IMG/VR virus record: IMGVR_UViG_3300009127_000001
Coordinates: 1 to 64,000 of that record
Reading direction: 5' to 3' (one strand)
Source: a virus
Length of the DNA: 64,000 nt
Part shown: in pieces, positions 1 through 64,000 of the stretch
Position numbering within the stretch: position 1 is the first letter of the stretch
How the letters are laid out: every line of letters begins with the position of its first letter
Translations under genes and position numbers: made by a program
Notes under the pieces: generated by a model
Told to the model about the DNA's origin: nothing
Database searches by the model: none
The model's input: the letters and a program-made list of their open reading frames with translations, nothing else

Positions 1-357
1 CTTCTGAGGTTACGCCATAACTTGTTCTCGAAGGTGGAAGAACCGAATCCCGCAGACATCAAGAAGATGTTCGCATTCCTATCAAATGCTGACGACCAAC
101 ACGAGGAATCTGGAGGCTTTGATAAGGATGAAACGGCTCCTACTGATGAGGCTGAGGCTGGGCCGGTTGAGGATGAGTCCGAGGCTGGGCCAGTTGAGGA
201 ATCTGAGGCCGAGGCTGGGCCAACTGACGATAGCTCAGATGATTTGGCGGGTGAGGCTCCTGTTCAAGAGGAGACATCCGATACTGAGCCTGCTGGCGAT
301 GATGTCGAGAGTGAAGAAATAAGTGCTCTTCTCGAGCAACTCGACGACGAAGACTAA
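1..357 (+). CDS. C-terminal part of an acidic protein, truncated by the window edge
   Basis: The frame is open to base 1, and the first possible start inside the window is a TTG at 22 without a ribosome binding site, so the gene almost certainly begins upstream. The visible 118 residues are very acidic, with a threefold repeat of the type EAEAGP(V/T) at about residues 45-75, and end in ISALLEQLDDED. Acidic tails ending in short Leu/Asp motifs are typical of single-stranded DNA-binding proteins such as T4 gp32, and the next gene is a replication nuclease, so an SSB is a reasonable guess. No DNA-binding domain is visible, so the function stays open. A strong hairpin follows the stop codon. Confidence 0.6.
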   Translation, partial: LLRLRHNLFSKVEEPNPADIKKMFAFLSNADDQHEESGGFDKDETAPTDEAEAGPVEDESEAGPVEESEAEAGPTDDSSDDLAGEAPVQEETSDTEPAGDDVESEEISALLEQLDDED

Positions 358-371
358 TCTCCTTTCGCCAC

Positions 372-404
372 GTGGGGCGGGAGCCCTGTTCCCTCCCGCC
401 CCAC
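372..404 (+). terminator. Strong GC-rich hairpin after the first gene
   Basis: A perfect 12-bp stem pairs 372-383 with 393-404 around a 9-nt loop. It lies 14 nt after the stop codon of the acidic gene and just before the exonuclease start. No clear U-tract follows, so it may slow polymerase or protect the 3' end of the upstream mRNA rather than be a classical terminator. Confidence 0.6.
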
Positions 405-412
405 TCTCCATT

Positions 413-1264
413 ATGCCTAATAAAGCCCTACTTGTTGATGCTCGTAATGCCCTTTATAGGGCTATATATGCTGTTAAGGCTGATAGAAGGCATACTATTA
501 AATATCACTATTTTGTGATATTTCTACGCCAGTTATCATCTTGGATAGGCAGATTTAATCCATCTTCTGTTCACATTTTCTGGGATGCACCGAAGACAAA
601 GGTGTGGCGTAGACTTGTTCTGGAGACATATAAAGATAGATCTAATAGTCAATATGTTGAGGATATTTCTGAGGATTTGGCCATTACTACTAGGGTGGCG
701 ATGGAAATTCTTCCGTTTATGAATGTTCGCCAATATTTTAAGGCACAGATGGAGGCAGACGACTTAATATATGCTGCTGTGAATACTATTCATCCTAGTG
801 ATAGTGTAATTATTTCTACCGATTCCGATATGATACAGATGCCATTTGTGTATCCAACGGTAGAAGTGTGGGACCCGAAGAAACAAGAAATGATGTCCGT
901 CCCACATATTAATCCAGCTGCTCAAAAAGCCTTGATGGGTGATAAGGCTGATTCAATTGATGGGTATCGTGGAATTGGTCCTAAGAAATCGGCTGCTATG
1001 CTAGAAGGTGTTCAATCCTTAAATGAATTCCTTCAAACGCAGGGTAGCCAGCTATATTATAAGAATTTATTACTAATAGATTTATCATTGTGTCCACGAT
1101 TGCTTGCTAATAGGAAGTATGTTTGGTCAACTATGCAAAAGCCAATCAGGTGGGACAAGAAAAAGATAGATGAGTTAGTTGGTAAGTACAAAGTGATGGG
1201 TTTTGTATCCGAAGAAACGGATTTATTACCACCATTCCTACAATTATCTCCATCTCAAATATAA
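413..1264 (+). CDS. 5'-3' exonuclease / flap endonuclease (FEN, T4 RNase H type)
   Basis: A 283-residue FEN/PIN-fold nuclease that would remove RNA primers and 5' flaps during phage replication. Visible metal-site motifs are D9 in the opening VDARNA segment, FWDAP at 56-60, EADD at 114-117 and STDSD at 135-139. A helix-hairpin-helix-like DNA-binding element GIGPKK (187-192) follows GDKADSIDG (176-184). The order and spacing match phage FEN enzymes. The chosen start is the ATG at 413. The frame is open further upstream, but only through the hairpin. No good Shine-Dalgarno (SD) sequence precedes it. The gene probably works with the primase and ligase in this window. Confidence 0.9.
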   Translation: MPNKALLVDARNALYRAIYAVKADRRHTIKYHYFVIFLRQLSSWIGRFNPSSVHIFWDAPKTKVWRRLVLETYKDRSNSQYVEDISEDLAITTRVAMEILPFMNVRQYFKAQMEADDLIYAAVNTIHPSDSVIISTDSDMIQMPFVYPTVEVWDPKKQEMMSVPHINPAAQKALMGDKADSIDGYRGIGPKKSAAMLEGVQSLNEFLQTQGSQLYYKNLLLIDLSLCPRLLANRKYVWSTMQKPIRWDKKKIDELVGKYKVMGFVSEETDLLPPFLQLSPSQI

Positions 1265-1280
1265 ATCAGGAGATTGAATC

Positions 1281-1559
1281 ATGGCTGTTGGTATACATGT
1301 TGCGCGTACTGGTTTTCTAAAAGTAGATGCCTCCGGGAATGTTGTGGATAAGGATAGTAATACTACTACTATCGCACAACATCTGACGGGATCGCACGAT
1401 CATAGGGTACTTGCCGATTCCTCTATACCAAATACTGCTAATAATCCGGATGTGAAGACTTATCTAGAACTTGAAGCTGCCAGCGATTTTGTGTTATATC
1501 ATATGGATCAGAATATGATTGTAACGTATGATGCTGGCGATGTGAATAGTGCTACCTAG
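1281..1559 (+). CDS. Small protein of unknown function (92 aa)
   Basis: Starts at an ATG with an AGGAG ribosome binding site 8 nt upstream, 16 nt after the exonuclease gene. The sequence is mildly polar, with no cysteines, membrane segment or motif that I recognise. The middle (DSNTTTIAQHLTGSHDHRVL) looks like a short beta-rich virion-type protein, but this is only an impression. The 3' end overlaps the end of the convergent sulfotransferase gene by 8 nt. Confidence 0.6.
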   Translation: MAVGIHVARTGFLKVDASGNVVDKDSNTTTIAQHLTGSHDHRVLADSSIPNTANNPDVKTYLELEAASDFVLYHMDQNMIVTYDAGDVNSAT

Positions 1560-2352
1560 CTAATGGGCTGGGATAATCCAGACTTTCTAAATCTATGCCG
1601 TGGATTTCAGCTAATAAATCTATAATTTCTGGTGTATAGAAATGATGGAAATCTGGGAATACTCCATCATATAGATCATATAGGCTCCTATATCCAAGAT
1701 TGTAATGTTCTGTTTCGAAAGTCTCTTCTTCTGTGCGTCTCTCAGTATGGTGAGGTACGTCGCAATCTTTATATTGGACACCTAATTCGAATCTTTGATT
1801 TAGTTGGTCTAATTCTGCTTCGATGCTTTCTAATTTAATAATCTGACTGAAATACGATATGTCGATTCTTCTGCGTAATTGTGGTAGTGTATGTCCTTCA
1901 AACCACCCTTTTTTCGTTTTTTGGTTTTCTATCAACAATAATAGGAAATCATGGAATGATAGGTTTGGTGTCAAACCGAATTTGCTATAATCGACTCTTA
2001 CTATTACTCGTGGATTTTCAGCTAATAATCTAGGATTTAATTTCCTATCACTAATATTTTGTGGATGCCGTTCAAGGCAGTGGAGAAATATGCTTACGGC
2101 CCTTGCATATGGATTTCTAACAAGAGCAACTTTATAATATTTATCTTGATCTGGGTTTCGGAGGAATTCTTTTTTGCGTTGGCTCCATGATGCCCACTTA
2201 CCACTTTGATTTCTATATCTTCTTAGTCCGACTTTTAAAGCTCTTTCATATTGGCCAATAGTCTTTAGAAACCATATAAAAAGTGTTGTGCTGCCAGCCT
2301 TCTGTGATGTCCAGAAGCAGAGCTTTTTGTCTTCATTTATTAGCACTCTCAT
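1552..2352 (-). CDS. Sulfotransferase family protein
   Basis: A 266-residue PAPS-dependent sulfotransferase-like protein. The 5'-phosphosulfate loop is seen as QKAGSTTL (17-24) and the 3'-phosphate-binding segment as VRNPYARAVS (78-87), the two hallmarks of the family that sulfates carbohydrates. The acceptor cannot be told from sequence. It forms a two-gene minus-strand unit with the papain-like gene upstream (ATGA overlap of stop and start). A second, different sulfotransferase lies at 9818-10480, and glycosyltransferase genes lie between them, so sulfation of a glycan is the likely role. Confidence 0.8.
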   Translation of the reverse strand: MRVLINEDKKLCFWTSQKAGSTTLFIWFLKTIGQYERALKVGLRRYRNQSGKWASWSQRKKEFLRNPDQDKYYKVALVRNPYARAVSIFLHCLERHPQNISDRKLNPRLLAENPRVIVRVDYSKFGLTPNLSFHDFLLLLIENQKTKKGWFEGHTLPQLRRRIDISYFSQIIKLESIEAELDQLNQRFELGVQYKDCDVPHHTERRTEEETFETEHYNLGYRSLYDLYDGVFPDFHHFYTPEIIDLLAEIHGIDLESLDYPSPLAR

Positions 2353-2924
2353 TTAGTAGAATCCCAAACTACTTCTAGTTGTGAATTGTTGACAATATCA
2401 TCCGCTACTACAGTAACTCTACCGAATCGTTTTGACCCAGTGATAAGTCCTGGGAAGCAATGACTTATAAGTTCTGTACAACTAAATCTTAATGTACTCT
2501 TGAAATCAAAATCGAAATCATATTCACTTCCGACAGCTTTCCTGGCTAATTCGATAGCTTCTTCTCGGTATTTCTCCGGTGCTCGTAGTACTATCATATG
2601 ATCAGTTCTCATAAAGTCTATAAGATCTTCTATGAGTACACCGTCACTGATAGCGTGGATAATTTCGTTATCACCTACGTATAATCCCGCATGATTCCAC
2701 CAGCCGGGGATGAACCATTTATCAACATATCCTTCAAACCGACGTATAATGATATCACCGGGTTTGATTAATGGTTCTAGTTGCCGATAATGTTTGCCTT
2801 TTAATCGGCAATTTCTAGCATTAATTACGAACCAGAATGGGTGAAGTATACCAGCCCATTTTATGTCACCTAGGAAACGAAATATTGCCTTCTGTATTTT
2901 GAAAGTTATTTTGTTGGTTGCCAT
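2349..2924 (-). CDS. YiiX-like permuted papain-fold (NlpC/P60-related) hydrolase
   Basis: A 191-residue protein with the circularly permuted NlpC/P60 arrangement. PGDIIIRR at about 55-62 is followed by the catalytic-type histidine H78 in NHAGLYVG, and the cysteine comes later as C149 in FSCTEL. This order (His before Cys) is typical of the YiiX/DUF830 group, which cleaves amide or acyl bonds in lipids or cell-wall peptides. No signal peptide is visible. The start at 2924 has a good AGGAG site 8 nt upstream; longer in-frame starts would overlap the divergent gene. It may act on the host envelope, but this is inference. Confidence 0.7.
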   Translation of the reverse strand: MATNKITFKIQKAIFRFLGDIKWAGILHPFWFVINARNCRLKGKHYRQLEPLIKPGDIIIRRFEGYVDKWFIPGWWNHAGLYVGDNEIIHAISDGVLIEDLIDFMRTDHMIVLRAPEKYREEAIELARKAVGSEYDFDFDFKSTLRFSCTELISHCFPGLITGSKRFGRVTVVADDIVNNSQLEVVWDSTK

Positions 2925-2969
2925 GATATCACTCCTGTACATAAGGTATTGTAACTTTGAGGTGTAATT

Positions 2970-3626
2970 ATGGCCGAGTTGACAGAAGAACAGAAAAAGA
3001 AATTCTCCAAAACTGGCAAGAGTAATGTCAGGACTGCTAAGGCTCATGAGCGCCGTGTGGCTAAATTACTCAAAGAATGGACTGGTAAGGAATTTCGGCG
3101 GCGGCGGGTTGAAGGGCGTGGAGATGATGTAAAGGTGGTAGAGGGTGTAGGCGATGTAATACCTGTAGAGGGTGATACTATATTCGCCATAGAGGCCAAG
3201 AAAGGCCAGGGATTTAGCCTAGATGGCCTTATGTCTAGTCCTAAAACGGCTAAGTTCACAGAGTGGTGGCATCAGGTAACATATGATGCTATAATATTGT
3301 CTGAGAAGATAGAACAAATTAGATATCCATTATTGTTTTTTAAACCCCATCCAAACTTCGACTGGATAGCATTTCCACAGTGTTTGATAGAAACATGGTA
3401 TCCAGTCAATAAGTTTGATATTACTACTTCCCCGGTGCCTGGTACACTACCATTCCCACATATCCTCGTGAATTGCTATGATAGATGTGGTGAAATAGAA
3501 CTAGATGTTTCCCATTCTAAGAAGAATCCTGTGATGGTGTCTCTTGCTCTCTTAGAGCCTTGTTTATGCCGGTGGCGTGATTTTGCCGCTAATATAGATC
3601 CAAAGACGATATTTGTACAAACCTAG
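2970..3626 (+). CDS. PD-(D/E)XK nuclease-like protein
   Basis: A 218-residue basic protein. After a Lys-rich start it has KAHERRVAKLLKEWTG, a very basic strand, then GDVIPVEGDTIFAIEAKKGQ. The E...D...(E)xK arrangement resembles the core of PD-(D/E)XK phage nucleases such as Holliday junction resolvase-like enzymes. The C-terminal half (from about residue 100) is unassigned. The gene is divergent from the papain-like gene with 45 nt between starts, so promoters for both probably lie there. The fold call is moderate; cleavage specificity is unknown. Confidence 0.55.
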   Translation: MAELTEEQKKKFSKTGKSNVRTAKAHERRVAKLLKEWTGKEFRRRRVEGRGDDVKVVEGVGDVIPVEGDTIFAIEAKKGQGFSLDGLMSSPKTAKFTEWWHQVTYDAIILSEKIEQIRYPLLFFKPHPNFDWIAFPQCLIETWYPVNKFDITTSPVPGTLPFPHILVNCYDRCGEIELDVSHSKKNPVMVSLALLEPCLCRWRDFAANIDPKTIFVQT

Positions 3627-3641
3627 AAATAGGAGTGTATA

Positions 3642-3809
3642 ATGTCTTGTGGATCTTGTGGTGGCAAACAACCTATTAGGATTTCTAGACCGGCGGGTCG
3701 TTCTCTTTCAAAGAGGGCGATAGAAAAGAAAACTATTAGATTAAATGCTAGAAAACCTATAATTGTTGCCACACAGCCAGCCAATAACCTAAACAGATAT
3801 AGAGTGTAA
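3642..3809 (+). CDS. Small Cys-rich N-terminus, basic protein (55 aa)
   Basis: A short gene with ATG at 3642 preceded by AGGAG and ending 2 nt before the next gene. The protein begins MSCGSCGGKQPIR and is otherwise basic. The start resembles the start of the following gene (MPCCGGGKGSPR), so the two look like a duplicated pair. A CxxC near the N-terminus may bind metal. Function unknown. Confidence 0.6.
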   Translation: MSCGSCGGKQPIRISRPAGRSLSKRAIEKKTIRLNARKPIIVATQPANNLNRYRV

Positions 3810-3811
3810 CT

Positions 3812-4072
3812 ATGCCTTGCTGTGGTGGTGGAAAAGGTAGTCCTAGAACTGTTCGACAACAAGTAGTAAATCGCCCATCTACGAAGAAGAAAAAGAGAGC
3901 GGCGATTCATAGAGTTTCTCGTAAGCCTTCTACAAGAAATGTCGAGATAAAACGACAATATGTAGTACCACGTCAAAGGTGCCCGAAATGTGGATACCCA
4001 ACGATGCTTGTTGTTATTGCTAGTCGTCAGAGAATTCAATGTGCTAACGTGAACTGCAAGCATATCTCATAA
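3812..4072 (+). CDS. Small zinc-ribbon protein (86 aa)
   Basis: A strongly basic protein with an N-terminal MPCCGGGK, a Lys/Arg-rich middle and a C-terminal zinc ribbon with CPKCGYP and CANVNC as the two Cys pairs. Such proteins usually bind nucleic acid. It follows its shorter relative after 2 nt and probably shares its transcript. Phage small zinc ribbons often act as transcription modulators, but nothing here proves that. Confidence 0.65.
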   Translation: MPCCGGGKGSPRTVRQQVVNRPSTKKKKRAAIHRVSRKPSTRNVEIKRQYVVPRQRCPKCGYPTMLVVIASRQRIQCANVNCKHIS

Positions 4073-4083
4073 GCGGTGTGGTG

Positions 4084-4116
4084 TACCCATTTTGTCAAAT
4101 ATGACAAAAAAGGGTA
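4084..4116 (+). promoter_or_regulatory. Hairpin covering the ribosome binding site of the HNH gene
   Basis: 5 bp plus 8 bp of pairing (4084-4088 with 4112-4116, and 4090-4097 with 4102-4109) around an AATA loop. The GGG of the only SD-like sequence before the ATG at 4119 is in the stem. T4 intron endonuclease genes use RBS-masking hairpins to limit early translation; here that role is inferred. Confidence 0.5.
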
Positions 4117-4118
4117 CC

Positions 4119-4655
4119 ATGGGTAAGTACGCTGATAGAAAAGCAAATAATAAATGCGTTAGATGTGGTTGTCGTGAACCCGAACATAATTCTATTTGTT
4201 GTACATATTGTAAACAAAAACGAAAAGAAGCACGGCAGCGTCGCCACTCGAAGTTAGCTGCTACTGGAACATGTCGTTGCGGTTCTACAGCACGCCCTGG
4301 AAAGACGTTATGCGAAGCATGTGCTAGTAAATATGTTGAATCTGCGGCTGAATGGCGTAAGTCAAATCCTGGGTATTATCGGAGGCGGTCACGCCAATTA
4401 TTTCTTGAGGTCTTAAATCATTATGGTGGGCCAAAATGTGCGTGTTGTGGCGAAACGAATATCTTCTTTTTAACAATCGATCATATCAACAGTGATGGTC
4501 ATAAACAACATCGAGGTGATAGGAAACGATTAGCATATTGGTTGAAGAAGAATGATTTCCCAGATGGATATCAGGTGTTATGTTTCAATTGTAATTGCGG
4601 ACGTGCTAGAAACGATGGGATTTGTCCACATAAACAGAAAGCGGAATGGTTTTAA
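4119..4655 (+). CDS. HNH homing endonuclease with N-terminal zinc motifs
   Basis: 178 residues. Several N-terminal Cys pairs (CVRCGC, CCTYC, CRCG, CEAC) form zinc ribbons for DNA binding. The HNH nuclease follows: CACCGE, then TIDHINSDG with the catalytic histidine, then CFNCNCGRA. This is a free-standing mobile endonuclease of the kind common in T4-like phages. ATG 4119 is chosen because the codons upstream lie inside a hairpin; TTG 4092 and ATG 4101 are alternatives. The stop overlaps the next start (TAATG). The last, partial gene of the window belongs to the same broad family. Confidence 0.85.
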   Translation: MGKYADRKANNKCVRCGCREPEHNSICCTYCKQKRKEARQRRHSKLAATGTCRCGSTARPGKTLCEACASKYVESAAEWRKSNPGYYRRRSRQLFLEVLNHYGGPKCACCGETNIFFLTIDHINSDGHKQHRGDRKRLAYWLKKNDFPDGYQVLCFNCNCGRARNDGICPHKQKAEWF

Positions 4656-5149
4656 TGTCCTTTGAACAATTGCTATTTGTAATAGTTCAATATATTCTGC
4701 TGGGTCTAGCTAGTGAAGCTCTAGCAGAATTAATAGTGGATTCTAAGTTCTCCGCTAAGTTCTTTAGGGATCCGTGGAAAAAATGGACATACCCTATTGA
4801 TAAACCACCACCCGATACATATTTTCAAAGATTTAAAGTGTTTGTAGATGAACTATGGAGTTGTGGTTATTGTACTAGTGTATGGACTTCGGGCTTTCTA
4901 GCTTTATTTGTATCATTAGATGGGCCGCGTGCTCTAGTCAATAATGTTTTGGTATGCTGGTTAATTTCTACTTTAATCATACATAGGATTTCAAATTGGA
5001 CACATGCTATTTTTGAGATAGTAAGGCGTGGTCGCGTACGTACCCATGATTTATTAGTTAGAGTGTCGGAGCAGGAAGATGCTGGAATTGGATATGGCGA
5101 GGGAGAGGGAAATGAGGAAGTTGGGGCCGGAGATCCTAAAACCGGCTGA
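4655..5149 (+). CDS. Membrane protein of DUF1360-like type
   Basis: 164 residues with an N-terminal hydrophobic segment (about 5-25), a central CGYCTSVW motif, a second hydrophobic stretch (about 85-115) and a polar Gly/Glu-rich tail. Small phage and bacterial membrane proteins of the DUF1360 type share the C-x-x-C-x-x-x-W motif between transmembrane helices. Role unknown. The start is coupled to the HNH gene by TAATG. The tail overlaps the next gene in another frame, and its low-complexity composition fits a region whose sequence is constrained by that second frame. Confidence 0.65.
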   Translation: MSFEQLLFVIVQYILLGLASEALAELIVDSKFSAKFFRDPWKKWTYPIDKPPPDTYFQRFKVFVDELWSCGYCTSVWTSGFLALFVSLDGPRALVNNVLVCWLISTLIIHRISNWTHAIFEIVRRGRVRTHDLLVRVSEQEDAGIGYGEGEGNEEVGAGDPKTG

Positions 5150-5621
5150 AATCCATTCCCTTGGTGATATAAAAAGAGTAGTAGCAGAACTTGATCCTAG
5201 CAAGAACGAGGCTTCTCGAACAGTACCACTGAGTACGACATTACAGGCCGAAACAGAATCTGGATCCAGACAAGTACAAGTATCAGCAAACACAAAATCC
5301 AGGACCAAGCGAGAAATGCTTATCGAAGGTCTTGATTTAGTCAAGAAATGGATAGAACATGAGGAGCAATTAAGAGACAATAGTTCTCCTACAGAAGTGA
5401 ATGGTATATTGATGAAGCCTGCTACCATAGGGAAAGGTAGTGAAGGTGTTGTTTGGGTTGACAAGTTTATAAGGCAGTGGTTGGGTGGGTATCGGCAAGG
5501 CACACTTATTTATTGGGATTTAGGCGATGGTTTCATCTACAAATACGACATCTACACCCACAAACTCACTAGAACAACAAAACCTAGCGAATCCGACAGT
5601 ACTGGCTCAGTACAAACCTAG
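5079..5621 (+). CDS. Unknown protein, overlaps both neighbours
   Basis: 180 residues if it starts at 5079 (GGAG 7 nt upstream); 5112 is also good (GAGGGAG upstream). The first half is polar and probably flexible. The second half has TKREMLIEGLDLVKKW (helix) and a Trp/Gly/Tyr-rich beta region. No known family recognised. It overlaps the membrane protein gene by 38-71 nt and the following gene by 95 nt, all in different frames. Confidence 0.6.
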   Translation: MLELDMAREREMRKLGPEILKPAEIHSLGDIKRVVAELDPSKNEASRTVPLSTTLQAETESGSRQVQVSANTKSRTKREMLIEGLDLVKKWIEHEEQLRDNSSPTEVNGILMKPATIGKGSEGVVWVDKFIRQWLGGYRQGTLIYWDLGDGFIYKYDIYTHKLTRTTKPSESDSTGSVQT

Positions 5622-5892
5622 ATCCCAATATAAGCCACAATTCGGCGATTATTTTGTTTGGTCTAAATGGTTTACTACATGGCATGGTTTGATTGTCAAT
5701 TATGATCATGAGACTGATGAACTACATATTGTAGTTTCTGGAGTACCATTTATATTATTAACAATGCCAGAAGAGAAACAAACAAAAGAAACTATAAAGG
5801 TAAAATTGTCAGATGTCAAAACCGCCGCAAATGGAAAGTTCGCGATTCTCCAGCACGAAACGTCCCAAAATGCGAACGTCTGGTACATCTAA
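5527..5892 (+). CDS. Unknown protein (121 aa), overlaps both neighbours
   Basis: The first 35 residues are Ser/Thr/Asn-rich and lie over the end of the previous gene; residues 36-121 look like a compact beta domain (FGDYFVWSKWFTTWHGLIV, then LHIVVSGVPFILL). An AGG-type site precedes the ATG but is weak. No better in-frame start exists downstream until residue 80, so the overlap seems real unless a non-standard start is used. Function unknown. Confidence 0.6.
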   Translation: MVSSTNTTSTPTNSLEQQNLANPTVLAQYKPRSQYKPQFGDYFVWSKWFTTWHGLIVNYDHETDELHIVVSGVPFILLTMPEEKQTKETIKVKLSDVKTAANGKFAILQHETSQNANVWYI

Positions 5893-6469
5893 ATTAAAGT
5901 TACCAGAGCTATTAAAGTACCCTGAATTACTCCCATTCGATTCCGCGCCTATAAAAGATATATTCTGTTACGTTATAAGACATTATGGTAATGCTGGTCT
6001 ATCGGCGTTGATATATAGGCAACCACAGAAAGATCAGGTTGTTATAATATGCGGGGATTGGCTCGGTAATAAGATAGACATAGTATCTGATAAGCCTACT
6101 ACATTAGTCACGCATGCTAACGAACTGGTTAAAGACAGGATTATGGTGCTATATGAAACGATGCGCTTAATCAAATTAGATCAAGCACAATTCTTCTTTG
6201 CCATTGTTGATGGTGAGCTTATATTAGTAGACATCCAAGTTGGGATAAATAAGTTTGCATCTCCTGGAATGCTTAGAGATGTTTTCAGCAAAGTTTTTCC
6301 AACACAAGAAGTACAAAAGATCGAGATTCTTGACGATCGTGCTATGGAGTATATTGAATATGGATCTGGTTCATACAGTGGTGATTTAATACTGAAACCA
6401 AGCAGATTTAGAATGCATAGTGTGACACCAGATAATTTTGTGCCATTATATGTTGAAGTGAAGAGGTAG
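5813..6469 (+). CDS. Unknown protein (218 aa)
   Basis: AAAGG lies about 10 nt before the ATG. The first 27 residues overlap the previous gene. The mature part is alpha/beta (for example DIFCYVIRHYGNAGLSALIY and AQFFFAIVDGELILVDIQ). No family recognised. It ends 2 nt before the large glycosyltransferase and probably belongs to the same transcript. Confidence 0.6.
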   Translation: MSKPPQMESSRFSSTKRPKMRTSGTSKLKLPELLKYPELLPFDSAPIKDIFCYVIRHYGNAGLSALIYRQPQKDQVVIICGDWLGNKIDIVSDKPTTLVTHANELVKDRIMVLYETMRLIKLDQAQFFFAIVDGELILVDIQVGINKFASPGMLRDVFSKVFPTQEVQKIEILDDRAMEYIEYGSGSYSGDLILKPSRFRMHSVTPDNFVPLYVEVKR

Positions 6470-6471
6470 GC

Positions 6472-8433
6472 ATGCCCGAATATATTAATCACAATAATTA
6501 TGCAGTTCATCTTATAGGCCCCGATGGCAAGGAGATTATTCTGCGACCACGCCAGAAAAGAGTGCTGGGTGAATATTTTGAACGATATAGGACTAGAGGA
6601 TTTATAAAACTCGTAAATGAATCAACACCAAATAAACGTATGAAACAACCGCAGTCCTTGATTAGAAATAAAGTGATATTAGGTAAGACAAAGACTAGGA
6701 GGCAAGAGAAGAAAGAGACTCCAGATCAATCTCAGTTGCAGGAAGAAAGAAGTAAACTACAAGAACGTAAAAAAGCCCGGCAAGAAGCACGGAAAGCAGT
6801 TAGAGTATCAAGAGCTCGTAGTATAATTAGACAAGAGAGGGCTGCACCGCGACAAAGGAAGAGATCAAAAGTCGTCGGTAGAAGAGTAAATGTAGATGCA
6901 AATAGATTGCTTCAATCCAATTTAAAGAACAATATCTTCCCAATAAGTAATAATATAGGAATTGGAATACTATCATATAATAGAGCAGATTGTTTAAAGA
7001 GATTAGTAAATTCAATTCTCACCAATACTGATTTGTCTAAAACTACCCTCTTTATCAGCGATGACGCTAGTACTGATAAACCAACCGTACAATATCTGAA
7101 TGATTTATCAAGCAATCATAATATTGTGGTTATTAAGAATTCAGAGAGGTTAGGTATAGCTGGCAATAGTAATAGATTGATACGGTGCTTGTCGAGATTT
7201 GCTTACGGTATGATTCTAAATGATGATGTTGAAGTTTTAAGAAAGGGCTGGGACACTTTATACCATGACGCTATGATAGAGACAGGTATGCACCATTTCT
7301 CTTACAGACAGGTTGGTGTGTATGGTGCTGGCGAAGGCAAATTGCAGAAAAGAGGTAACCTAAATCTGCGAGTAGTGGATGAAAAGCCACATGGTGCAGT
7401 ATTGGCTTTCTCGAGGGAAATGCTTGTTAAATGTGGTTATTTTGATGAAGCATATGGTCTATATGGAATGGAACATGTAGATTGGTCTCAGAAGGCATGG
7501 GAATTTGAATTACAAAATCCAGGATTTTGGGATGTCGATGGGTCAGAACTTTATTTCAAGATCCATAAAGATACTTCTGCTATGGAAGATAGAAGTACAC
7601 ATCTCAGAGAAGGAAGGAAGATATTTGCTAAAAGAACTTATAGGAGGATAGGTCCAACAGAAAGATCTAGATTGCCGGAAATATCTTATGTAATACCATT
7701 TAGAAATACCGGCAGAGAAAAGTGCATCTTAGCCGCTGTCAATAATATAAGAGCACAACGATATCCTGTTGTTCATATTATAGTTGTTGAACAAGATGCC
7801 AATACCAAGATAAATCTCGATAACTTCAATCCTGTTACTTATTGCCACGTTACCGCCCAGAATCCGTTATTTAATAAGTCATTAGCTTTTAACACAGGTG
7901 TATCGAAGGTGATTACACCGACTGTGGTGTTACATGATGCTGATCTGCTTGTTCAGGGAAATTATACAAGATCTGTTGCTCGTATCTTGGAAGATCGTGA
8001 ATCATGCCACCTTGGTAGTACTGTTGTTTATGCCGACAAGCAATCAACAGATCGTATATGTGATTTAGGAAAAGTGGATGATGATATAAATTGTGATAGA
8101 GTTGTTGGATATTTTGAAGGTGGATCAGTAGGGTGTACTATTCAGGCATATTGGAGAGTTGGTGCATTTTGCCAAGACTATTGGGGTTACGGATGTGAGG
8201 ACTGTGATTTCTACGCTAGGTTATCTGGAGCTAGTGATTGGAAAGAGGATAGGATTTTCGATTTCTTGCATTTGTGGCATGGTCGTGTACCATACTGGAA
8301 TGAGCATCATGAGACTAATAAAATCAAAGAGAAAAATCTCGTTGTATTAGGGATTGAGAAAAGAGTCAAAATGCAACATAAACGTTTGGTTGAACAGGGC
8401 TGGGGCAATTTATTAAAGAGGCATGCGAAATGA
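6472..8433 (+). CDS. Two-domain glycosyltransferase (GT2-type tandem)
   Basis: 653 residues. A basic, Arg/Lys-rich N-terminal region (about 60-140, helical or coiled coil) precedes two GT-A domains. Domain 1 (about 160-390) opens with GIGILSYNRADCLKRL, has DD at 197-198 and NDDVEVL near 249. Domain 2 (about 400-640) opens with ISYVIPFRN, has the metal-binding HDADLL at about 489 and WGYGCEDCDFYARL at about 571-584, the signature of galactosyltransferase-type C-terminal regions. It probably adds two sugars in sequence. Neighbouring GT, sulfotransferase and nucleotide-sugar genes point to a phage-made glycan. The stop overlaps the next start (ATGA). Confidence 0.85.
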   Translation: MPEYINHNNYAVHLIGPDGKEIILRPRQKRVLGEYFERYRTRGFIKLVNESTPNKRMKQPQSLIRNKVILGKTKTRRQEKKETPDQSQLQEERSKLQERKKARQEARKAVRVSRARSIIRQERAAPRQRKRSKVVGRRVNVDANRLLQSNLKNNIFPISNNIGIGILSYNRADCLKRLVNSILTNTDLSKTTLFISDDASTDKPTVQYLNDLSSNHNIVVIKNSERLGIAGNSNRLIRCLSRFAYGMILNDDVEVLRKGWDTLYHDAMIETGMHHFSYRQVGVYGAGEGKLQKRGNLNLRVVDEKPHGAVLAFSREMLVKCGYFDEAYGLYGMEHVDWSQKAWEFELQNPGFWDVDGSELYFKIHKDTSAMEDRSTHLREGRKIFAKRTYRRIGPTERSRLPEISYVIPFRNTGREKCILAAVNNIRAQRYPVVHIIVVEQDANTKINLDNFNPVTYCHVTAQNPLFNKSLAFNTGVSKVITPTVVLHDADLLVQGNYTRSVARILEDRESCHLGSTVVYADKQSTDRICDLGKVDDDINCDRVVGYFEGGSVGCTIQAYWRVGAFCQDYWGYGCEDCDFYARLSGASDWKEDRIFDFLHLWHGRVPYWNEHHETNKIKEKNLVVLGIEKRVKMQHKRLVEQGWGNLLKRHAK

Positions 8434-8681
8434 AAAGTGGTGATATCGTCAAATTCCGGCTACTAGATGACGATGGTAAGTTGAATAGCAGTGATGCTGC
8501 TAGATTCTGTGCTAAGTATCAGATAACTGGCGTGGTGGTTTCTACACCAACAGATCATGGTCAAGGCCTAGGGCGTTTTGTGGTTGATGCGTGCCTTGGT
8601 TACACGATTTATGCGGTCCCAGAAGAACTAAATATTGTTGTTACTAGAGAACAAATCCCAACTATTGTAGATGGTGAGTAA
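8430..8681 (+). CDS. Small unknown protein between glycosyltransferases (83 aa)
   Basis: Starts with ATGA overlap to the two-domain glycosyltransferase and ends 1 nt into the next glycosyltransferase, so it is translationally coupled to both. The sequence is a small beta-type domain (KSGDIVKFRLLDDDGKL, then GVVVSTPTDHGQGLGRFVV). No known motif. Its place suggests an accessory role in the same glycan pathway. Confidence 0.6.
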   Translation: MKSGDIVKFRLLDDDGKLNSSDAARFCAKYQITGVVVSTPTDHGQGLGRFVVDACLGYTIYAVPEELNIVVTREQIPTIVDGE

Positions 8682-9628
8682 TGAGAGTCCTTATATGTCA
8701 CAGGCCTGGTGGTGCTTTTGGTTATATTTCAGATGGCTGGATCAATGCTCTTCGTGATAAAGGGCATGAAGTTCGCCGATGGAATAATGATAGGGCTAGC
8801 TGGGATGATTTTAACCCAGATATTTATATGGGTTGTTCTGGCCACAAGCAAGAAATACCAAGAAACAGGCGTGCGAAGATAGCTATCCATGTCAATCCAT
8901 GGGGTCCTAGCACTATCGATGGGGTATCAGAATCAACAGATGCTATTAATTGGGTGCGTAAACAAAAGCCCGATGTAGTATTCGGTTACGGATATGATTC
9001 TGATAGGATTCTATGGTCTTATTGGTCACAGAAAGCCGGAATTACTTGGGTGCCTATGCCCACAGCTGGTGATAAGGTTATATATAAATTACTAGACGGG
9101 GAAAGAAAATTCGACGTCGTCTATCTTGGTGGTATCTGGCCATATAAGGCTATTACAATAACTGAATGCTTGATGCCGGTGTTGCAGAATGGCAAGATAA
9201 CACATAAACTGCACGGTTGGGGCGATTGGCCAGATGGTATTTCTAGCGGTGCTATAGCCGATGATAAAGTATGTGCGTTCTTCAATAGTGGCAAGGTGGG
9301 ACCTTGTATATCGGAGCAGCATACAAGAAGTTTTGGTATTGATCTACCTGAAAGAGCTTTCAAAGTAGCACTATGTGGTGCTTTGGCGGTACATGATGCA
9401 GTACCAAGATTGGATAGGATTATCGAAGGTATAGTAATCGCTACTACTCCCGAAGAGTATCTTGAAAGATGTGTTTATTATAGTCGCCCTGAGAATGAGG
9501 AGGAGCGGTTTCTTCTTGCTACTAAACAAAGAGATTCTGTCTTACAACACCATACATACCACCATCGGATGAGCACCATGTTTACTGCACTTGGTTTTGA
9601 GGAGGAAGCTGAGAAGATAATAGAGTAG
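8681..9628 (+). CDS. Glycosyltransferase, CgeB-like GT-B family
   Basis: 315 residues. The C-terminal half has the typical GT-B arrangement of CgeB/GT4-like enzymes: FDVVYLGGIWPYK (about 145-157), FGIDLPERAFKVALCGALAVHD (about 218-239), and HHTYHHRMSTMF near the end. It is expected to use a nucleotide-sugar donor, with GDP-mannose-derived sugars a possible donor because a GDP-mannose dehydratase is encoded in this window. Located directly after the small coupled gene. Confidence 0.8.
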   Translation: MRVLICHRPGGAFGYISDGWINALRDKGHEVRRWNNDRASWDDFNPDIYMGCSGHKQEIPRNRRAKIAIHVNPWGPSTIDGVSESTDAINWVRKQKPDVVFGYGYDSDRILWSYWSQKAGITWVPMPTAGDKVIYKLLDGERKFDVVYLGGIWPYKAITITECLMPVLQNGKITHKLHGWGDWPDGISSGAIADDKVCAFFNSGKVGPCISEQHTRSFGIDLPERAFKVALCGALAVHDAVPRLDRIIEGIVIATTPEEYLERCVYYSRPENEEERFLLATKQRDSVLQHHTYHHRMSTMFTALGFEEEAEKIIE

Positions 9629-9635
9629 GTGTATC

Positions 9636-9818
9636 ATGGATGACGTTTTTGAATTGTTTCGGAACCGATTAGACGAGATTACCGAATATAAATGGGGTAG
9701 TGTGGAGAATGATGACCAAGCCATCAAAGTTTTTGGGCATAAGATCGAGGATGGTGAGGATGTCCTTGATGCAATAGCTAGGCATATGGTAGAGGCTTTG
9801 ACAAGAAGGACTTCGTAA
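9636..9818 (+). CDS. Small unknown protein (60 aa)
   Basis: An acidic, helical small protein with ATG 8 nt after the glycosyltransferase gene. It ends in TAATG, so it is coupled to the sulfotransferase that follows. No recognisable family. Confidence 0.55.
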   Translation: MDDVFELFRNRLDEITEYKWGSVENDDQAIKVFGHKIEDGEDVLDAIARHMVEALTRRTS

Positions 9819-10480
9819 TGGCTTTGATGGGCGAGTGTTCTGATGGACGGACATGGATATTTCTTCATATCCCTAAGACTGGAGGATCGTGGTTCCGTGA
9901 GGCTATTAAGCTGGCTACCGGTAAACCATACTCACATGTTGGGCAACAACACTCGCATTTTCCAGAACTAGCTAATCATATTAATCCGGACACTATTAAA
10001 TCCGCTTATTATTTTGCTTTTGTTAGGCATCCGATTACGTGGTATCAATCTAGATGGGCATTTAGGGTTAAGCATGGGTGGCATATGAGCCATCCGATAG
10101 ATAGAAATTGCTCATCTAATGATTTTCGGGAGTGGGTCGATAATCTATTGATTCATAAACCCGGTTGGGTATCAACTTTATATAAGGTCTATATTGAGAG
10201 AGTACCATCAGGAGAAATCAACGTTGGTACTATGGAGAACTTGGTAACTGATGCTACTAATATATTACAGAATGCCGGTGTAGAATTCGATGAGCAGAAA
10301 TTTATAGATGCTGGGAGAATAAACGATTCGTCTATGGGCGAGATGTCATCTAAGCAACTTGCAAAGTATACCCCAGAATTGTTACAGCGTGTATTAGATG
10401 CTGAGAAATATGCAATCGATCTATATTATCCTGATACTGAGATAGATTTTGATGAGTTTTGTGGGGAGCAACCATATTGA
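9818..10480 (+). CDS. Sulfotransferase family protein (second)
   Basis: 220 residues. The PAPS-binding loop is IPKTGGS (18-24) and the 3'-phosphate segment FVRHPITWYQSRW (68-80), both excellent matches to carbohydrate sulfotransferases. It is not a close copy of the gene at 1552-2352; the loop and spacing differ. It is flanked by coupled small genes and lies directly after two glycosyltransferases. The acceptor may be the glycan built by them. Confidence 0.85.
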   Translation: MALMGECSDGRTWIFLHIPKTGGSWFREAIKLATGKPYSHVGQQHSHFPELANHINPDTIKSAYYFAFVRHPITWYQSRWAFRVKHGWHMSHPIDRNCSSNDFREWVDNLLIHKPGWVSTLYKVYIERVPSGEINVGTMENLVTDATNILQNAGVEFDEQKFIDAGRINDSSMGEMSSKQLAKYTPELLQRVLDAEKYAIDLYYPDTEIDFDEFCGEQPY

Positions 10481-10797
10481 TTGCTGATCTTGTGATCGAT
10501 ATCTTACGAAGTATGAAATTGCCGGTGCGCAAAGAGGCATCGGATATAGTTAAATCAGAAGTCACAGATGGTCTTGGTAGATGGCGAAAATTAATATTTA
10601 TTATAGAGGATGACTATTTATACGCGGTGTATCTTGGTAAAGATGAAGGAATAATGATCAGTAATCCAGATGCTGATGTTCTACATTTTATAAGTTCTGC
10701 TGTGAAGACCATACGGGAGTGTACAGATAAGCCACATTGCGGTTATTATGACAAAATAAACCCTGCACGAATTCTTGACTTGATTGTTGATGATTGA
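10477..10797 (+). CDS. Unknown protein (106 aa), probable TTG start
   Basis: The best start is the TTG at 10477, overlapping the sulfotransferase stop (TTGA), because GGGGAG lies about 9 nt upstream. An upstream TTG at 10459 has no binding site. The protein is alpha/beta, with KLIFIIEDDYLYAVYLGKD in the middle. No family recognised. It overlaps the macro-domain gene by 8 nt. Confidence 0.55.
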   Translation: MIADLVIDILRSMKLPVRKEASDIVKSEVTDGLGRWRKLIFIIEDDYLYAVYLGKDEGIMISNPDADVLHFISSAVKTIRECTDKPHCGYYDKINPARILDLIVDD

Positions 10798-11251
10798 GAG
10801 AGTTGGTAACATCTGGAACTTCCACGACAGAAGGAAGTGGATCGTCATTACTACCAACATCGGTTGGAAGAAAGACGGTTCTAATCCTATGGGTGCTGGT
10901 ATAGCCAGAGCTGCTGCTGGGATAGATCCAGATCTACCTATATGGTATGGTAAGAAATGCCAAAAATTCGGTGCTAATACAGCAACACTACCATACAGGA
11001 AAAAGAAATTTATATTATTTCCTACTAAACCACTAGATGAGGATAAACCCTGGTTGTCTTGGCAACAGGACTCGGATATCGATTTGATACGTAGATCTAC
11101 TATTCAATTAGCTAGGTTAATAGATATATTAGAGGCCGATATGATTGTTCTACCGATGGTGGGATGTGCTAATGGTAGATTGCGACCTAAACAAGTGCTG
11201 CCCGTATTGAGACAATATCTAGACGATAGGTTTGTTTTAGTGACTCAGTAA
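10790..11251 (+). CDS. Macro-domain protein (ADP-ribose-binding type)
   Basis: 153 residues. The ADP-ribose loop is seen as NIGWKKDGSNPMGAGIARAA (23-42), and a second conserved block LPMVGCANGRLRPKQVLPVL lies at about 123-142, as in phage macro domains of the Appr-1''-P processing type. Such proteins bind or hydrolyse ADP-ribose derivatives. In a phage this may serve NAD recycling or counter host defences that use ADP-ribose signals; that is inference. The start is ATG 10790, 8 nt inside the previous gene. Confidence 0.75.
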   Translation: MIERVGNIWNFHDRRKWIVITTNIGWKKDGSNPMGAGIARAAAGIDPDLPIWYGKKCQKFGANTATLPYRKKKFILFPTKPLDEDKPWLSWQQDSDIDLIRRSTIQLARLIDILEADMIVLPMVGCANGRLRPKQVLPVLRQYLDDRFVLVTQ

Positions 11252-11475
11252 CCAATAAAGGTGATGAGATTCTTTCTCTGTAGTTGTTCCAATTGACCTA
11301 TGTCAATTCTTTGTGTCTCGATAACTAGTTCTGCACCTGGCGCTATCGATAATTGCTCGGCACGGGTGGGATCAATATCCGATGTTGCAGCCGCTTTATC
11401 GAGGTCGATAGCGTTCAGCAAGATAGGTATTGTCTGGGTTGAAATATTGGTGATGGTAGTTACCCGTGTAGCCAT
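11245..11475 (-). CDS. Small beta-rich protein (76 aa), paralogue of the gene at 37998
   Basis: AAGGAG lies 8 nt before the ATG. It contains NISTQTIPI, then SIAPGAELV, then IGQLEQLQRKNLITFI. The pattern TQxIP ... (I/L)APG ... (I)xxLQxR/KxxI is shared with the small gene just upstream of the tail sheath gene (37998-38255). The two are probably homologues, and the other copy sits in the tail cluster, so a virion role is possible. Convergent 7-nt overlap with the macro-domain gene. Confidence 0.65.
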   Translation of the reverse strand: MATRVTTITNISTQTIPILLNAIDLDKAAATSDIDPTRAEQLSIAPGAELVIETQRIDIGQLEQLQRKNLITFIGY

Positions 11476-11502
11476 GATTCATTCTCCTTTACTGTAATTT
11501 TG

Positions 11503-12348
11503 ATGATGCCTATATTTTCTGTTATTACTTGTATCTCTGAGCCGGACATTTATCAAGAATGCTTGCTTGATTCAATAGACCGGTGCCGTGGTAATTTTGA
11601 CGTAGAAATTATTCCCGTACTAAATGATAGTGGGTTATATTCAGCTAGCCTTGCTCTAAATTTAGGAATTAAGGTTGCAAGATCAGATAATCTGGTTATT
11701 GCTCACCAAGATATTACACTCGTAGAGGATTGGTTTGCGATAGCGGAAGAGACATTGGGGAAATTGGATAAAGATTGGGGAATACTTGGTGCTGCTGGGA
11801 TAGATCTTAATAGGGAGAGGCGAGATATAGGGCCATGGGGTGGTGCAGTATTATTGGATACTGTGGCGGTAGGTAGTGTCTGGCATACAGATGATGTTGA
11901 TTCGGAACCATATTGGGATGGTTTAAAGTCGCCGACAAGAGTTCATTGTGTTGATGAATGCTTATTTATTCTTAATAAGAAAACAGGACTGCGGTTTGAT
12001 ACGATGTTTAATGGGTTCCATTTTTATGGGGCCGATATGTGTTTGCAGGCGAGGGCGGCTGGATTTGGTGTGTATGCGGCAGACTTACCTATAATTCATT
12101 ATGGGGCATATTCATCTAGTATGGCTGGCAGGAGTCGATATTGGCAATTCTTTAGATTATTACATAATAAATGGAAATCGCGTTTCCCAGAGATGCTTGG
12201 CACACATATGCACTGGTGTGATAATGAGTTAACTAGTTATGTTTCGGCTGAACTTGAAGCAGATGATGGTAATAATATTCATGTGAAATCATTTGGAATA
12301 AAAGAAGCACGCTTGTCTATAGATAAGAAAATGGGATTTATTGAATGA
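11503..12348 (+). CDS. Glycosyltransferase-like protein (GT2 type)
   Basis: 281 residues. It begins PIFSVITCISEPDIYQECLLDSI, has ASLALNLGIKVARSDNLVIAHQDITLVEDWF (DxD-like HQD region, about 47-78) and later FNGFHFYGADMCLQARAAGFGVYAADLPIIHYG (about 165-200), the pattern of GT2 enzymes with the downstream acceptor-side region. ATG 11503 or 11506 are equally possible; neither has a clear ribosome binding site. Divergent from the small gene with only 27 nt between starts. The stop overlaps the next ATG (ATGA). Confidence 0.7.
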   Translation: MMPIFSVITCISEPDIYQECLLDSIDRCRGNFDVEIIPVLNDSGLYSASLALNLGIKVARSDNLVIAHQDITLVEDWFAIAEETLGKLDKDWGILGAAGIDLNRERRDIGPWGGAVLLDTVAVGSVWHTDDVDSEPYWDGLKSPTRVHCVDECLFILNKKTGLRFDTMFNGFHFYGADMCLQARAAGFGVYAADLPIIHYGAYSSSMAGRSRYWQFFRLLHNKWKSRFPEMLGTHMHWCDNELTSYVSAELEADDGNNIHVKSFGIKEARLSIDKKMGFIE

Positions 12349-12638
12349 GATATTATAGACTAGATAAAAATCCAGAACCATTAGAACATAATGGGCAAAA
12401 GGTTATATATTTTTTGATATTATTTCCAGAGGGAGTTGGAATAGATGAAGCTAATGCTCCTGTTGTTGGAACAGAGACTGATTTAAGCAATGATTTTTCA
12501 CTGCGACTGGAGGGTATGACAGGTGGTGTGAAACTTCATTTTGACGGTAAAGTATATGAATATAGAAGCCACTTATATCAGAAGAGTGATGGGACAAAAC
12601 CTGGTAGATTACTTATAGAAACTGAGATGGGATTCTAG
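12345..12638 (+). CDS. Unknown protein (97 aa)
   Basis: Coupled to the glycosyltransferase by ATGA. The protein looks like a single beta-sandwich domain (VIYFLILFPEGVGID, VKLHFDGKVYEYRSHLY). No family recognised. Its last 4 nt overlap the end of a small minus-strand gene. Confidence 0.55.
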   Translation: MRYYRLDKNPEPLEHNGQKVIYFLILFPEGVGIDEANAPVVGTETDLSNDFSLRLEGMTGGVKLHFDGKVYEYRSHLYQKSDGTKPGRLLIETEMGF

Positions 12639-12772
12639 TACTGATTCGAACCATGGTTGATGCATACTTGATGCGGCGGGGTCTGGTTTCCAGCGGTCTG
12701 CTTCTTCCCGTTCTTTTCTCTTTTTAAGAAGTCGCGTCTGGTAGTATCGTCTGTAATTAATGATAGTCGCAT
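12635..12772 (-). CDS. Small basic protein (45 aa) coupled to the metalloprotease-like gene
   Basis: A short minus-strand frame that fills the apparent gap between two larger genes. Its ATG overlaps the stop of the upstream metalloprotease-like gene (TAATG), the same coupling seen elsewhere in the window. The protein starts MRLSLITDDTTRRDFLKRE, then is Lys/Gln-rich. No family recognised. The coupling and exact fit are the main evidence. Confidence 0.45.
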   Translation of the reverse strand: MRLSLITDDTTRRDFLKREKNGKKQTAGNQTPPHQVCINHGSNQY

Positions 12773-13611
12773 TAGAAGAATTCTTCTCTTAATTTTCGTA
12801 ATGTCTGCCCCATCATCTTGATAAAGCTTGGTACAGCTTTTGGAAAATCCTTGGCGACGCCTTGTGTATATAATTTCACTGCTTTGGATGCATTAGCGAC
12901 TGTTTTATTTGTGGGGTCATCCTTTAGTGTCCTAATTAGTTTGTCAGTTGTTTGTAGTACTTCTTGTGGTCTAGCGTTTGGCATTTCTTTCTTTACACTA
13001 TTGACTAGTTCTGCTACTGCTGAATATGCGTGTGATGGCAATTCTGATAGGTTAATATAGTACCTTTGTGATATCATCTTTCTTATAGCTGGTTGATCAT
13101 CTAGGCTAGATGGATCATCATACATCATACTAGAGAATTTAGCACCATTCTCGCCTACAAGTTCTTCTAGTGCTTTCCAGTGTTTCTCATTAGTCAGGTT
13201 TTTGGATAATTTGGAATCTTTATTACCGAATTGTTGAACATGTGTGTCTTCATGCCCTATAATGGTCCTAACACTTGCAAGAATTGGCCCAATATCTTGA
13301 TTTCGAATTGCTTCGATAAATATTTTACCTGGTGTTAGATTAATAATGAGATTATCTGGATCTACATTACCTTGTATTATAGCTTCCGGGTATGGGTCTA
13401 CGAGGTCTTCTTTACTTGGTATATTAAAAACGATCCTACGGTCTTGGAATGGTTGTTTTTCGAATGCGGCGTTTATGTACCTAATTATAGATCTGATGTC
13501 TTTGATACGTGATAACTTTGGTAATATAGGCTCTAACACATTCTTGAAGTGTGCTATTAACCCTTTTGTCAGGGTTACTGCTTTGTATTCAACTATTAAT
13601 CTTAATTTCAT
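12772..13611 (-). CDS. Zinc metalloprotease-like protein (HExxH)
   Basis: 279 residues from ATG 13611; a TTG at 13635 would add 8 residues. The notable motif is IIGHEDTHVQQFGN, an HExxH-type site preceded by hydrophobic residues, in the middle of the protein. The rest is largely helical, with no signal peptide or membrane segment. Small phage proteins with this motif exist, but their substrates are unknown. The divergent gene starts 16 nt away, so leaders must be very short or overlap the coding region. Confidence 0.55.
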   Translation of the reverse strand: MKLRLIVEYKAVTLTKGLIAHFKNVLEPILPKLSRIKDIRSIIRYINAAFEKQPFQDRRIVFNIPSKEDLVDPYPEAIIQGNVDPDNLIINLTPGKIFIEAIRNQDIGPILASVRTIIGHEDTHVQQFGNKDSKLSKNLTNEKHWKALEELVGENGAKFSSMMYDDPSSLDDQPAIRKMISQRYYINLSELPSHAYSAVAELVNSVKKEMPNARPQEVLQTTDKLIRTLKDDPTNKTVANASKAVKLYTQGVAKDFPKAVPSFIKMMGQTLRKLREEFF

Positions 13612-13626
13612 ACTGTAGATTTTATT

Positions 13627-14469
13627 ATGATTCAAGCATTTTTACTCTGTCATCCACAGTCGACTGACATTATTTCTAAGAAGGCATTTAGGAGCCAGAT
13701 TGTAAATGCTAGGAGGATTGCATGTGGTACTACTAAAGTAAAGAATGCGGATTTGTCAGAATCTAATGATTTCTTTCCCACGTATGCTTCTTGGAATTCT
13801 GGTTTGTTCGAAACATCTGTTATTCTTACTATTTGGGAGCATGCGGATAATCTTATAGGTAACGATGATGTTGCTATCATGCATGCTGATATAGGTATAC
13901 ACTTTAAGGCGGGTGAGACCTGGAGAAAATTGAATAAATGGCTTCGAGAGGATGAATTACGAGCGATTGGACTAACAGCACCGTCGAGATATATTGGTAT
14001 ATGGGACGATTGGGTGATACCGGAAGAGGTATATTGTACTCCCAATTATGATCCGTTCTTTAGACATCTTTTTGATGATCAGATTAGTGTGTGGGAGATT
14101 ATGAAGGAATATGATGCCGATATACATGATTGGGCTATGGATATTCAACCAAGGTTGATTTACTCACATCAATTTCTTTGTACTAGAGCTACTTTTGATT
14201 ATCTTGGTGATAAGCTTGCTAGAATAGCTAGGAATCTTAGGTTACGTGATATTGGTTTTTGGACACCACATATGTTTGAGAGGTTGATTGCTCTGTATTT
14301 GGCTCGTAGGGCTACACCATTGTTGACCACGACCTTTTGGCATTATGCTGCTTCTGGAATTGCCGGTCCTGGAGAACAAAGTTTGTATGGACCTAGACCA
14401 TTAAGATACTATAAAGTTGCTAGTAGATATAATGAACGATCCATACCTAACCGATCCATACCATCATAA
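13627..14469 (+). CDS. Glycosyltransferase-like protein (DUF4422-like)
   Basis: 280 residues. ILTIWEHADNLIGNDDVAIMHADIGIHF (about 68-95) looks like a GT-A sugar-binding core with an acidic metal-binding HAD. LIYSHQFLCTRATFDYLGDK and GFWTPHMFERLIALYLARR (about 178-236) resemble the conserved blocks of capsule-type DUF4422 glycosyltransferases. The family call is tentative, but a role in glycan transfer fits the neighbourhood. Confidence 0.5.
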   Translation: MIQAFLLCHPQSTDIISKKAFRSQIVNARRIACGTTKVKNADLSESNDFFPTYASWNSGLFETSVILTIWEHADNLIGNDDVAIMHADIGIHFKAGETWRKLNKWLREDELRAIGLTAPSRYIGIWDDWVIPEEVYCTPNYDPFFRHLFDDQISVWEIMKEYDADIHDWAMDIQPRLIYSHQFLCTRATFDYLGDKLARIARNLRLRDIGFWTPHMFERLIALYLARRATPLLTTTFWHYAASGIAGPGEQSLYGPRPLRYYKVASRYNERSIPNRSIPS

Positions 14470-14779
14470 TGATCCATATTTATTTCCTAACACAGAATTT
14501 CAATACTTTGCGGTACGTTCTATAATTGATCGTGATATTTATTTAGCTGATTATGGATTTGAAGAACCTGGGATAGATGTTGCTATTGTTTTTGAGTCGC
14601 GTTGTAATCCGAGTACTTGTATAGTATTATCTGATGGTACTAGGCATCTAGGGCGATTAGTAACTATAACTGACATGTCTGGGATTACTCACAAATTTAG
14701 AGTAGTTACAGATAATGTTTGGATGCTGAGGATGTCATATGAAGATTTCAAAGCTATCCCTGAGAGGAGCTTTCGGTAG
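14432..14779 (+). CDS. Unknown protein (115 aa)
   Basis: Begins with a short Pro/Asp/Tyr repeat (NDPYLTDPYHHNDPY) that overlaps the previous gene by 38 nt. The rest is a small beta-rich domain. No family recognised. The 3' end overlaps the next gene by 41 nt in another frame. Confidence 0.55.
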   Translation: MNDPYLTDPYHHNDPYLFPNTEFQYFAVRSIIDRDIYLADYGFEEPGIDVAIVFESRCNPSTCIVLSDGTRHLGRLVTITDMSGITHKFRVVTDNVWMLRMSYEDFKAIPERSFR

Positions 14780-14990
14780 GATACGCGAAATATTTGGACT
14801 TAGGAAACATGAATGGACGTGTGAAACACATGGTAGTTGGGTCAATATAAAAGAGAATGGCAAGTTAATATATGAAGGCCCAAAGGAATGGATGCCAAAG
14901 GATATTAGAAAGAGATATAATAAGCATGTTAAAGCGATTGACGAGATGTGGCGTGAAGTCAATAAGTTCTTTTCTAAAGACAACTTTTGA
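14739..14990 (+). CDS. Unknown basic protein (83 aa)
   Basis: Starts 41 nt inside the previous gene; no alternative start is near. It contains KHEWTCETHGSWVNIKENGKLIYEG, a possible small zinc- or nucleic-acid-binding fold with one Cys-x-x-x-His, and a Lys-rich helical end. Function unknown. Confidence 0.5.
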   Translation: MKISKLSLRGAFGRIREIFGLRKHEWTCETHGSWVNIKENGKLIYEGPKEWMPKDIRKRYNKHVKAIDEMWREVNKFFSKDNF

Positions 14991-15276
14991 TTAATGCTAG
15001 AAAGGCTGCTTCGACAGCTTCATAGAAATTTGGATCTAGATCATCCCAGCTATCAATACCTTCATTTATATCTTTTGGAATAGTCATCGTTATAGTCTTT
15101 TTCTCCCAGTCTAGCACACACGGATTAATTCTGACTTCAGTACCAAACTGTGCTCCAGATACTATTTTATCTGGTTTACGATCTACCATTACGTACATAT
15201 ATGCATCAAAGTACTCTACTTGTTCTGGGAGCTCCTGGAGGAAGAGAGTGGTTACCCGCCGCGTTTGTTTTAGCAT
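14974..15276 (-). CDS. Unknown acidic protein (100 aa)
   Basis: A minus-strand gene converging on the previous one (17-nt overlap) and divergent from the next (21 nt between starts). No ribosome binding site is visible before the ATG at 15276. It has a beta-rich first half and the acidic stretch INEGIDSWDDLDPNFYEAVE near the end. No family recognised. Confidence 0.5.
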   Translation of the reverse strand: MLKQTRRVTTLFLQELPEQVEYFDAYMYVMVDRKPDKIVSGAQFGTEVRINPCVLDWEKKTITMTIPKDINEGIDSWDDLDPNFYEAVEAAFLALIKSCL

Positions 15277-15297
15277 ATGGTATTTACGGAGGTTGTT

Positions 15298-15639
15298 ATG
15301 AGTACCGCTGTAACCGATATTGGTCAGGATCTTGCAAAGGAAGCACTGGAATTACAAATCCAGTCCCAAGAACTTGCTGATAAGTTGGACGCGAAAAAGG
15401 AAGAACTTCGTGATCTGGCTAACGGTAAGAAGATGAATATTACTGTCGAAGGTCTCGGCAAAATTGATGTCACTGAGCCACGACAAGGCAGTGAGAAAGT
15501 GGTGTTAACGTTCGATGAAGAACGCCTTAAAACAGTTCCTGAATTGCGCCAGAAGCTTCTGGACAAAGGGGTGGCTAAAGAAGAAGTCAAGAAGACACCG
15601 CCAGCCAGAGCTTCAGTTCGCATCAAACCTAACGTGTGA
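15298..15639 (+). CDS. Coiled-coil protein of unknown function (113 aa)
   Basis: GGAGG lies 7 nt before the ATG at 15298. Residues 10-45 form a helix or coiled coil, then KKMNITVEGLGKIDVTEPRQG is a short beta unit, then another helix. The codon use is richer in G and C than in neighbouring genes, like the abundant structural genes of this phage. Function unknown. Confidence 0.65.
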   Translation: MSTAVTDIGQDLAKEALELQIQSQELADKLDAKKEELRDLANGKKMNITVEGLGKIDVTEPRQGSEKVVLTFDEERLKTVPELRQKLLDKGVAKEEVKKTPPARASVRIKPNV

Positions 15640-15652
15640 CGATTGGGCACCC

Positions 15653-15802
15653 CTGGAATTACCAGGAATACGTGGCCCATTCGAAAAGGGTTATAAGGAC
15701 GCACGAACTAATCGTACCTGTGATCCATCTAGGCATGGGTACGATTGGTTTTTACATGAAGCCGCCTATAATTGCGGATGGTTAGAGGCTGCATTGAGAT
15801 GA
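15653..15802 (+). CDS. Small protein with unresolved start, RMF-like pattern
   Basis: The frame from about 15635 to 15802 encodes GPFEKGYKDARTNRTCD and YDWFLHEAAYNCGWLEAAL, close to the G-x-x-x-A...W-x-x-G-W pattern of small RMF-like proteins. No ATG, GTG or TTG lies in frame between 15515 and here. ATG 15515 would mean a 125-nt overlap and a shadow-like N-terminus. The in-frame CTG at 15653 is therefore given as a tentative start. The stop is coupled to a micropeptide gene (ATGA). Confidence 0.4.
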   Translation: MELPGIRGPFEKGYKDARTNRTCDPSRHGYDWFLHEAAYNCGWLEAALR

Positions 15803-15867
15803 TAGGGTTATTCTACTACGCACTATTTATGACAGTTGTTGGAATACTTATATTCATCTTCGCATAA
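15799..15867 (+). CDS. Single-helix membrane micropeptide (22 aa)
   Basis: ATG at 15799 overlaps the stop of the previous frame (ATGA). The peptide is nearly all hydrophobic (MIGLFYYALF, then TVVGILIFIFA) and would make one membrane helix. Such tiny coupled genes in phages may be holin-like or membrane regulators. No ribosome binding site of its own is visible, so translation would rely on coupling. Confidence 0.4.
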   Translation: MIGLFYYALFMTVVGILIFIFA

Positions 15868-15922
15868 TCAAATCTAAATAAAATCAAAGCGTCCGTGTGG
15901 CAATATCAATATAGGTACAAAA

Positions 15923-16171
15923 ATGGCAAAGAAAGAACAGAGTAAACAACCACAAACTCCAGATGAAAAGATTGCTAGGCTAACTGCACGAGCCGAAAAA
16001 ATCAAGAAGAAGTTAACTGCGAGTGAAGCCAAATTGGCAAAAATCACTCCAAATTATGAGAAATGTAAGAAAGCAGTTGATTCGCTCCGCCAAGCTCATG
16101 AATTCGCTTTAGGCAAAATTGAGAGAGTTAAGGCTCGTGCAGCGAAAGCAAAAGAGAAGACAAAAGCATAA
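15923..16171 (+). CDS. Basic coiled-coil protein (82 aa)
   Basis: Almost entirely charged helix, rich in Lys, Ala and Glu (for example KIARLTARAEKIKKKL), with an extended basic end. It resembles small DNA-compacting or scaffold-like coiled coils. The ATG is preceded by a weak AGG. It is the last gene before the structured RNA at 16177. Confidence 0.6.
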   Translation: MAKKEQSKQPQTPDEKIARLTARAEKIKKKLTASEAKLAKITPNYEKCKKAVDSLRQAHEFALGKIERVKARAAKAKEKTKA

Positions 16172-16176
16172 TTTGT

Positions 16177-16288
16177 GGCCACTTTAGCTCAGCCCTTCGG
16201 GGAGCCAATGTAGGGGTATTACCTCTACGAGGTAGTCCAGAGCACTAGGGGAACCTGGGGGTCAGACGTGCAAATCGTCTAGGTGGCC
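16177..16288 (+). ncRNA. tRNA-like structured RNA (possible atypical or degenerate tRNA)
   Basis: The ends form an 8-bp acceptor-like stem (16177-16184 with 16281-16288). A T-arm precedes the 3' end: 5-bp stem AGACG/CGTCT with the 7-nt loop TGCAAAT. The 5' part has TTTAGCTCAG, as in tRNA D-arms. Between them lie a CCC-TTCG-GGG hairpin, a 7-bp hairpin (GTAGGGG/CCTCTAC) and a CTAGG-GGAA-CCTGG hairpin. No standard 7-nt anticodon loop with U33 can be drawn, so no amino acid is assigned. No CCA is encoded. The T-loop has G in place of the second T. The last 10 nt overlap the end of the minus-strand gene. Confidence 0.5.
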
Positions 16289-16911
16289 TCTTCTTCATCT
16301 TCAAAGCATAAATTTTCTATATTAAGACCAAATACAGTACTGTCCCAACATACATTAAATGGCCCAATACTCTTAATATCTTCTTCATTAATATCTAGTG
16401 GGTTATCTTTATCGATATCAGTGATATCTAAGAAACCGACGTTTGATCTATCCCTGATTCTGTCGCGTACCTTTTTGAATGTGTTTTCAGATTGAGACGT
16501 AAATTTCAATGGATGAAAGATCGCTGTATATTTTGCGTCTTCTGGCGGTTTTGACCTATTGATTATCATTTGGGCTTGTTTGAATCGCCTAATAGATTCA
16601 TCGATATTTGGCATTAAAAGTGCTGTGTATAGATCACCACGTTCTTGGAAACATAGAGCGAACCATCTATCTAAATCATTCTCAGCCCACTCTACTAAAT
16701 GATCTGCTACTTCATGGGCTCGGTCCAATACGAAGACAGGTACCACACCTTCTTCTTCGCTGATTTGTGCCCATAAGCACGCTTCTACGTTGCCGGGATG
16801 ACAATCCTTGAATCTGTCTTCATTGAAGTCTTCCGGACTTAGGATCTCACCTGCTCTACCGGTCAACAAAGGAATATAAGAGATAACCGTAATTTGCATC
16901 TGTTCGTTCAT
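16279..16911 (-). CDS. Unknown protein (210 aa)
   Basis: The ATG at 16911 has GGAGGG 6 nt upstream; longer frames lack a site. The protein is mixed alpha/beta and acidic at the end (CFEDEEEAT). No family recognised. It is divergent from the TAXI-like gene with a 75-nt gap that probably holds promoters for both. Confidence 0.6.
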   Translation of the reverse strand: MNEQMQITVISYIPLLTGRAGEILSPEDFNEDRFKDCHPGNVEACLWAQISEEEGVVPVFVLDRAHEVADHLVEWAENDLDRWFALCFQERGDLYTALLMPNIDESIRRFKQAQMIINRSKPPEDAKYTAIFHPLKFTSQSENTFKKVRDRIRDRSNVGFLDITDIDKDNPLDINEEDIKSIGPFNVCWDSTVFGLNIENLCFEDEEEAT

Positions 16912-16986
16912 TTTAGCCCTCCGTTGTGATAATACATGTAGCCTTGTTAAATAATTATTCACAAAGATATATCTGGGGTATGTCAA

Positions 16987-18240
16987 ATGGAACGATTCAG
17001 CGATTTACCAAACCAGATTGGCTCTCTTCTATATCATATATTAAAATGGATATTTGGGTTTATTAGTGAGAATGCTATACCGTTATTGTTCTGTATGATA
17101 TTCATGCTTATCCTAGTGATAAGTGCTTCACATTATCGTGATTATATTAGTACCAGAAAGATAGATGTTCTTGTTGGTCCTAGTGGTGGATCTACAGAAG
17201 CGTTAGTACATGAGATCTCAGAATATATGGAAACTCAATCAGCTTCACCATGGAAATTCTGGGTGACACAATATATTTTGGACCCAATAGGCACTGATGG
17301 TTACGAAGAAAATCGAGAAAGTGTTAGTAAGGACAATACTGGTAGAGTTATTGGATTTACACATGATGGTTTCGGCGAGTCAAAGCATATCAGAATTCTA
17401 TTACCATTAGATCGTAATTGTTTACATATCTTGGTGACTAGAGACTTTCTGACTAGAAATACGATTGGTACCTCTAATAACACGATATTGTTTAAAGACA
17501 TTGCTCCGAAGCTAGAACATGGTAGGATATTTCTCGGGCCATATGATAGTGGTACCCGTAGATGTGCTGAATATGTGCTAGAACATTACGGTCTTAATCC
17601 AGGACAACATTCTGCTCATGGTATTGCTGATTGGCATGAAATGCGATCGGCATTACATAGAGGGTTTGTTGATGTAGCATTTTATGGTGGTCCACAACAT
17701 GCCCCGATAATAGAGAGCATTGTTAAGGATGACACATGTCGCTTAGTTGGTTTAGATAATGATCGTGATGCGATAATTAGAAGTTATGAACAATTATTAC
17801 CTGATACATTTGAAGCTAATTCTTATGTTCATGGTGATTTCTGTCCAACAAAGATCGATGTATTTGGTTCACGCCGTGTCCTAGTATGCTCTTCTGCTAT
17901 GAGTGATAGAGATGCATTTTACTTAGCCGGTGTATGCCAACGAGCTCTTCAACATAGAATCCCGGAGATACAGTGGGCCAACGTTCCTAATAAACCCGAG
18001 GAAGGAGAATTGAAATATCCACTACATCCTGCGGCGGTATTGATCAGGGATGGTGGTAAACCGTCTGAATGGCCAGAAAGTGTATATTATGCACTTATGA
18101 CAGCTGGTCTGTGGTGTGTCTATGCTTTTGTTCGATGGTTGAATAAGCTTATTGGGAAACGGAGTAATGGGGAGGATGTGAATACAGAAACGAGAAGGGC
18201 GAGGAGGAGAAGGAAAAGGGAAGCCCAATCTACCGAATGA
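16987..18240 (+). CDS. Membrane-anchored TAXI-type solute-binding protein
   Basis: 417 residues. An N-terminal transmembrane helix (about 27-49), a periplasmic-type binding domain (about 56-370), a second transmembrane helix (about 375-395) and a very basic cytoplasmic tail. Blocks typical of TAXI-family TRAP substrate-binding proteins are IDVLVGPSGGSTEALVHEIS, GRIFLGPYDSGTRRCAEYVL, GFVDVAFYGGPQHAPIIESI and LKYPLHPAAVLIRDGG. Cellular members feed a TRAP transporter or act as ligand sensors. No transporter gene is near, and the double-membrane topology suggests tethering on the host inner membrane with the domain outside. The ligand is unknown. Confidence 0.7.
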   Translation: MERFSDLPNQIGSLLYHILKWIFGFISENAIPLLFCMIFMLILVISASHYRDYISTRKIDVLVGPSGGSTEALVHEISEYMETQSASPWKFWVTQYILDPIGTDGYEENRESVSKDNTGRVIGFTHDGFGESKHIRILLPLDRNCLHILVTRDFLTRNTIGTSNNTILFKDIAPKLEHGRIFLGPYDSGTRRCAEYVLEHYGLNPGQHSAHGIADWHEMRSALHRGFVDVAFYGGPQHAPIIESIVKDDTCRLVGLDNDRDAIIRSYEQLLPDTFEANSYVHGDFCPTKIDVFGSRRVLVCSSAMSDRDAFYLAGVCQRALQHRIPEIQWANVPNKPEEGELKYPLHPAAVLIRDGGKPSEWPESVYYALMTAGLWCVYAFVRWLNKLIGKRSNGEDVNTETRRARRRRKREAQSTE

Positions 18241-18255
18241 ATTTAACTGCCATAC

Positions 18256-18302
18256 CCCTATTTGTAACAATATCTTGGAAGGTATTTAAAACGCAAATAG
18301 GG
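18256..18302 (+). promoter_or_regulatory. Inverted repeat covering the ligase ribosome binding site
   Basis: A 9-bp inverted repeat, CCCTATTTG (18256-18264) and CAAATAGGG (18294-18302), with a 29-nt loop. The 3' arm contains the first bases of the GGGAG site that precedes the ligase ATG by 6 nt. Folding would hide this site, so translation control is plausible. Confidence 0.45.
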
Positions 18303-18310
18303 AGTCCAAA

Positions 18311-20491
18311 ATGGCATCAGCACAAGACCTCATCAAGGCTTCACGCCACCACGAAGACGGCTTTGCAGCCGCGATCAACAGCTTGCCGGTTCACAAGCTT
18401 CAATTGCTCATCGACAAGGCTGACCACGCATATTACCGCGTTGGCTCGGAAGCGATTATGACCGATGCGGAGTATGATCTCCTCCGTCCGGCTCTCAAAG
18501 CAAAAGCACCAGATGACGAGCGTATCGATCGGGTTGGTGCCCCCTTCAGCGAAGCCGAACTGCGTGATAAAGTCACTCACGCTATCCCAATGGGTTCGCT
18601 CGATAATACTGATGACGGTATCCTTGGGTACGATTCTTGGTACACCGGTGTCTGCAAGAAGATCAAGGACGATGGTGTTGTAGAGGTCTGTACATCGCTC
18701 AAGATCGATGGTGGCAGTATCTGCGCCAGCTATAAGGCCGGTAAACTTGTTCGGGTAGCCTCGAGAGGTAATGGGGCAGTCGGCGAAGATATCACCGCCA
18801 ACGGTGCAAACTTCCAAGGACTCCCAACAGTCCTAGAGGAAGCTTTGGATTTGGAAGTGCGTGGTGAGGCCATTCTCTATACTGAGGATTGGAAAGTGAT
18901 CCGATCCCGTGACCTTGGCAAACCCTTTGATGATATTGATGAAAAGGACCAGAGCAATGCTCGTGCTATTGGTAATGGTTGCTTCAGCCGTGATGATGGT
19001 CAAGATAGTGAGAGAATGCGATTTATCGCATTCAATGTTGAAGCCGGTGACGGTGGAGTGCCAGGCGACCCATTCGCTACGGAATCAGGTAAATTCAAAT
19101 TTCTGAAGCAATTGGGATTTAGACCTGTTCCTCACAAGGTGTGCAAAACGATCGACGACGTCAAGAAATTCTATGCAGCTACACTTGACGGCCGTGAACA
19201 ACTTCCATTCGCGATCGATGGCGTGGTAGTGTGCTTGAATCAAGCTGCACATCAAGATGTCTTTGTGACTGCCGACAAGAAGACTCGTCTGCGTCCGAAG
19301 TATGCTCGAGCGATCAAGTTCCCGCACTACTCGGGCCAAACTACGCTTAAAGATGTGATCTTGACGGTTGGCCATACCGGGGCTGTTATTCCTACGGCTT
19401 TGCTTGAGGAAGTTCGCGTCGGCGGTGTGAATGTTACTCACGCCCTTTTGAACAATTGGGACGAGATCAATCGTCTTGACGTCGCAATTGGTGATACCGT
19501 CGAGGTAATCCTAGCGGGTGATATTATCCCGAAAATCACGCGTCGAGTTCGTAAACATGTTACACGCCAACAAATCGAAGAACCGAAGCGGTGCCCAACT
19601 TGTGGTGAACCTACGACAAGGACTATGAGGGGCAAGACTGGTGCTATCACATATTGTTCAAGTTCTCAGTGCCCAGCGGTGGGTCTTGGCAAGATTGATC
19701 ATTGGATTGGGACTTCGAAGAAAGGTACCGGAATCCTTGGGATCGGTGACACGATCTTGAAGGCTCTGTGGGATAATAGTCTTGTTGGTGACCCAGCTGA
19801 TTTGTACACCTTGGCCGTTGATCAGATGAAGGATGTTGAACTTGATGGCGGTGTGCGTATCGGCGAGTCACGAGCTTCGGAAATCGTGAAGAATATCGCA
19901 TCGAAGAAGTGCTTACCTCTTCATGTTTTCTTAGGATCTCTTGGAATTGATCTGCTCGGTCGCCGCCGTGTTGAGATCTTGCGAGGTACGGCGAGTGGTC
20001 AATTGGATGCTCTTGATGATTGGCTTGATGATCAGAAGTTGGCTACACTTCAGATCCCCGGATTCGGTGACACTATTCGTGAGTCAATCCGGAAGGGTAT
20101 CGATGAGTGCCGCCCCTTGATCGAGAAGTTGCGGTCGGTTGGTGTCACGATCAAAGAAGAGACTCAGGAGGATGAACCGGTTGACACCGATGGTGATGGA
20201 GTGATGACTCAACCGGCAGAAGGGAAAATTTTTACAGGCCTGTCTTTCTGCTTAACAGGCACTAGGGCTTATATCGGTGACATCGAACGATTAGGTGGCA
20301 CGGTTAAATCTGGTGTGTCTAAGGCATTGGACTTTCTTGTCCAGAAGGATGCAACAAGCAGTTCTAATAAAACGAAGAAGGCTGAGAAGTACGGCTGTGG
20401 TATTATTTCCATAGATTACCTTAAGAAGGCGATCGATGGAGAGGTTGTGCTGGAGAAGCCGGATAAAGAAGCCGTCGAAGCCGAAGTATAA
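18311..20491 (+). CDS. ligA: NAD-dependent DNA ligase (LigA)
   Basis: 726 residues with the full LigA order: domain Ia (YYRVGSEAIMTDAEYDLL, 41-58), nucleotidyltransferase with catalytic K131 in LKIDG, EVRGE, IKFPHYSG, OB fold with TVGHTG, zinc finger with four Cys (about 427-455), helix-hairpin-helix region, and C-terminal BRCT domain (about 640-720). It would seal nicks during phage replication. Odd points are S129 where cellular enzymes have Glu two residues before the lysine, N154 in RGNG instead of RGDG, and C308 in DGVVVCL where a lysine is usual. The codon use is richer in G and C than neighbours, most clearly in the first half. Confidence 0.93.
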   Translation: MASAQDLIKASRHHEDGFAAAINSLPVHKLQLLIDKADHAYYRVGSEAIMTDAEYDLLRPALKAKAPDDERIDRVGAPFSEAELRDKVTHAIPMGSLDNTDDGILGYDSWYTGVCKKIKDDGVVEVCTSLKIDGGSICASYKAGKLVRVASRGNGAVGEDITANGANFQGLPTVLEEALDLEVRGEAILYTEDWKVIRSRDLGKPFDDIDEKDQSNARAIGNGCFSRDDGQDSERMRFIAFNVEAGDGGVPGDPFATESGKFKFLKQLGFRPVPHKVCKTIDDVKKFYAATLDGREQLPFAIDGVVVCLNQAAHQDVFVTADKKTRLRPKYARAIKFPHYSGQTTLKDVILTVGHTGAVIPTALLEEVRVGGVNVTHALLNNWDEINRLDVAIGDTVEVILAGDIIPKITRRVRKHVTRQQIEEPKRCPTCGEPTTRTMRGKTGAITYCSSSQCPAVGLGKIDHWIGTSKKGTGILGIGDTILKALWDNSLVGDPADLYTLAVDQMKDVELDGGVRIGESRASEIVKNIASKKCLPLHVFLGSLGIDLLGRRRVEILRGTASGQLDALDDWLDDQKLATLQIPGFGDTIRESIRKGIDECRPLIEKLRSVGVTIKEETQEDEPVDTDGDGVMTQPAEGKIFTGLSFCLTGTRAYIGDIERLGGTVKSGVSKALDFLVQKDATSSSNKTKKAEKYGCGIISIDYLKKAIDGEVVLEKPDKEAVEAEV

Positions 20492-20495
20492 AATT

Positions 20496-20562
20496 GTCCC
20501 CGTGTTCGATCCCCCGTTACTAGGATCGAAACACGGGGACTGGTTCCGAAACGATCGGAACC
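20496..20562 (+). terminator. Two adjacent hairpins after ligA
   Basis: Hairpin 1: 17 bp between 20496-20512 and 20523-20540 with one bulged A and a 10-nt loop. Hairpin 2: 8 bp (20542-20549 with 20555-20562), 5-nt loop. They lie 5 nt after the ligA stop and upstream of a convergent gene, fitting a terminator or mRNA 3'-end element, possibly active both ways. No clean U-tract follows. Confidence 0.6.
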
Positions 20563-20599
20563 CATCTGCAGTTTCACTCTTTAAATACGCTAGATGTAT

Positions 20600-21091
20600 T
20601 TATGGATCTTCTGTGATGAGTGATGCAACTATATCAGGTATTGAGTCCTCTTGAATCTCATCTGAGTGGTTCCACTCTCGATCAATCTCGTATGGGGTAT
20701 CTTGTATCTCTCTTTTAAATGCTTTTGCTATTGGCATTGCTATGGTCTCCGGCACGCGTACTGATGCAACTTCGTTGCCATAATCATCTAATTTTAATAG
20801 ATAAGCACTACTTAGTTCTTCGTTTTGTTCTTCATGATCGTTTATAGTGACTGATTCAATATAGAATTGTATCATTAAGATGCATTTTCCATGTAGATTA
20901 TTTTCTATCATTAATGGAGCGAGGCCATCTAGAGATTCTGTATGTGGGTCGGGAAAATCTATATCTTCATCGCCTAGAAGCCAATTCGTTTGTTCTTCGT
21001 CAAATGCAATAGAATGCACACTATCGCGTATCTGTTCTACAGGATGATACCATGTCCTGTATGCTGACCAACCTGTTTCTGTTCTTGGCAT
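20600..21091 (-). CDS. Unknown acidic protein (163 aa)
   Basis: A convergent partner of ligA. Very acidic and hydrophilic, with one hydrophobic beta-rich stretch ([17 protein letters not shown]). No cysteine motif or catalytic pattern seen. Divergent from the GDP-mannose dehydratase gene. Confidence 0.55.
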
Positions 21092-21139
21092 AATTTATCT
21101 CTGTTGTATATATTTCATAATCTATCTTTGGAGGAGCTT

Positions 21140-22117
21140 ATGTCTGAGAAACGCGCATTGATTCTAGGTATTACTGGTCAAGATGGATCATTCCTTGCGG
21201 AATTCTTACTAGAAAAGGATTACGATGTACATGGTGCATCAAGGCGTGTTAGTACGCCGAATACTGCTAGGATAAATCATATACTTGACTCAATCACTAT
21301 GCATTTTGGGGATATTACTGATCAATCTTCGGTTATGAAATTGATCGATAAAATACGTCCCCACGAAGTGTATAACTTGGCAGCACAATCATTTGTTCCC
21401 GCTAGTTGGAATCACCCTATCACTACTGTTGGTATCAATTCTTTAGGTGTTTTCAAGGTCTTGGAAGCCATACGACTTGTTGATAAGAATGTGCGGTTTT
21501 ATCAGGCCAGTAGTAGTGAATTATACGGAGATGTAGCGGAGACGCCACAAGATGAGAATACTCCATTTAGACCGAGGAGTCCATATGCTATTGCGAAGTT
21601 GGCAGCATATTGGACTACTATAAATTATAGGCAGAGCTATGATATGTTCTGCAGTAATGGTATATTATTCAATCATGAATCTGAAAGACGCGGATATGAA
21701 TTTGTGACACGGAAAGTCACTAGAGCTGCTGCCAGGATTTCATTAGGGTTGCAGGATAAGTTATATCTTGGTAATATGGATGCTAAGAGGGATTGGGGCC
21801 ATGCTAAGGATTATGTTAGGGCTATGTGGTTGATGCTCCAACAAGATGAGCCTGGGGATTTTGTGATTGGTTCCGGTGAAACACATAGCGTACGAGAATT
21901 AGCCCAATTAGCATTCGAGTGTGTTGGGCTGGATTATGAAGAATATGTGGAGATTGATCCGAAATTTTTGAGGCCTGCTGACGTTAATTTATTGCATTCA
22001 AATCCTAGTAAGGCTAAGAAGGAGCTCGGATGGGAGCCCGAAATAAGCTTTAAAGAACTCATCCGGATGATGGTAACCATGGATCTAGACTTGGAGAACC
22101 CTATTAATAAAGGGTAA
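21140..22117 (+). CDS. gmd: GDP-mannose 4,6-dehydratase
   Basis: 325 residues. It converts GDP-D-mannose to GDP-4-keto-6-deoxymannose, the precursor of GDP-fucose and GDP-rhamnose type sugars. The NAD(P)-binding TGQDGSF loop is at 12-18, SSSELYG with the catalytic Ser/Thr region at 124-130 and the YAIAK catalytic pair (Y149, K153). [13 protein letters not shown] and [13 protein letters not shown] are the classic Gmd signatures. The start has GGAGGAG 4 nt upstream. It is somewhat shorter than many bacterial Gmd proteins. It probably supplies a donor sugar to the glycosyltransferases at 6-14 kb. Confidence 0.93.
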
Positions 22118-22121
22118 GGAG

Positions 22122-22881
22122 ATGAGAGGTGTAATATTTTCTATCGTATTCGTCCTTGTCATAGGTGTTGGGTACGGTAACGAGTGGAGTTTGGTTACTA
22201 CAACATCTATATGGAGTTTTGGTTACTACAACATCTATATGGAGTCTTAAAGATCCTTGGAGTTTAACTGCTGAAAAGAAGGAATTGCCATCTGATTATG
22301 CTGTTGCTAGAGCTGCGGCGATGGAATCTGGGAAGCCTATCCATATATTGTTGACTGGCCCGAATTGTATACCTTGTGATAGACTAAAAGAGAAATATTT
22401 TGATGATCTGAATGATTTATCGCATGTTTCAGAATTGCGGATCGATAAGAAACACTCTATCAAGATTGGTGATCTTGTAAAGAAGATGATAGTTCCGCAG
22501 CTTGTTGTTTATACGAAAACGAGTCGTGGTTGGTTCAGGACTAATTATCTTGGTTATGAGGAAATAGTTGAGCATTTGAAATCTAAAGATCTTGCGAAGT
22601 TGCCACCAATCACTAGATTACCTGGTAGCACATGGGGTTGGTCAGGAGATCTTAGGAATCACTTGGTGAATTCCCATAACATTGCCTCTTGTTCTTTAAG
22701 GGATATTGGTTCTGAGGATTTGATTACTATTCATGATAATGTACATAACCATAGAGTGACTAATATAAATAATAAATATAATGCGGAGAATCTGCCACGT
22801 TTTAAAAGAGTTCAACCCCAGGCCAGACAGACCTGGAGACCGTTTACTGTTAGGCGGAAAATTTTTAGTGGATCGTATTGA
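22122..22881 (+). pseudogene. Secreted thioredoxin-like protein, frame broken by a tandem duplication
   Basis: ATG 22122 (AAAGGG upstream) opens a clear signal-peptide-like start (MRGVIFSIVFVLVIG), but this frame stops at 22250. The rest of the protein is in the +1 frame and includes GPNCIPCDRLKEKYF, a thioredoxin-like CxxC site, then VPQLVVYTK. The two frames meet at a direct repeat of period 28. Removing one copy joins the signal peptide to the CxxC domain in one uninterrupted frame of about 243 residues. In the present sequence only an atypical TTG start at 22165 would give the downstream part without the signal peptide. It is coupled to gmd by position. Confidence 0.7.
22190..22244 (+). 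repeat. 28-nt tandem duplication (two copies)
   Basis: The sequence TTTGGTTACTACAACATCTA plus TATGGAG occurs twice in a row, the second copy with one additional T (4 Ts at 22217-22220 against 3 at 22190-22192). The period is 28 nt, which shifts the reading frame by one. The copies are otherwise identical, so the duplication is recent or maintained. Confidence 0.9.
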
Positions 22882-22967
22882 TCAATATGTAATTGAAGCA
22901 GTTGCTTCTCTCAGCAAATATAAATTGTAATGGTTACTAACTCAAGGTAAAATGGAGGCCAACACTC

Positions 22968-23366
22968 ATGGCTGCACAACCAGCTAATACCGACATTACG
23001 GTATTCCGGAGGATCAGATCTTTCCGGCAGATGCACCGTCACGAGTCGGTCGCGGCCTTGATCAAGCGACTTCGTCCGCTGGTCATGAGTATTCCGGCGA
23101 ACGAAATCCTGGTTGAGGTAAAGGCCCGCGACACGACCACGGCCGACTTCAGCCCATATATGGGCGAAGCACGGCACAACGCAACGCGTGGATTCCCGAT
23201 TGTCATCGGCTTGGTGGATCAGGTGTCCTTCGCGAATGCCCAAGCGAACATTTCTGCTGTGGACTTCGCTTTCCAAATCGGTCACGACAAGTTCCTGACC
23301 AACACCGTGGCAGGCCTTACTGGCGACCTGCATCAGGACGCACGGGACCTAACACCAGACCTGTAA
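22968..23366 (+). CDS. Unknown GC-rich, probably highly expressed protein (132 aa)
   Basis: A strong GGAGG site 9 nt before ATG, its own strong terminator after it, and a base composition near 57% GC in its middle against about 35-40% in adjacent genes. The protein is basic at first (FRRIRSFRQMHRHESVAALIKRLRP) and then beta/alpha. No family recognised. Stand-alone expression and codon use like the sheath gene suggest an abundant protein. The long antisense frame across it is a composition effect. Confidence 0.65.
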   Translation: MAAQPANTDITVFRRIRSFRQMHRHESVAALIKRLRPLVMSIPANEILVEVKARDTTTADFSPYMGEARHNATRGFPIVIGLVDQVSFANAQANISAVDFAFQIGHDKFLTNTVAGLTGDLHQDARDLTPDL

Positions 23367-23407
23367 TCTCGAATGATTTGGGATTCGGTCTGAATTACGC
23401 GGCGGAT

Positions 23408-23437
23408 ATGGCCCGGCGAGGTTGCTCGTCGGGCCAT
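23408..23437 (+). terminator. Intrinsic terminator-like hairpin
   Basis: 13 bp pair 23408-23420 with 23425-23437 around a GTTG loop, with one G-U pair. It follows the GC-rich gene after 41 nt and precedes the next gene by 14 nt. The sequence TTCTAT follows, a weak U-tract. Confidence 0.7.
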
Positions 23438-23451
23438 TTCTATGTATAAAT

Positions 23452-23886
23452 ATGGTGGTATTATTTGTCTATATCGTTTTATTAGTGATCATACTCCGTC
23501 TGATGGGCAGAGCATGGTACGCTCCTCATTTAAACAGCGGCGGAATAGTCGATTTTTATACATGGTCTCATTTCCTTCACGGAGTGATTTTTAGCCTTAT
23601 AGGTTTACCATGGGTAATAGCTCTCGGAGCTGAATTTGTATGGGAGATAATTGAAAATACGCAATATATTATTAAGAAATATAGAAGGAAAGGCCATCCA
23701 ACGTATGCTGGTGATGCTATAGTAAATTCTATATCTGATTTAGTGATATGCTCTCTAGGATGGATATTCGCAACAAATGTACCATTCTATTGGAGTATTA
23801 TAGCGATCATCGTTATCGAAACGGCACTATACATATTTATTAGAGATAACCTATTATTAAACATTATTGCTCTTATTAGAAAATAG
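23452..23886 (+). CDS. DUF2585-like membrane protein
   Basis: 144 residues with about four hydrophobic segments. The blocks MGRAWYAPHL, NSGGIVDFYTWSHFLHG, EFVWEIIENTQYII and GDAIVNSISDLV followed by IRDNLLLNIIALI match the conserved layout of the DUF2585 (UPF0314) membrane family. The biochemical role of that family is not known. ATG 23452 has a poor binding site and a very short leader after the upstream hairpin. Confidence 0.75.
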   Translation: MVVLFVYIVLLVIILRLMGRAWYAPHLNSGGIVDFYTWSHFLHGVIFSLIGLPWVIALGAEFVWEIIENTQYIIKKYRRKGHPTYAGDAIVNSISDLVICSLGWIFATNVPFYWSIIAIIVIETALYIFIRDNLLLNIIALIRK

Positions 23887-23889
23887 CAT

Positions 23890-23906
23890 TACCGAACTAT
23901 TCGGTA
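23890..23906. terminator. Short hairpin between convergent genes
   Basis: TACCGAA and TTCGGTA form 7 bp around a CTA loop. It overlaps the ends of the two convergent genes and may end transcription in both directions. Weak on its own. Confidence 0.3.
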
Positions 23907-26872
23907 CTATCTTCGTCGCAAGAACAATCTTCACTAGATTGTTGGTGGATAGTCTTACGTGGAATATTACCACTAGTTCCACCACTGCATGGGCTACATG
24001 GTTTAGGATCTGCATTAGGATAATCGGGATCTGTCGGGTATCGCCCGAATTGATCTGGTGGTCGCCAACCATCTAATGTATTCATATTCTCTTCGTAGAC
24101 TGAATCAACATGTCCATCTGGCGGGAAAGTCTCATGATCTTCTTCCGCTATACCAGTAATGAATAATGATTTATACGCTGTTGCTGATGCGGCAATTGAA
24201 GGAAGAGTTACTAAATCACCAAAATTAATACTACCAACGCCATCTGTTTCCCAGGATGTTAGAGCATCGGTACTATGCCATAATCTTCCTTCGTCTCGCA
24301 ATTCGGAATCTGTACCATGCCATATTCGGACTTCTCGTTTGATTAATGCATCCGTTGTTTGTTCTATCTCAATAGTCTCTAATAGACTAGCATCTGTAGT
24401 TTGTATTTTGAATCCGGTTAGCCATGCATCAGTAGTATATGGTAGATCGTGTTCTTCTGCCAAGATTGCGTCTGTGGTATGGGTTATTTGGTGTTCTTCT
24501 GCGAGGATTGCATCGGTGGTATGGGCTGCACCTCTTTGAATTGCCAATAATGTGTCAGTGGTATGAGTTATGTCATGTTGCTCAGATAATATTGAATCTG
24601 TAGTGTGAGTTATTTGTACTTCTTCTTTCAATAATGCGTTTGTATGGTGTCCTACTACATTGCCAATAAATGCATCAGTAGTATGTGACAATACAATGTT
24701 AATTTCTTGCATCGATGCATCAGTAGTATATGACTTTCTGTGTGATCGGTATATTAATAAATCTGTTGTGTGACTTAATTCTTCTAAGGCCCATATAGCG
24801 GCATCGGTAGTATGAGCTAGACTACCCTCTGACCATAATAGAGCATCGGTTGTGTGATCATATGTCTGTTCAACTGCTACCGCTGCCCAACAATCAGTAG
24901 TATGGCTAATAGCAGTTCCAACACATAATACAGAAGCATCAGAACTATGCTTTAATGCTCCAAAGACGCGAGAATCGGTAGTGTGGTCAATATCGTATTG
25001 GAATTTTATTTCAGCATCTGTAGTGTGAGTAAGGGTTTGTTCTGCCCATAATAGAGCGTTTGTTGTGTGGTCCTGTGGGATATCAGATTCAAATAATAAC
25101 AGATCTGTAGTATGAGTTACAGCTAATACCTCAAACAATTCTGCTTCGGTCGTGTGGGTTATAGAGACTTCTTCGGCTAATAAAGCGTCAGTAGTATATG
25201 TGATACTTATTTCTGCTTGTAATAGAGCGTCAGTTGTTTGTTCATGTAGTACTGTAGCTGGTAATAATAATCTCGCATCAGTAGTATGTGTGACACTTAT
25301 TTCCGCTTGTAATAGAGCATCTGTGGTGTGATCTATAGTAGCTTCTACCTCTGCTATACCATCACCTTCTCCCTTGAATAGAGTGATTATTCCGCCACCA
25401 GCACCTGTATGATATTCTCTATTGTCTGATAATGTAAACGAGGCCCATGTTCTAACATCTGTTGTTCCAGGCCTTGTTTGTACTGGGTCTGGAGAAGTAC
25501 TCATTGGCCTGAGTTGGCTATTATATGTGCTTGGTCCTCCCTCTGGCATTATTACCATATGATTTATTGGTATTCTAGATCCTGCAAGCACCTCATTCAT
25601 TGGTCTTAGATCAGCTGTAACTCCAGGGTCGCTCCATCCATTTGCTGCAGTAAATGCATCAAGAGTGTGCCATTCATGTATACCCTTGTGATCTGATTCA
25701 GGTTCTGGTGTGATTGGGTCTGTGGCATCATAAGTTCTTATGTCCGTCTTGATCCTTTGGTTTTGTAGTGGATATGTTAATGGGCTTGGGCCACCGAGGT
25801 TTTGAGTTGTGTTCAAAAGGGTTAGAGCAGGGGCTTCTGATGTATCTGCTACAGTATCGGCTTGACTACCGCCACTAAGCCATCCTACTCCCCAAGCACC
25901 TGTTGGCCAAGCACCGCTTAAAGTATCTCTACCTGTTGTATGATCATAAAATCCTTCTAAATTCAAGAGTTGGATTCTGAATCCTACTTCATAAGTGCTG
26001 TCGACATGTGCCATCCCACCCCATCCACCTGCTGGATATTCATAATTCATTCGCATTGATATGGTTGACATAACGGCATCGAATGGGAATATGAAAGTAT
26101 AACATCGCTGTTCAGAACTTGATTTGCCAACATCGTTTGGTGGCATATGCATGCGCGGAATAATTAGAGAGTTACTGGCGTTTATAGTAATAGTATCATA
26201 ATAGTGTTCCATCCAAAATTCCATAGGCCCAGGCCAATTTACACCTGAAGACCTTACACAAACAGTTCCGATTGCAAGACATCTATCACCTAGTCCTCCG
26301 CTAAGTTGAGGATTTGCGATTGTAAATGCAGCGTTAGAACCGCTGAAGTGAGAAGAGGTATTTGAGGGCATCTCGGTGAATATTGAGAACATCGAAACTG
26401 GTGTAGATGCACCACCGAGATAAAAAGGTAGATTGGTAATACTACCTTCTTCAGAAATCCTCATAAGGAATAATCTTACATTTCTTATGAGGTAATCTCT
26501 TTGGGCTATAAAACCAACCGAATATTCATCAGTCGCATCTAACCAGCCTGTATGTGTTCCAAAAGACTGTATTGGTTGGTGCATGTCCCAAATAGGTCGG
26601 CTCCATGTACCGGTCCAATCATGAGCTAATGTACCTCCCGATGGGATGGGAGTACCATCCATTTGAAATGTAGTAAAATCCGCACTAGGATTATGGAGAC
26701 TCCCCATCCCAACCATCTCATATCCTAGGAGAGCCAACCAGTATCCAGGAGTGAATGATCCAGTCGGGATAGTTATGAGATTCTCACTATACGTGTCACC
26801 ATAAGTAACACTACCTTGTGCGGCGGTACCATAAATTTCTTCGTAGATGTAGTCGATTTGTGGTCTAGACAT
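23897..26872 (-). CDS. Large repeat-containing fibre-like virion protein (HTTD repeats)
   Basis: 991 residues. The first half (about 1-500) is Gly/Trp/Ser-rich and looks like a virion or adhesion protein. The second half (about 515-875) holds 26 copies of a 13-17 residue unit centred on HTTDALL, variable between copies. A short C-terminal region ends with Cys motifs CSPCSGG and CSCDED. The start at 26872 overlaps the stop of the upstream gene (TAATG). Position after two small virion-type genes, and repeats, fit a fibre or appendage. Function is inferred from form only. Confidence 0.65.
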   Translation of the reverse strand: MSRPQIDYIYEEIYGTAAQGSVTYGDTYSENLITIPTGSFTPGYWLALLGYEMVGMGSLHNPSADFTTFQMDGTPIPSGGTLAHDWTGTWSRPIWDMHQPIQSFGTHTGWLDATDEYSVGFIAQRDYLIRNVRLFLMRISEEGSITNLPFYLGGASTPVSMFSIFTEMPSNTSSHFSGSNAAFTIANPQLSGGLGDRCLAIGTVCVRSSGVNWPGPMEFWMEHYYDTITINASNSLIIPRMHMPPNDVGKSSSEQRCYTFIFPFDAVMSTISMRMNYEYPAGGWGGMAHVDSTYEVGFRIQLLNLEGFYDHTTGRDTLSGAWPTGAWGVGWLSGGSQADTVADTSEAPALTLLNTTQNLGGPSPLTYPLQNQRIKTDIRTYDATDPITPEPESDHKGIHEWHTLDAFTAANGWSDPGVTADLRPMNEVLAGSRIPINHMVIMPEGGPSTYNSQLRPMSTSPDPVQTRPGTTDVRTWASFTLSDNREYHTGAGGGIITLFKGEGDGIAEVEATIDHTTDALLQAEISVTHTTDARLLLPATVLHEQTTDALLQAEISITYTTDALLAEEVSITHTTEAELFEVLAVTHTTDLLLFESDIPQDHTTNALLWAEQTLTHTTDAEIKFQYDIDHTTDSRVFGALKHSSDASVLCVGTAISHTTDCWAAVAVEQTYDHTTDALLWSEGSLAHTTDAAIWALEELSHTTDLLIYRSHRKSYTTDASMQEINIVLSHTTDAFIGNVVGHHTNALLKEEVQITHTTDSILSEQHDITHTTDTLLAIQRGAAHTTDAILAEEHQITHTTDAILAEEHDLPYTTDAWLTGFKIQTTDASLLETIEIEQTTDALIKREVRIWHGTDSELRDEGRLWHSTDALTSWETDGVGSINFGDLVTLPSIAASATAYKSLFITGIAEEDHETFPPDGHVDSVYEENMNTLDGWRPPDQFGRYPTDPDYPNADPKPCSPCSGGTSGNIPRKTIHQQSSEDCSCDEDSTE
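24255..25335 (-). repeat. 26-copy HTTD-type repeat region inside the fibre-like gene
   Basis: The motif (H/Y/Q)-T-T-D-A-x-(L/I) recurs 26 times with spacing of about 13-17 residues. Copies differ in the spacer and in third codon positions. Degenerate members include HSSDAS, HHTNAL, HGTDSE and HSTDAL. The DNA has no long identical copies except short blocks near 24465-24530. Confidence 0.85.
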
Positions 26873-27285
26873 TATGGGTGATAAATTCTTAAACTGGTGA
26901 TTTCGACAGTGCCTGGAAAAGTCCAATCTACTGTGTTGAATTCTATATCTGCACCGCTACCTGTTATCCCACATGTACCATCCATGATAGCATTATCGTC
27001 GCGATCTACTATCCTAAACCACGTTACTGTTCCTGTGGCCCATGTTGCAAATGATCCTATAGCGTTGGCTGTTGATGAGCCACCAGAAGCATCTTGGAAT
27101 GCTGGGTTTACTAATTGTTTTTGAGCTAGGAATGTACCTGTTGGTGCATTATCTGGACTTGCCGGTCTTGTTCCTGTATAGAATTTAATATGTCCGCCTA
27201 CGACAGATATAGTACCTTGGTCAACTAGATCGACCAAGGTATCGATCATTATGTTTTTCAGTGCTTCAGCGACGGTTGTTGTCAT
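26872..27285 (-). CDS. Small virion-type protein, paralogue of the next gene (137 aa)
   Basis: Contains KFYTGTRPASPDNAPTGT and later TVTWFRIVDRDDNAIMDGT, matching the arrangement in the adjacent gene (VYTGTRPASPDNSPAGGT ... AVWFRMTNRETALGVALIDG). This type of beta-rich protein occurs near tail-fibre genes in phages. It is coupled by 4 nt to the gene before it and by TAATG to the fibre-like gene after it. Likely a virion accessory. Confidence 0.65.
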   Translation of the reverse strand: MTTTVAEALKNIMIDTLVDLVDQGTISVVGGHIKFYTGTRPASPDNAPTGTFLAQKQLVNPAFQDASGGSSTANAIGSFATWATGTVTWFRIVDRDDNAIMDGTCGITGSGADIEFNTVDWTFPGTVEITSLRIYHP

Positions 27286-27749
27286 GGTGCATAAACGCTA
27301 ATAAAGAAACTGGTAAGAGTACTTCGGGTTGGAGCACCAATGCTTCCATTAAATACTATACTATCAAATTCTAGATCTGCTCCGCTACCTAGAACACCTA
27401 CACTACCATCTATTAAGGCCACTCCTAATGCAGTTTCTCTATTAGTCATCCTAAACCATACTGCTGTCCCCGATTGTGAGTTTTCGTCCTCATAAGGAGG
27501 ACCATAGGATGGATCATTACTTTGTGCAACACCACCTACTGCTGGGTCAAATCCTGGACTATTACCTAGGGCAAAGCTAGCTACACCAACTGTACCACCA
27601 GCTGGAGAATTATCTGGGCTGGCTGGTCTAGTTCCGGTATAAACAGTTATGACAGCTCCTGGATATGGCCCAAAACTACCGGCAGTTAATTTGGCTGTTA
27701 CAGCATCACATACTGCGTTTCTGGCGGCTGTTGATAGTTTTAGAGACAT
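27282..27749 (-). CDS. Small virion-type protein, first paralogue (155 aa)
   Basis: First gene of the three-gene minus-strand unit. It has an N-terminal helix (STAARNAVCDAVTAKLTAG), then VYTGTRPASPDNSPAGGT, then a Gly/Ser-rich loop absent from the paralogue. The GSVGVLGSGADLEFDSIVF block matches CGITGSGADIEFNTVDW in the second copy. A gene duplication is clear. Confidence 0.65.
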   Translation of the reverse strand: MSLKLSTAARNAVCDAVTAKLTAGSFGPYPGAVITVYTGTRPASPDNSPAGGTVGVASFALGNSPGFDPAVGGVAQSNDPSYGPPYEDENSQSGTAVWFRMTNRETALGVALIDGSVGVLGSGADLEFDSIVFNGSIGAPTRSTLTSFFISVYAP

Positions 27750-27835
27750 AATTTATGTTCCTTATCATTAGATTTGCTGCTATTTTAATCGTGGCAAAGA
27801 TAATTTGAATACTAAAGCAGTATTGGAGAATACAA

Positions 27836-28426
27836 ATGACTGCAACTGTTGCAATAAAACGGTGGACCGGAGTAGCTGGTGGGCCGACAAAGACGACTAT
27901 CGATGCTGCCGGTGCTGGGAATACCGTCGTAAATGCCAGCGACTCGCATCAGACAACAGCTGCTGGAAGTTCAAATCCGATCAAGATCCCAACTGTTGCT
28001 GGTACGAATCGTAGTTTTTGGTGTTGTACCAGGTTATCTGCTTCTGTAGCACCGACTGGTACTATTAATAACCTGCGATGGTATACTGACGGAACCAATA
28101 GTCTTGACCCAGGCGGTGACCCCAATGCGATTTATTGTAAGGTTGCTAGAGCTGACAAAGATCATGCCACACCATATGTTCAGGCTACTGGAACGACCGG
28201 TACTAGTGGTACGCTACTGAGTAAGGGTAATTATGCAGCCTTGCTAACGAACCCAGTCACAGCATTTACACATACCAGTGGTAGTCCACTAAGTGTTGAT
28301 GGCTCTCAGACCAGCACCGGCGATTTTGGAGACTTTGTTGTATACCAATTCGAGGTAAACAACCCTGGTGCATCGGCAGGTACGACGAACAAAGAAACAT
28401 TCACTTGGCTTTATGATGAAACATAG
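27836..28426 (+). CDS. Beta-rich, Gly/Thr-rich protein, probable virion component
   Basis: 196 residues, rich in Thr, Gly, Ala and Asn, with no catalytic motif. GGAG lies 9 nt before the ATG. Codon use is more GC-rich than in neighbouring genes, as for the sheath. This composition is typical of decoration or fibre-related proteins. Divergent from the minus-strand virion genes with an 86-nt gap (27750-27835) that likely holds promoters. Function inferred. Confidence 0.6.
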   Translation: MTATVAIKRWTGVAGGPTKTTIDAAGAGNTVVNASDSHQTTAAGSSNPIKIPTVAGTNRSFWCCTRLSASVAPTGTINNLRWYTDGTNSLDPGGDPNAIYCKVARADKDHATPYVQATGTTGTSGTLLSKGNYAALLTNPVTAFTHTSGSPLSVDGSQTSTGDFGDFVVYQFEVNNPGASAGTTNKETFTWLYDET

Positions 28427-28444
28427 CCATATTGGAGACTGACG

Positions 28445-28768
28445 ATGGCTAAAATAAAAAAGGGTACCAAATGTTGGGTGATGATCCCTAGATTCGCTAG
28501 GGCACTTATGCCACCCCAGAAAGCAACAATAATTGCTTTAACGGATAATCCCGTATGCCAAGTAGGTGTGGAATTCGAGAAAGATGGTGTGGGCTCCCAT
28601 GACTGTGGCGGCCGTGCCAAATCCAAGAATTGTCTATGGGTGCGTGCAAAGAACTTGATGAATAAGAAACAAGTGGCATCCTACGAAGAAGAACTCGAGG
28701 CGACGAAGAAAAACCTCGAAAATAGGACAAAAGACGTCGACGAAATCGAAGTAGAAGTCGACATCTAA
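28445..28768 (+). CDS. Small basic protein with an SH3/CAP-Gly-like core (107 aa)
   Basis: It starts with a KKGTKCWVMIPRF strand, then VGVEFEKDGVGSHDCGG and CLWVRAKNLM, the order of a small SH3-like barrel and loosely similar to CAP-Gly domains. A Glu/Lys-rich helix forms the last 40 residues. It is followed by a terminator. The function is unknown and the fold call is weak. Confidence 0.5.
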   Translation: MAKIKKGTKCWVMIPRFARALMPPQKATIIALTDNPVCQVGVEFEKDGVGSHDCGGRAKSKNCLWVRAKNLMNKKQVASYEEELEATKKNLENRTKDVDEIEVEVDI

Positions 28769-28775
28769 AATATTA

Positions 28776-28807
28776 CGACCCCAGAAAGTACGTCCTTTCT
28801 GGGGTCG
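28776..28807 (+). terminator. Intrinsic terminator-like hairpin
   Basis: A perfect 13-bp stem (28776-28788 with 28795-28807), 6-nt loop, 7 nt after the preceding stop. CTGTATATAAAT follows, so there is no long U-tract. One of several such long GC stems after GC-rich genes in this phage. Confidence 0.7.
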
Positions 28808-28832
28808 CTGTATATAAATCGGGAGATAAATT

Positions 28833-29465
28833 ATGCCACGCCAAGTAAAAATCGATAGGTGGACAGCCGAATTACCATTCAGTGCTGAACAAGTGAAAGA
28901 AGGAGATAGCGACGGTGAGCCTAAATGCTTAGAAATAAATGAAGCAGCAGAATTGGGTGAAACACATCCAATGAACCTGAACTTTGATAAACAAGGCATC
29001 CATACATTCTCACCCAGTCCTAAACCGGATGCCGTGAATATGACACCAAGCGATAAAATAAGATGGATAGCTCATTACGCTGATGGTTCAACCTTTAAAC
29101 AATATGATGAAGAAGGAAATAGTCGTTCCTGTGAATTAGTAAGCAGAGAGAATTTGAGAGGATTCTCACTGACTACGAAAGCTGGTAGAGTCCTATTCCA
29201 TCAAGACTTAGTGCCTGGAATGCGATTCTTTTACAGACGTCGCACTGCCATGGAGCAAGGCAGTACTATTAAGATAGTACATCTAATAGGATATGAAATA
29301 GGATTTGGTGTTTTACCGTGGCCAGTAAGGAATATTACATTTGTATATGAGGATGCATTTAGGGTTGTAAATAGTAATTTCGTGTATGACCCGGATCCTC
29401 ACAGCAAGCATCCGTGGCGGCACAATATAAAGTCTGTAGAGGCAGATAGAATAGTAATTACTTAG
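28833..29465 (+). CDS. Unknown protein (210 aa)
   Basis: GGGAG lies 10 nt before the ATG. Mixed polar sequence with no membrane segment. DKIRWIAHYADGSTFKQYDEEGN (about 72-94) resembles short domains that read IxHYxDGS in phage proteins of unknown role. The C-terminal half is beta-rich. Convergent with the next gene, 4-nt overlap. Confidence 0.55.
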   Translation: MPRQVKIDRWTAELPFSAEQVKEGDSDGEPKCLEINEAAELGETHPMNLNFDKQGIHTFSPSPKPDAVNMTPSDKIRWIAHYADGSTFKQYDEEGNSRSCELVSRENLRGFSLTTKAGRVLFHQDLVPGMRFFYRRRTAMEQGSTIKIVHLIGYEIGFGVLPWPVRNITFVYEDAFRVVNSNFVYDPDPHSKHPWRHNIKSVEADRIVIT

Positions 29466-29860
29466 ATCTGGTGATACGGACAATCTGGATCTGGCATAGG
29501 CTTTTCATTATGGATTGGGCAGTGCTCGCTGAATAATCCGTTGTCTGGATCAGCACAATCACATTCTATTGGGCAGATGCATGCCGGTGATTTTGGATTA
29601 GGGTTTTGTATATCTGTCGCACATATCTCTGCAATTATTTCGAAGATATCTAGTAAATTTTTATTACCCTCGATATGGGTGCGCCATATATTCTTGGGAA
29701 TTCTAATATCCCATGTTCCGTCTTTTTGTAATTGAGATATTTTTAATGCATGTATATCCAACCAATCCTTGAGGCTTCCTCTATAATCTGATGGCTGTGC
29801 ACCACCGCTCACCTTGATGCTTTCCAATTCTTCATCGTAGATGATTATGATATTAATCAT
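29462..29860 (-). CDS. Unknown protein with Cys/His-rich C-terminus (132 aa)
   Basis: The last 45 residues contain CICPIECDCADP, EHCPIHNE and DCPYH, enough Cys and His for one or two zinc sites. The N-terminal part is a small alpha/beta domain. No known family. It is divergent from the next plus-strand gene. Confidence 0.5.
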   Translation of the reverse strand: MINIIIIYDEELESIKVSGGAQPSDYRGSLKDWLDIHALKISQLQKDGTWDIRIPKNIWRTHIEGNKNLLDIFEIIAEICATDIQNPNPKSPACICPIECDCADPDNGLFSEHCPIHNEKPMPDPDCPYHQI

Positions 29861-29901
29861 GTTTTTTCTTCATACAAAAATATTAATGGAGGATACTTAT
29901 C

Positions 29902-30453
29902 ATGGCCAGGTGGACACCATTTACTGTACACATTCGAATTGAGCCACAATGGGGTTCAGGACTCCTGAAATCCAAGAGAATGGAAATGTGGCGAGATATG
30001 CAAAAAATCGGTGCATTAGCGTATGATGCGATTGCTACCGAAAGCAGCTTTCAATTAGCAACTCCTGGAGGTGGCCAAGGTCATCTCCGTGGCGGTCAAA
30101 GTGGTGGTAGCTGGAGTGGATACCGCCATGGTATGTCCGTCAAGCCACGTATTGGTCAAAATCCTGCGCAATTGATGATAACAGGATTCTTCGAGTCTGG
30201 TTTGGATAACAATCAGCAGCACCCAGATAAGACCGTATTCCATGGTGGTGAAATACGGACTGGTGCTGGAGGGGCGGCTGCCCATTTGCAGAATCCATCG
30301 AGTGAGAATCGGTATGAAGAATCTGTAATTAAGACTCTCCTGGAAGATGCACTCGATGCTGGTCTACCATCTGGCGTTACGTATCGTATCTTCAGGTTAG
30401 AAGTCGCTGGGGTGGTATACGGCGACAAAGGTTATCACATGTCCAAGACCTAG
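29902..30453 (+). CDS. Unknown protein, possible virion component (183 aa)
   Basis: GGAGG lies about 10 nt before the ATG. The middle is Gly/Gln/His-rich (GGGQGHLRGGQSGGSW). The first 45 residues and last 60 look folded. No family recognised. It starts a plus-strand block that runs into the neck and tail genes, so a structural role is possible. Confidence 0.5.
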   Translation: MARWTPFTVHIRIEPQWGSGLLKSKRMEMWRDMQKIGALAYDAIATESSFQLATPGGGQGHLRGGQSGGSWSGYRHGMSVKPRIGQNPAQLMITGFFESGLDNNQQHPDKTVFHGGEIRTGAGGAAAHLQNPSSENRYEESVIKTLLEDALDAGLPSGVTYRIFRLEVAGVVYGDKGYHMSKT

Positions 30454-30460
30454 GTACGTT

Positions 30461-30634
30461 ATGGAAATTGCTAAAGAGGATCTCCAATACATCAGACAGT
30501 ATATCGCAGAGAAACACGGACAGGAATTAACGCCACAAGAAGTTCTTGATGTTTTGAATGAGGTCGAGAACGTCGGAGTAACTGACGAAGAAGGCTTGGT
30601 TGCAGAATTACGACGATTAAGACGTGAGAAATGA
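30461..30634 (+). CDS. Small helical protein (57 aa)
   Basis: ATG at 30461, 7 nt after the previous stop. It is helical and charged (EIAKEDLQYIRQYIAEKHGQ, then VLDVLNEVENVG). No known motif. It overlaps the start region of the PcfJ-like gene by 11 nt if that gene begins at the GTG at 30624. Confidence 0.5.
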   Translation: MEIAKEDLQYIRQYIAEKHGQELTPQEVLDVLNEVENVGVTDEEGLVAELRRLRREK

Positions 30635-32597
30635 TGTGTATAGATCATCAAGTCATAAATTGTGTGAGATTAATAGATCAAAACCAAAAGGTATAAATTT
30701 ACTGCCGTTTGAAGGCTTTGACCAACATTTCTTTGATACATTACTCCTTGAAGATCAGATTGATTATTTGAGTAAAAAGTATCCAGAGGTGGATACCGAT
30801 CTTATCCAACAAGCTATCGATCTGGATAGAAAGAACGCTGAGAAACTCGTTCTAGGTCTGAATCAAGGTGTCATCGACAAGATTGACCAAGACTCTCTAG
30901 CAGCTGTAGCAGAACTAGATCCCTTTAAGAAGAGGGAGAAGAGCGAAGCAGAATTGAAGTATGCTGCTGAGGTGAGGAGAGCGAAGGAAGTACACCCCAA
31001 GTACTGGCAATGGATTATGAGGATCCAGAAAGAGGATCCTGACGCAGTATTTGATGAGGGATTGTTTCATTATATTGAGGGTGAAGGCCTTACCGACGAT
31101 CAATTAAAAGAGATGTCATTACAGGATGTGCAGGCGGCATCCCATCAATGGCATGAACAACAATTTGCTAATCAGAAAGTAGGAGGGGAATACGTACGAG
31201 GACCTGAACAAGCGGTGCATAAATCTGGTCCATTCTTCTGGATATCAGTTAAAAAAGACGATGCACGCATCGAGGGTGTGAAGATGCAGAATTGCATCGG
31301 CAAGTACTGTAATCCAGGTGATACTACTAAGATATTTAGCATGCGGAATAGATATAATAATCCGCATGTTAGTATGTCAATCACAAAAAATGCCGGTTCT
31401 GGCAAGTGGGCAGTTAATGAAATTAAAGGTAAGCAGAATAGAGCACCAATTGAGAAATATCATGAACCTATAATGGATTTTGTTAGGACTCTTATACGTA
31501 AGAAGGGAATAGAGATAACCAATCATTCCGATTTCTGGCGTCTTGAGATACCATTAGATGATTTTATAACATCATACCAAGGTGATATTACAGAAAATGC
31601 TCATTTGCTTGGTAAGCTCAATGATGAGAACTTGAATGCTATTATCAGTAAACAAGGTATGAGGCATGCTGATGAGAAAATTGTAAAGAGATTAACCGAA
31701 GATACGGTACTTGCTCTTTTACATAATAATCCTGCCGCCAAACAACAACAAGGCCATTACTATGGAAAACAAGGAGCCTGGTGGCTCTGGGACGCTGGTG
31801 AATTTGTTACTTTGGCTATAAAATATCGCAAGATATCGGAGGAAAAAGCATTGCAACTTGCTGAAGAAGGTAAATTGCCGCGTACAGCCCTATTGACTAT
31901 ACATGCAGCATACCATCCTGAGGACTTTATAGACGATATATCGAAGATCGATGTAGAGGATCTTGCCGCAGCTTTTAGAAATTATAAACACGCTATTGGG
32001 GCATTCCCTGGTAGGCATGATAGATTCGCAGATATAGTCGATGAAATGATGGCAAAGGGCGCATTAAGTAATGATATTGCTCCAGTAATGTTTGGGAATG
32101 TCCCGTTGGATCATATGACAAGGTTATTGCGATCCGCTGTTGAGAGCGAGGCTGGGAGTAATACGATTAATTTAATACTTACTTCGCTTACAGGTGAACT
32201 TGTTGAAGGAGATTTTGAGAGTAAGGTTGCTATACTAAGTCTTTTGCCGCCAGATTTTAGTATAGAATCCGCAGTGGCTGATGCAATAGTTTACAGCACT
32301 GAATTTGAGAATCTGTCTCAATTATATAGAATAGGTAATAAATCTATTAATGCAAAGCTGAAACACATGATGGCTGGAATAAGAGAGATAACGGCTAAAG
32401 AAGGAGAAATAACTTATCCGACTTTGAAGGGAACTTCTGCTAAGCTAGCCGCTGACACAGCTGAAGTACTGGAGATCGATGATCCAGCTGAACTACGAGA
32501 ACTTAGAATCATGACTAAGTCACGTGGTGTTAAGAAGCTTATCGACCGGAAATTAGCAAGATTACAGAGGTTGGAAGATGCTACGGCTACCGTTTGA
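30624..32597 (+). CDS. PcfJ-like protein
   Basis: 657 residues. The central region has VKMQNCIGKYC (about 214-224), FSMRNRYNNPHVSMSI (about 234-249) and WAVNEIKGKQNRAPI, the core signature of PcfJ-like proteins, a family found in conjugative elements and phages. Their biochemical role is not settled. The rest is helical. No ATG lies at the N-terminus: GTG 30624 and GTG 30636 are the candidate starts, and neither has a convincing binding site. The 3' end overlaps the next gene by 20 nt. Confidence 0.65.
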   Translation: MRNDVYRSSSHKLCEINRSKPKGINLLPFEGFDQHFFDTLLLEDQIDYLSKKYPEVDTDLIQQAIDLDRKNAEKLVLGLNQGVIDKIDQDSLAAVAELDPFKKREKSEAELKYAAEVRRAKEVHPKYWQWIMRIQKEDPDAVFDEGLFHYIEGEGLTDDQLKEMSLQDVQAASHQWHEQQFANQKVGGEYVRGPEQAVHKSGPFFWISVKKDDARIEGVKMQNCIGKYCNPGDTTKIFSMRNRYNNPHVSMSITKNAGSGKWAVNEIKGKQNRAPIEKYHEPIMDFVRTLIRKKGIEITNHSDFWRLEIPLDDFITSYQGDITENAHLLGKLNDENLNAIISKQGMRHADEKIVKRLTEDTVLALLHNNPAAKQQQGHYYGKQGAWWLWDAGEFVTLAIKYRKISEEKALQLAEEGKLPRTALLTIHAAYHPEDFIDDISKIDVEDLAAAFRNYKHAIGAFPGRHDRFADIVDEMMAKGALSNDIAPVMFGNVPLDHMTRLLRSAVESEAGSNTINLILTSLTGELVEGDFESKVAILSLLPPDFSIESAVADAIVYSTEFENLSQLYRIGNKSINAKLKHMMAGIREITAKEGEITYPTLKGTSAKLAADTAEVLEIDDPAELRELRIMTKSRGVKKLIDRKLARLQRLEDATATV

Positions 32598-33660
32598 GCA
32601 TCAATTGAATTTAATCCTCGAAGCTCAGTTTAGCGACGAGGAAAAACGAATGCTCGATGATATCATCGATCAGCTAGAGGACTATCGAGAAGCTGATTTC
32701 GGTACGTTACCTGGTGGAGTTTGTGCTGGTTCTCATTATCTTCAAAAAATGCGTTATGCTCTTGATAGTTTAAGAAATTATGGCAGAACAGCAACTCAGA
32801 TCGAAGCAGACAGAAGAAGACAACAAGAATCCGATTTGGAAGCAGCACGATATAGGTCATCGATTGATAAGATAAAAGAATTATGTAAGCGTGTTGAAAC
32901 TAGATTCCCAAGATTCTTCCAAGCCCTTACAGATCGATTTCAATTTGTACAACCTAATGGTAAACTAGTTAGCTATGAATATGAAAAAGCTATAACATCC
33001 GAGACATTAGCGGGGTTAGTAAGATTTTTTAGAAGACCTGAATATCAAGAACTTGCTGCTAAAGTCCAAGAATTACGTGATTTTGGGTTTAATATTTTCG
33101 GGAAATTATTGAATACTGATGGTGGAAAGTTCCGAACGAGATACTCATATATCACAGGTGTGACCCTAGCATATGATGGTCCTTGGCTAAGATTGGAACG
33201 ACCCGCTACTGGCAGTATGACTAGACCAAGAGTTGCGAAGATTAAAGAAGTGGAAGAAGCTGGTGGGGCTGATATACATATTGCTTGTTTGGGTGAGAAG
33301 GATTATTCGTATAGTGGGATTCAGCCACAAATACAAAAAATTGAGGTAGAAAATGTAACATTAGATCATATTGGTGAGATTATAGATACAGTTGATGTTG
33401 TAGCACATGCTACGCAAGGGATCGCATTGGTTACAGATATACACCTTATGGGTAATGATGTTGTTGAATATGTCATAGAGGTAGCAAAGAAACAAGGTGG
33501 AAGCAGTGCTCCCCATGGTGGAGCACGTTCATTCAACATACCATCGTCAGAAATAAGAGGTGTGCGGGACGTACTAAAGAAGATATATGAGCATGCCAGA
33601 GGATATCGAGGATATGCCAGGAAGAAAACAGAACTTGAAGAGAGTCTAATGAGGGTATAA
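32578..33660 (+). CDS. Unknown protein (360 aa), probable head-neck region
   Basis: Starts inside the PcfJ-like gene and ends 1 nt into the next gene (TAATG). N-terminal 130 residues helical and charged, then alpha/beta (YEYEKAITSETLAGLVRFFRR; VDVVAHATQGIALVTDIHL). No known motif. It lies between the PcfJ-like gene and the probable neck protein. Confidence 0.55.
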   Translation: MLRLPFEHQLNLILEAQFSDEEKRMLDDIIDQLEDYREADFGTLPGGVCAGSHYLQKMRYALDSLRNYGRTATQIEADRRRQQESDLEAARYRSSIDKIKELCKRVETRFPRFFQALTDRFQFVQPNGKLVSYEYEKAITSETLAGLVRFFRRPEYQELAAKVQELRDFGFNIFGKLLNTDGGKFRTRYSYITGVTLAYDGPWLRLERPATGSMTRPRVAKIKEVEEAGGADIHIACLGEKDYSYSGIQPQIQKIEVENVTLDHIGEIIDTVDVVAHATQGIALVTDIHLMGNDVVEYVIEVAKKQGGSSAPHGGARSFNIPSSEIRGVRDVLKKIYEHARGYRGYARKKTELEESLMRV

Positions 33661-34496
33661 TGGCCATACTTGCACCAGCAGACCTACCATCGGTCTTGAA
33701 GGTTCGAAGCGAGCCGATGAAAAAGTATGTCCTATCAAAGCTTGCCTTCCCCGTAACCGAAGTAGAAATTACTGAGGATCAATGGGAAACGATTTTTCGG
33801 GTTGCTGGTGATTTTATTTCTGGTTATTTTCCGAGGGAACAAAAATTAGCATTATTTTGGACTACTCCATTGCAGTCCACATATCCGTTACCGGCTGACG
33901 CATATTGGGTACAGGAAGTATCTTGGGATCCAGTAACGACGAGAATAGACGATGTTTTCGGCGCTGAGAGCTTTTTGTTTAATATTGGTAATATTTCTGG
34001 TATTCAGAATATTCTTACCGATTATCATTTACTACAGTCGTATCGTAAGTTCTCTCAAAAAGTTCTTGGGACGGAAGGACACTGGGAAGTAATAGGTGAG
34101 GTAGAGGGGAATGTTGAGGGTGATTCACTCGATGCTAAAGATCAATTGATAAGGCTTTACCCAACACCTAAGGGGGCATTCCCCGTTGTAATTCTGTATA
34201 TCCCGGTAGTCAATCATTTTCGGAGTCCTCAGGCCAGAGCAATTTGTTATGAGATGATGGAAGCTGAGGTAAAACATGCTGTGGGGATGGCTAGACGAAA
34301 GGTTGCCGGTATGCCTACACCTGATGGGGGCTCTATTAATTATGATGGCTCCGATTTGGTTCAAGAGGCAAATGCGGTCAAAGAGACAATTATAGAGAAA
34401 GCACTTAATTTAGGAGAGCCATATCCGGTTTTGATCTGGAATATATTATTGCCTATATTAATGTTTGGTGGTTCTCTGATCAAAGATATTATATGA
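33660..34496 (+). CDS. Probable neck (head-tail connection) protein
   Basis: 278 residues. Blocks such as LTDYHLLQSYRKFSQKVLG, IRLYPTPKGAFPVVILYIPVV and MEAEVKHAVGMARRKVAG resemble a conserved family of phage virion proteins found just before the tail genes in large myoviruses, thought to be neck components comparable to T4 gp13. The identification rests on this pattern and on gene order (neck, terminator, sheath, tube). ATGA overlap with the next gene. Confidence 0.5.
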   Translation: MAILAPADLPSVLKVRSEPMKKYVLSKLAFPVTEVEITEDQWETIFRVAGDFISGYFPREQKLALFWTTPLQSTYPLPADAYWVQEVSWDPVTTRIDDVFGAESFLFNIGNISGIQNILTDYHLLQSYRKFSQKVLGTEGHWEVIGEVEGNVEGDSLDAKDQLIRLYPTPKGAFPVVILYIPVVNHFRSPQARAICYEMMEAEVKHAVGMARRKVAGMPTPDGGSINYDGSDLVQEANAVKETIIEKALNLGEPYPVLIWNILLPILMFGGSLIKDII

Positions 34497-35332
34497 AAAT
34501 ACCTACTAATTATAAAGCACAATTAGGTGAAGCAGCAGATTTTTTATTAGATAAAAGTTGGCTTGAGCGATATTATCCTGCTCTTTCTACCAGACAAATA
34601 GGTGCTCTTGTAGGATGTGGTAAAAAGGCTGTAGTTTCTGCATTAAAACGACACAATATACCTATAAATTACAGACCGCGTGATATTAAAAAATCTAATC
34701 TTGATAAATTTGTTCGTTCTGTATCAATAGAAGCGATTGGTAAATTAAACAACAAAGATTGGCTGTACGATGCTTATATAATTCAAAACAAATCTAGAAC
34801 CGAGCTTGCTAGTGAGTTGGGTGTATCTTCTAAATGTGTTGGTGATTGGTTAAGAAAATTCGCTATAACTAAATCTAAGAAATTACGATTAGAGTGCTCT
34901 GCTCGCAGATATAAAGAATCTCAAGGTTTTGACATGTCTTCTGAACAAGCATGTAAGAAACGGATGCGGGGGAGACGTGGTTGTAGATTAGAAACTAAAA
35001 AAGGTGGTGCTTTTTGGTGTCATTCCAGTTGGGAAAAAGATGTAGCATTATTCCTCGATAACGATAATAGAGTTCTAACTTTTTCAAAAGATTCTATTAA
35101 GATCGAGTATCTTCATGATGAAAAGAAAAGGATTTATTATCCTGATTTCATGATAAAATTAGTTGATAAAATATTAATTGTCGAAGTGAAAGCTGCTAGG
35201 TTGCTGAATGATGATAGAGTACAGGCTAAACTAAGAGCTTTATATCAATATTGTGAAGCTATGTGCTTTGTTGCAATAGTGTTAACTGGCACAACATCAG
35301 TTGACCCAACAAAGATATTTGAGGAAGAATGA
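34493..35332 (+). CDS. Homing endonuclease with helix-turn-helix and PD-(D/E)XK-type nuclease
   Basis: 279 residues. Two helix-turn-helix-like units lie in the first half (STRQIGALVGCGKKAVVSAL and SRTELASELGVSSKCVGDWL). The nuclease half has HSSWEKDVALFLD, IYYPDFMI and ILIVEVKA, the E...PDF...ExK pattern of phage homing endonucleases related to Vsr/TnsA-type folds. It interrupts the neck region and is coupled on both sides by ATGA overlaps, so it is well integrated in the transcript. Confidence 0.75.
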   Translation: MKIPTNYKAQLGEAADFLLDKSWLERYYPALSTRQIGALVGCGKKAVVSALKRHNIPINYRPRDIKKSNLDKFVRSVSIEAIGKLNNKDWLYDAYIIQNKSRTELASELGVSSKCVGDWLRKFAITKSKKLRLECSARRYKESQGFDMSSEQACKKRMRGRRGCRLETKKGGAFWCHSSWEKDVALFLDNDNRVLTFSKDSIKIEYLHDEKKRIYYPDFMIKLVDKILIVEVKAARLLNDDRVQAKLRALYQYCEAMCFVAIVLTGTTSVDPTKIFEEE

Positions 35333-35838
35333 AAATGCCTACTAGATACCCTGTAGATATCGCACTACAATTAGAGGTCTTGCCCACCAACAAGATACTC
35401 GTGCCAGGGTGTGAACCTACATCAGCCTTATCATCTAATAAACTTTCAAGCTGGTTAGCACAACAGAATTGCGGTAGTGCTCTTGTTGATCTTGAGGAGG
35501 CCTTAGCCGCAATTCCTGGTTCATGGATAAAGTGGGGTAGTAACTGGGGTCGTGGGGCTATTCGTCAGAAATGGTTTGTATTGCCTGCAGTCGACGTTGA
35601 TTGCCCTTGTGCCAGCAAACCAGATTACTATCAAATGCTCAGGGATCTAGCTAGTGAGGAATTGCCAGTAGAGGAAGATTATGATTCATGTGATATAATT
35701 GGGATGGGATATTGCCCATCACCAGACTTTGAAGATACAGAAGCCCCACCTCGTAGTCCTTATAAAGAAGAGGGTGAATTTCCGGCTGGTGTCGGTGTAC
35801 TACCTCCTATTCCGCCATGGGGTATTAGTGGAACCTAA
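35329..35838 (+). CDS. Unknown protein, Pro/Cys-rich end (169 aa)
   Basis: Coupled to the endonuclease gene by ATGA; an ATG at 35335 is also possible. The N-terminal part looks folded (CGSALVDLEEALAAIPGSWI; WGSNWGRGAIRQKWFVLPAV). The end is acidic and Pro-rich. No family recognised. Likely a small virion or assembly factor by position. Confidence 0.5.
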   Translation: MKMPTRYPVDIALQLEVLPTNKILVPGCEPTSALSSNKLSSWLAQQNCGSALVDLEEALAAIPGSWIKWGSNWGRGAIRQKWFVLPAVDVDCPCASKPDYYQMLRDLASEELPVEEDYDSCDIIGMGYCPSPDFEDTEAPPRSPYKEEGEFPAGVGVLPPIPPWGISGT

Positions 35839-36134
35839 TCCACATCTAGTGGGCTACCACACTTTGGACACGTCTGGTCTTCTGATTCTTTATAGTCTTT
35901 CTCTGTTCGCCATTTCATATTTCGAATAGCTTTTGCTGCTTTTTCACATTCTTTGGCGAGTAATTCTCTCCATGTTACAGTATAACCAGTAAATTCATCT
36001 GTTCCAAATACTTCTTCTAAGTCTTTGGTGAGTAGATCTTTCATCCAGTCTTGTAGTGATTTGATGGGATTATAATTCTCTGACCAGAAGTCATCTTGTT
36101 CCCATCCGCATTTGTGACAGTGTAAAAAGGCCAT
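35835..36134 (-). CDS. Small zinc-ribbon protein (99 aa)
   Basis: ATG at 36134 with GGAGA 6 nt upstream. The N-terminus has CHKCGWEQDDFW and the C-terminus CPKCGSPLDVD, so the two Cys pairs probably meet on one zinc ion with a helical middle. It lies on the minus strand in the middle of a plus-strand structural block. Function unknown. Confidence 0.6.
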   Translation of the reverse strand: MAFLHCHKCGWEQDDFWSENYNPIKSLQDWMKDLLTKDLEEVFGTDEFTGYTVTWRELLAKECEKAAKAIRNMKWRTEKDYKESEDQTCPKCGSPLDVD

Positions 36135-36167
36135 CTCGTTCTCCAAATCTACTATAGAGGAATTGAT

Positions 36168-36794
36168 ATGTCCGTACACAGATTTGCGATTGATACCGGT
36201 CAAGTTAGTCCTGCTTTATTTAGCTCTGCTTGGGAGAGTTTTAGATCTGATATTGATCAGCATCATACACCTATTGCTATTCATGATGAAGAAAGCCGGG
36301 ATGTAAAACTGGCTAGAACGATGGCAGAGGAGATGATAAACGTAAGTGGTGCAGAGGTTAAGGTCTATACCAGGACTGAAAATGCTGATTATGATGCTGT
36401 ATGGGATGAAGATCCAGATCCTACTTATTGGAATGCATTTACTATTAAGGCCTTTTTCAAGCCTGAACCGATTCAAGTGGAATTAGAGAAATGGGGTTTA
36501 GATACTAAGAATACTGCTGAAGTAGCATTTAGCCATATGAGCATCTATGATAAACTTGGAGATAGGATGCTTCGTAGTGGTGATGTGATTCAGTTACCAT
36601 ATAATGCAGCGATGATCAACCCAAGGAATTTTAGGGTGCTTAATGGTACTCCTACGGGTAATTTTCGCTATATCTGGCTATATTATACATGCCAGGTTGA
36701 GACCCTTACTGCTGATATTGCAGTGCGACCTGAAGATGATATGCCAACAGAGGAGCAAATCAAGACCGGTGGTCAGTATAGGGAAAGCATTTGA
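36168..36794 (+). CDS. Probable neck / head completion protein
   Basis: 208 residues. GAGGA site before ATG. Contains YWNAFTIKAFFKPEPIQVELEKWGL, LRSGDVIQLPYNAA and NPRNFRVLNGTPTGNFRYIWLYYTC, a beta-rich layout like T4 gp14-type neck proteins and their relatives (IxLPYN followed by FxVxN..P). The gene order supports this: it precedes the tail terminator and sheath. Assignment is tentative. Confidence 0.45.
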   Translation: MSVHRFAIDTGQVSPALFSSAWESFRSDIDQHHTPIAIHDEESRDVKLARTMAEEMINVSGAEVKVYTRTENADYDAVWDEDPDPTYWNAFTIKAFFKPEPIQVELEKWGLDTKNTAEVAFSHMSIYDKLGDRMLRSGDVIQLPYNAAMINPRNFRVLNGTPTGNFRYIWLYYTCQVETLTADIAVRPEDDMPTEEQIKTGGQYRESI

Positions 36795-37066
36795 TGGCTG
36801 ATAAGGTAGAATGCGGGTCCCTTGGTGATCTTAGAAATAAGATTAGTAATGACCATGCAGCATTTTTCAATTTAATTGAGAAGGCTGCTGTTGGAGAAGT
36901 CACTAAAACTGTACCAAGTGCTGTGCGCAGAGAGACTGATTGGAAGGAGAGGGAGAGAACCCATACTTACGAATTCAAATCGGAGGAGGATAGGGCGAAA
37001 GTTGTAGCACGATTGAAAGAACTCGGACCACCATTTGCACTTATTGAGTTAGTGAAGGCAAGTTAA
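36794..37066 (+). CDS. Unknown small protein (90 aa)
   Basis: Start overlaps the previous stop (TGATG) and the end overlaps the next ATG by 1 nt. Charged alpha/beta protein with KERERTHTYEFKSEEDRAKV. A tail assembly role is likely only from its position between neck and tail terminator genes. Confidence 0.5.
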   Translation: MADKVECGSLGDLRNKISNDHAAFFNLIEKAAVGEVTKTVPSAVRRETDWKERERTHTYEFKSEEDRAKVVARLKELGPPFALIELVKAS

Positions 37067-37938
37067 TGCCAGTATATGATTTTGATGCTGACTTCTCAGT
37101 CAGGGGTGAGAAACTTCGAACACCGCCTACGGAGGTACCGTTTGGGCTTGGTGAAGTCCCTGCAGTCAGGCAGCTTAGTCATGTCGAGGGCGGTAGAAAT
37201 CCGTTTGATGGTACTGATTTTCTATCCTATCCTGAACATTTAGAGGAATTCTTAATTCCTGGGTTTAGGTCGCTAGACTATGCTATGAAGCAATATTGGT
37301 CTGGTATAAGAGTGCCTACTAAAGACAATTATCGTTTTATGCGGGTGAAAGTTGCTGGTGGCGATAAGAGCCTTATGATTTGGGCTGATGAGCTGAAAGA
37401 GGGTAGGGCTAGGTTGCCTGTGGCGGCGGTAAGCCGTGAGAGCCATGAATTCAATCCAGAGAAGTATAGTCCTCCATATGGTGCTATGACCGGGAGATAT
37501 TTGAGCAAGCAATATGATCAGATTGCTTTAGTGTTTCGGCCTACTCCGTGGCTTGTTGAGTATAATTTGATAATTTGGGCAGAACGTAAGAGGGATGCAG
37601 AGTATATATTATATCAAGTGCTAACACGTTTTAATCCGCTTGCTGAGTTCATTATGTTCGATGGCAAGTTGGAGGGTGGCGTACAAATACGTTTTGGCGG
37701 CTCTACTGATGCAAGTGATAAAGAGGCGGGGTTTGATCAACTTGCTAGAGTACGCTATGAATTTAATTGTACTGCTGAAGCTTGGTTGCCGTTGCCCGAG
37801 AAGATTGTCAAGACCGTACTTGGTAGGACTGTAGTGCTTAAGGAGCGGGTTAGTAATATACTACTTGCTTCTAAGTCACAATCGGTTGGGGCTGGTGGTA
37901 ATCTATGGTATGAACCTACTCAGACTGTTAGTGATTGA
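37066..37938 (+). CDS. Tail terminator / proximal sheath stabiliser (T4 gp15-like)
   Basis: 290 residues. It has RVPTKDNYRFMRVKVAGGDKS, LPVAAVSRESHEFN and WLVEYNLIIWAERKRDAEYI, followed by FNPLAEFIMFDG and a final VRYEFNCTAEAWLPLP. This order matches T4 gp15 (conversion of conserved 'PRI...SYN', 'YELSI.TR..DD..QI.EQILPYF', 'EWSL.FEVNGW'). It lies two genes before the sheath, the expected position. It would cap the tail tube and sheath and join them to the neck. Confidence 0.6.
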   Translation: MPVYDFDADFSVRGEKLRTPPTEVPFGLGEVPAVRQLSHVEGGRNPFDGTDFLSYPEHLEEFLIPGFRSLDYAMKQYWSGIRVPTKDNYRFMRVKVAGGDKSLMIWADELKEGRARLPVAAVSRESHEFNPEKYSPPYGAMTGRYLSKQYDQIALVFRPTPWLVEYNLIIWAERKRDAEYILYQVLTRFNPLAEFIMFDGKLEGGVQIRFGGSTDASDKEAGFDQLARVRYEFNCTAEAWLPLPEKIVKTVLGRTVVLKERVSNILLASKSQSVGAGGNLWYEPTQTVSD

Positions 37939-37997
37939 TACCCCCGGTAGATATTGGAAGTATGCTTCAAACTACGATCAGAAATGGAGACTAGACA

Positions 37998-38255
37998 ATG
38001 GCAAAGGCCGAAAAGTCACGAATGGTGAGGCTCTACAATTGTGGTACACAGATGATTCCTCTCCAGGTCAGACCACCTGGAGCTGATTTCTACACTGGTG
38101 AATCACAGGTGCGATTAGCACCTGGTCAGGACACTCTCCTTCCTCACAGCCACCTCCGGTGGGAACAGATCGAGAACCTTCAGAAACGTCGGATGATTAG
38201 GGTCATTTATGATAGTCAGGAAGCTGAAGACGCTGAAGCGGTAGTAAATCCCTAG
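37998..38255 (+). CDS. Small beta-rich protein, paralogue of the gene at 11245 (85 aa)
   Basis: Begins basic, then NCGTQMIPLQVRPPG, LAPGQDTLLPHSHLRW and IENLQKRRMIRVIYD. The same order of TQxIP, APG and xxLQxRxxIxxI appears in the minus-strand gene at 11245-11475. Located just before the sheath gene; a virion or assembly role is likely. A purine-rich GAGA sequence precedes the ATG. Confidence 0.65.
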   Translation: MAKAEKSRMVRLYNCGTQMIPLQVRPPGADFYTGESQVRLAPGQDTLLPHSHLRWEQIENLQKRRMIRVIYDSQEAEDAEAVVNP

Positions 38256-38313
38256 TTCATCTCGGCAAATATACCCATGAAGATGGAAATTTGATGATTT
38301 GGGAGTACCCATC

Positions 38314-41175
38314 ATGGCAGTATACCTCAGTCCGGGCGTCTTCCCGCGAGAAATAGACCTTAGTGTTCTACCGGCTGCTATTGGGCCTCTGCGCCCAGCT
38401 TTCATCGGTACAGCTAACAAAGGTCCTATGAATGAGCCACTGTTGCTCGCTAATGCTCAATTAGCTCTGGATGCTTTTGGCGAACCGTTCCCAGAAAGTT
38501 ATTTCATGTACGCCATCCTCTCATTCATGGAGGAAGGTGCAGAATGCTATGCTATGCGTGTTGGTGTGGAATGCGAGACGGGCCAAGTAGCTGCCTTAGA
38601 CGACATCTGCATTGATACCTCAGGAGGTCGTGGAAAAGGATGGGGTAGAATACCTCTTTTCACTGGTATCGATTATGGTCGACTAACACTAAGAGAGATT
38701 GGTGATGGTATCGGCGATAATGCCGAACCGTATACCTTCCATGACGCATCAACAAGTGCTGTCGATTACAGCGACGTTGAAGTATCGAGCACATATGGTG
38801 CTACCACCGCTACGCTGACAATTACTGGTACTTATACCGGTTCAGTCGATGATTCTTTTGTGATGATCATCACTTCGGCTCCTTCTGTCTCAGCTGGAGC
38901 TCCAGTTGACGGTGCCGGTTTTGAGATCGTCAGGAATAGTGATGGTGAGGTTGTCGCAGAAGGTACTCTGGTTGACGATGACGACAACGGTACATCGCAA
39001 AACATTCGTATCGGCGATGGTCTGTATGTCAGAGTGGTAGTCACCGGTGGTGTCCTGGACGAGAATGACACCTTTATGTTCAGCGTGGCTCCGGACAACA
39101 GAGATTTTACTGTTGAGGTTGAAGGTGTTAGTAATGGCACCTATCAAATGCCCGCAGCCTCCTACACGACCGTACAAGCATTTGTTAACGCGGCAAATGC
39201 TGTTCTGACTGCTGCAGTGGAATCAGATTACATCTTTGTTGAGTATACTCTGGAAGATGGTTCGACGACGGTTCCCCAGATCAGGACATCGGTTGCTGGT
39301 GAACGAATCCAACTGACTGGTACCGAAGCATTCGCTCTAGAGGTAGGTACCACTCAATACGCTTGGGATATTCCTCGATCCTACTTGTTAGGTCTTGATG
39401 CCGGTCCTTATGATATTACGACTCAAAAGAACCGCGTCAAGATGGAATTGCTTGGTGAAGCAACATCACAAATTGAGGAATTCAACGTACCAGTAGGCCT
39501 TGATCAGACTACTGCATCGGTAGCCGCGAGCATTGATGGTGCGGGTGTCGTAGCGGGTGAAGTCCTATGGGACTCTTTTGAACTTACTGTCCCAGGCGGT
39601 ACTACTCACGTTGTAATCGTGACCTCTGTTGGTCGCCAATTAGACACTCTGATAATGCGGGCGAGTTACTCGAATCTCAAGACGTTACGATTCGCCGAAG
39701 AGGTGAATATTCCATACCCATATAAACGAGCTTACCGTGGTTTCTTCGATAGCCGAACGGAATTGCCGGATGCTGGAGAGGTAACTCCATCAAGCCCATT
39801 GAGCTGTGAGGATGATCCTCTAAGTGACGAGTGCGTCAGCGATACGGCGTACTTCCAAGGGATCGTTGGATGGTTGGTAGCGACGAGCCCTGGAACGTGG
39901 GTTGATGATTTCTCTGTGACCCTGGAAGCCTTCACCGATGGTGTTGGTGATCTTTCTGGGCGATATAAGCTGACGCTTTACGATGCGAATGATCAGCCCT
40001 TGGACGTTGTCGAAGATATCACCTTCGATAAGAGAGATGCCAGGTATATCGGCAACGTTATCAATCCTGGGACGACCCTTGGTGGTACTAATGGTAATAA
40101 CTACCTAAACTGGGAAGAGCGTCCGGCGTTCCTAGAAAACAATGTCAATGATCTTTCGACATTTGTGGTACGCCTACCCTCGCAGTTCAACATGAGGGAA
40201 TATGCTGGTCAAGCCAATGGTGTTCCTACTGACCCCGCATACTCAAGTGAATTGGATGCGGCAGTCATAGGAAATCCAGCGACATCGACTGGTCTGTACG
40301 CATTCCAGAATCCTGAGACGATCGACATTAACCTGTTGGTTACTCCTGGCTTCTCGACTGGTGCTGTAATCGGGACGGCTTTGCAGATTTGTGAGAGCCG
40401 TGGCGATGTACTGTACATTGTCGATCCGCCGTTTGGCCTGAGACCGCAACAGGTTGTTGACTGGCATAATGGGATGTTGCTATCAGACCTCAGGGCTGCC
40501 ATCAATAGCAGCTACGGTGCTCTATACTGGGGTTGGCTGCGGATCTTTGATCAGTTCTCGGCTGCTGAGATGTGGGTGCCGCCTAGCGGTCATGTTTCTG
40601 CAGTTTTCTCGAGGACTGCGAGAGACACGGAACAATGGTTCGCTCCTGCTGGTCTGAAACGTGGTAGATTGCTCACGGCGTTGGATGTTGAATACACACC
40701 GGCCATGGGTGAGCGGGATCTGCTATATGGTTCTGGTAATGCGGTGAACCCGATCGTGAAGTTCCCGCAAGACGGTATTACCGTTTGGGGCCAGCGAACG
40801 CTTCAAAGAACACAATCAGCTCTGGATCGTGTAAATGTCAGAATGCTTTTGATCTTCATCAAGAAGAATCTGATCCAGTTGCTAAGAAACTTCATCTTTG
40901 AGCCGAATGACGCTGTCTTGTGGCGACAGGTCGAGGCTTCGATCAACCCATTCCTTGGTGATATCAAGGCTCGGCGTGGTCTGCAGGCTTTTAAGGTGGT
41001 TTGTGATCAGACCAATAATACACCTGAACGTATAGATCGTAACGAGTTGTGGGTATCAGTGTTCTTGCAGCCGACGAGGACGGTTGAATTTATCGTCCTT
41101 AACTTAGTCATAATGCGAACTGGTGCTAGCTTCTCGGCAGAAGAAGTCTTGGCGGCAGGTGGTATTGTTTCCTAA
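38314..41175 (+). CDS. Tail sheath protein
   Basis: 953 residues, longer than T4 gp18. The N-terminus (YLSPGVFPREIDLS) and the C-terminal third are typical of contractile sheath proteins: WGWLRIFDQFSAAEMWVPPS, FAPAGLKRGRLL, ITVWGQRTLQRTQSALDRVN and the final beta strand region LQPTRTVEFIVLNLVI. Residues of about 150-260 form an extra Ig-like or beta-sandwich insertion (Thr/Val/Asp-rich). GGGAG precedes the start. Codons are more GC-rich than in neighbouring genes, as expected for the most abundant tail protein. Confidence 0.93.
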   Translation: MAVYLSPGVFPREIDLSVLPAAIGPLRPAFIGTANKGPMNEPLLLANAQLALDAFGEPFPESYFMYAILSFMEEGAECYAMRVGVECETGQVAALDDICIDTSGGRGKGWGRIPLFTGIDYGRLTLREIGDGIGDNAEPYTFHDASTSAVDYSDVEVSSTYGATTATLTITGTYTGSVDDSFVMIITSAPSVSAGAPVDGAGFEIVRNSDGEVVAEGTLVDDDDNGTSQNIRIGDGLYVRVVVTGGVLDENDTFMFSVAPDNRDFTVEVEGVSNGTYQMPAASYTTVQAFVNAANAVLTAAVESDYIFVEYTLEDGSTTVPQIRTSVAGERIQLTGTEAFALEVGTTQYAWDIPRSYLLGLDAGPYDITTQKNRVKMELLGEATSQIEEFNVPVGLDQTTASVAASIDGAGVVAGEVLWDSFELTVPGGTTHVVIVTSVGRQLDTLIMRASYSNLKTLRFAEEVNIPYPYKRAYRGFFDSRTELPDAGEVTPSSPLSCEDDPLSDECVSDTAYFQGIVGWLVATSPGTWVDDFSVTLEAFTDGVGDLSGRYKLTLYDANDQPLDVVEDITFDKRDARYIGNVINPGTTLGGTNGNNYLNWEERPAFLENNVNDLSTFVVRLPSQFNMREYAGQANGVPTDPAYSSELDAAVIGNPATSTGLYAFQNPETIDINLLVTPGFSTGAVIGTALQICESRGDVLYIVDPPFGLRPQQVVDWHNGMLLSDLRAAINSSYGALYWGWLRIFDQFSAAEMWVPPSGHVSAVFSRTARDTEQWFAPAGLKRGRLLTALDVEYTPAMGERDLLYGSGNAVNPIVKFPQDGITVWGQRTLQRTQSALDRVNVRMLLIFIKKNLIQLLRNFIFEPNDAVLWRQVEASINPFLGDIKARRGLQAFKVVCDQTNNTPERIDRNELWVSVFLQPTRTVEFIVLNLVIMRTGASFSAEEVLAAGGIVS

Positions 41176-41185
41176 GGAGTAAAAC

Positions 41186-41788
41186 ATGCCTGGTTTCAAT
41201 GTGAATGGCATTGGCGGTGGCGGAGTGCCCAACACCATGGAAGTCCGCCGTAAGCATCGGTGGGTTTTCGAGGTTATTCTACGTGGTGAAGGTACGCCAT
41301 TTTCCACCATATCTCGACTGATGCTGCAGTCTGCCTCAAGACCTAGCTTCAAGTTCGAACAGCCTGAAATGCACCATAATCAGGAAGTGGTCCGTTTTGC
41401 TGGTAAGCAAGACTGGGACCCGATTACTCTGGTATGGTATGATGGGGAACAGAAACCCGATATATCTGCGGATATTTATTACTGGCTGGAAACAGTAGTA
41501 AATATGACGACTATTCAGGTGGCACATCCTGAAAAGTATAAGAAGTTTGCCCAGCTTGCTATGGTCGGCGGTATGGCCTTAGTGGGCGGAATGGGTGCTA
41601 CTGCTGTCTCTGAGAGATGGGAGCTATATGGTACATGGCCAGCTGAAATCAATTGGCAAGAGCTTGATTACACCTCAACCGATCTGATGACCATCGAAGC
41701 GACGATGCGGTACGATCGTGCGATTCGTAGCTGCCAGAACAGTGCTACTAACGAGCCGGTTACTCCTGCATGCCCGCCTGGAATGTAG
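41186..41788 (+). CDS. Tail tube protein (T4 gp19-like), copy 1
   Basis: 200 residues, directly after the sheath with AAGGAG 8 nt before ATG. Begins MPGFNVNGIGG; contains KHRWVFEVIL, then FKFEQPEMHHNQEVVRFAGK and DPITLVWYDGEQKPD, then DYTSTDLMTIEATMRYDRA, a layout of gp19/tube proteins (strand, long loop, strand, YD near the end). Likely the main tail tube subunit because it lies next to the sheath gene and has the best ribosome binding site. Confidence 0.8.
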   Translation: MPGFNVNGIGGGGVPNTMEVRRKHRWVFEVILRGEGTPFSTISRLMLQSASRPSFKFEQPEMHHNQEVVRFAGKQDWDPITLVWYDGEQKPDISADIYYWLETVVNMTTIQVAHPEKYKKFAQLAMVGGMALVGGMGATAVSERWELYGTWPAEINWQELDYTSTDLMTIEATMRYDRAIRSCQNSATNEPVTPACPPGM

Positions 41789-41815
41789 TGCAGGTGTTTG
41801 GGTTGTACATATGAT

Positions 41816-42424
41816 ATGCCAGGCTTTAATATACCAGCACCTGACTCAGACTGTGCCCCACCGGGCTTAGAGGGCAAACCCCCGTACGACCCTCCTTCCT
41901 ATATAACAGAATCCGCTAGAAAACATAGATATATTTGGGAAATATTTGCAGCTCAATCTCTTGGTGGTTCATCATTAGACTGGCAATCATTGCTGGTCTA
42001 TGCGTATAAATGCAGTAGACCCACCCCAGAATTCGATGAAATAACTATACATAGTGCTCAAGATGAAATTTATAGACCCGGTAAAAATAGATGGAAACCT
42101 GTAGAAGTCTCATTCTATGAGGTTGTAAACAGCGCTGGTGAAGATAGTCCAGCAATGTTGATATATGACTGGTGGGCTGGAGATCCTAGAAATAGTAAAT
42201 CAATTCTTGACCTTAGGACTAGCACGCATAATGTACCAAAAGACTATTATAGATTATGCAAATTAGCAATGCTTGATGGTGAAGCAAAATATATATGGCA
42301 ATATGAATTGATGGATTGTTGGCCATCTAAAGTGACCCCATCAGATTTATCCTATGCTGATACAGATATAGCAGATATAACAGTTACTCTCCGCTTCAAT
42401 AAGGCAAGGGAGAGGGAGGGATAA
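41816..42424 (+). CDS. Tail tube-like protein, copy 2
   Basis: 202 residues starting MPGFNIPAPDSD. Shares KHRYIWEIF, a central PTPEFDEITIHSAQDEIYRPGK, KPVEVSFYEVVN and DTDIADITVTLRFNKA with the first copy. The binding site is weak. Likely a second tube-type protein with a special position, for example at the tip of the tube. Confidence 0.7.
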   Translation: MPGFNIPAPDSDCAPPGLEGKPPYDPPSYITESARKHRYIWEIFAAQSLGGSSLDWQSLLVYAYKCSRPTPEFDEITIHSAQDEIYRPGKNRWKPVEVSFYEVVNSAGEDSPAMLIYDWWAGDPRNSKSILDLRTSTHNVPKDYYRLCKLAMLDGEAKYIWQYELMDCWPSKVTPSDLSYADTDIADITVTLRFNKAREREG

Positions 42425-42425
42425 T

Positions 42426-42986
42426 ATGCCAGGATTTGCTGTACAAGGCTTTGCTGATCCTGTTGGTGGCATGACAGTGCCCGATAGTTCGAAGCACGTA
42501 CCTTCTGAGTCAGAATACTACTATATTTATATGTGGGAAATCTTCAAAATCTTTGAAGACACATTAGAAAGCCCACCTGGAGCTAGAAGTGCTCTTATCC
42601 ATCTTAAGGATATGACACTTCCTACATTTACTGTCAACCAAGAAACGGTTCTTGGGGCGAGCCTAGAATATAAATGGGCAAAGAGTGTTACATGGGATGA
42701 TATTAAAGTAACATGGTATGATACAGTAGGAATGTTACAATACTTAAAGGAATGGCGCGAGACTATATGGACATCTATGAAAGGCCTGAAAGTTGCTAGT
42801 GAATATAAGAAACAATCACATCTAGAGACTTTCCTCCCGACTGGTAAATCAGTACAGGGATGGCTACTAAATGGTAGTTGGCCAAAAGTTATACGACATG
42901 GAGAAATGACCTATACTAATAGTGACGTCAAAACTGTAGAAGTCACTGTAGCATATGATTGGGCGGAAGAATTACCGCCTGAATAG
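42426..42986 (+). CDS. Tail tube-like protein, copy 3
   Basis: 186 residues starting MPGFAVQGFADP. It has YIYMWEIFKIF, LPTFTVNQETVLGASLEYKW, DIKVTWYDTVGML and NSDVKTVEVTVAYDWA, matching the two copies upstream. Starts 1 nt after the second copy. Three tube-like proteins in a row suggest tube ends or baseplate adaptors like T4 gp48/gp54, but sequence does not say which. Confidence 0.65.
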   Translation: MPGFAVQGFADPVGGMTVPDSSKHVPSESEYYYIYMWEIFKIFEDTLESPPGARSALIHLKDMTLPTFTVNQETVLGASLEYKWAKSVTWDDIKVTWYDTVGMLQYLKEWRETIWTSMKGLKVASEYKKQSHLETFLPTGKSVQGWLLNGSWPKVIRHGEMTYTNSDVKTVEVTVAYDWAEELPPE

Positions 42987-43066
42987 CGCCTCTTATTATA
43001 TCCAATCTATAGTTAACGCTTTCTATATCATCTGAAGTACATAAGATACAAATAAGGGGATAATAT

Positions 43067-44146
43067 ATGGCCGACGAAAAGATTCCTGAATCGGAAGACA
43101 ATCTTCCTGATGGTGCTGCTCCTCCCGAAGAGGAATTAAACATCAATGGTCCCGATGAACCTAAAATGCCAGTTGATGGTGGGCCTCAATTACTTGATGA
43201 AGATCAAGTAAACAAAATGGATGAACGGGTTGGTGACCTAGGGCTCCAAGACGAAGAACTCACCTCTAGAGAAGTACTCAATCGAGTACTACAGGCCTCA
43301 GAAGAACAACTTATACCATGGGAAGAATGCCATCTTCCAAGTAGAGGAATGTACTACGGATGGTCAGATGGTATCATCATGGTAAAAGCGATGGGCCAAA
43401 CCGCCGAGAAAGTCTTGGCTACACAAAGGCTGGCACAGAGTGGCCAATCGATAGATTATCTGTTCAAGGAATGCTGCCAGTTCCCAGATGAATTTGATGC
43501 CACGGACTTATTGTTGGGTGATAGAGTTTTTCTACTTTATTTCCTGCGTGGTATTACTTATGGTAATCTATACGAATTTGCAGTAACATGCCCGAATGTG
43601 ACCTGCAATGCGACCAATACACACATATATGATCTTAATGAACTAGCTCAAACCATAGTCTGGGCTAATAATTCTCTGGGTTCAGAACCGTTTAAGGTCA
43701 TATTACCATATTTCAGTAAAGTAACCAAGAAAGAATTCTGGGTTGGTGTGCGATTCCTACGTGCCAAGGATGCTAATGAGATGCTTGGTAAAAGGAAATT
43801 CAAGAAGAAGTCGTACGCAAGACCTGGTAATGTTAAGACTAACCCGCTGAAGTATGGTCGTGGAGCTGGGGGAGGTGGTGCAGCTCAACAACAAGAACTT
43901 GATGATACTATAACTGATAATCTTGAGAAGATTATTGTCAATGTGATGGGGGAGAGTGATCTCTTTACTATTAGGAATTTTATTGGGAAGTTACACGGGC
44001 GAGATACTACGGCAATCAGAGAATGGTTGCGTGAGAATACTCCTGGTATTGATAATACTGTTGCGGTGACGTGCCCCGATTGTGAGACTGATTTTAAAGT
44101 GGAGTTGCCGATAACAGAAAACTTTTTTCGCCCGACAGAGCAGTGA
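43067..44146 (+). CDS. T4 gp26-like baseplate / tail assembly protein
   Basis: 359 residues. The first 65 are acidic and Pro-rich, probably disordered. Then IPWEECHLPSRGMYYGWSDG, YLFKECC, LLLGDRVFLLYFLRGITYG and CPNVTCNATNTHIYDLN, and a late CPDCETDFKVELP. The two Cys pairs may bind zinc. This is the layout of the phage T4-type baseplate family (gp26/gp51 group), often acting as tail assembly chaperone. A T6 run (44123-44128) lies 16 nt before the stop, and a second frame continues through it. Confidence 0.65.
   Translation: MADEKIPESEDNLPDGAAPPEEELNINGPDEPKMPVDGGPQLLDEDQVNKMDERVGDLGLQDEELTSREVLNRVLQASEEQLIPWEECHLPSRGMYYGWSDGIIMVKAMGQTAEKVLATQRLAQSGQSIDYLFKECCQFPDEFDATDLLLGDRVFLLYFLRGITYGNLYEFAVTCPNVTCNATNTHIYDLNELAQTIVWANNSLGSEPFKVILPYFSKVTKKEFWVGVRFLRAKDANEMLGKRKFKKKSYARPGNVKTNPLKYGRGAGGGGAAQQQELDDTITDNLEKIIVNVMGESDLFTIRNFIGKLHGRDTTAIREWLRENTPGIDNTVAVTCPDCETDFKVELPITENFFRPTEQ
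44123..44128 (+). other. Candidate programmed frameshift site (T6 run)
   Basis: Six Ts decode as TTT TTT in the gp26-like frame. The frame of the following small gene is open from 44115 onwards, so a +1 or -2 slip between 44115 and 44146 would fuse the two. The small gene's ATG has no ribosome binding site, which favours this reading. Not proven. Confidence 0.4.
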
Positions 44147-44174
44147 GGAGTATGACCGTCTATATAATAATATT

Positions 44175-44387
44175 ATGGAACAGCAGTTCCAATTAAAGCA
44201 TTATGGTAATCTTGATATATTCGAACAGGATAATATGACGGCCGAGGATAGAAATTGGTATATGAAAAGGCTTGAGAGGGAGTTCAAGGAGAGGGCCGAT
44301 AGGGAAAAGCGACAAATGGGTTCGCATTCTCTCCCACATATTCCTCGCCCATCTATACCGTCTATGCCTTCTGTGCGTCGACGATAG
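44175..44387 (+). CDS. gp51-like small protein or frameshift extension of the gp26-like protein
   Basis: 70 residues from the ATG, about 90 if made by frameshift. Sequence FQLKHYGNLDIFEQDNMTAE followed by DRNWYMKRLEREFKER resembles the C-terminal parts of phage tail chaperone pairs (YGxxxxFxxxNMxxxDRxWYxxRLxxE). The end is Pro/Ser/Arg-rich. The ATG at 44175 is preceded only by an AT-rich stretch. The role would be tape measure chaperone or baseplate hub assembly. Confidence 0.55.
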   Translation: MEQQFQLKHYGNLDIFEQDNMTAEDRNWYMKRLEREFKERADREKRQMGSHSLPHIPRPSIPSMPSVRRR

Positions 44388-44437
44388 TCTGCATCACCAC
44401 ACATCAAAGATATTATAGCTTTTAGGGAGTGTGTGGT

Positions 44438-45304
44438 ATGACATGTGCACAGCTTACTGGTGCGTATCCACGAATCTCTGCCAGAAGAGGCAGTGTGGTT
44501 GATCTAAACGTGGATTTCCGAAAGAATGGGGTATTAACTGATCCATACGCTATCAGGCAAATTGAGATCTATAAGTCATCGGTGGTTCCACATAATTTGG
44601 TGGCTACTGTGCCTGTTGTTGATCTCGATGATCCTCTATACCCATCTCCAATTTGTCGCCATGAGATAGCTTCTGAAGCTGGCGACTGCTGCACAGAGCC
44701 ATCAGAGGATGATACACCGGTAGCTGGCAGATATCACCTTCCCTATGCTATTTCAGAGGACTTTGAAGTACCTGATGTCTATTTTGATGTTTGGTACTAT
44801 TTCGCCGATAATCCTTGTGGAGCGTTAGGTACGGATGCTACAGATTGTGATATGGATGAGGACACCTATGACCCATTGTTATTAAGGTGTTGTCATCGGT
44901 TTTGGGTTTATCCAGAAGAATGGTTTTGCGACGATCGGTTACAGACTATTCGGTTTGGTTTTGAACCACTAGATCAGAAATTTCATACACCTGAGGCGAG
45001 GCCTCTTGAGGTTGGGCTTATGCCTTTGCCTTTGTATGATTATAATTTCAATCTTGTTAATCCTATCATTCCATTTTTGCAGCCGACTATCACGATAGAA
45101 ACTCAGCACAATGAATTGCTTGCCGATGCTGAGGCATGTAGGATTGGTATCAGACAAGGATCGTATAGGTCAAATCCGTGGGTAGTCCAGTATGATCTCA
45201 ACACGTCTCGTTTTTTAAAGGGGACATATAGGTATTACATCACTTTGACGCTGCCGAATGGTTCGACTAGGGTGAGCAGGAAATTTGTTCTTACGATATC
45301 ATGA
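44438..45304 (+). CDS. Cys-rich structural-type protein (288 aa)
   Basis: Begins with CAQLTGAYPRISARRGSVVDLNVDF and is beta-rich throughout, with 12 or so cysteines in the middle (CRHE, GDCCTEP, LRCCHRF). It ends with PNGSTRVSRKFVLTI, an Ig-like strand pattern. GGGAG precedes the ATG. Likely a tail or fibre component. No family recognised. Confidence 0.55.
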   Translation: MTCAQLTGAYPRISARRGSVVDLNVDFRKNGVLTDPYAIRQIEIYKSSVVPHNLVATVPVVDLDDPLYPSPICRHEIASEAGDCCTEPSEDDTPVAGRYHLPYAISEDFEVPDVYFDVWYYFADNPCGALGTDATDCDMDEDTYDPLLLRCCHRFWVYPEEWFCDDRLQTIRFGFEPLDQKFHTPEARPLEVGLMPLPLYDYNFNLVNPIIPFLQPTITIETQHNELLADAEACRIGIRQGSYRSNPWVVQYDLNTSRFLKGTYRYYITLTLPNGSTRVSRKFVLTIS

Positions 45305-45329
45305 TGCTCCTAGCTCACTTTAGGAGACT

Positions 45330-45821
45330 ATGATGAAATCGATGAAGATATTGTGGGTCGAGGACTTACAAGTCGATATCGCTCTAATGCAGCGAGTATT
45401 AGAACACAATGATAAGAATAAGTTGATATCATTGGAGGTTGTTAGTACTCTACATGATGCACATGGACGTGAAAGACATGCAGATTTGATTTTGTTAGAT
45501 CTGAATCTGCCAGATTCAACACCTAAACAAACTATTGAATATATTAGATATAGACGACATAAAAGTCCCCCTGTTGTCGTCTTTTCAGGTAGTGAAGAGC
45601 TTGAGTTAATTCTGGAAGCTAATAATGCAGGAGCATTGACATACCTATGGAAGGGTCAAGGGAATATGCAATTTATAGGAAATGCCCTTATTGTTCAAGC
45701 TTATCTGTTGCTGAAGGAGAGGAAAATTAGGTTTTGGAGGTGTGTGTTCTTTTGGTGTATCATACTTAGTTTGTTTGGGCTTTTCGTGTATGGTTTGTGC
45801 CTTCATGCTTGTGTAGGATAA
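45330..45821 (+). CDS. Response-regulator receiver domain with a C-terminal membrane helix
   Basis: 163 residues. Receiver motifs are complete: E11-D12 acidic pair (WVEDLQ), phospho-acceptor D57 in LILLDLNLP, S86 in VFSGSEE and K108 in YLWKGQ. There is no DNA-binding or enzyme output domain; instead a single hydrophobic helix (about 136-157) ends the protein, so the receiver is probably tethered to the membrane. AGGAG precedes the ATG. It is followed by a small membrane protein and a Cache/GAF/PAS sensor, forming a signalling cluster. Confidence 0.85.
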   Translation: MMKSMKILWVEDLQVDIALMQRVLEHNDKNKLISLEVVSTLHDAHGRERHADLILLDLNLPDSTPKQTIEYIRYRRHKSPPVVVFSGSEELELILEANNAGALTYLWKGQGNMQFIGNALIVQAYLLLKERKIRFWRCVFFWCIILSLFGLFVYGLCLHACVG

Positions 45822-45824
45822 TTT

Positions 45825-45856
45825 ATGACTGGGTTAACTTATGACTGGGTTAACTT
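45825..45856 (+). repeat. 16-nt tandem duplication
   Basis: The unit ATGACTGGGTTAACTT occurs twice in direct succession, then ATGG begins the next gene at 45857. Each unit starts with ATG, so three ATGs are spaced 16 nt apart in three different frames. Only the third opens the long frame. Confidence 0.9.
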
Positions 45857-46207
45857 ATGGTGTGGACTCTTACTCATATACTAGTCTTCATGTCGGCCTT
45901 CGGCGTCGCAGCTCTTGGAGGACTAGCAGCTTTACTGAGAGGTAAAGAAGATCTGAATCTCAGATCCGTCTTATCGTCTATCTTATATAGTGGAATCATT
46001 GGATTAATTGTTGCTTTAATGTGGTATAATTACTTTGAAGGCAAAGGAAATATACCATTTTTGTTAGCCGTGAGTGGGCTAGCTGGAATAGGTGGGGCAA
46101 CGGCACTTGATTTAATGAAGATTTTCTTTCAGGGGAAGATAAATCTCCATATTGAACCGGTTCCTGATGAGTCGGAGGAGGATGATGAGCCAAACGATGA
46201 TACGTGA
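45857..46207 (+). CDS. Small membrane protein with acidic tail (116 aa)
   Basis: Three hydrophobic segments (about 3-25, 45-63 and 67-90) and an acidic C-terminus (DESEEDDEPNDD). No family recognised. The start ATG follows a tandem duplication and has no ribosome binding site; the AGGA site lies before the first ATG of the duplication (45825), whose frame is short. It overlaps the sensor gene by 23 nt. Confidence 0.6.
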   Translation: MVWTLTHILVFMSAFGVAALGGLAALLRGKEDLNLRSVLSSILYSGIIGLIVALMWYNYFEGKGNIPFLLAVSGLAGIGGATALDLMKIFFQGKINLHIEPVPDESEEDDEPNDDT

Positions 46208-47942
46208 TGATCGTAAAAGATTTTATTTTTTACTAATAGTTATGACTTGTGTGTCATTGATTATTGGTATTGTCTCGATAGTGTTGTCGTATAATGCTGC
46301 AGTACATGAAGTTGAGCGTAGATTAGTTGAGACTTCTCGTAGCCAGGCCAGATTAATGGAGTCAATAGCTAAATTCTCTCATAGTCAAATTGAAGATCAA
46401 GATGAAGCATCTGAAGCAGCATTGACTCAAATTACTGAAGCACATCGGAGATATAATGGTTTTGGCAAAACTGGAGAATTTACATTAGCAGAACGAGAAG
46501 GTAGTGATATAGTATTTCTACTTAGTCATCGCCATACAGGTGTAGAAGATCGTAAGATCATAGCTTTAAAATCTAATTATGCTGAGCCTATGCAAATGGT
46601 TCTAAATGGTCACTCTGGTTCCATGGTAGGTCGCGATTATAGAGGTGTATATGTCCTTGCAGCATATGAACCCGTTGATATGATTTGTTGCGATCTTGGA
46701 TTAGTGGCGAAAATGGATATTGCTGAAATCAGAAGTCCTTTTATTAGGGCTGGTGTTATTGCTTCAAGTTTTGCTGTTTTGGTCATACTTGTTGGTTCTG
46801 TTGTGTTCATTCGTGCTCTTACTCCGATTTTTAAGCGGCTCCACGATAGACATGAATCGCGTAAGCGGAAGCCTGAAAACACATTACGCAAAGTATCATC
46901 TGCTATAATCATTCTTATCATTGCTTTTTTGGTTTCATTTCTTGGATATAGTTTACATGTGGCACAAGTGAATGATGTTAGGATTAGTATAACGCAAGAG
47001 AGATTAGAAGCTTCTCTTAAATTATACAGCCATGTTGGTACACATACTGAGGCGAGTTTGAAGGATTTTTGTCTAGAAGAATGTATTCGCTTGACTGGTA
47101 GTAGGTATGGTTATATAGGCTATGTTCATGAAAATGATGAAAATACGGTGACAGTAGCTGTTTGGTCTGAAAATATGCAGTTGGATTATAAGATACATAA
47201 TGATCGTGCTGAATTTGATATTGCAGAAGGTATCGCAAGGGAAGCACAATGGGCTATTCCATTTCGAACACAAAAGGCATACGTTAACAATGACTTTGGT
47301 GGCAAGCCTATGGATGAAAATGCAGAGCACCCTGCAGAGCATAAAGTAGTATTGAGCCGATATATGTCTGTACCAGTTTTTACTGAAGGGAAATGTAGAC
47401 TAATTATAGGACTTGGGAATAAGAAGAAACCGTATACGCAAGATGACGTCTTGCAAGTTACTTTCTTGATGGAAGACCTATGGCAAGTCATAACAATATA
47501 CAGGGCTAATAAGAGAGCAGATCAGTGGCGTAGAATAATTGAAATGAGTGATACAGCATATATTATTTGTGATGCTAAGAATGGTACGATTGCTATGTGG
47601 AATGATGGTGCTCAAAAATTACTTGGGTGGACAGAAGGTGAAGCTATAGGTAGAAAGCTTGACCTAATAATCCCCCCAGGAAGATTCGAGAGACACCAAA
47701 TAGGAATGACGTATCCGGATCTTCTGGAAAAATTAAATAAAGGCGGCATCATACAAGTTTCTGGCAAAATGGTCACCAAGGATGGTGAAGAAATTGACAT
47801 CAACATTCGAGTGATGTCAGTGATTAATGGTAGAAACTTATATGTCGCACAAGTGGTACTAGATGAAGAGGTAGAAATCCTACCAACTGCTGTAGATCCT
47901 AATGGAGATACTAAAGATGTTCGAACTATTCCTGATCGTTAG
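46185..47942 (+). CDS. Membrane sensor: Cache-like, GAF and PAS domains, no output domain
   Basis: 585 residues. TM1 (about 13-35), an extracytoplasmic Cache-like domain (about 36-185, with GFGKTGEFTLAER and VLAAYEPVDM), TM2 (186-208), TM3 (238-258), GAF domain (about 275-440, with ECIRLTGSRYGYIGYV and HKVVLSRYMSVPVF) and PAS domain (about 445-561, with MWNDGAQKLLGWTEGEAIG). Nothing follows the PAS domain except a short tail, so histidine kinase, cyclase or phosphodiesterase domains are absent. Start 46185 or 46197. Confidence 0.75.
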   Translation: MSQTMIRDDRKRFYFLLIVMTCVSLIIGIVSIVLSYNAAVHEVERRLVETSRSQARLMESIAKFSHSQIEDQDEASEAALTQITEAHRRYNGFGKTGEFTLAEREGSDIVFLLSHRHTGVEDRKIIALKSNYAEPMQMVLNGHSGSMVGRDYRGVYVLAAYEPVDMICCDLGLVAKMDIAEIRSPFIRAGVIASSFAVLVILVGSVVFIRALTPIFKRLHDRHESRKRKPENTLRKVSSAIIILIIAFLVSFLGYSLHVAQVNDVRISITQERLEASLKLYSHVGTHTEASLKDFCLEECIRLTGSRYGYIGYVHENDENTVTVAVWSENMQLDYKIHNDRAEFDIAEGIAREAQWAIPFRTQKAYVNNDFGGKPMDENAEHPAEHKVVLSRYMSVPVFTEGKCRLIIGLGNKKKPYTQDDVLQVTFLMEDLWQVITIYRANKRADQWRRIIEMSDTAYIICDAKNGTIAMWNDGAQKLLGWTEGEAIGRKLDLIIPPGRFERHQIGMTYPDLLEKLNKGGIIQVSGKMVTKDGEEIDINIRVMSVINGRNLYVAQVVLDEEVEILPTAVDPNGDTKDVRTIPDR

Positions 47943-47980
47943 TCTAATCATGCTAGGCACTGTCAGGGTATTTGAAATGT

Positions 47981-49093
47981 ATGCCTGACCATGCCTACAA
48001 GAAAATACCACCGAATAGAATTATCGCTTGGGTAGAGCGAAACTTCGAGTATAAAGTACGCAAAGGTGGTGCGGAATATCAAATATGCGACCCATTCGAC
48101 GGCGATACAAGATTCCGCTTCCAAATAAATCCTGATAAAGGTGTCTGCCACTCTTGGCATGGGGATGAATGGGCCGGTCCAATAAATCCTAGGACTGGTA
48201 AGCGTAATTGCTCATTTATCAGATTCGTCCGGGTCTATCGGAAATGCTCTATGAAGGATGCCCTCTCCGAGGTTCTCGGAGACACGGGGAGCGTTTCTCT
48301 TTACATGAGGCCCGAAAACCGGCCCGGTGCCTCAGAGGCCAAGAAAACCGTTTCCGTAAGCCTTCCTGGGGGCACGAGGCTACTTTGGTCGGCGGAAGAT
48401 CCTCAAGCTAATATTCTGAAGGGTTGGTTGCGGTCTAGAGGTTATACTGACGAGGGGATAGAGACTCACGAATTATACTACTTAGGGATGGATGTTTATT
48501 GGCCATACTATGAATTCGATGACTTAGTATATTGGCAAAGCCGATCGAGGATTAATAAGAGATTTGAATTCCCGGATTTATATGAATATGATAATGAAGA
48601 TAATATTACTGGGAAGATGGAGGGTGGCAGAGCAGATTATTTATATGGTTTTGATGATATTGAACCTGCTAGATATGTTATTATTACCGAATCGATATTT
48701 GATCAGAACACATTGGGAGAGCAAGTACTGGCTTCAGGAGGTGCATCACTAAGTCCTAATCAGGTCAAAAAGATTAAATTATTAGGTCCTAAGGAGAGAA
48801 TAATACTCTCGCCCGATAATGATATAGCTGGTAAAAAGAGTATTATTGAGAATCAATTATTACTACGCAATCTCAGGTTTCCAATATGGTTTAGTCTTCC
48901 TCCTTCTATACCATATAAGAAGGACGGGAAGAACATGGTAATAAAGGACTGGAACGAATGTATTACTGAATTGAAATTAACGCTGTCCGAGGTTAGACGG
49001 TTATACGATAGACAGTTGAAGAAGCTAACTGTTGATGATTTAGTTCGATTCCGATCAGAAGTTCAAGAGGCCAAAAAGAGAGATGGACGGTAA
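47981..49093 (+). CDS. DNA primase (DnaG-like, Toprim domain)
   Basis: 370 residues. N-terminal region with CHSWHGDEWAGP, a zinc-finger-like or primase N-terminal module. The Toprim core is YVIITESIFDQNTL (acidic Glu), ASGGASLS and IILSPDNDIAGKKSI with the DxD. A helical tail follows. It makes primers for lagging-strand synthesis; no helicase domain is fused. Start ATG 47981 is 38 nt after the sensor gene. Overlaps the HAD gene by 11 nt. Confidence 0.8.
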   Translation: MPDHAYKKIPPNRIIAWVERNFEYKVRKGGAEYQICDPFDGDTRFRFQINPDKGVCHSWHGDEWAGPINPRTGKRNCSFIRFVRVYRKCSMKDALSEVLGDTGSVSLYMRPENRPGASEAKKTVSVSLPGGTRLLWSAEDPQANILKGWLRSRGYTDEGIETHELYYLGMDVYWPYYEFDDLVYWQSRSRINKRFEFPDLYEYDNEDNITGKMEGGRADYLYGFDDIEPARYVIITESIFDQNTLGEQVLASGGASLSPNQVKKIKLLGPKERIILSPDNDIAGKKSIIENQLLLRNLRFPIWFSLPPSIPYKKDGKNMVIKDWNECITELKLTLSEVRRLYDRQLKKLTVDDLVRFRSEVQEAKKRDGR

Positions 49094-49706
49094 TCAGATA
49101 GCACTAGTTGATATGGACGGCACTTTAGCTGACTATGAAAAGGCCTTATATCGGGATCTTATGGCTATGTCAGGTCCTGGTGAAACTCTTCGGCATTCTG
49201 ATCTTCATAGTCTACCACGACATCTTGAAGCGCGTCGGAAGGCTATTGTTAATACACCAGGATGGTGGGAGGAATTGGAGACACTCCATCTTGGATTTAT
49301 GGTGCTGGAAATGCTTAAGGAAATAGGATTTAGTATTCATATTCTTACCAAAGGACCGTCTTGGTGTCCTTTAGCATGGCAAGAGAAAGTTCAGTGGTGC
49401 CATAGAAGGATTCCTGAAACCTTGACCGGTGATATAGGAATCAGAGTAGTTACTGGTACTGATGATGTAGTCGCCAAAAGTCTAGATTATGGGAAAGTCC
49501 TTATAGATGATCATCCGCCATATGTTGAGGCTTGGTTGGGACGTAGGCCACGAGGCCTAGCTATATTACCTCAGAATGAATTTAATGTATATTTTGAGCA
49601 TCCTAGAGCACTCTATTTCGATGGTACTAATCGTGCCCATATCAAGGCCGCTCTTGAGGTAGTTTACAGACGTCAGCCTGGTGATGAGCTGAAGATCAGT
49701 CTGTAA
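49083..49706 (+). CDS. HAD-family phosphatase, 5'-nucleotidase-like
   Basis: 207 residues. The HAD motif I is VDMDGTLADYE (about 9-19), with ILTKGPSW as motif II, and VLIDDHPPYVEAWL as motif IV (DD). The large cap and length resemble 5'(3')-deoxyribonucleotidases, which balance nucleotide pools, a fitting role next to the primase. The substrate is not certain. Confidence 0.75.
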   Translation: MDGNQIALVDMDGTLADYEKALYRDLMAMSGPGETLRHSDLHSLPRHLEARRKAIVNTPGWWEELETLHLGFMVLEMLKEIGFSIHILTKGPSWCPLAWQEKVQWCHRRIPETLTGDIGIRVVTGTDDVVAKSLDYGKVLIDDHPPYVEAWLGRRPRGLAILPQNEFNVYFEHPRALYFDGTNRAHIKAALEVVYRRQPGDELKISL

Positions 49707-49755
49707 TCTGAATAATACCGGTTGTGTACTTCTGGTGTTTCTGTGTATTTATAAA

Positions 49756-49808
49756 GTAGGTTCGGGTTTTCGGAAGTTCGCAGCGAGCCTCCCCCGAATC
49801 AAACCTAC
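49756..49808 (+). promoter_or_regulatory. Interrupted inverted repeat in a leader
   Basis: GTAGGTT (49756-49762) pairs with AACCTAC (49802-49808), and CGGG (49763-49766) with CCCG (49793-49796), with a 5-nt bulge. It lies between the HAD gene and the next gene's AGGGG site. It may be the end of the upstream unit or a leader structure. Confidence 0.4.
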
Positions 49809-49826
49809 CTCATAAGGGGATATCCA

Positions 49827-50486
49827 ATGGGAAAAACTGTTACTGATGTCTCTAATCTAGGTAGCAAAGTCAAAGGACTTGCACTTGGATATAGGGATAA
49901 ATTTGTTGTGATTCCTGAAGTCAAGGAAGCTTTAGATTGCGACAAAATGGCTGAATTGTTAGTTGGCAAAACCGTCAGAGAAGGCGGAAAAGTTATTGCC
50001 AAGTTGGTTGAACGGCTTTCTAAGGTGAGTGGTGCGTTTACTGCTGTGTCAGTAACAAACGTACTAGATGAGGTCTGTGGTGTCGGAAAATGGAGAGCCC
50101 CGGAGTCATTTAAGAAGGGTGCGACCATGGCTACAGATCTATCTGATCTGGAGGAACGGATACCAATTAGGAAACGTAAGAACTTGTCGAATATTACTGA
50201 GTGGCTTCAAGAACAGATTGATAAGGGTGTATATGAAGTAGGCAGCATAATAACTGCAAAAATGGTATACGCTCTTATTCCTGATGATCTAATAGAAGAA
50301 TGGTTCGATAGGGATGAAGCACGTGTTGATGACCATGGTCCTACAAGATCAATCGGAGATTTAATCGGGGCACATGGCTTGAATCTCAGGAAGGCGGATA
50401 ACAGTACGAAGTGCAAGAAGTACGTTATACCGTCTAAGTTGCCTGTGGTCGAGAATGACTGCTTATATGAGGAGGCAGTCTACTAA
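49827..50486 (+). CDS. Unknown protein (219 aa)
   Basis: AAGGGG 9 nt before ATG. Mostly helical with no membrane segments. RIPIRKRKNLSNITEWLQEQ (about 110-129) and LIGAHGLNLRKADNSTKCK near the end. Strong flanking hairpins on both sides suggest it is a separate transcription unit. No family recognised. Confidence 0.6.
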   Translation: MGKTVTDVSNLGSKVKGLALGYRDKFVVIPEVKEALDCDKMAELLVGKTVREGGKVIAKLVERLSKVSGAFTAVSVTNVLDEVCGVGKWRAPESFKKGATMATDLSDLEERIPIRKRKNLSNITEWLQEQIDKGVYEVGSIITAKMVYALIPDDLIEEWFDRDEARVDDHGPTRSIGDLIGAHGLNLRKADNSTKCKKYVIPSKLPVVENDCLYEEAVY

Positions 50487-50491
50487 GGTCC

Positions 50492-50568
50492 CGGTGGGCT
50501 CCCGACCCCACCGTGATCCGAGCCCCGGCTGTCACGGATGTCCCCGATCAGCCGGTGCTCATTTTATT
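50492..50568 (+). terminator. Double hairpin terminator
   Basis: Hairpin 1: 7 bp (50492-50498 with 50507-50513). Hairpin 2: 12 positions (50520-50531 with 50549-50560) with one mismatch, followed by ATTTTATTA. The T-rich end fits a rho-independent terminator for the gene at 49827. The end overlaps the stop of the convergent broken gene. Confidence 0.65.
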
Positions 50569-51185
50569 AGTTGTTCTCCACTAGGGGTGTGGCACGTCTT
50601 AGGTAAATGTTGGCAGTTCATAGAATCTTGAGGTAATGGTTTATGACTACCACCATATGCTGCGGCTTCTACAACGCATACTGGTGCTTTCATCGCTATA
50701 AGATCTCGCATTTTAGAATACCATCCAGGCGGTCTTGAATGACGCCATTTGGCTAGGTGACTCTTATAGTAGGCATAATATAATTTATATGCTAAGACGA
50801 CGTCGTCACGGACACAGTCGATTGGTTCACGTGCTACTGCTTGTCTAAATGGGGTAGAACCTTTTGGGATGCCTGGTGAATGTGTCTTGAACCACAATAA
50901 GTGCTCTTCGGTCTTATGGACTTTGTTATATCTCTTATAATATTCTTGGCATAATGCTAAGCCATGATTGGCGGTCCAGATATAGTTATCTAATGCAGTG
51001 CGTACCCATACTGTAACATGATTATTCTTATGGCTTTGGGCACGATATTTCCAATATTGACGAGTTTGCCCTCTCTTATTAGTTCTGGTTACTGGAATTG
51101 TTAAATCAGATGGAGCATTACTAGGGAGCCCGCCTGTTTCCCAATGGGCGAGACATAAGCAATCTACAGCTTCAAGGATTATTTG
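50559..51185 (-). pseudogene. Phage protein of unknown function with a damaged 5' end
   Basis: The open frame runs from 51185 to 50559 with no usable ATG/GTG in its first 90 codons. Its content matches a common phage family seen in T4-like cyanophages: ILEAVDCLCLAHWETGG, WVRTALDNYIWTANHGLALC, YYKRYNKVHKTEEH and KLYYAYYKSHLAKW. An ATG with a strong AAAGGAG site lies at 51199, but its frame reads MGWCDK and stops. The family often has a D-K-H-V-x-K-M block before ILE, so a deletion with a frame change is likely. A TTG at 50897 could give only the C-terminal half. The family function is unknown to me. Confidence 0.6.
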
Positions 51186-51316
51186 TCACACCAACCCATT
51201 ATTTATCTCCTTTAGTTTGAAGGTTGTTGATATTAGACTGTGGCAAGTGGGATTTAATAGTTAAATACGTTAGGCAAATATATGTTGAAGTATTAAATAA
51301 CTAAAGGGCAAACGAT

Positions 51317-51772
51317 ATGGGTACTAAACAAAGACAATATTATCGGAAACATCGACAATCTGAACTCGATCGGAATAAAAAGTATAGAGAATTAAATAAA
51401 GAAAGACTTGCAAAGAAGCATTACGAATACTGTAGAACAGTAAGAGGTAGGTTTAATAAACTTTTGAAAGATATTAGAAAACGAGCCGGGACTGATATTA
51501 CTATTGAAGATTTAGAATTGTTGTGGGAACAACAAGGCGGGAGATGTGCTTTAAGCAATCTTCCAATGACTTATAATCATGTCGGACCATCTCCAGATGC
51601 TGTGACAATCGATAGAATCAGACCACATGGTCCTTATGAGTTATCTAATATTAGATTTGTTAGTAAATGGGCCAACATGGCTAGAAATACGTTGACTGAC
51701 AGTGATTTCCGGAATTGGTGTAAATTAGTTGTGGAGGGTATTGATGATAGATCTACAGAAAAAAAGGGATAG
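51317..51772 (+). CDS. HNH homing endonuclease, family B copy 1
   Basis: 151 residues. A basic, Tyr/Arg/Lys-rich helical N-terminus (about 1-60), then DITIEDLELLWEQQGGRCAL (CxxSNLPM), VTIDRIRPHGPYELSNIRFV with the catalytic DR region, and WANMARNTLTDSDF. The same family recurs at 51744 and at 60042. AAGGG site before ATG. It lies between the broken gene and the tape measure region, a typical intergenic homing site. Confidence 0.8.
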   Translation: MGTKQRQYYRKHRQSELDRNKKYRELNKERLAKKHYEYCRTVRGRFNKLLKDIRKRAGTDITIEDLELLWEQQGGRCALSNLPMTYNHVGPSPDAVTIDRIRPHGPYELSNIRFVSKWANMARNTLTDSDFRNWCKLVVEGIDDRSTEKKG

Positions 51773-52226
51773 ATGGCGAAAATGGTATCTCAAAAATCGA
51801 GAAGATGTCTTAGAAAAGAAAAGAAGAAAACGGAATAGCCCAGAAGGAAGACACAAGGCTAAACGATATCGTGAAAAGAATGCTGGTAAAATAAGTGAAA
51901 TCCAGAAAAAATGGGCTCAGACGCTTCACGGTCGCTTTAAAGTGTTGATTAAAAAATGTAGACATCGTAAGAACATTAATTGTTCAATAACTTATAACGA
52001 TTTAGTTGAGTTATGGCAAGAACAGGAAGGAAAATGTGCAATTACTGGATTAACAATGACTACTGATTCACATTATGCTAATATATCGGTTGATCGTATT
52101 AACTGTTTAAAGGACTATAGTAGGGATAATATTAGGCTTGTGTGTTGGTGGGTTAATATGGCTAGGAATACTTTGACAGATGGAGAGTTCTTGGAGAGGT
52201 GTAGAGCTGTTACTAGAATAAATTAG
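51744..52226 (+). CDS. HNH homing endonuclease, family B copy 2
   Basis: 160 residues, overlapping copy 1 by 29 nt in another frame. Very basic N-terminus, then ITYNDLVELWQEQEGKCAIT, ISVDRINCLKDYSRDNIRLV and WWVNMARNTLTDGEFLERCR. The two copies are similar through the HNH half but differ in their N-terminal DNA-binding part, so they may target different sites. The stop overlaps the end of the convergent gene by 4 nt. Confidence 0.8.
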   Translation: MIDLQKKRDRWRKWYLKNREDVLEKKRRKRNSPEGRHKAKRYREKNAGKISEIQKKWAQTLHGRFKVLIKKCRHRKNINCSITYNDLVELWQEQEGKCAITGLTMTTDSHYANISVDRINCLKDYSRDNIRLVCWWVNMARNTLTDGEFLERCRAVTRIN

Positions 52227-52405
52227 TTTACGCGTTTCCAAATCCTACCGCCATGTTGCAAGGATTTACCGGGGGTTAAATTATCGAGAGCGGACAGTAG
52301 CCAGGCCAGTTCTTCGTTGAAAGATGCGAAGATTCTGGCGCGGGCTATGTCCGTGGGGGTCACATATTCTATGGACCCATCTGGTTGTGTGACTTCTAGA
52401 TGCAT
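52223..52405 (-). CDS. Small unknown protein (60 aa), GC-rich
   Basis: Second gene of a two-gene minus-strand unit. It starts 2 nt after the first. Contains IARARIFASFNEELAWLLSA and a final GGRIWKRV. The unit is near 55-60% GC in parts, well above the surrounding DNA. No family recognised. Confidence 0.5.
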   Translation of the reverse strand: MHLEVTQPDGSIEYVTPTDIARARIFASFNEELAWLLSALDNLTPGKSLQHGGRIWKRVN

Positions 52406-52407
52406 GG

Positions 52408-52767
52408 TTAGTCTCGATCTGGCAGGTATTTGCCCATGAAGAGGTCACCAGCAACTACACCGCATTCGTATTCCCACCAGAGATCTAGGAGGGACATTCC
52501 GGAGCCTGCGGCCCCTCTTTGACCGGCTTCATATTCGATACGAGCCCTGCGTAGGAATTCTACTGGGTCTTGTCCCTGGTCTCGAGCTTCGATAGCTCGG
52601 ACTGCGATCAGGTTACGGTGTTCTTTCGGAATCCTGTTCATCCAGTCGACCAGCTCTTCTTCCGTCCATTCGGTCTTTGCGAAGATTTGGTCGAGGCTAC
52701 GAGGATTCTGCTGTAACCTATCGCCAAATCCTTTGAGCCATTCTGTGAGGTCATCGAGCCATTTCAT
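52408..52767 (-). CDS. Unknown GC-rich protein (119 aa)
   Basis: First gene of the minus-strand unit, with GGAGGAC shortly before the ATG. Helical and charged, with WTEEELVDWMNRIPKEHRNL and DPVEFLRRARIEYEAGQRGA. No metal motif. Divergent from the tape measure gene; the 118-nt gap (52768-52885) probably holds both promoters. Confidence 0.55.
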   Translation of the reverse strand: MKWLDDLTEWLKGFGDRLQQNPRSLDQIFAKTEWTEEELVDWMNRIPKEHRNLIAVRAIEARDQGQDPVEFLRRARIEYEAGQRGAAGSGMSLLDLWWEYECGVVAGDLFMGKYLPDRD

Positions 52768-52885
52768 TATGTTGTCCTCCTACTGCCATGTTACAAGCAG
52801 GGGAATGGGAGTTAAATCGACAACCCTATTATGTGAAATACATAGAGTTGGTAAGGGGATATATTAATAACAAATATAGGTTATC

Positions 52886-55800
52886 ATGGCCGGTGTTGAC
52901 CAGAATGTATATGCCCTACAGGTATCTTTAGCCCTTGAGACGGCGGAGGCAGATGCTGCGCTTGGGGACTTTAGTCAACGTATATCCAATTTGGAAAATG
53001 AGGTAAGCGAGGCAGCTAGGAATGCTTTGGGTAGTATAGAGGGAATTACTGATGCCCTGAAGACTAATCTGAGTGATATAGCAGGGATTGCTAAAGATAT
53101 AAATCTTGGTGGGAGTGATGTCGAGAAGAGTTTTGTAGGTGCTAGTGATACTCTTGGTGATATGGACCAATTAGGTCTTGATAATCTTGACAGATTAAAA
53201 GAGGAAATAAAATTATTAGAAGAGAAAAAGGATATAGTAGAGGATCTACATGAAATATTGAAAGATGAGGATATCCTCAAGGATGATGCTCTGAAGGGTC
53301 TAGAGAATATCAATGAAGCAATAAGACGGAAAAATTTGGGGCATGCCGATGAGTTAAGATTATTAGCTGAAGAACAAGGACTACAACGGGCGATCGGTGA
53401 TGCTGGAGAACGTATAGGTGATAATACGAGGCGGAATGAAGGGCATTTTCGTAAATTAGTAGCTGCCGCTCGTAAATTATGGGGGATTATACAGAAATTC
53501 GACGAGGAGGCAGAAAAATTCAAGGAAGCGAATTATCGGGTTTACGACTCGATGATGCAACTTACTAATAGAACTAGATATCTATCTGCTAGATATGGTG
53601 TCTTACGTGAAGATGCAATGGCTGCCTATAAAGCCTTGGCTGATGTTAAGACACCGACTAATGAAATAGACAAATTAGCTAAATCTGTTGGAAGAGCTCA
53701 ACGGATAACTGGATTATCTGCTGGTACGCTTGCAGAGTATACTCGTGGTCTACGAGCAGCGGGATCAGACGCTGAAAGATCTTCTAAACATATAGGAATG
53801 TTGATAGAAGCGCAACGACGATTCGCGTTAAGCACTGATGACATGAATCGTATGATGCAGAGTAATACAGAGACTGCACAAGAAATGGCATTTATGTTCG
53901 GTCAGGATGCTGTAGAACAATTCACATTAGCAGAAGCTGGATATAGAAAGGCTGGTAAAGAATTGGGAGCCCCAGCTGCTGCTATTGATGATATAATGAA
54001 GAAGATGAAGCTTACTGGGATTGAGGCTTCCGTTTTCTATGGTAAGCTGCGTATAGACCCGAATGCTGACCCAACTGAACGATATAATCAAATGGGAGAG
54101 GGTATACTTGAAATAGCTAAAAGTATAGTACCTGCAGCCACCCAAATAGATAGGATGACGACGTTAACTGCCGAGCAACAAGCTAGACTTAATTTATTAT
54201 CTGAGCAGATCCTCTTTATGGATAAAAATGCCTTGCTCATGATGATTAGAAGGCAGAATGAGATAAACAAAGGCAATGTAGAAATGCTAGGGACATATGA
54301 TGCCCTACATGATAAATTAGCAGCGGACTTGAATTATAGGAAGAGGCTAAATGAGACTTACACTACTGCTTCTGCTAAATGGAACCAAATAAAAGCAGGA
54401 ATGGCAGGTGCTTTTGGTGTAATCTTGTCAGTTATATCCGAGGGTTTGTATCCATTACTTGTAGTTCTTGAGTGGGTTGTATGGGGTATAGCTAGTGTTA
54501 TTACTGGTATACATAAATTCACAGTATGGCTAGAAAATGCATTAGGCCCACTCGGATTCATAATAAAATGGATGAGAGTTTTGGCGGGGATGGTGTTAGG
54601 CCTTGCTATGGTGATTATCATAGCTGCTGGGGCATTAACTTCATTTGCACTTGGATTTGCCGGACTTCCTGGGCTTATAAGTGGTGTTGCTAATATAATC
54701 AGCACTTTCTTGGGGCTTATTGTAGATTTCGCGGTAGCTGTTGGTGAAGTTATATATCAAGTGATGAGGGGTATCGCTAGAGGTATAAGAGCTGTTGGCA
54801 GCGCTGCAGCTGCTAATGCTCTAGGATTGCTTGCTCTTGGTGCTGCGCTGATGATGGCTGGTGCTGGTGCGTATTTCTTTGCACAAGGTATGAAAATACT
54901 TGTTGATATACCATTCCATACTATACTGATTGGAGTATTGTTGTTGGTGGCAGCTACATATATTCTTGTGACCGCTGTAGGAGCATTAGCACCTGTAGCA
55001 GGACCTGTTGTGGGAATATTATGGGCTATTGGTGGTGCTCTAGCTCTGATTGGTGCTGCTGCCTGGTTAATGGGTGCCGGTCTAAAGATGGCAGCTGAAG
55101 CTTTCATGATGATTGTGGAAGCTATTGGCCCTCATTCTCCGCCACTATGGGTCAAATTGCCGATGGTGGCTGCTGGCATGATGATACTTGCCTATGCAGC
55201 CTTAATAAGTGCTCCAGGACTTATAGTTCTGGCTACTACTATGAGCATGCTGGCTATATCCGCATGGCTATTGGGTCCACCTTTAGGTATGCTTGCTACA
55301 GCACTCGAGAAACTCTCGGGTGATATGATAAAAGATTTTGCTACTGCATTGTGGGAGTCGGCCGGGAAGATTACCGGAGCAGTCCTTATATTAATACCAG
55401 TTATGCTCTTGATGCCGTTAATAGCTGTGGCGCTTATATATGCTGGTGTTACTTTGTTAGTTGCAGGATCGCTATTTGCTGTAGCTGCTATATTGATCGG
55501 ATTTGGGGCTAAGCTACTCGGTACAGGAATGTCAGCACTTGCCGAGAGTGCAAAAGAATTTAAAGGTGTCGACTTTATTGGTATGGCGTTCCAGCTCATG
55601 GTCGGTGGTACGATGATATGGGCTGCTGGTGTGCCATTCGCAATAGGTGCTACATTTGTTGGGATAGGCGCGTTACTTCTCGGGTTTGGAATGCAAGCAC
55701 TTGGGAAGGGTGCTAAGGAATTTCAAGGGGTCAATTTTGTTTGGATGGCAGGCCAGCTGGCAATTGGTGGTACCATGCTATGGGCTGCTGGTGTACCATT

Positions 55801-57517
55801 TACTATTGGTGCAGCACTTGTTGGTATAGGTGCCCTATTACTTGGTGGCGGAATGTTGTTGCTAGGGAAAGGGGCAAAAGAATTTCAAGGAGTAAATTTT
55901 GTCTGGATGGCAGGCCAGTTAGCACTTGGTGGTGTAATGTTATGGGCTGCTGGTGTTCCGTTTACGATTGGTGCTGCACTTGTCGGTATAGGTGCCTTGT
56001 TACTTGGTGGCGGAATGTTGTTATTGGGGAAAGGAGCGAAGGAATTTCAAGGGGTTGATTTTGTAGCCATGGCTTACCAGTTAATGATTGGTGGTTTGCT
56101 GTTACTAGCTGCCGGTTTGCCATTTGTGATTGGTGCTAATCTTGTAGGTGCTGGTGCTTTACTTCTTGGCGGTGGTCTGTTTTTGCTTGGTAAAGGTGCT
56201 AAAACACTTGAAGATGTAGATTTTATTGGTATGGCTTATAAGTTAATGGTGGGAGCTGTATATTTAATGCTTGCTGGCATACCATTTGTAATTGGTGCTA
56301 ATCTTGTTGGTGCTGGTGCTTTGATGCTTGCTGGTGGATTATTTATGCTTGGCAAGGGTGCTAAGCAGATGGAAGGAATAAAATTCGCTGAGATATCAGA
56401 GGACTTGATGAAGGGATCAGGTTTTCTAATAGCAGCTGCTGCGCCACTACTGACAGGAGCTATATTTGTGGGTGCTGCAGCTTTCATATTGCTTCCTGCC
56501 GCTTTCATATTGTACATTGCTTCTCGATGGTTGAGATATGCTTTTGATAATTTGCAGGCAGTTGCTAGTGTATTCGAGATCTTTGCTAAAGCTATAAGGG
56601 CGATAAGTGATTTTATTGAAGGCTTTGTTGATAGTATTGTTGATCTTTCCAAGATTAAAAGTTCCGATTTAGCAGATGTATCTCTTGGTATTATGGCACT
56701 CGGTAATGCCCTTATGTGGTTTGGTGGGACAGCATTGGCCGGTGGTATAATGGAGCGGATTGCTGGTTGGTTTAGCAAAGATCCTGTTGCGAAATTCCAA
56801 AAATTTGCTGCTTTAGGAACTAAATTAGAAGCTGCAGCTAAATCTATAAGAAATCTTGGTGAATCTATAAAAGGATTTGGAGATCCGGCTGATGATTTTA
56901 TCGAAACTATAAATAAATTGAATGAAGCAGCAAAAGATCTAGATTCACTTGATGCTTTTGAATCGGCAACTATAGATGTTGCCAAATCCGTAGAGAAAGC
57001 ATCTACAGAATTTAGTAGTGCTATAGATGGTTTTGCCGATCCGGCCGATAAACTAATAGAAGTTCTTCAAGGACTTGGTGATGCGGTTGCTGGTTTTGAT
57101 AATATGGGTGCTGGGTTAGAGGAGAACCTGCAAAGCCTAACATATGTCTTAGAGGAATATGCAACAAGACTCGAGGGTGTTTCCGAGAGAATAGAAACTG
57201 CTATAAATACTAAGGCTCTCCCAGCGATACGTAGGGCAGAAGAAGCTGGTATTACTGAAGCAATAAGATCTGAAGCAATAACACAAGTAGAAGTAATGCC
57301 ACCGGCTGAAGGCGAAAATGAAACACAAGAAGAAATCAAAGTCTTGTTGATGACGCAAAATGGTATATTAGGTCAATTGGCAGAAGCAGTTGAGAATATT
57401 CCAACTGGTACGACGGAAGTAACACAAATTATAGAACTGCTGCAAAATTATTTGCCGGAGGCAGCAGCAAAAGAACATGGACTTGACTCAGAGATGAATC
57501 AGTGGACTAGAGACTAG
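52886..57517 (+). CDS. Tape measure protein
   Basis: 1,543 residues, the longest gene in the window. The first 500 residues are helical and coiled coil, the next 700 are very hydrophobic, and the end is again charged helix. The hydrophobic part contains about six copies of a 54-residue unit of the form GAKEFQGV-x-FVWMAGQL...GIGALLLGGG. It sets tail length and probably contacts or crosses the host membrane during DNA entry. Located before the baseplate genes, as expected. No lytic enzyme domain is visible. Confidence 0.9.
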   Translation: MAGVDQNVYALQVSLALETAEADAALGDFSQRISNLENEVSEAARNALGSIEGITDALKTNLSDIAGIAKDINLGGSDVEKSFVGASDTLGDMDQLGLDNLDRLKEEIKLLEEKKDIVEDLHEILKDEDILKDDALKGLENINEAIRRKNLGHADELRLLAEEQGLQRAIGDAGERIGDNTRRNEGHFRKLVAAARKLWGIIQKFDEEAEKFKEANYRVYDSMMQLTNRTRYLSARYGVLREDAMAAYKALADVKTPTNEIDKLAKSVGRAQRITGLSAGTLAEYTRGLRAAGSDAERSSKHIGMLIEAQRRFALSTDDMNRMMQSNTETAQEMAFMFGQDAVEQFTLAEAGYRKAGKELGAPAAAIDDIMKKMKLTGIEASVFYGKLRIDPNADPTERYNQMGEGILEIAKSIVPAATQIDRMTTLTAEQQARLNLLSEQILFMDKNALLMMIRRQNEINKGNVEMLGTYDALHDKLAADLNYRKRLNETYTTASAKWNQIKAGMAGAFGVILSVISEGLYPLLVVLEWVVWGIASVITGIHKFTVWLENALGPLGFIIKWMRVLAGMVLGLAMVIIIAAGALTSFALGFAGLPGLISGVANIISTFLGLIVDFAVAVGEVIYQVMRGIARGIRAVGSAAAANALGLLALGAALMMAGAGAYFFAQGMKILVDIPFHTILIGVLLLVAATYILVTAVGALAPVAGPVVGILWAIGGALALIGAAAWLMGAGLKMAAEAFMMIVEAIGPHSPPLWVKLPMVAAGMMILAYAALISAPGLIVLATTMSMLAISAWLLGPPLGMLATALEKLSGDMIKDFATALWESAGKITGAVLILIPVMLLMPLIAVALIYAGVTLLVAGSLFAVAAILIGFGAKLLGTGMSALAESAKEFKGVDFIGMAFQLMVGGTMIWAAGVPFAIGATFVGIGALLLGFGMQALGKGAKEFQGVNFVWMAGQLAIGGTMLWAAGVPFTIGAALVGIGALLLGGGMLLLGKGAKEFQGVNFVWMAGQLALGGVMLWAAGVPFTIGAALVGIGALLLGGGMLLLGKGAKEFQGVDFVAMAYQLMIGGLLLLAAGLPFVIGANLVGAGALLLGGGLFLLGKGAKTLEDVDFIGMAYKLMVGAVYLMLAGIPFVIGANLVGAGALMLAGGLFMLGKGAKQMEGIKFAEISEDLMKGSGFLIAAAAPLLTGAIFVGAAAFILLPAAFILYIASRWLRYAFDNLQAVASVFEIFAKAIRAISDFIEGFVDSIVDLSKIKSSDLADVSLGIMALGNALMWFGGTALAGGIMERIAGWFSKDPVAKFQKFAALGTKLEAAAKSIRNLGESIKGFGDPADDFIETINKLNEAAKDLDSLDAFESATIDVAKSVEKASTEFSSAIDGFADPADKLIEVLQGLGDAVAGFDNMGAGLEENLQSLTYVLEEYATRLEGVSERIETAINTKALPAIRRAEEAGITEAIRSEAITQVEVMPPAEGENETQEEIKVLLMTQNGILGQLAEAVENIPTGTTEVTQIIELLQNYLPEAAAKEHGLDSEMNQWTRD
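55551..56372 (+). repeat. Tandem 162-nt repeats in the tape measure gene
   Basis: Units of 54 codons beginning GAKEFKGVDF/GAKEFQGVNF and ending LLLGK recur about five times, with a sixth degenerate unit. Units two and three (55705-55866 and 55867-56028) are nearly identical in DNA, while others have drifted, a sign of recent duplication in the middle. Confidence 0.85.
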
Positions 57518-57521
57518 ACTA

Positions 57522-58148
57522 ATGCCTGTAATGTATGCACAACACGATAGAGATCTAACTGATGCATTTCTTTTGAAAATGCAAGTACATCGTACAAGTC
57601 CGCCAGTGGGTTGTGGTGGCGGAGGTGCAGCTTCTACTGGTTTGATAGAATTTCAATTTCCTCCGAAAATAACAAGTGATAGTAGAAAGGGCAATTGGGC
57701 TGAAGGTGACTTACGTGGTGAAACACAAATAGCAGAATTTGCCACAGCAGGTCCTAGAGAAATATCTATGAGGTGGACTTATATAGTAGATGCAGATAAA
57801 CCTGGTGGTAATGGGTGGTCTATAAAACGCATTACAAAAATGGTTAGGACTTTACGTGGCTATTTTGCAATATTAACTGATCATCAAACTAGACCTACGC
57901 AATTGTCTATAGATTTTAAATTTTGGTGTATAGGTGGTAGTAAAAAGATGACAGGACGTATGAAGGGTGTTGATATAAAATATGGTGAAACATTAGTGAT
58001 GCCAGAAGGTGCAAATGGTGCTTTCCCATTACGTACTGATATTACAGCTGATCTAAGATTATGGACACAGAGAGGTTATAGTGGTGCTGAAGAACCTGAT
58101 TTAGATATTAGAGAACTTGAGGAGTTTGTAGCACCGGATTGGTATTAA
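57522..58148 (+). CDS. Probable baseplate / tube-initiator protein
   Basis: 208 residues, starting 4 nt after the tape measure gene. FQFPPKITSDSRKGNWAEGD, ISMRWTYIVDADKPG and LRGYFAILTDHQTRP resemble the T4 gp48/gp54 or LysM-type baseplate adaptors that follow the tape measure in many myoviruses (FPPKI...SRKGNW...). Stop overlaps the next ATG (TAATG). The exact T4 equivalent is uncertain. Confidence 0.5.
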   Translation: MPVMYAQHDRDLTDAFLLKMQVHRTSPPVGCGGGGAASTGLIEFQFPPKITSDSRKGNWAEGDLRGETQIAEFATAGPREISMRWTYIVDADKPGGNGWSIKRITKMVRTLRGYFAILTDHQTRPTQLSIDFKFWCIGGSKKMTGRMKGVDIKYGETLVMPEGANGAFPLRTDITADLRLWTQRGYSGAEEPDLDIRELEEFVAPDWY

Positions 58149-58459
58149 TGGCTACTATACCAGATACAAGTCGATTTACCAATACAGAATTGATATTGGA
58201 GGATGGCGTAGAAACATTTGGTACATGGACTATGCCATCATATCTAATAGAACGTCCTGTTGATGATCATATAAAGAAATTTAAAGTAACAAGTGCTCTT
58301 GAGGGCCGACCTGATTTAATAGCTAATCAAGTATATGATAACCCACATTTAGCATGGGTAATAATAGCATTTAATGGGACGAGAGATGTACTTAATTGGC
58401 CTAGGGCTGGTGATACAATAGAATATCCTATAAGCAGATTAGTTATTACTGAACTCTAA
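58148..58459 (+). CDS. Baseplate wedge protein, gp53-like
   Basis: 103 residues. The block ALEGRPDLIANQVYDNPHLA followed by WVIIAFN and NWPRAGDTIEYP is the typical core of gp53-like wedge proteins (GRPxxIANxxYxxPxxxWVI). Starts by TAATG overlap with the previous gene. It would join the wedge to the hub. Confidence 0.7.
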   Translation: MATIPDTSRFTNTELILEDGVETFGTWTMPSYLIERPVDDHIKKFKVTSALEGRPDLIANQVYDNPHLAWVIIAFNGTRDVLNWPRAGDTIEYPISRLVITEL

Positions 58460-59766
58460 CTGCCTTCTCCAACTTTTTTGGCACTAGCATCAAAGTCGAA
58501 TCTAGCAGCGTACACGTCTGTATACCATTTTCTACGCGTTAGTATGTGATGGAAGCCATAAATTAACCAATTACCATGCATAAACCAGAATTCACCAGTC
58601 TGATCATTTGGTTCAGCTCCCCAATGTATAAAGATAGTATCCGTTCCTAGTCCTTCACAGCTTGACCATTCTCCGTGTCCCATTACTTGGAACTTGCATC
58701 TCAATAGACTATTAACCATATTCAGCCACATTGTTCTGGGACGGCCATCCATATATTCACCATAAATCAGTCCTAGATCACCGGCAGAATAGATTTCTGG
58801 TACTGTTAGGACACTAGACCATCCAGCTACTTCTTTGTCTTCACCTTCTTCTGGTGGCTTTTTAAATGATCTCTTCGATTTGACTTTGGCTATTTGTTTA
58901 CTGCTCGTTCTTTTATCCTTAACTACCAATTTCTGTTCTTGTTTATCAGTTATTTTATCGAGATATTCACCAGATATTGCTGAGCACCCTTGTGTAATAA
59001 TCTTAGTCTGTACTAATGATAGTGCGTTATCTGCGAGCAATTCCCAATTTCTAATAGTATCATGTGCTTGTTTTAATTTAGTGTTAGCATAATATGCTCT
59101 TGGTTTGGATGGTATGTCAGCTTGTTCTTTGATAGTGAGTTCATCGCCATTAGCTGCTATCAACCATTGAGTTTTGTTTTTAGTAACGGAAGATGACCAA
59201 CCAGTCAGTGATGAGATGAATGTTCTTGGATCTTGTCGCATCATCCACCATTTATTCTTATCAGAATCAATGGTTTCTCCTATATCTAAACTAATCTTAG
59301 GTGCATATTCACTTACTACTTGTTCGATAACATTACTAACCTTGCCTTCATATACTGTTCCGGCCGCCAATCCTTTATTGAGGTACCATGATGGTGGATC
59401 AATTGCTATAAATTCTAATGCACCTTGATCTGGTGGGCCGCCTAGTGCATGTAGCGATAATATAATTGCTCTTTGTTCTTTGGTGGCGGATTTTGGGTTT
59501 TCACCGTCTTCACCGGCTTTTATTTGAAATTTACAATAGACAGCTTCGCGTCGTGATTTATCTAAATATCCATTCTCGATCAGTTTGGTTAGTAAATTGT
59601 AATTAGGATCACCAAGCTTAGTTCGTACAATGTATCCTCCATTCACCATTGCTTTGAATTCGAATTTCATTAACCTGTAGCCGAAATCGTCATTAGATAC
59701 ATCACCTAATTCGAATATAAGCTTTAGTTGCGGCCGAGCTTTTGAGACTGGTCTGGAGCCTGCCAT
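58456..59766 (-). CDS. Baseplate hub protein (gp27 / gpD-like), inverted
   Basis: 436 residues on the minus strand in a plus-strand baseplate cluster. Blocks PPDQGALEFIAIDPPSWYLN, YEGKVSNVIEQVVSEYAP and WWMMRQDPRTFISSLTGWSS match the hub proteins of the T4 gp27 and P2 gpD type, which bind the spike and open the tube. It ends with GEFWFMHGNWLIYGFHHILT and a last beta strand. Its ATG overlaps the ATG of the plus-strand neighbour within CATG. Inversion of one hub gene is unusual. Confidence 0.65.
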   Translation of the reverse strand: MAGSRPVSKARPQLKLIFELGDVSNDDFGYRLMKFEFKAMVNGGYIVRTKLGDPNYNLLTKLIENGYLDKSRREAVYCKFQIKAGEDGENPKSATKEQRAIILSLHALGGPPDQGALEFIAIDPPSWYLNKGLAAGTVYEGKVSNVIEQVVSEYAPKISLDIGETIDSDKNKWWMMRQDPRTFISSLTGWSSSVTKNKTQWLIAANGDELTIKEQADIPSKPRAYYANTKLKQAHDTIRNWELLADNALSLVQTKIITQGCSAISGEYLDKITDKQEQKLVVKDKRTSSKQIAKVKSKRSFKKPPEEGEDKEVAGWSSVLTVPEIYSAGDLGLIYGEYMDGRPRTMWLNMVNSLLRCKFQVMGHGEWSSCEGLGTDTIFIHWGAEPNDQTGEFWFMHGNWLIYGFHHILTRRKWYTDVYAARFDFDASAKKVGEGS

Positions 59767-60055
59767 GGAATTACTCTGGATTGATTACACTAAGAAAAAT
59801 GGTACTTCTAGATATATACTATTCCTCTTACTTGGTAAGCGATCAGGGAAATTATGTGGGTTAGAAACGGATAAAATTCCTGATGCGTATCGTAAGAAAA
59901 TAGTTAATACTCTGACCAGTTTATCTTTGGAGTCGAGAATTCGTTGGTTGAGACAAAATTGCCCTATTCTAATGCGATCGGCATATAAGGAACTTGTTGC
60001 CGAACGTGCAACAATACGCACTAGATACCCCATTGATAAATCTAAGATTGTTTGA
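59765..60055 (+). CDS. Unknown small protein (96 aa)
   Basis: GGAG 7 nt before ATG. Its start codon shares two bases with the start codon of the inverted hub gene on the other strand. Alpha-helical and basic. No family recognised. Convergent 14-nt overlap with the HNH gene that follows on the other strand. Confidence 0.55.
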   Translation: MELLWIDYTKKNGTSRYILFLLLGKRSGKLCGLETDKIPDAYRKKIVNTLTSLSLESRIRWLRQNCPILMRSAYKELVAERATIRTRYPIDKSKIV

Positions 60056-60740
60056 TTGTGCTGAAAAATTGCCGAATTTCTTGATCAGAGAATACATTTT
60101 TTGCAAGATTTATACAATAGCAAACTAGTTGGATATTGGATGCAATATAACCTTTTGACGAATCAATTCTATCGATTGATATAGAATATGGTGATTTTCT
60201 AATATGTTGCATTGGGATTCCAGTAATAGCACAACGGCCACATTGATGCTCCCAAAGTGCTAGAACATCATTAATAGTAATATACCAACCTTTCTTAGAT
60301 TTACGTTTTTGTGTATGCCCAAGCATATATTTCAGAAATCTTTCTGGAGATGCTTCAATATTCTTTAACCATTTTTTTCTTGCTTTTTCTCTCATTGGTT
60401 TGTTACGTTCAGCATCATGCTTAGAACAATATAATACTTTGCTTTGTCTTGGGAATGGTACTTCTTCTTCTGATTTATTACAGATCTTACAGATTCTAGG
60501 GCCATTCCTTTTGGTGATGCAACCGCAACTTTGAGTATCTGTTAAATGACTACTTCTTACAACTGTTTGTTTTCCGCATTTATAGCATTTACATTCATAG
60601 AATACTCTGTTCTTAATTTCATGACGCTTGAATGGTGTTGAGGTGATTTCTAAAAATCCAAATTTAGTTCCGATAGGAATTGTTTTATGATTTGAGCGTG
60701 AAGATAATGGTATACGGGCCGATGCTTGTACATAAGTCAT
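60042..60740 (-). CDS. HNH homing endonuclease, family B copy 3, with zinc-ribbon N-terminus
   Basis: 232 residues. The N-terminal half has YECKCYKCGKQTVVRSSHLT and SCGCITKRN (a recognised DNA-reading module of phage endonucleases) plus a CKIC...C ribbon. The C-terminal half, ITINDVLALWEHQCGRCAIT, ISIDRIDSSKGYIASNIQLV and YCINLAKNVFSDQEI, matches the tandem HNH pair at 51.3-52.2 kb. It sits between two baseplate genes on the opposite strand. Confidence 0.8.
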   Translation of the reverse strand: MTYVQASARIPLSSRSNHKTIPIGTKFGFLEITSTPFKRHEIKNRVFYECKCYKCGKQTVVRSSHLTDTQSCGCITKRNGPRICKICNKSEEEVPFPRQSKVLYCSKHDAERNKPMREKARKKWLKNIEASPERFLKYMLGHTQKRKSKKGWYITINDVLALWEHQCGRCAITGIPMQHIRKSPYSISIDRIDSSKGYIASNIQLVCYCINLAKNVFSDQEIRQFFSTIKQS

Positions 60741-60751
60741 TAGGAGGTCCT

Positions 60752-62890
60752 ATGGCTACTGATAATATAAAAGTTGCATGGCAATCATTCTTTAAACAAC
60801 GCACAAAAACTTTGTGGGAACGTTTTCCTGGCCAATATCGTGCATTGGTAGTGGAAACTAATGATCCGTTGAATATGCGACGGATCAGGTTTAAATGCCC
60901 AGAAATGCACGATTATGATATGTTTGCCGGAGATTGTCCATGGGCTGTCCCTGCTACGGACTTGGGAGGGTTTCGTGCTGGTAGATTTACCCATCCTATG
61001 ATAGGTGATTGGGTGTGGATAGAATTCGAGAAGCAACATCCATATGGTCCAATATGGACAGGATTTGCAGATCCGACCCGGCGGAAACGGTATACTTATC
61101 CAGGTACTAATACTGAGACTCCTGTACCCGTAGACGATGAGGGAAAACCAGCTCAAAAACCTCAGGACTATGATGAGGATTACCTACCAAAAGATAGACG
61201 TCCTATGTCGCATGGATGGCAGGATAGGTATGGTAATCTAGATATACATTCATCAACTGGATATTATCCTATAGAGCACAAAGAGAAACCACCCCCGCCA
61301 GATCATGATGCTGTCCAAGGGTCAGAATTTGAACAGCAGACTAAGAAACCAGAGGTAAATGATCCAGATCAGAAGTATATGGCTAGGGTCACTAAGTATG
61401 GTATGATCTATATAATGGGTGACCAGGGATATTACTGGCAGAAGAACGGAGATAAAGGAGAGTTTAAGGGCGACTTCAAGGAAGATGAGCAATTTGAGAC
61501 TAAAAGATGGCTATATCTTCAGAAACTCTTGAATGAGGGTGTATCAAAGTCCTCCGATGAGAATGGTGATCAACGACGGCAAGGAATGCTTACGCGATAT
61601 GGCCATCTCTTCGAGATGCGTGATACTGGTTGGGCACAGAAAGGTCCTATAGAGTCTAAGTCCAGGGATGGTGAATATGATGAGCCTAGAGTACTATCCG
61701 AGGAAAGTAAAAATGATTTTCGGTGGATAAAACTACGCACTAAAGGTGGAATGTTATTTCAGGCCTGTGATAAAGGTTTCCATCCACAAGATGACAAGTT
61801 TGTCAAGAGAAAGCTTATAGAGGATGTTGGTCCTAAGAGTGAGAAAGAGGATGAATACTGGGGCGACCGTGATGCTAGATGGATACGATTTGTTACTAGA
61901 TACGGTATAAAGCTCGTCTTTGACGATCGTGGTAGTGATGATAAGGATGCCAGGGGTAAGGAGTCGCCTAGAGGTGTAGGTCTTCTTATCAAGGGTAGGC
62001 GATCGCCTGGTTCGAAGAAGAATGATAAAACTGGTAATCCTAGAGGATTCTATTGGGAATTTAATGAGCGCGATGATGCTAATCATACTAGTTGGGGTTC
62101 GCCTATAGGGCAAGCCGTCGAAATAAATGACAGATATCAATATGTTATGATAGCTTCATCACTCGGTAGGGGTTGGGTCAGAAAATGGCAACATATCAAG
62201 GATAATGAGTTTCTGCGTAAACCGATGATGCTAAGAGATCCGGAACATACTTCTCATCATCTCAAGATAGACTATGATAATGAGTATATTAGATTCAAAA
62301 CACGGGCTGGTAAAGGCCCAAAACCAGATCAACCAGCCAATCAAGCGGACAGCTTAGATGTCCATCAGGGTTTAGAGGCACGCGATGGGATGAAGGGTGA
62401 TGGTGCTTGGGTAGAACTTGTTGATGCTCAGCATCGGGGGATGTGGTTTAGTAAGAAATATGGACTTGGTATATGGCGTGGTAGAGATAATTATGGCATG
62501 TACCAATGGTTCGATGAACGACAAAGAAAAATAGTAATATACAATTACGATTTTGAAAATAATGAACCAGTTGGTGTTGTTGAAATATACGTTGGGAAGG
62601 AAGTTAATATTATCTCGAGAAAGGATGTACACGTCCAAGCCGACGAAAAAGTATATGTCAAATCCGAAGATGGCATCTATTTCCATGCCGGTCAGACTAG
62701 GATGACATGGCGTGGATCATCACAATTAATCGAAACGAATGCTATTATCAAGGCACAAGCCTTTGTTGAGAGTACTGGTGGTGATCCTGTGACTAGGAAA
62801 GAAAACACACAAGTACCAACTAAGATGGAACCAACTGATAGGGCCAAGACCTATAACAAGCCCTATGAAGAAGCAGAAGAAGTCGAATGA
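60752..62890 (+). CDS. Baseplate spike / hub protein (gp5-like OB fold, no lysozyme)
   Basis: 712 residues. The N-terminal OB fold is YRALVVETNDPLNMRRIRF, CPWAVPATDLGGFRAGRF and IGDWVWIEFEKQHPYGPIWT (about 28-110), as in gp5/VgrG spikes. No lysozyme catalytic domain follows; the middle is a long insert of charged beta repeats (GxxxxxxDxGYYWQKNGDKG type). The end (EVNIISRKDVHVQADEKVYV) has the alternating pattern of a spike beta-helix. ATG 60752 has AGGAGG 5 nt upstream. Confidence 0.75.
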   Translation: MATDNIKVAWQSFFKQRTKTLWERFPGQYRALVVETNDPLNMRRIRFKCPEMHDYDMFAGDCPWAVPATDLGGFRAGRFTHPMIGDWVWIEFEKQHPYGPIWTGFADPTRRKRYTYPGTNTETPVPVDDEGKPAQKPQDYDEDYLPKDRRPMSHGWQDRYGNLDIHSSTGYYPIEHKEKPPPPDHDAVQGSEFEQQTKKPEVNDPDQKYMARVTKYGMIYIMGDQGYYWQKNGDKGEFKGDFKEDEQFETKRWLYLQKLLNEGVSKSSDENGDQRRQGMLTRYGHLFEMRDTGWAQKGPIESKSRDGEYDEPRVLSEESKNDFRWIKLRTKGGMLFQACDKGFHPQDDKFVKRKLIEDVGPKSEKEDEYWGDRDARWIRFVTRYGIKLVFDDRGSDDKDARGKESPRGVGLLIKGRRSPGSKKNDKTGNPRGFYWEFNERDDANHTSWGSPIGQAVEINDRYQYVMIASSLGRGWVRKWQHIKDNEFLRKPMMLRDPEHTSHHLKIDYDNEYIRFKTRAGKGPKPDQPANQADSLDVHQGLEARDGMKGDGAWVELVDAQHRGMWFSKKYGLGIWRGRDNYGMYQWFDERQRKIVIYNYDFENNEPVGVVEIYVGKEVNIISRKDVHVQADEKVYVKSEDGIYFHAGQTRMTWRGSSQLIETNAIIKAQAFVESTGGDPVTRKENTQVPTKMEPTDRAKTYNKPYEEAEEVE

Positions 62891-63621
62891 TAGTAACATA
62901 TCCAACAGCATTATATAATAATGTCCTACCACAAGAGCCCGATGATGGTGGTAACGTAACATTTACGATCAGTAACAGCGAACCACCTAGGACTAGTCTT
63001 TTATTTCCCAAAATAGCAATTGGTATACAACGTAGGCGAAGGATTGTAGAAGAAACCACCCTTGTTAATAGAAGAGGTGCTCTTGGTGGTCTAGCCTTTA
63101 CTGTGAATAAGGCTAGCCGAGACCAAGTGGGCAATACGGCAAGACAATACGAAGTTGGACAGATCCTTGAATTTGGCGATGAATCTGCTGCTCAAAGTGT
63201 GAGCCCAATGCTAGTTGCTGATGAGACAGAAGCACAACATGATACTAACGTCTTTGATTACGATACACTTGGAATTTCCTCCGAGGAAATTCAGCTGATA
63301 AATGATAAGTCATTGATAGCTCATGACCAACTAAGTACCAGATTGAATCAATTACGGGTATTACGTTCTGATGCCGAAATAGATATTAGTACTAATCAGA
63401 AATTGATAAATGAGGCTAATAGGAATATAGCAGCATTGCAAGCTATTATCGATAATTCGGGAGTTGACCATGAAATCTCTGAATTGATTACTAAATTTGA
63501 ACGAAAAAGGATGGAGGCACAGCAAGCATTAGATATGGCTATTACCAATGCTAATGCATACGCCAGTGAAGCCTCAGAATTGCTCAATGATCTGCGAAAG
63601 GTGGCGACGGTGCTGAAATGA
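62887..63621 (+). CDS. Unknown baseplate-region protein with coiled-coil end (244 aa)
   Basis: Coupled to the spike gene by ATGA. The first 95 residues are beta-like, then acidic, and residues of about 145-244 are a long helix or coiled coil (INEANRNIAALQAIIDNSG; QALDMAITNANAYASEASEL). Probably a baseplate or spike-associated protein. Confidence 0.55.
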   Translation: MIVTYPTALYNNVLPQEPDDGGNVTFTISNSEPPRTSLLFPKIAIGIQRRRRIVEETTLVNRRGALGGLAFTVNKASRDQVGNTARQYEVGQILEFGDESAAQSVSPMLVADETEAQHDTNVFDYDTLGISSEEIQLINDKSLIAHDQLSTRLNQLRVLRSDAEIDISTNQKLINEANRNIAALQAIIDNSGVDHEISELITKFERKRMEAQQALDMAITNANAYASEASELLNDLRKVATVLK

Positions 63622-63628
63622 CCTTCTG

Positions 63629-63671
63629 AGCAAACCTAAGTACAGGAGGATTCAATCCAAAAAGGTTTGCT
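63629..63671 (+). promoter_or_regulatory. Hairpin directly before the last HNH gene
   Basis: A 9-bp stem, AGCAAACCT (63629-63637) with AGGTTTGCT (63663-63671), ends right at the ATG (63672). The loop contains AGGAGG (63644-63649), 22 nt upstream of the ATG in linear sequence. Folding changes access to the start region, so a translation control role is likely. A similar arrangement precedes the HNH gene at 4119. Confidence 0.5.
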
Positions 63672-64000
63672 ATGAAGATTTGTTCTAAATGTGGTATTGC
63701 CAAAAAAGAAAATGACTTTGCTTTTAGGTATGATAAAGGGATTCGTAAGCGGCGAGGTACATGCAAAGAATGTATGAATAAGACTAGAAGCCAATTAGCC
63801 GCGCGGCCAGAATATAGACAACAATATAATGCACGTCGAAGAGAACGGAGGTTAGAAAAAGCAAAATTTTTATTCGATTATCTAAGCAATCATGAATGTG
63901 TGTGTGGAGAATCGAACCCATTTATTTTGCAATTTGATCATGTTCGCGGCGAGAAGCTGTTTGGGATTGGTGCAGAAATTAGGGAGAAATCCTTAGAAGA
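63672..64000 (+). CDS. HNH homing endonuclease, cut by the window end
   Basis: N-terminal 109 residues of a zinc-ribbon HNH protein. ICSKCGIAKKENDFAFRYDK and CKECMNKTRSQ form the ribbon, then a basic helix, then CVCGESNPFILQFDHVRGEK, the start of the HNH core with the catalytic histidine in DHVRG. It is related to the gene at 4119, which has CACCGE and TIDHIN in the same order. The C-terminus lies outside the window. Confidence 0.8.
   Translation, partial: MKICSKCGIAKKENDFAFRYDKGIRKRRGTCKECMNKTRSQLAARPEYRQQYNARRRERRLEKAKFLFDYLSNHECVCGESNPFILQFDHVRGEKLFGIGAEIREKSLE

Follow-up and report, generated by a model that had tools for sequence, protein, structure and literature searches.

A jumbo myophage carries, in a slot between a conserved gene and a primase-like gene, a set of three genes whose products are all predicted to be located at the membrane: a receiver protein with a C-terminal anchor, a small holin-like protein and a large sensor lacking a recognised kinase. 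The reading that we tentatively favour is that this trio lets the phage place a holin-type membrane permeabilisation, and hence the timing of lysis, under sensory control. The preliminary description of this DNA had suggested a decoy or a device that redirects host phosphate signalling. The decoy is given up as the leading reading, since a holin-like gene stands between the two signalling genes and since relatives pair a PAS protein with a transmembrane (TM) protein. Such viruses may monitor conditions ahead of cell lysis.

The locus and its borders

The window, that is the whole 64,000-nucleotide stretch of DNA analysed here, corresponds to bases 1-64000 of a virus record of 122,317 bp. All three open reading frames (ORFs) are present at the positions of Table 1. 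On the left, the slot is bounded by a conserved upstream neighbour that was matched by no Pfam or PHROG family and is present at 78 viral loci, the window's own phage being counted in. On the right, it is bounded by a primase-like gene, found downstream in 63 of the 77 related loci. Baseplate and tail genes are found around the slot.

Table 1. Features of the three-gene slot and of its borders (positions in the window)
Feature	Position	Strand	Basis
Conserved upstream neighbour, left border of the slot	44429..45304	+	63-71% identity to 7 relatives
Gene 1, REC-TM: receiver domain (aa 7-110) and single C-terminal TM helix	45330..45821	+	163 aa; Pfam Response_reg 6.2e-11
Receiver domain	45348..45659	+	PF00072 profile match, 43.4 bits (genome-record search)
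TM helix of REC-TM, aa 138-156	45741..45797	+	Hydropathy, mean 2.37 across 19 residues
16-bp tandem duplication (ATGACTGGGTTAACTT twice)	45825..45856	+	Sequence, translations
Gene 2, holin-like protein: three TM helices, acidic C-terminal tail	45857..46207	+	116 aa; profile matches and TM count
Gene 3, sensor: TM1 - Cache-like - TM2 - basic loop - TM3 - GAF - PAS - 34-aa tail	46185..47942	+	
Cache-like region, TM1-TM2 interval	46287..46754	+	tblastn to Salinivibrio MCP (chemotaxis receptors), 3e-5
GAF domain	47043..47492	+	GAF_2 4.5e-12
PAS domain	47523..47837	+	PAS 3.6e-9; PF00989 40.6 bits; best solved match FixL 1.3e-5
Primase-like (Toprim) gene, right border of the slot	47972..49093	+	PHROG DNA primase 2.4e-26

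A second IMG/VR record (227,725 bp) is identical to the window phage in the compared stretches (loci of 13.8 and 12.5 kb, mutually overlapping), the genes bordering the slot are syntenic in relatives, and the trio stays inside the range of 14 other window genes in both GC3 and codon usage. Host contamination or an artefact is therefore unlikely, in keeping with the phage origin assumed in the preliminary description. The latter had also proposed to look for the same three-gene order in other phages. None was found: searches of viral contigs with the single proteins gave no match beyond the second, overlapping record of this phage, tblastn of the three genes against 50,697 phage records gave no match, and plasmids showed similarity at the PAS or Cache level only. 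To date, a single phage is known to have the exact trio.

The three proteins of the slot

The product of gene 1 scores 42.9 bits against PF00072, above the curated cut-off of 30.2. It retains E11/D12, D57, S86 and K108, which we take to be the acidic pair, the phospho-acceptor aspartate, the Ser/Thr and the lysine of a receiver, respectively. Its start is preceded by AGGAG, and no output domain was found in it. Thus, the intact, membrane-tethered receiver first reported from this DNA is borne out. Across 28 records, PF00072 gave two positives, both being the gene of the window phage; no receiver was detected in the relatives.

As judged from its sequence, the 116-aa middle protein is holin-like (LydA / holin superfamily III). 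It matches Phage_holin_3_3 (PF16083) with an E-value of 5.2e-5 and 23.7 bits, below the curated cut-off of 28.4, and PHROG holins with 2.5e-6 and 7.7e-6. Hydropathy places TM segments at residues 8-26, 37-55 and 66-84, with a charge pattern weakly indicative of an N-out/C-in orientation, and the AlphaFold model, of moderate quality (pLDDT 67), likewise has three helices. When this model was compared with BFVD, the first 20 matches comprised 12 proteins named holin or LydA, 2 uncharacterised and 6 nameless ones, the best E-value being 3.9e-3 and none of these 20 reaching below 1e-3. The three TM segments and the acidic tail (11 D/E) agree with the small membrane protein seen at first, the likeness to holins having then been missed. 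The tail itself was dropped as a functional hint because its coding stretch overlaps the ribosome-binding site of gene 3 and carries both GGAGGAGG and the start codons of that gene. At the other end, the 16-bp duplication sets ATGs at 45825, 45841 and 45857, each in a different frame, before the holin-like ORF; ORFs of 19 and 34 codons begin at the first two.

For gene 3, ATG 46185 is a likelier start than TTG 46152, at which the ORF opens, since GGAGGAGG sits just upstream of the former. The domain order initially proposed for its product (TM, Cache-like, GAF and PAS, with neither kinase nor cyclase) is upheld, the GAF and PAS domains being supported by profile matches and the Cache-like region being suggested by the Salinivibrio similarity, although Pfam Cache models gave no match. 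Neither an output domain (kinase or cyclase) nor HisKA or HATPase_c was found in the sensor by Pfam, PHROGs and NCBIfam, and the idea of a hidden kinase was rejected on these grounds. The AlphaFold model of the sensor is uninformative (pLDDT 38). Simple hydropathy and charge considerations place the GAF-PAS part outside the cytoplasm, where it could not touch the receiver. Because the best solved matches of the PAS domain are FixL oxygen sensors, oxygen or redox state would be one possible signal. H515 (numbered from TTG 46152) aligns with a FixL histidine, presumably the heme ligand; heme binding is a lead only. A second jumbo phage of the clade (L137) encodes a kinase-less TM-Cache-like-TM-PAS protein, which shares a DYRG motif with the window sensor in the Cache-like region (7e-4, from a single comparison) and has no holin-like neighbour.

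In the two overlapping records of the window phage (G000 and G001), no histidine kinase was found: HATPase_c gave nothing above cut-off, and HATPase_c_2 and HisKA gave no match. One HATPase_c match, in a 538-aa protein at G001:186026, was discarded as a histidine kinase, its 19.9 bits lying below cut-off; this protein was read by eye as GHKL plus metallopeptidase-like.

The same slot in related phages

In 18 of the 77 related loci, the slot is occupied by a PAS gene and, after it, a gene for a coiled-coil protein with a single TM helix at its C-terminus; these loci carry 14 distinct TM proteins. The classification of the 77 loci, several contigs of which are near copies, gave, besides these 18, three with a PAS gene near the contig end, 28 with a slot of at most 100 bp and 28 others, in which the slot has other genes or is cut. 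As 28 slots are essentially empty and 28 fall in the last class, the function of the slot is dispensable or placed elsewhere.

The coiled-coil TM family has a conserved N-terminal motif, W-x-E-Y-[KR]-[KR]-L-V-L, which misses one protein with the variant EYRKLVL (L037). The counts rest on 29 of the 31 distinct motif-bearing proteins, the truncated L143 (a cut copy of the L141 protein) and L159 (with a PAS-like gene upstream, by eye) being dropped. A PAS gene lies within 400 bp on the same strand for 19 of the 29, six of which come from outside the jumbo clade, and ten have no PAS neighbour. The PAS models used for the slot and neighbour counts were built with sequences from the loci that they then scanned, so that their E-values are non-independent; Pfam PAS, applied to single proteins and to records, served as an independent check. 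In 38 records, it gave 20 matches, whose places were compared by hand. Seventeen adjoin a coiled-coil TM gene (15 of them above the Pfam cut-off, the matches in G033 and G034 lying below it), two are the window sensor in its two overlapping records, and one stands apart. In one clade record with a TM gene (G004), the neighbour is unmatched by Pfam PAS. With a holin-like gene here and the PAS and coiled-coil TM pair in the slot of the relatives, the recurring association is with a small membrane protein.

The nature of this second small protein is less clear-cut. Among 14 members, the commonest PHROG match is phrog_2990, a family of unknown function (9/14, best 6.4e-7), followed by the 'hemolysin' phrog_1193 (7/14, best 4.2e-5); two match Pfam XhlA (PF10779) weakly (best 0.018), and one member from outside the clade weakly matches a PHROG 'holin' (0.0017). 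A search of bacterial and archaeal genomes for this family gave four pattern matches, none of which was confirmed. Several of the genes sit among head or terminase genes (L134 from annotation, L129 and L177 by eye); together with the ten members devoid of a PAS neighbour, these cases show that membership of the family does not by itself imply a role in lysis.

Endolysins were also considered. In three of the four non-jumbo contigs with fetched surroundings, one is encoded 3.2-4.4 kb from the PAS/TM pair on the same strand: GH108 and M15 in L138, a phage lysozyme in L141 and a phrog_181 endolysin in L140. In L141, a transposase-like ORF on the opposite strand lies between the lysozyme and the pair; in the fourth contig, L139, no endolysin was found. 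Twelve records of the jumbo clade gave none for four endolysin families, and none was recognised beside the trio (eight neighbouring proteins by profile, others by eye). In T4, the holin and endolysin genes are located apart, so that a missing endolysin beside the holin-like gene is not decisive.

Proposed sensory control of a holin-type protein and its alternatives

How might these three proteins work together? In the mechanism that we favour, the 116-aa protein would build up in the inner membrane and function there as a holin. Its partner, either antiholin or trigger, would be the tail-anchored receiver, whose gene directly precedes that of the holin; the state of this receiver would be set by phosphorylation of D57, with a host kinase or a small phosphodonor as the source. 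An envelope or metabolic signal would enter the same membrane complex through the kinase-less Cache-GAF-PAS sensor. Depending on conditions, lysis or depolarisation would thereby come later or earlier. An equivalent part would be played in relatives by the PAS protein together with the coiled-coil TM protein. That the middle protein makes holes and that the receiver contacts it are steps that we infer, as are the direction of control and the signal.

The computed basis consists of the domains, the receiver residues, the holin similarity, the gene order, the recurrence of PAS and small TM proteins at the slot and the fact that no kinase was detected. The reading is supported by the holin-likeness of the middle gene in two profile libraries and in the structure search, by the recurrence of the PAS and TM pair (at the slot, for 19/29 proteins and for 17/20 PAS matches), by the weak XhlA and holin matches of the TM family, by the endolysins near the pair in 3/4 non-jumbo contigs, and by the kinase-less Cache-like/PAS protein of L137. 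Furthermore, antiholins that act on holins in the membrane, the periplasm or the cytoplasm, and that are often encoded nearby, are established (PMC7182436). The reading is weakened by the holin match being below the Pfam cut-off, by the lack of an endolysin from the four families in the 12 jumbo-clade records, of any recognised beside the trio and of any found in L139, and by the ORF that intervenes in L141. The TM family also weakens it, being partly without PAS, in several cases near head or terminase genes and most often matched by phrog_2990, as do the empty slots (28/77) and the other or cut ones (28/77), the unmatched neighbour in G004, the L137 sensor devoid of a holin-like neighbour, the restriction of the trio to one phage and the predicted topology of GAF-PAS.

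The decoy first proposed would work by diversion of host two-component signalling, the receiver soaking up phosphate from host kinases and the sensor poisoning these kinases by mixed dimers. It accords with the intact catalytic residues of the receiver and with the lack of a phage kinase in the two records, and a protein by which a phage acts on two-component systems of its host has been described (PMC10714779). However, it leaves unexplained the membrane anchor of the receiver and the intervening holin-like gene, the sensor has no recognised HisKA dimerisation/phosphotransfer domain, and in relatives a PAS protein stands alone beside a small TM protein at the same place, the only receiver detected across 28 records being that of the window phage. 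We consider this mechanism unlikely.

The predicted membrane location of all three proteins would also suit a device for superinfection exclusion or envelope stress, guarding the inner membrane. In such a device, the small TM protein would alter permeability and block phage or ions without lysis, and in one relative (L008) this region includes a gene for a K+-channel-like protein (Ion_trans 2.6e-24). The holin similarity and the endolysins near the pair in three of four non-jumbo contigs nevertheless fit lysis better, which makes an exclusion device quite improbable. Of comparably low probability is host-derived cargo, that is, host sensor and receiver fragments that the phage acquired near an ordinary holin and that have little function. 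The single phage with the exact trio and the slot empty in 28/77 loci speak for this, whereas the receiver residues are kept, the frames are open across 2.6 kb, codon usage is in the window range and other signalling genes recur at the very same slot. Finally, a role in the virion or its assembly, in which the small TM and PAS proteins would be late structural proteins with sensor domains binding a cofactor merely as a scaffold, is very unlikely: the slot does lie amid baseplate and tail genes, and some coiled-coil TM genes by head or terminase genes, but neither an intact receiver nor TM helices nor Cache-like, GAF and PAS domains are expected in virion parts.

Returning to the control of a holin-type protein, it is tempting to imagine a general form of it, which we hold to be rather doubtful. 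Lytic phages would time cell bursting by dedicated signalling, a PAS module, or a Cache-GAF-PAS module with a phospho-receiver, gating the adjacent holin-type protein. The PAS and coiled-coil TM pair would recur in this role across unrelated tailed phages, and in this jumbo phage it would have been elaborated into a two-component cassette that lacks a kinase and is connected to the phosphate signalling of the host.

Significance

The inhibition of lysis upon superinfection is understood in only a small number of phages; according to the abstract of one study, earlier work on it had been confined to T-even coliphages (PMC7182436). If holin-type proteins are gated by PAS or receiver proteins, phages would possess a general means, open to experimental test, of adjusting the moment of lysis to metabolism, oxygen or the state of the envelope, and sensory domains would have in the holin an output of a new kind. 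Being small and expressible, the PAS and coiled-coil TM pairs that recur offer systems for testing this idea. No paper on such a pair, or on a phage receiver beside a holin, was found in full-text searches of literature largely outside the subscription journals.

Comparison with known systems

With the LydA / holin superfamily III (PF16083; PHROG 6384, 785), gene 2 has in common size and three TM segments; a likeness in profile and predicted structure is suggested. It differs in its score below the Pfam cut-off, in the absence of a recognised endolysin beside it and in an acidic tail overlapping the ribosome-binding site of the next gene. Like bacterial two-component systems, the window phage has a receiver with the conserved residues and the usual sensory domains; unlike them, it has no HisKA, no HATPase above cut-off and no DNA-binding or enzymatic output that could be found, and its receiver is tail-anchored. 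XhlA-type proteins (PF10779, PHROG 1193/937) combine a coiled coil with a TM segment. The small protein of the relatives has a similar topology and weak profile matches to them, but it has its own N-terminal motif and a PAS partner, and the significance is weak, coiled coils matching loosely.

Receiver-like domains are found in other jumbo phages as well. The cREC domains are described as divergent, linked to NAD/ADP-ribose enzymes and never in histidine kinase systems (PMC7824862). The window receiver, in contrast, matches the classical Response_reg, and no NAD gene was recognised in the immediate neighbours scanned. The 'receiver domain' of a paper on N4 lysis was set aside, this being the name of a pinholin region and not a phospho-receiver (PMC12642591).

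The regulation of holins by dedicated phage proteins has precedents in T4 lysis inhibition, where the antiholins RI and RIII act on the holin T upon a superinfection signal (PMC7182436), and in TeaA/ArrA of ICP1 (PMC8385771). By analogy only, the present trio would belong beside them, its putative regulators being a phospho-receiver and a Cache-like/GAF/PAS sensor.

The three-gene cassette

Three consecutive open frames, all on one strand, encode a receiver (REC-TM), a holin-like protein and a sensor. As proposed in the preliminary description, the receiver is intact and ends in a membrane helix: it has E11/D12, D57, S86 and K108, and one strong transmembrane (TM) segment, at residues 138-156, is followed by 7 residues. 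Among solved structures it matches LuxO, KdpE and other receivers best, and it would be a tail-anchored protein facing the cytoplasm. Response_reg matches occur in 2 of the 28 scanned records with the 291-aa gene or a homologue; both are REC-TM itself, in two overlapping records, and the gene was found in this phage only.

Features of the cassette, of its surroundings and of related viral loci (L numbers, collected loci or contigs)
Feature	Location	Strand	Match or remark
REC-TM (gene 1)	window 45330-45821		Pfam Response_reg 6.2e-11, above cut-off
Holin-like gene (gene 2)	window 45857-46207		Phage_holin_3_3 (LydA) 5.2e-5, 23.7 bits, below the 28.4-bit cut-off
Sensor (gene 3)	window, likely 46185-47942		TM1, Cache-like region, TM2, loop, TM3, GAF, PAS, short tail
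Tail sheath-like protein	neighbour of cassette		
Tube-like proteins	neighbours of cassette		read by eye
T4-type baseplate protein	neighbour of cassette		
Conserved 291-aa protein	neighbour of cassette		
Primase-like protein	neighbour of cassette		
Sulfotransferase	window 1552-2352	-	2.4e-11
C92 (YaeF/YiiX) family permuted papain-like amidase	window 2349-3047	-	3.3e-15
DUF1360 small protein	window 4646-5149	+	4.5e-6; membrane-like by eye
Glycosyltransferase-like	window 8681-9628	+	1.6e-14
417-aa protein	window 16987-18240	+	N-terminal TM (by eye); NMT1_3 solute-receptor-like domain 9.7e-7
DUF2585 small protein	window 23422-23886	+	6.2e-26; membrane-like by eye
Kinase-less TM-Cache-like-TM-PAS protein	L137 4048-4971	-	
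K+-channel-like protein (also in L007)	L008 6264-7154	+	Ion_trans 2.6e-24, Ion_trans_2 8.8e-12; TVGYGD filter motif by eye
RsbW-like stand-alone HATPase_c_2 protein	L008 7162-7572	-	5.5e-26; adjoins channel gene
Repeated ORFs	L043 ~8570-12391	+	
Two tandem PAS genes ahead of coiled-coil TM gene	L139 10616-11460	-	
Endolysin	L138, near pair		GH108 1.6e-12, M15_4 1.7e-9
Endolysin	L141, near pair		Phage_lysozyme 3e-20; opposite-strand transposase-like ORF in between
Endolysin	L140, near pair		phrog_181 endolysin 1.2e-43; no Pfam match

Gene 2 is also matched by PHROG holin families (2.5e-6 and 7.7e-6), and its product has three TMs with a charge pattern weakly N-out/C-in. When its AlphaFold model (single sequence, pLDDT 67) was compared with viral structures, 12 of the first 20 matches bore the name holin or LydA; of the rest, 2 were uncharacterised and 6 nameless. 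Probabilities were 0.93-1.00, and no match had E <1e-3. Over 28 records, the sole match of the Pfam holin model was gene 2, in both its records. Just 5′ of the gene, a 16-bp tandem duplication gives each of the three frames an ATG (45825, 45841 and 45857); the first sits 6 bases past AGGA, and the holin-like frame starts from the third alone, an arrangement that could throttle holin synthesis. Within the stretch coding for the 'acidic tail' lies GGAGGAGG, and gene 3 begins there too.

The sensor (GAF 4.5e-12; PAS 3.6e-9) does lack a catalytic output, as had been suspected: Pfam, PHROGs and NCBIfam searches gave no kinase, cyclase or phosphatase domain. Its Cache-like region is so named because it resembles Salinivibrio chemotaxis receptors (3e-5) and has a motif in common with the L137 protein (33% over 42 aa, 7e-4 in a single comparison). 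The TM2-TM3 loop has 10 K/R in 27 residues; with three TMs, the positive-inside rule predicts GAF-PAS outside the cytoplasm, which would be an unusual arrangement. L137 is a jumbo phage of 408 kb from the same clade; in it the kinase-less protein is followed by a 91-aa coiled-coil protein, and a 1304-aa ORF adjoins.

HisKA was found in none of 11 records, HATPase_c in none of 28 above cut-off (two below), and HATPase_c_2 in one of 11, other than this phage. The phage is without a kinase as far as its records go, and these may be incomplete. The RsbW-like HATPase_c_2 protein seen in L008 also occurs, cut short by the record end, in record G005.

The phage and the slot in its relatives

The window covers bases 1-64,000 of a 122,317-bp IMG/VR record. 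Another record, IMGVR_UViG_3300013120_000738 (227,725 bp), shows no difference from it in the two loci compared (13.8 and 12.5 kb, mutually overlapping), hence the phage is considered jumbo-sized. Both records would together span about 294 kb if the overlap runs on to the record end. The 417-aa protein is odd for a phage, and further sugar-related genes, read by eye, lie near the sulfotransferase and glycosyltransferase-like genes.

The exact trio was seen in one phage only. Using the baseplate and 291-aa genes, 78 loci were gathered; one is the same phage, leaving 77, several of them near copies of each other. The primase gene lies downstream in 63 of the 77. The border genes are at most 100 bp apart in 28 loci; a PAS gene followed by a coiled-coil gene with one C-terminal TM occupies the slot in 18 (14 distinct TM proteins), a PAS gene lies close to the contig end in three, and the slot holds other genes or is cut in 28. 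The slot PAS proteins (15 distinct in the alignment) matched Pfam in all three cases run directly, and Pfam PAS matches 8 of 9 clade records that hold the TM gene. The 14 aligned TM proteins have the motif W-x-E-Y-[KR]-[KR]-L-V-L in common. The trio hence occupies the site at which some relatives have a pair of sensor and small membrane protein.

In L008, of the same clade, the channel-like gene lies about 1.7 kb past the pair. In L043, the coiled-coil TM gene is separated from the primase gene by three or more repeated ORFs, which have 'MKLCQILT.TLTE.IDYTNIPPEI' near the start in common.

The pair in other phages

Scans for the TM family added other phages. Of 29 TM proteins that are distinct and complete, 19 (13 from the clade and 6 from elsewhere) are encoded no more than 400 bp from a PAS gene in the same orientation; the other 10 are not. 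Pfam PAS matched 20 times over 38 records, in 18 of them. A TM gene adjoins 17 of these matches; two more come from the window sensor, counted once in each of its records, and one, in L137, stands alone. As 10 of the 38 records were picked for holding the TM gene, the count speaks to the location of PAS, not to its frequency among phages.

In three of the four non-jumbo contigs with wider surroundings examined, the pair has an endolysin gene 3.2-4.4 kb away in the same orientation; none was recognised around the pair in the fourth, L139. There, a small TM protein and a lipoprotein-like protein are encoded after the tandem PAS and TM genes, with marginal spanin matches only (0.07). Against a role in lysis, the TM family gene adjoins terminase in L134 (annotated) and head genes in L129 and L177 (by eye), and XhlA/holin profile matches of the family are weak. 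None of four endolysin families turned up in 12 records from the jumbo clade. The window does encode the C92 amidase, a possible envelope hydrolase.

Possible role of the cassette

Sensory control of a holin-type protein is tentatively favoured, because gene 2 is the sole plausible effector in the cassette and the membrane-tied receiver has no obvious route to acting on DNA. The domains, residues, gene order and recurrence are shown; in the model built on them, the host would supply the phosphate for the receiver, the cassette proteins would contact each other, and the signal read would promote or restrain hole formation by the holin-like protein.

Several other possibilities may be envisaged. 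The decoy initially proposed, in which receiver and sensor would redirect host phosphate signalling, now appears unlikely. A guard of the envelope or against superinfection is rather less likely still. Equally improbable would be mere cargo; codon usage of the three genes falls inside the range of other window genes, which shows no more than that. A role in the virion, beside whose sheath- and tube-like genes the cassette lies, is the least probable.

Sensory control of a holin-type protein is also in keeping with antiholins: as PMC7182436 describes, they work in the membrane, periplasm or cytoplasm, and their genes are often near that of the holin.
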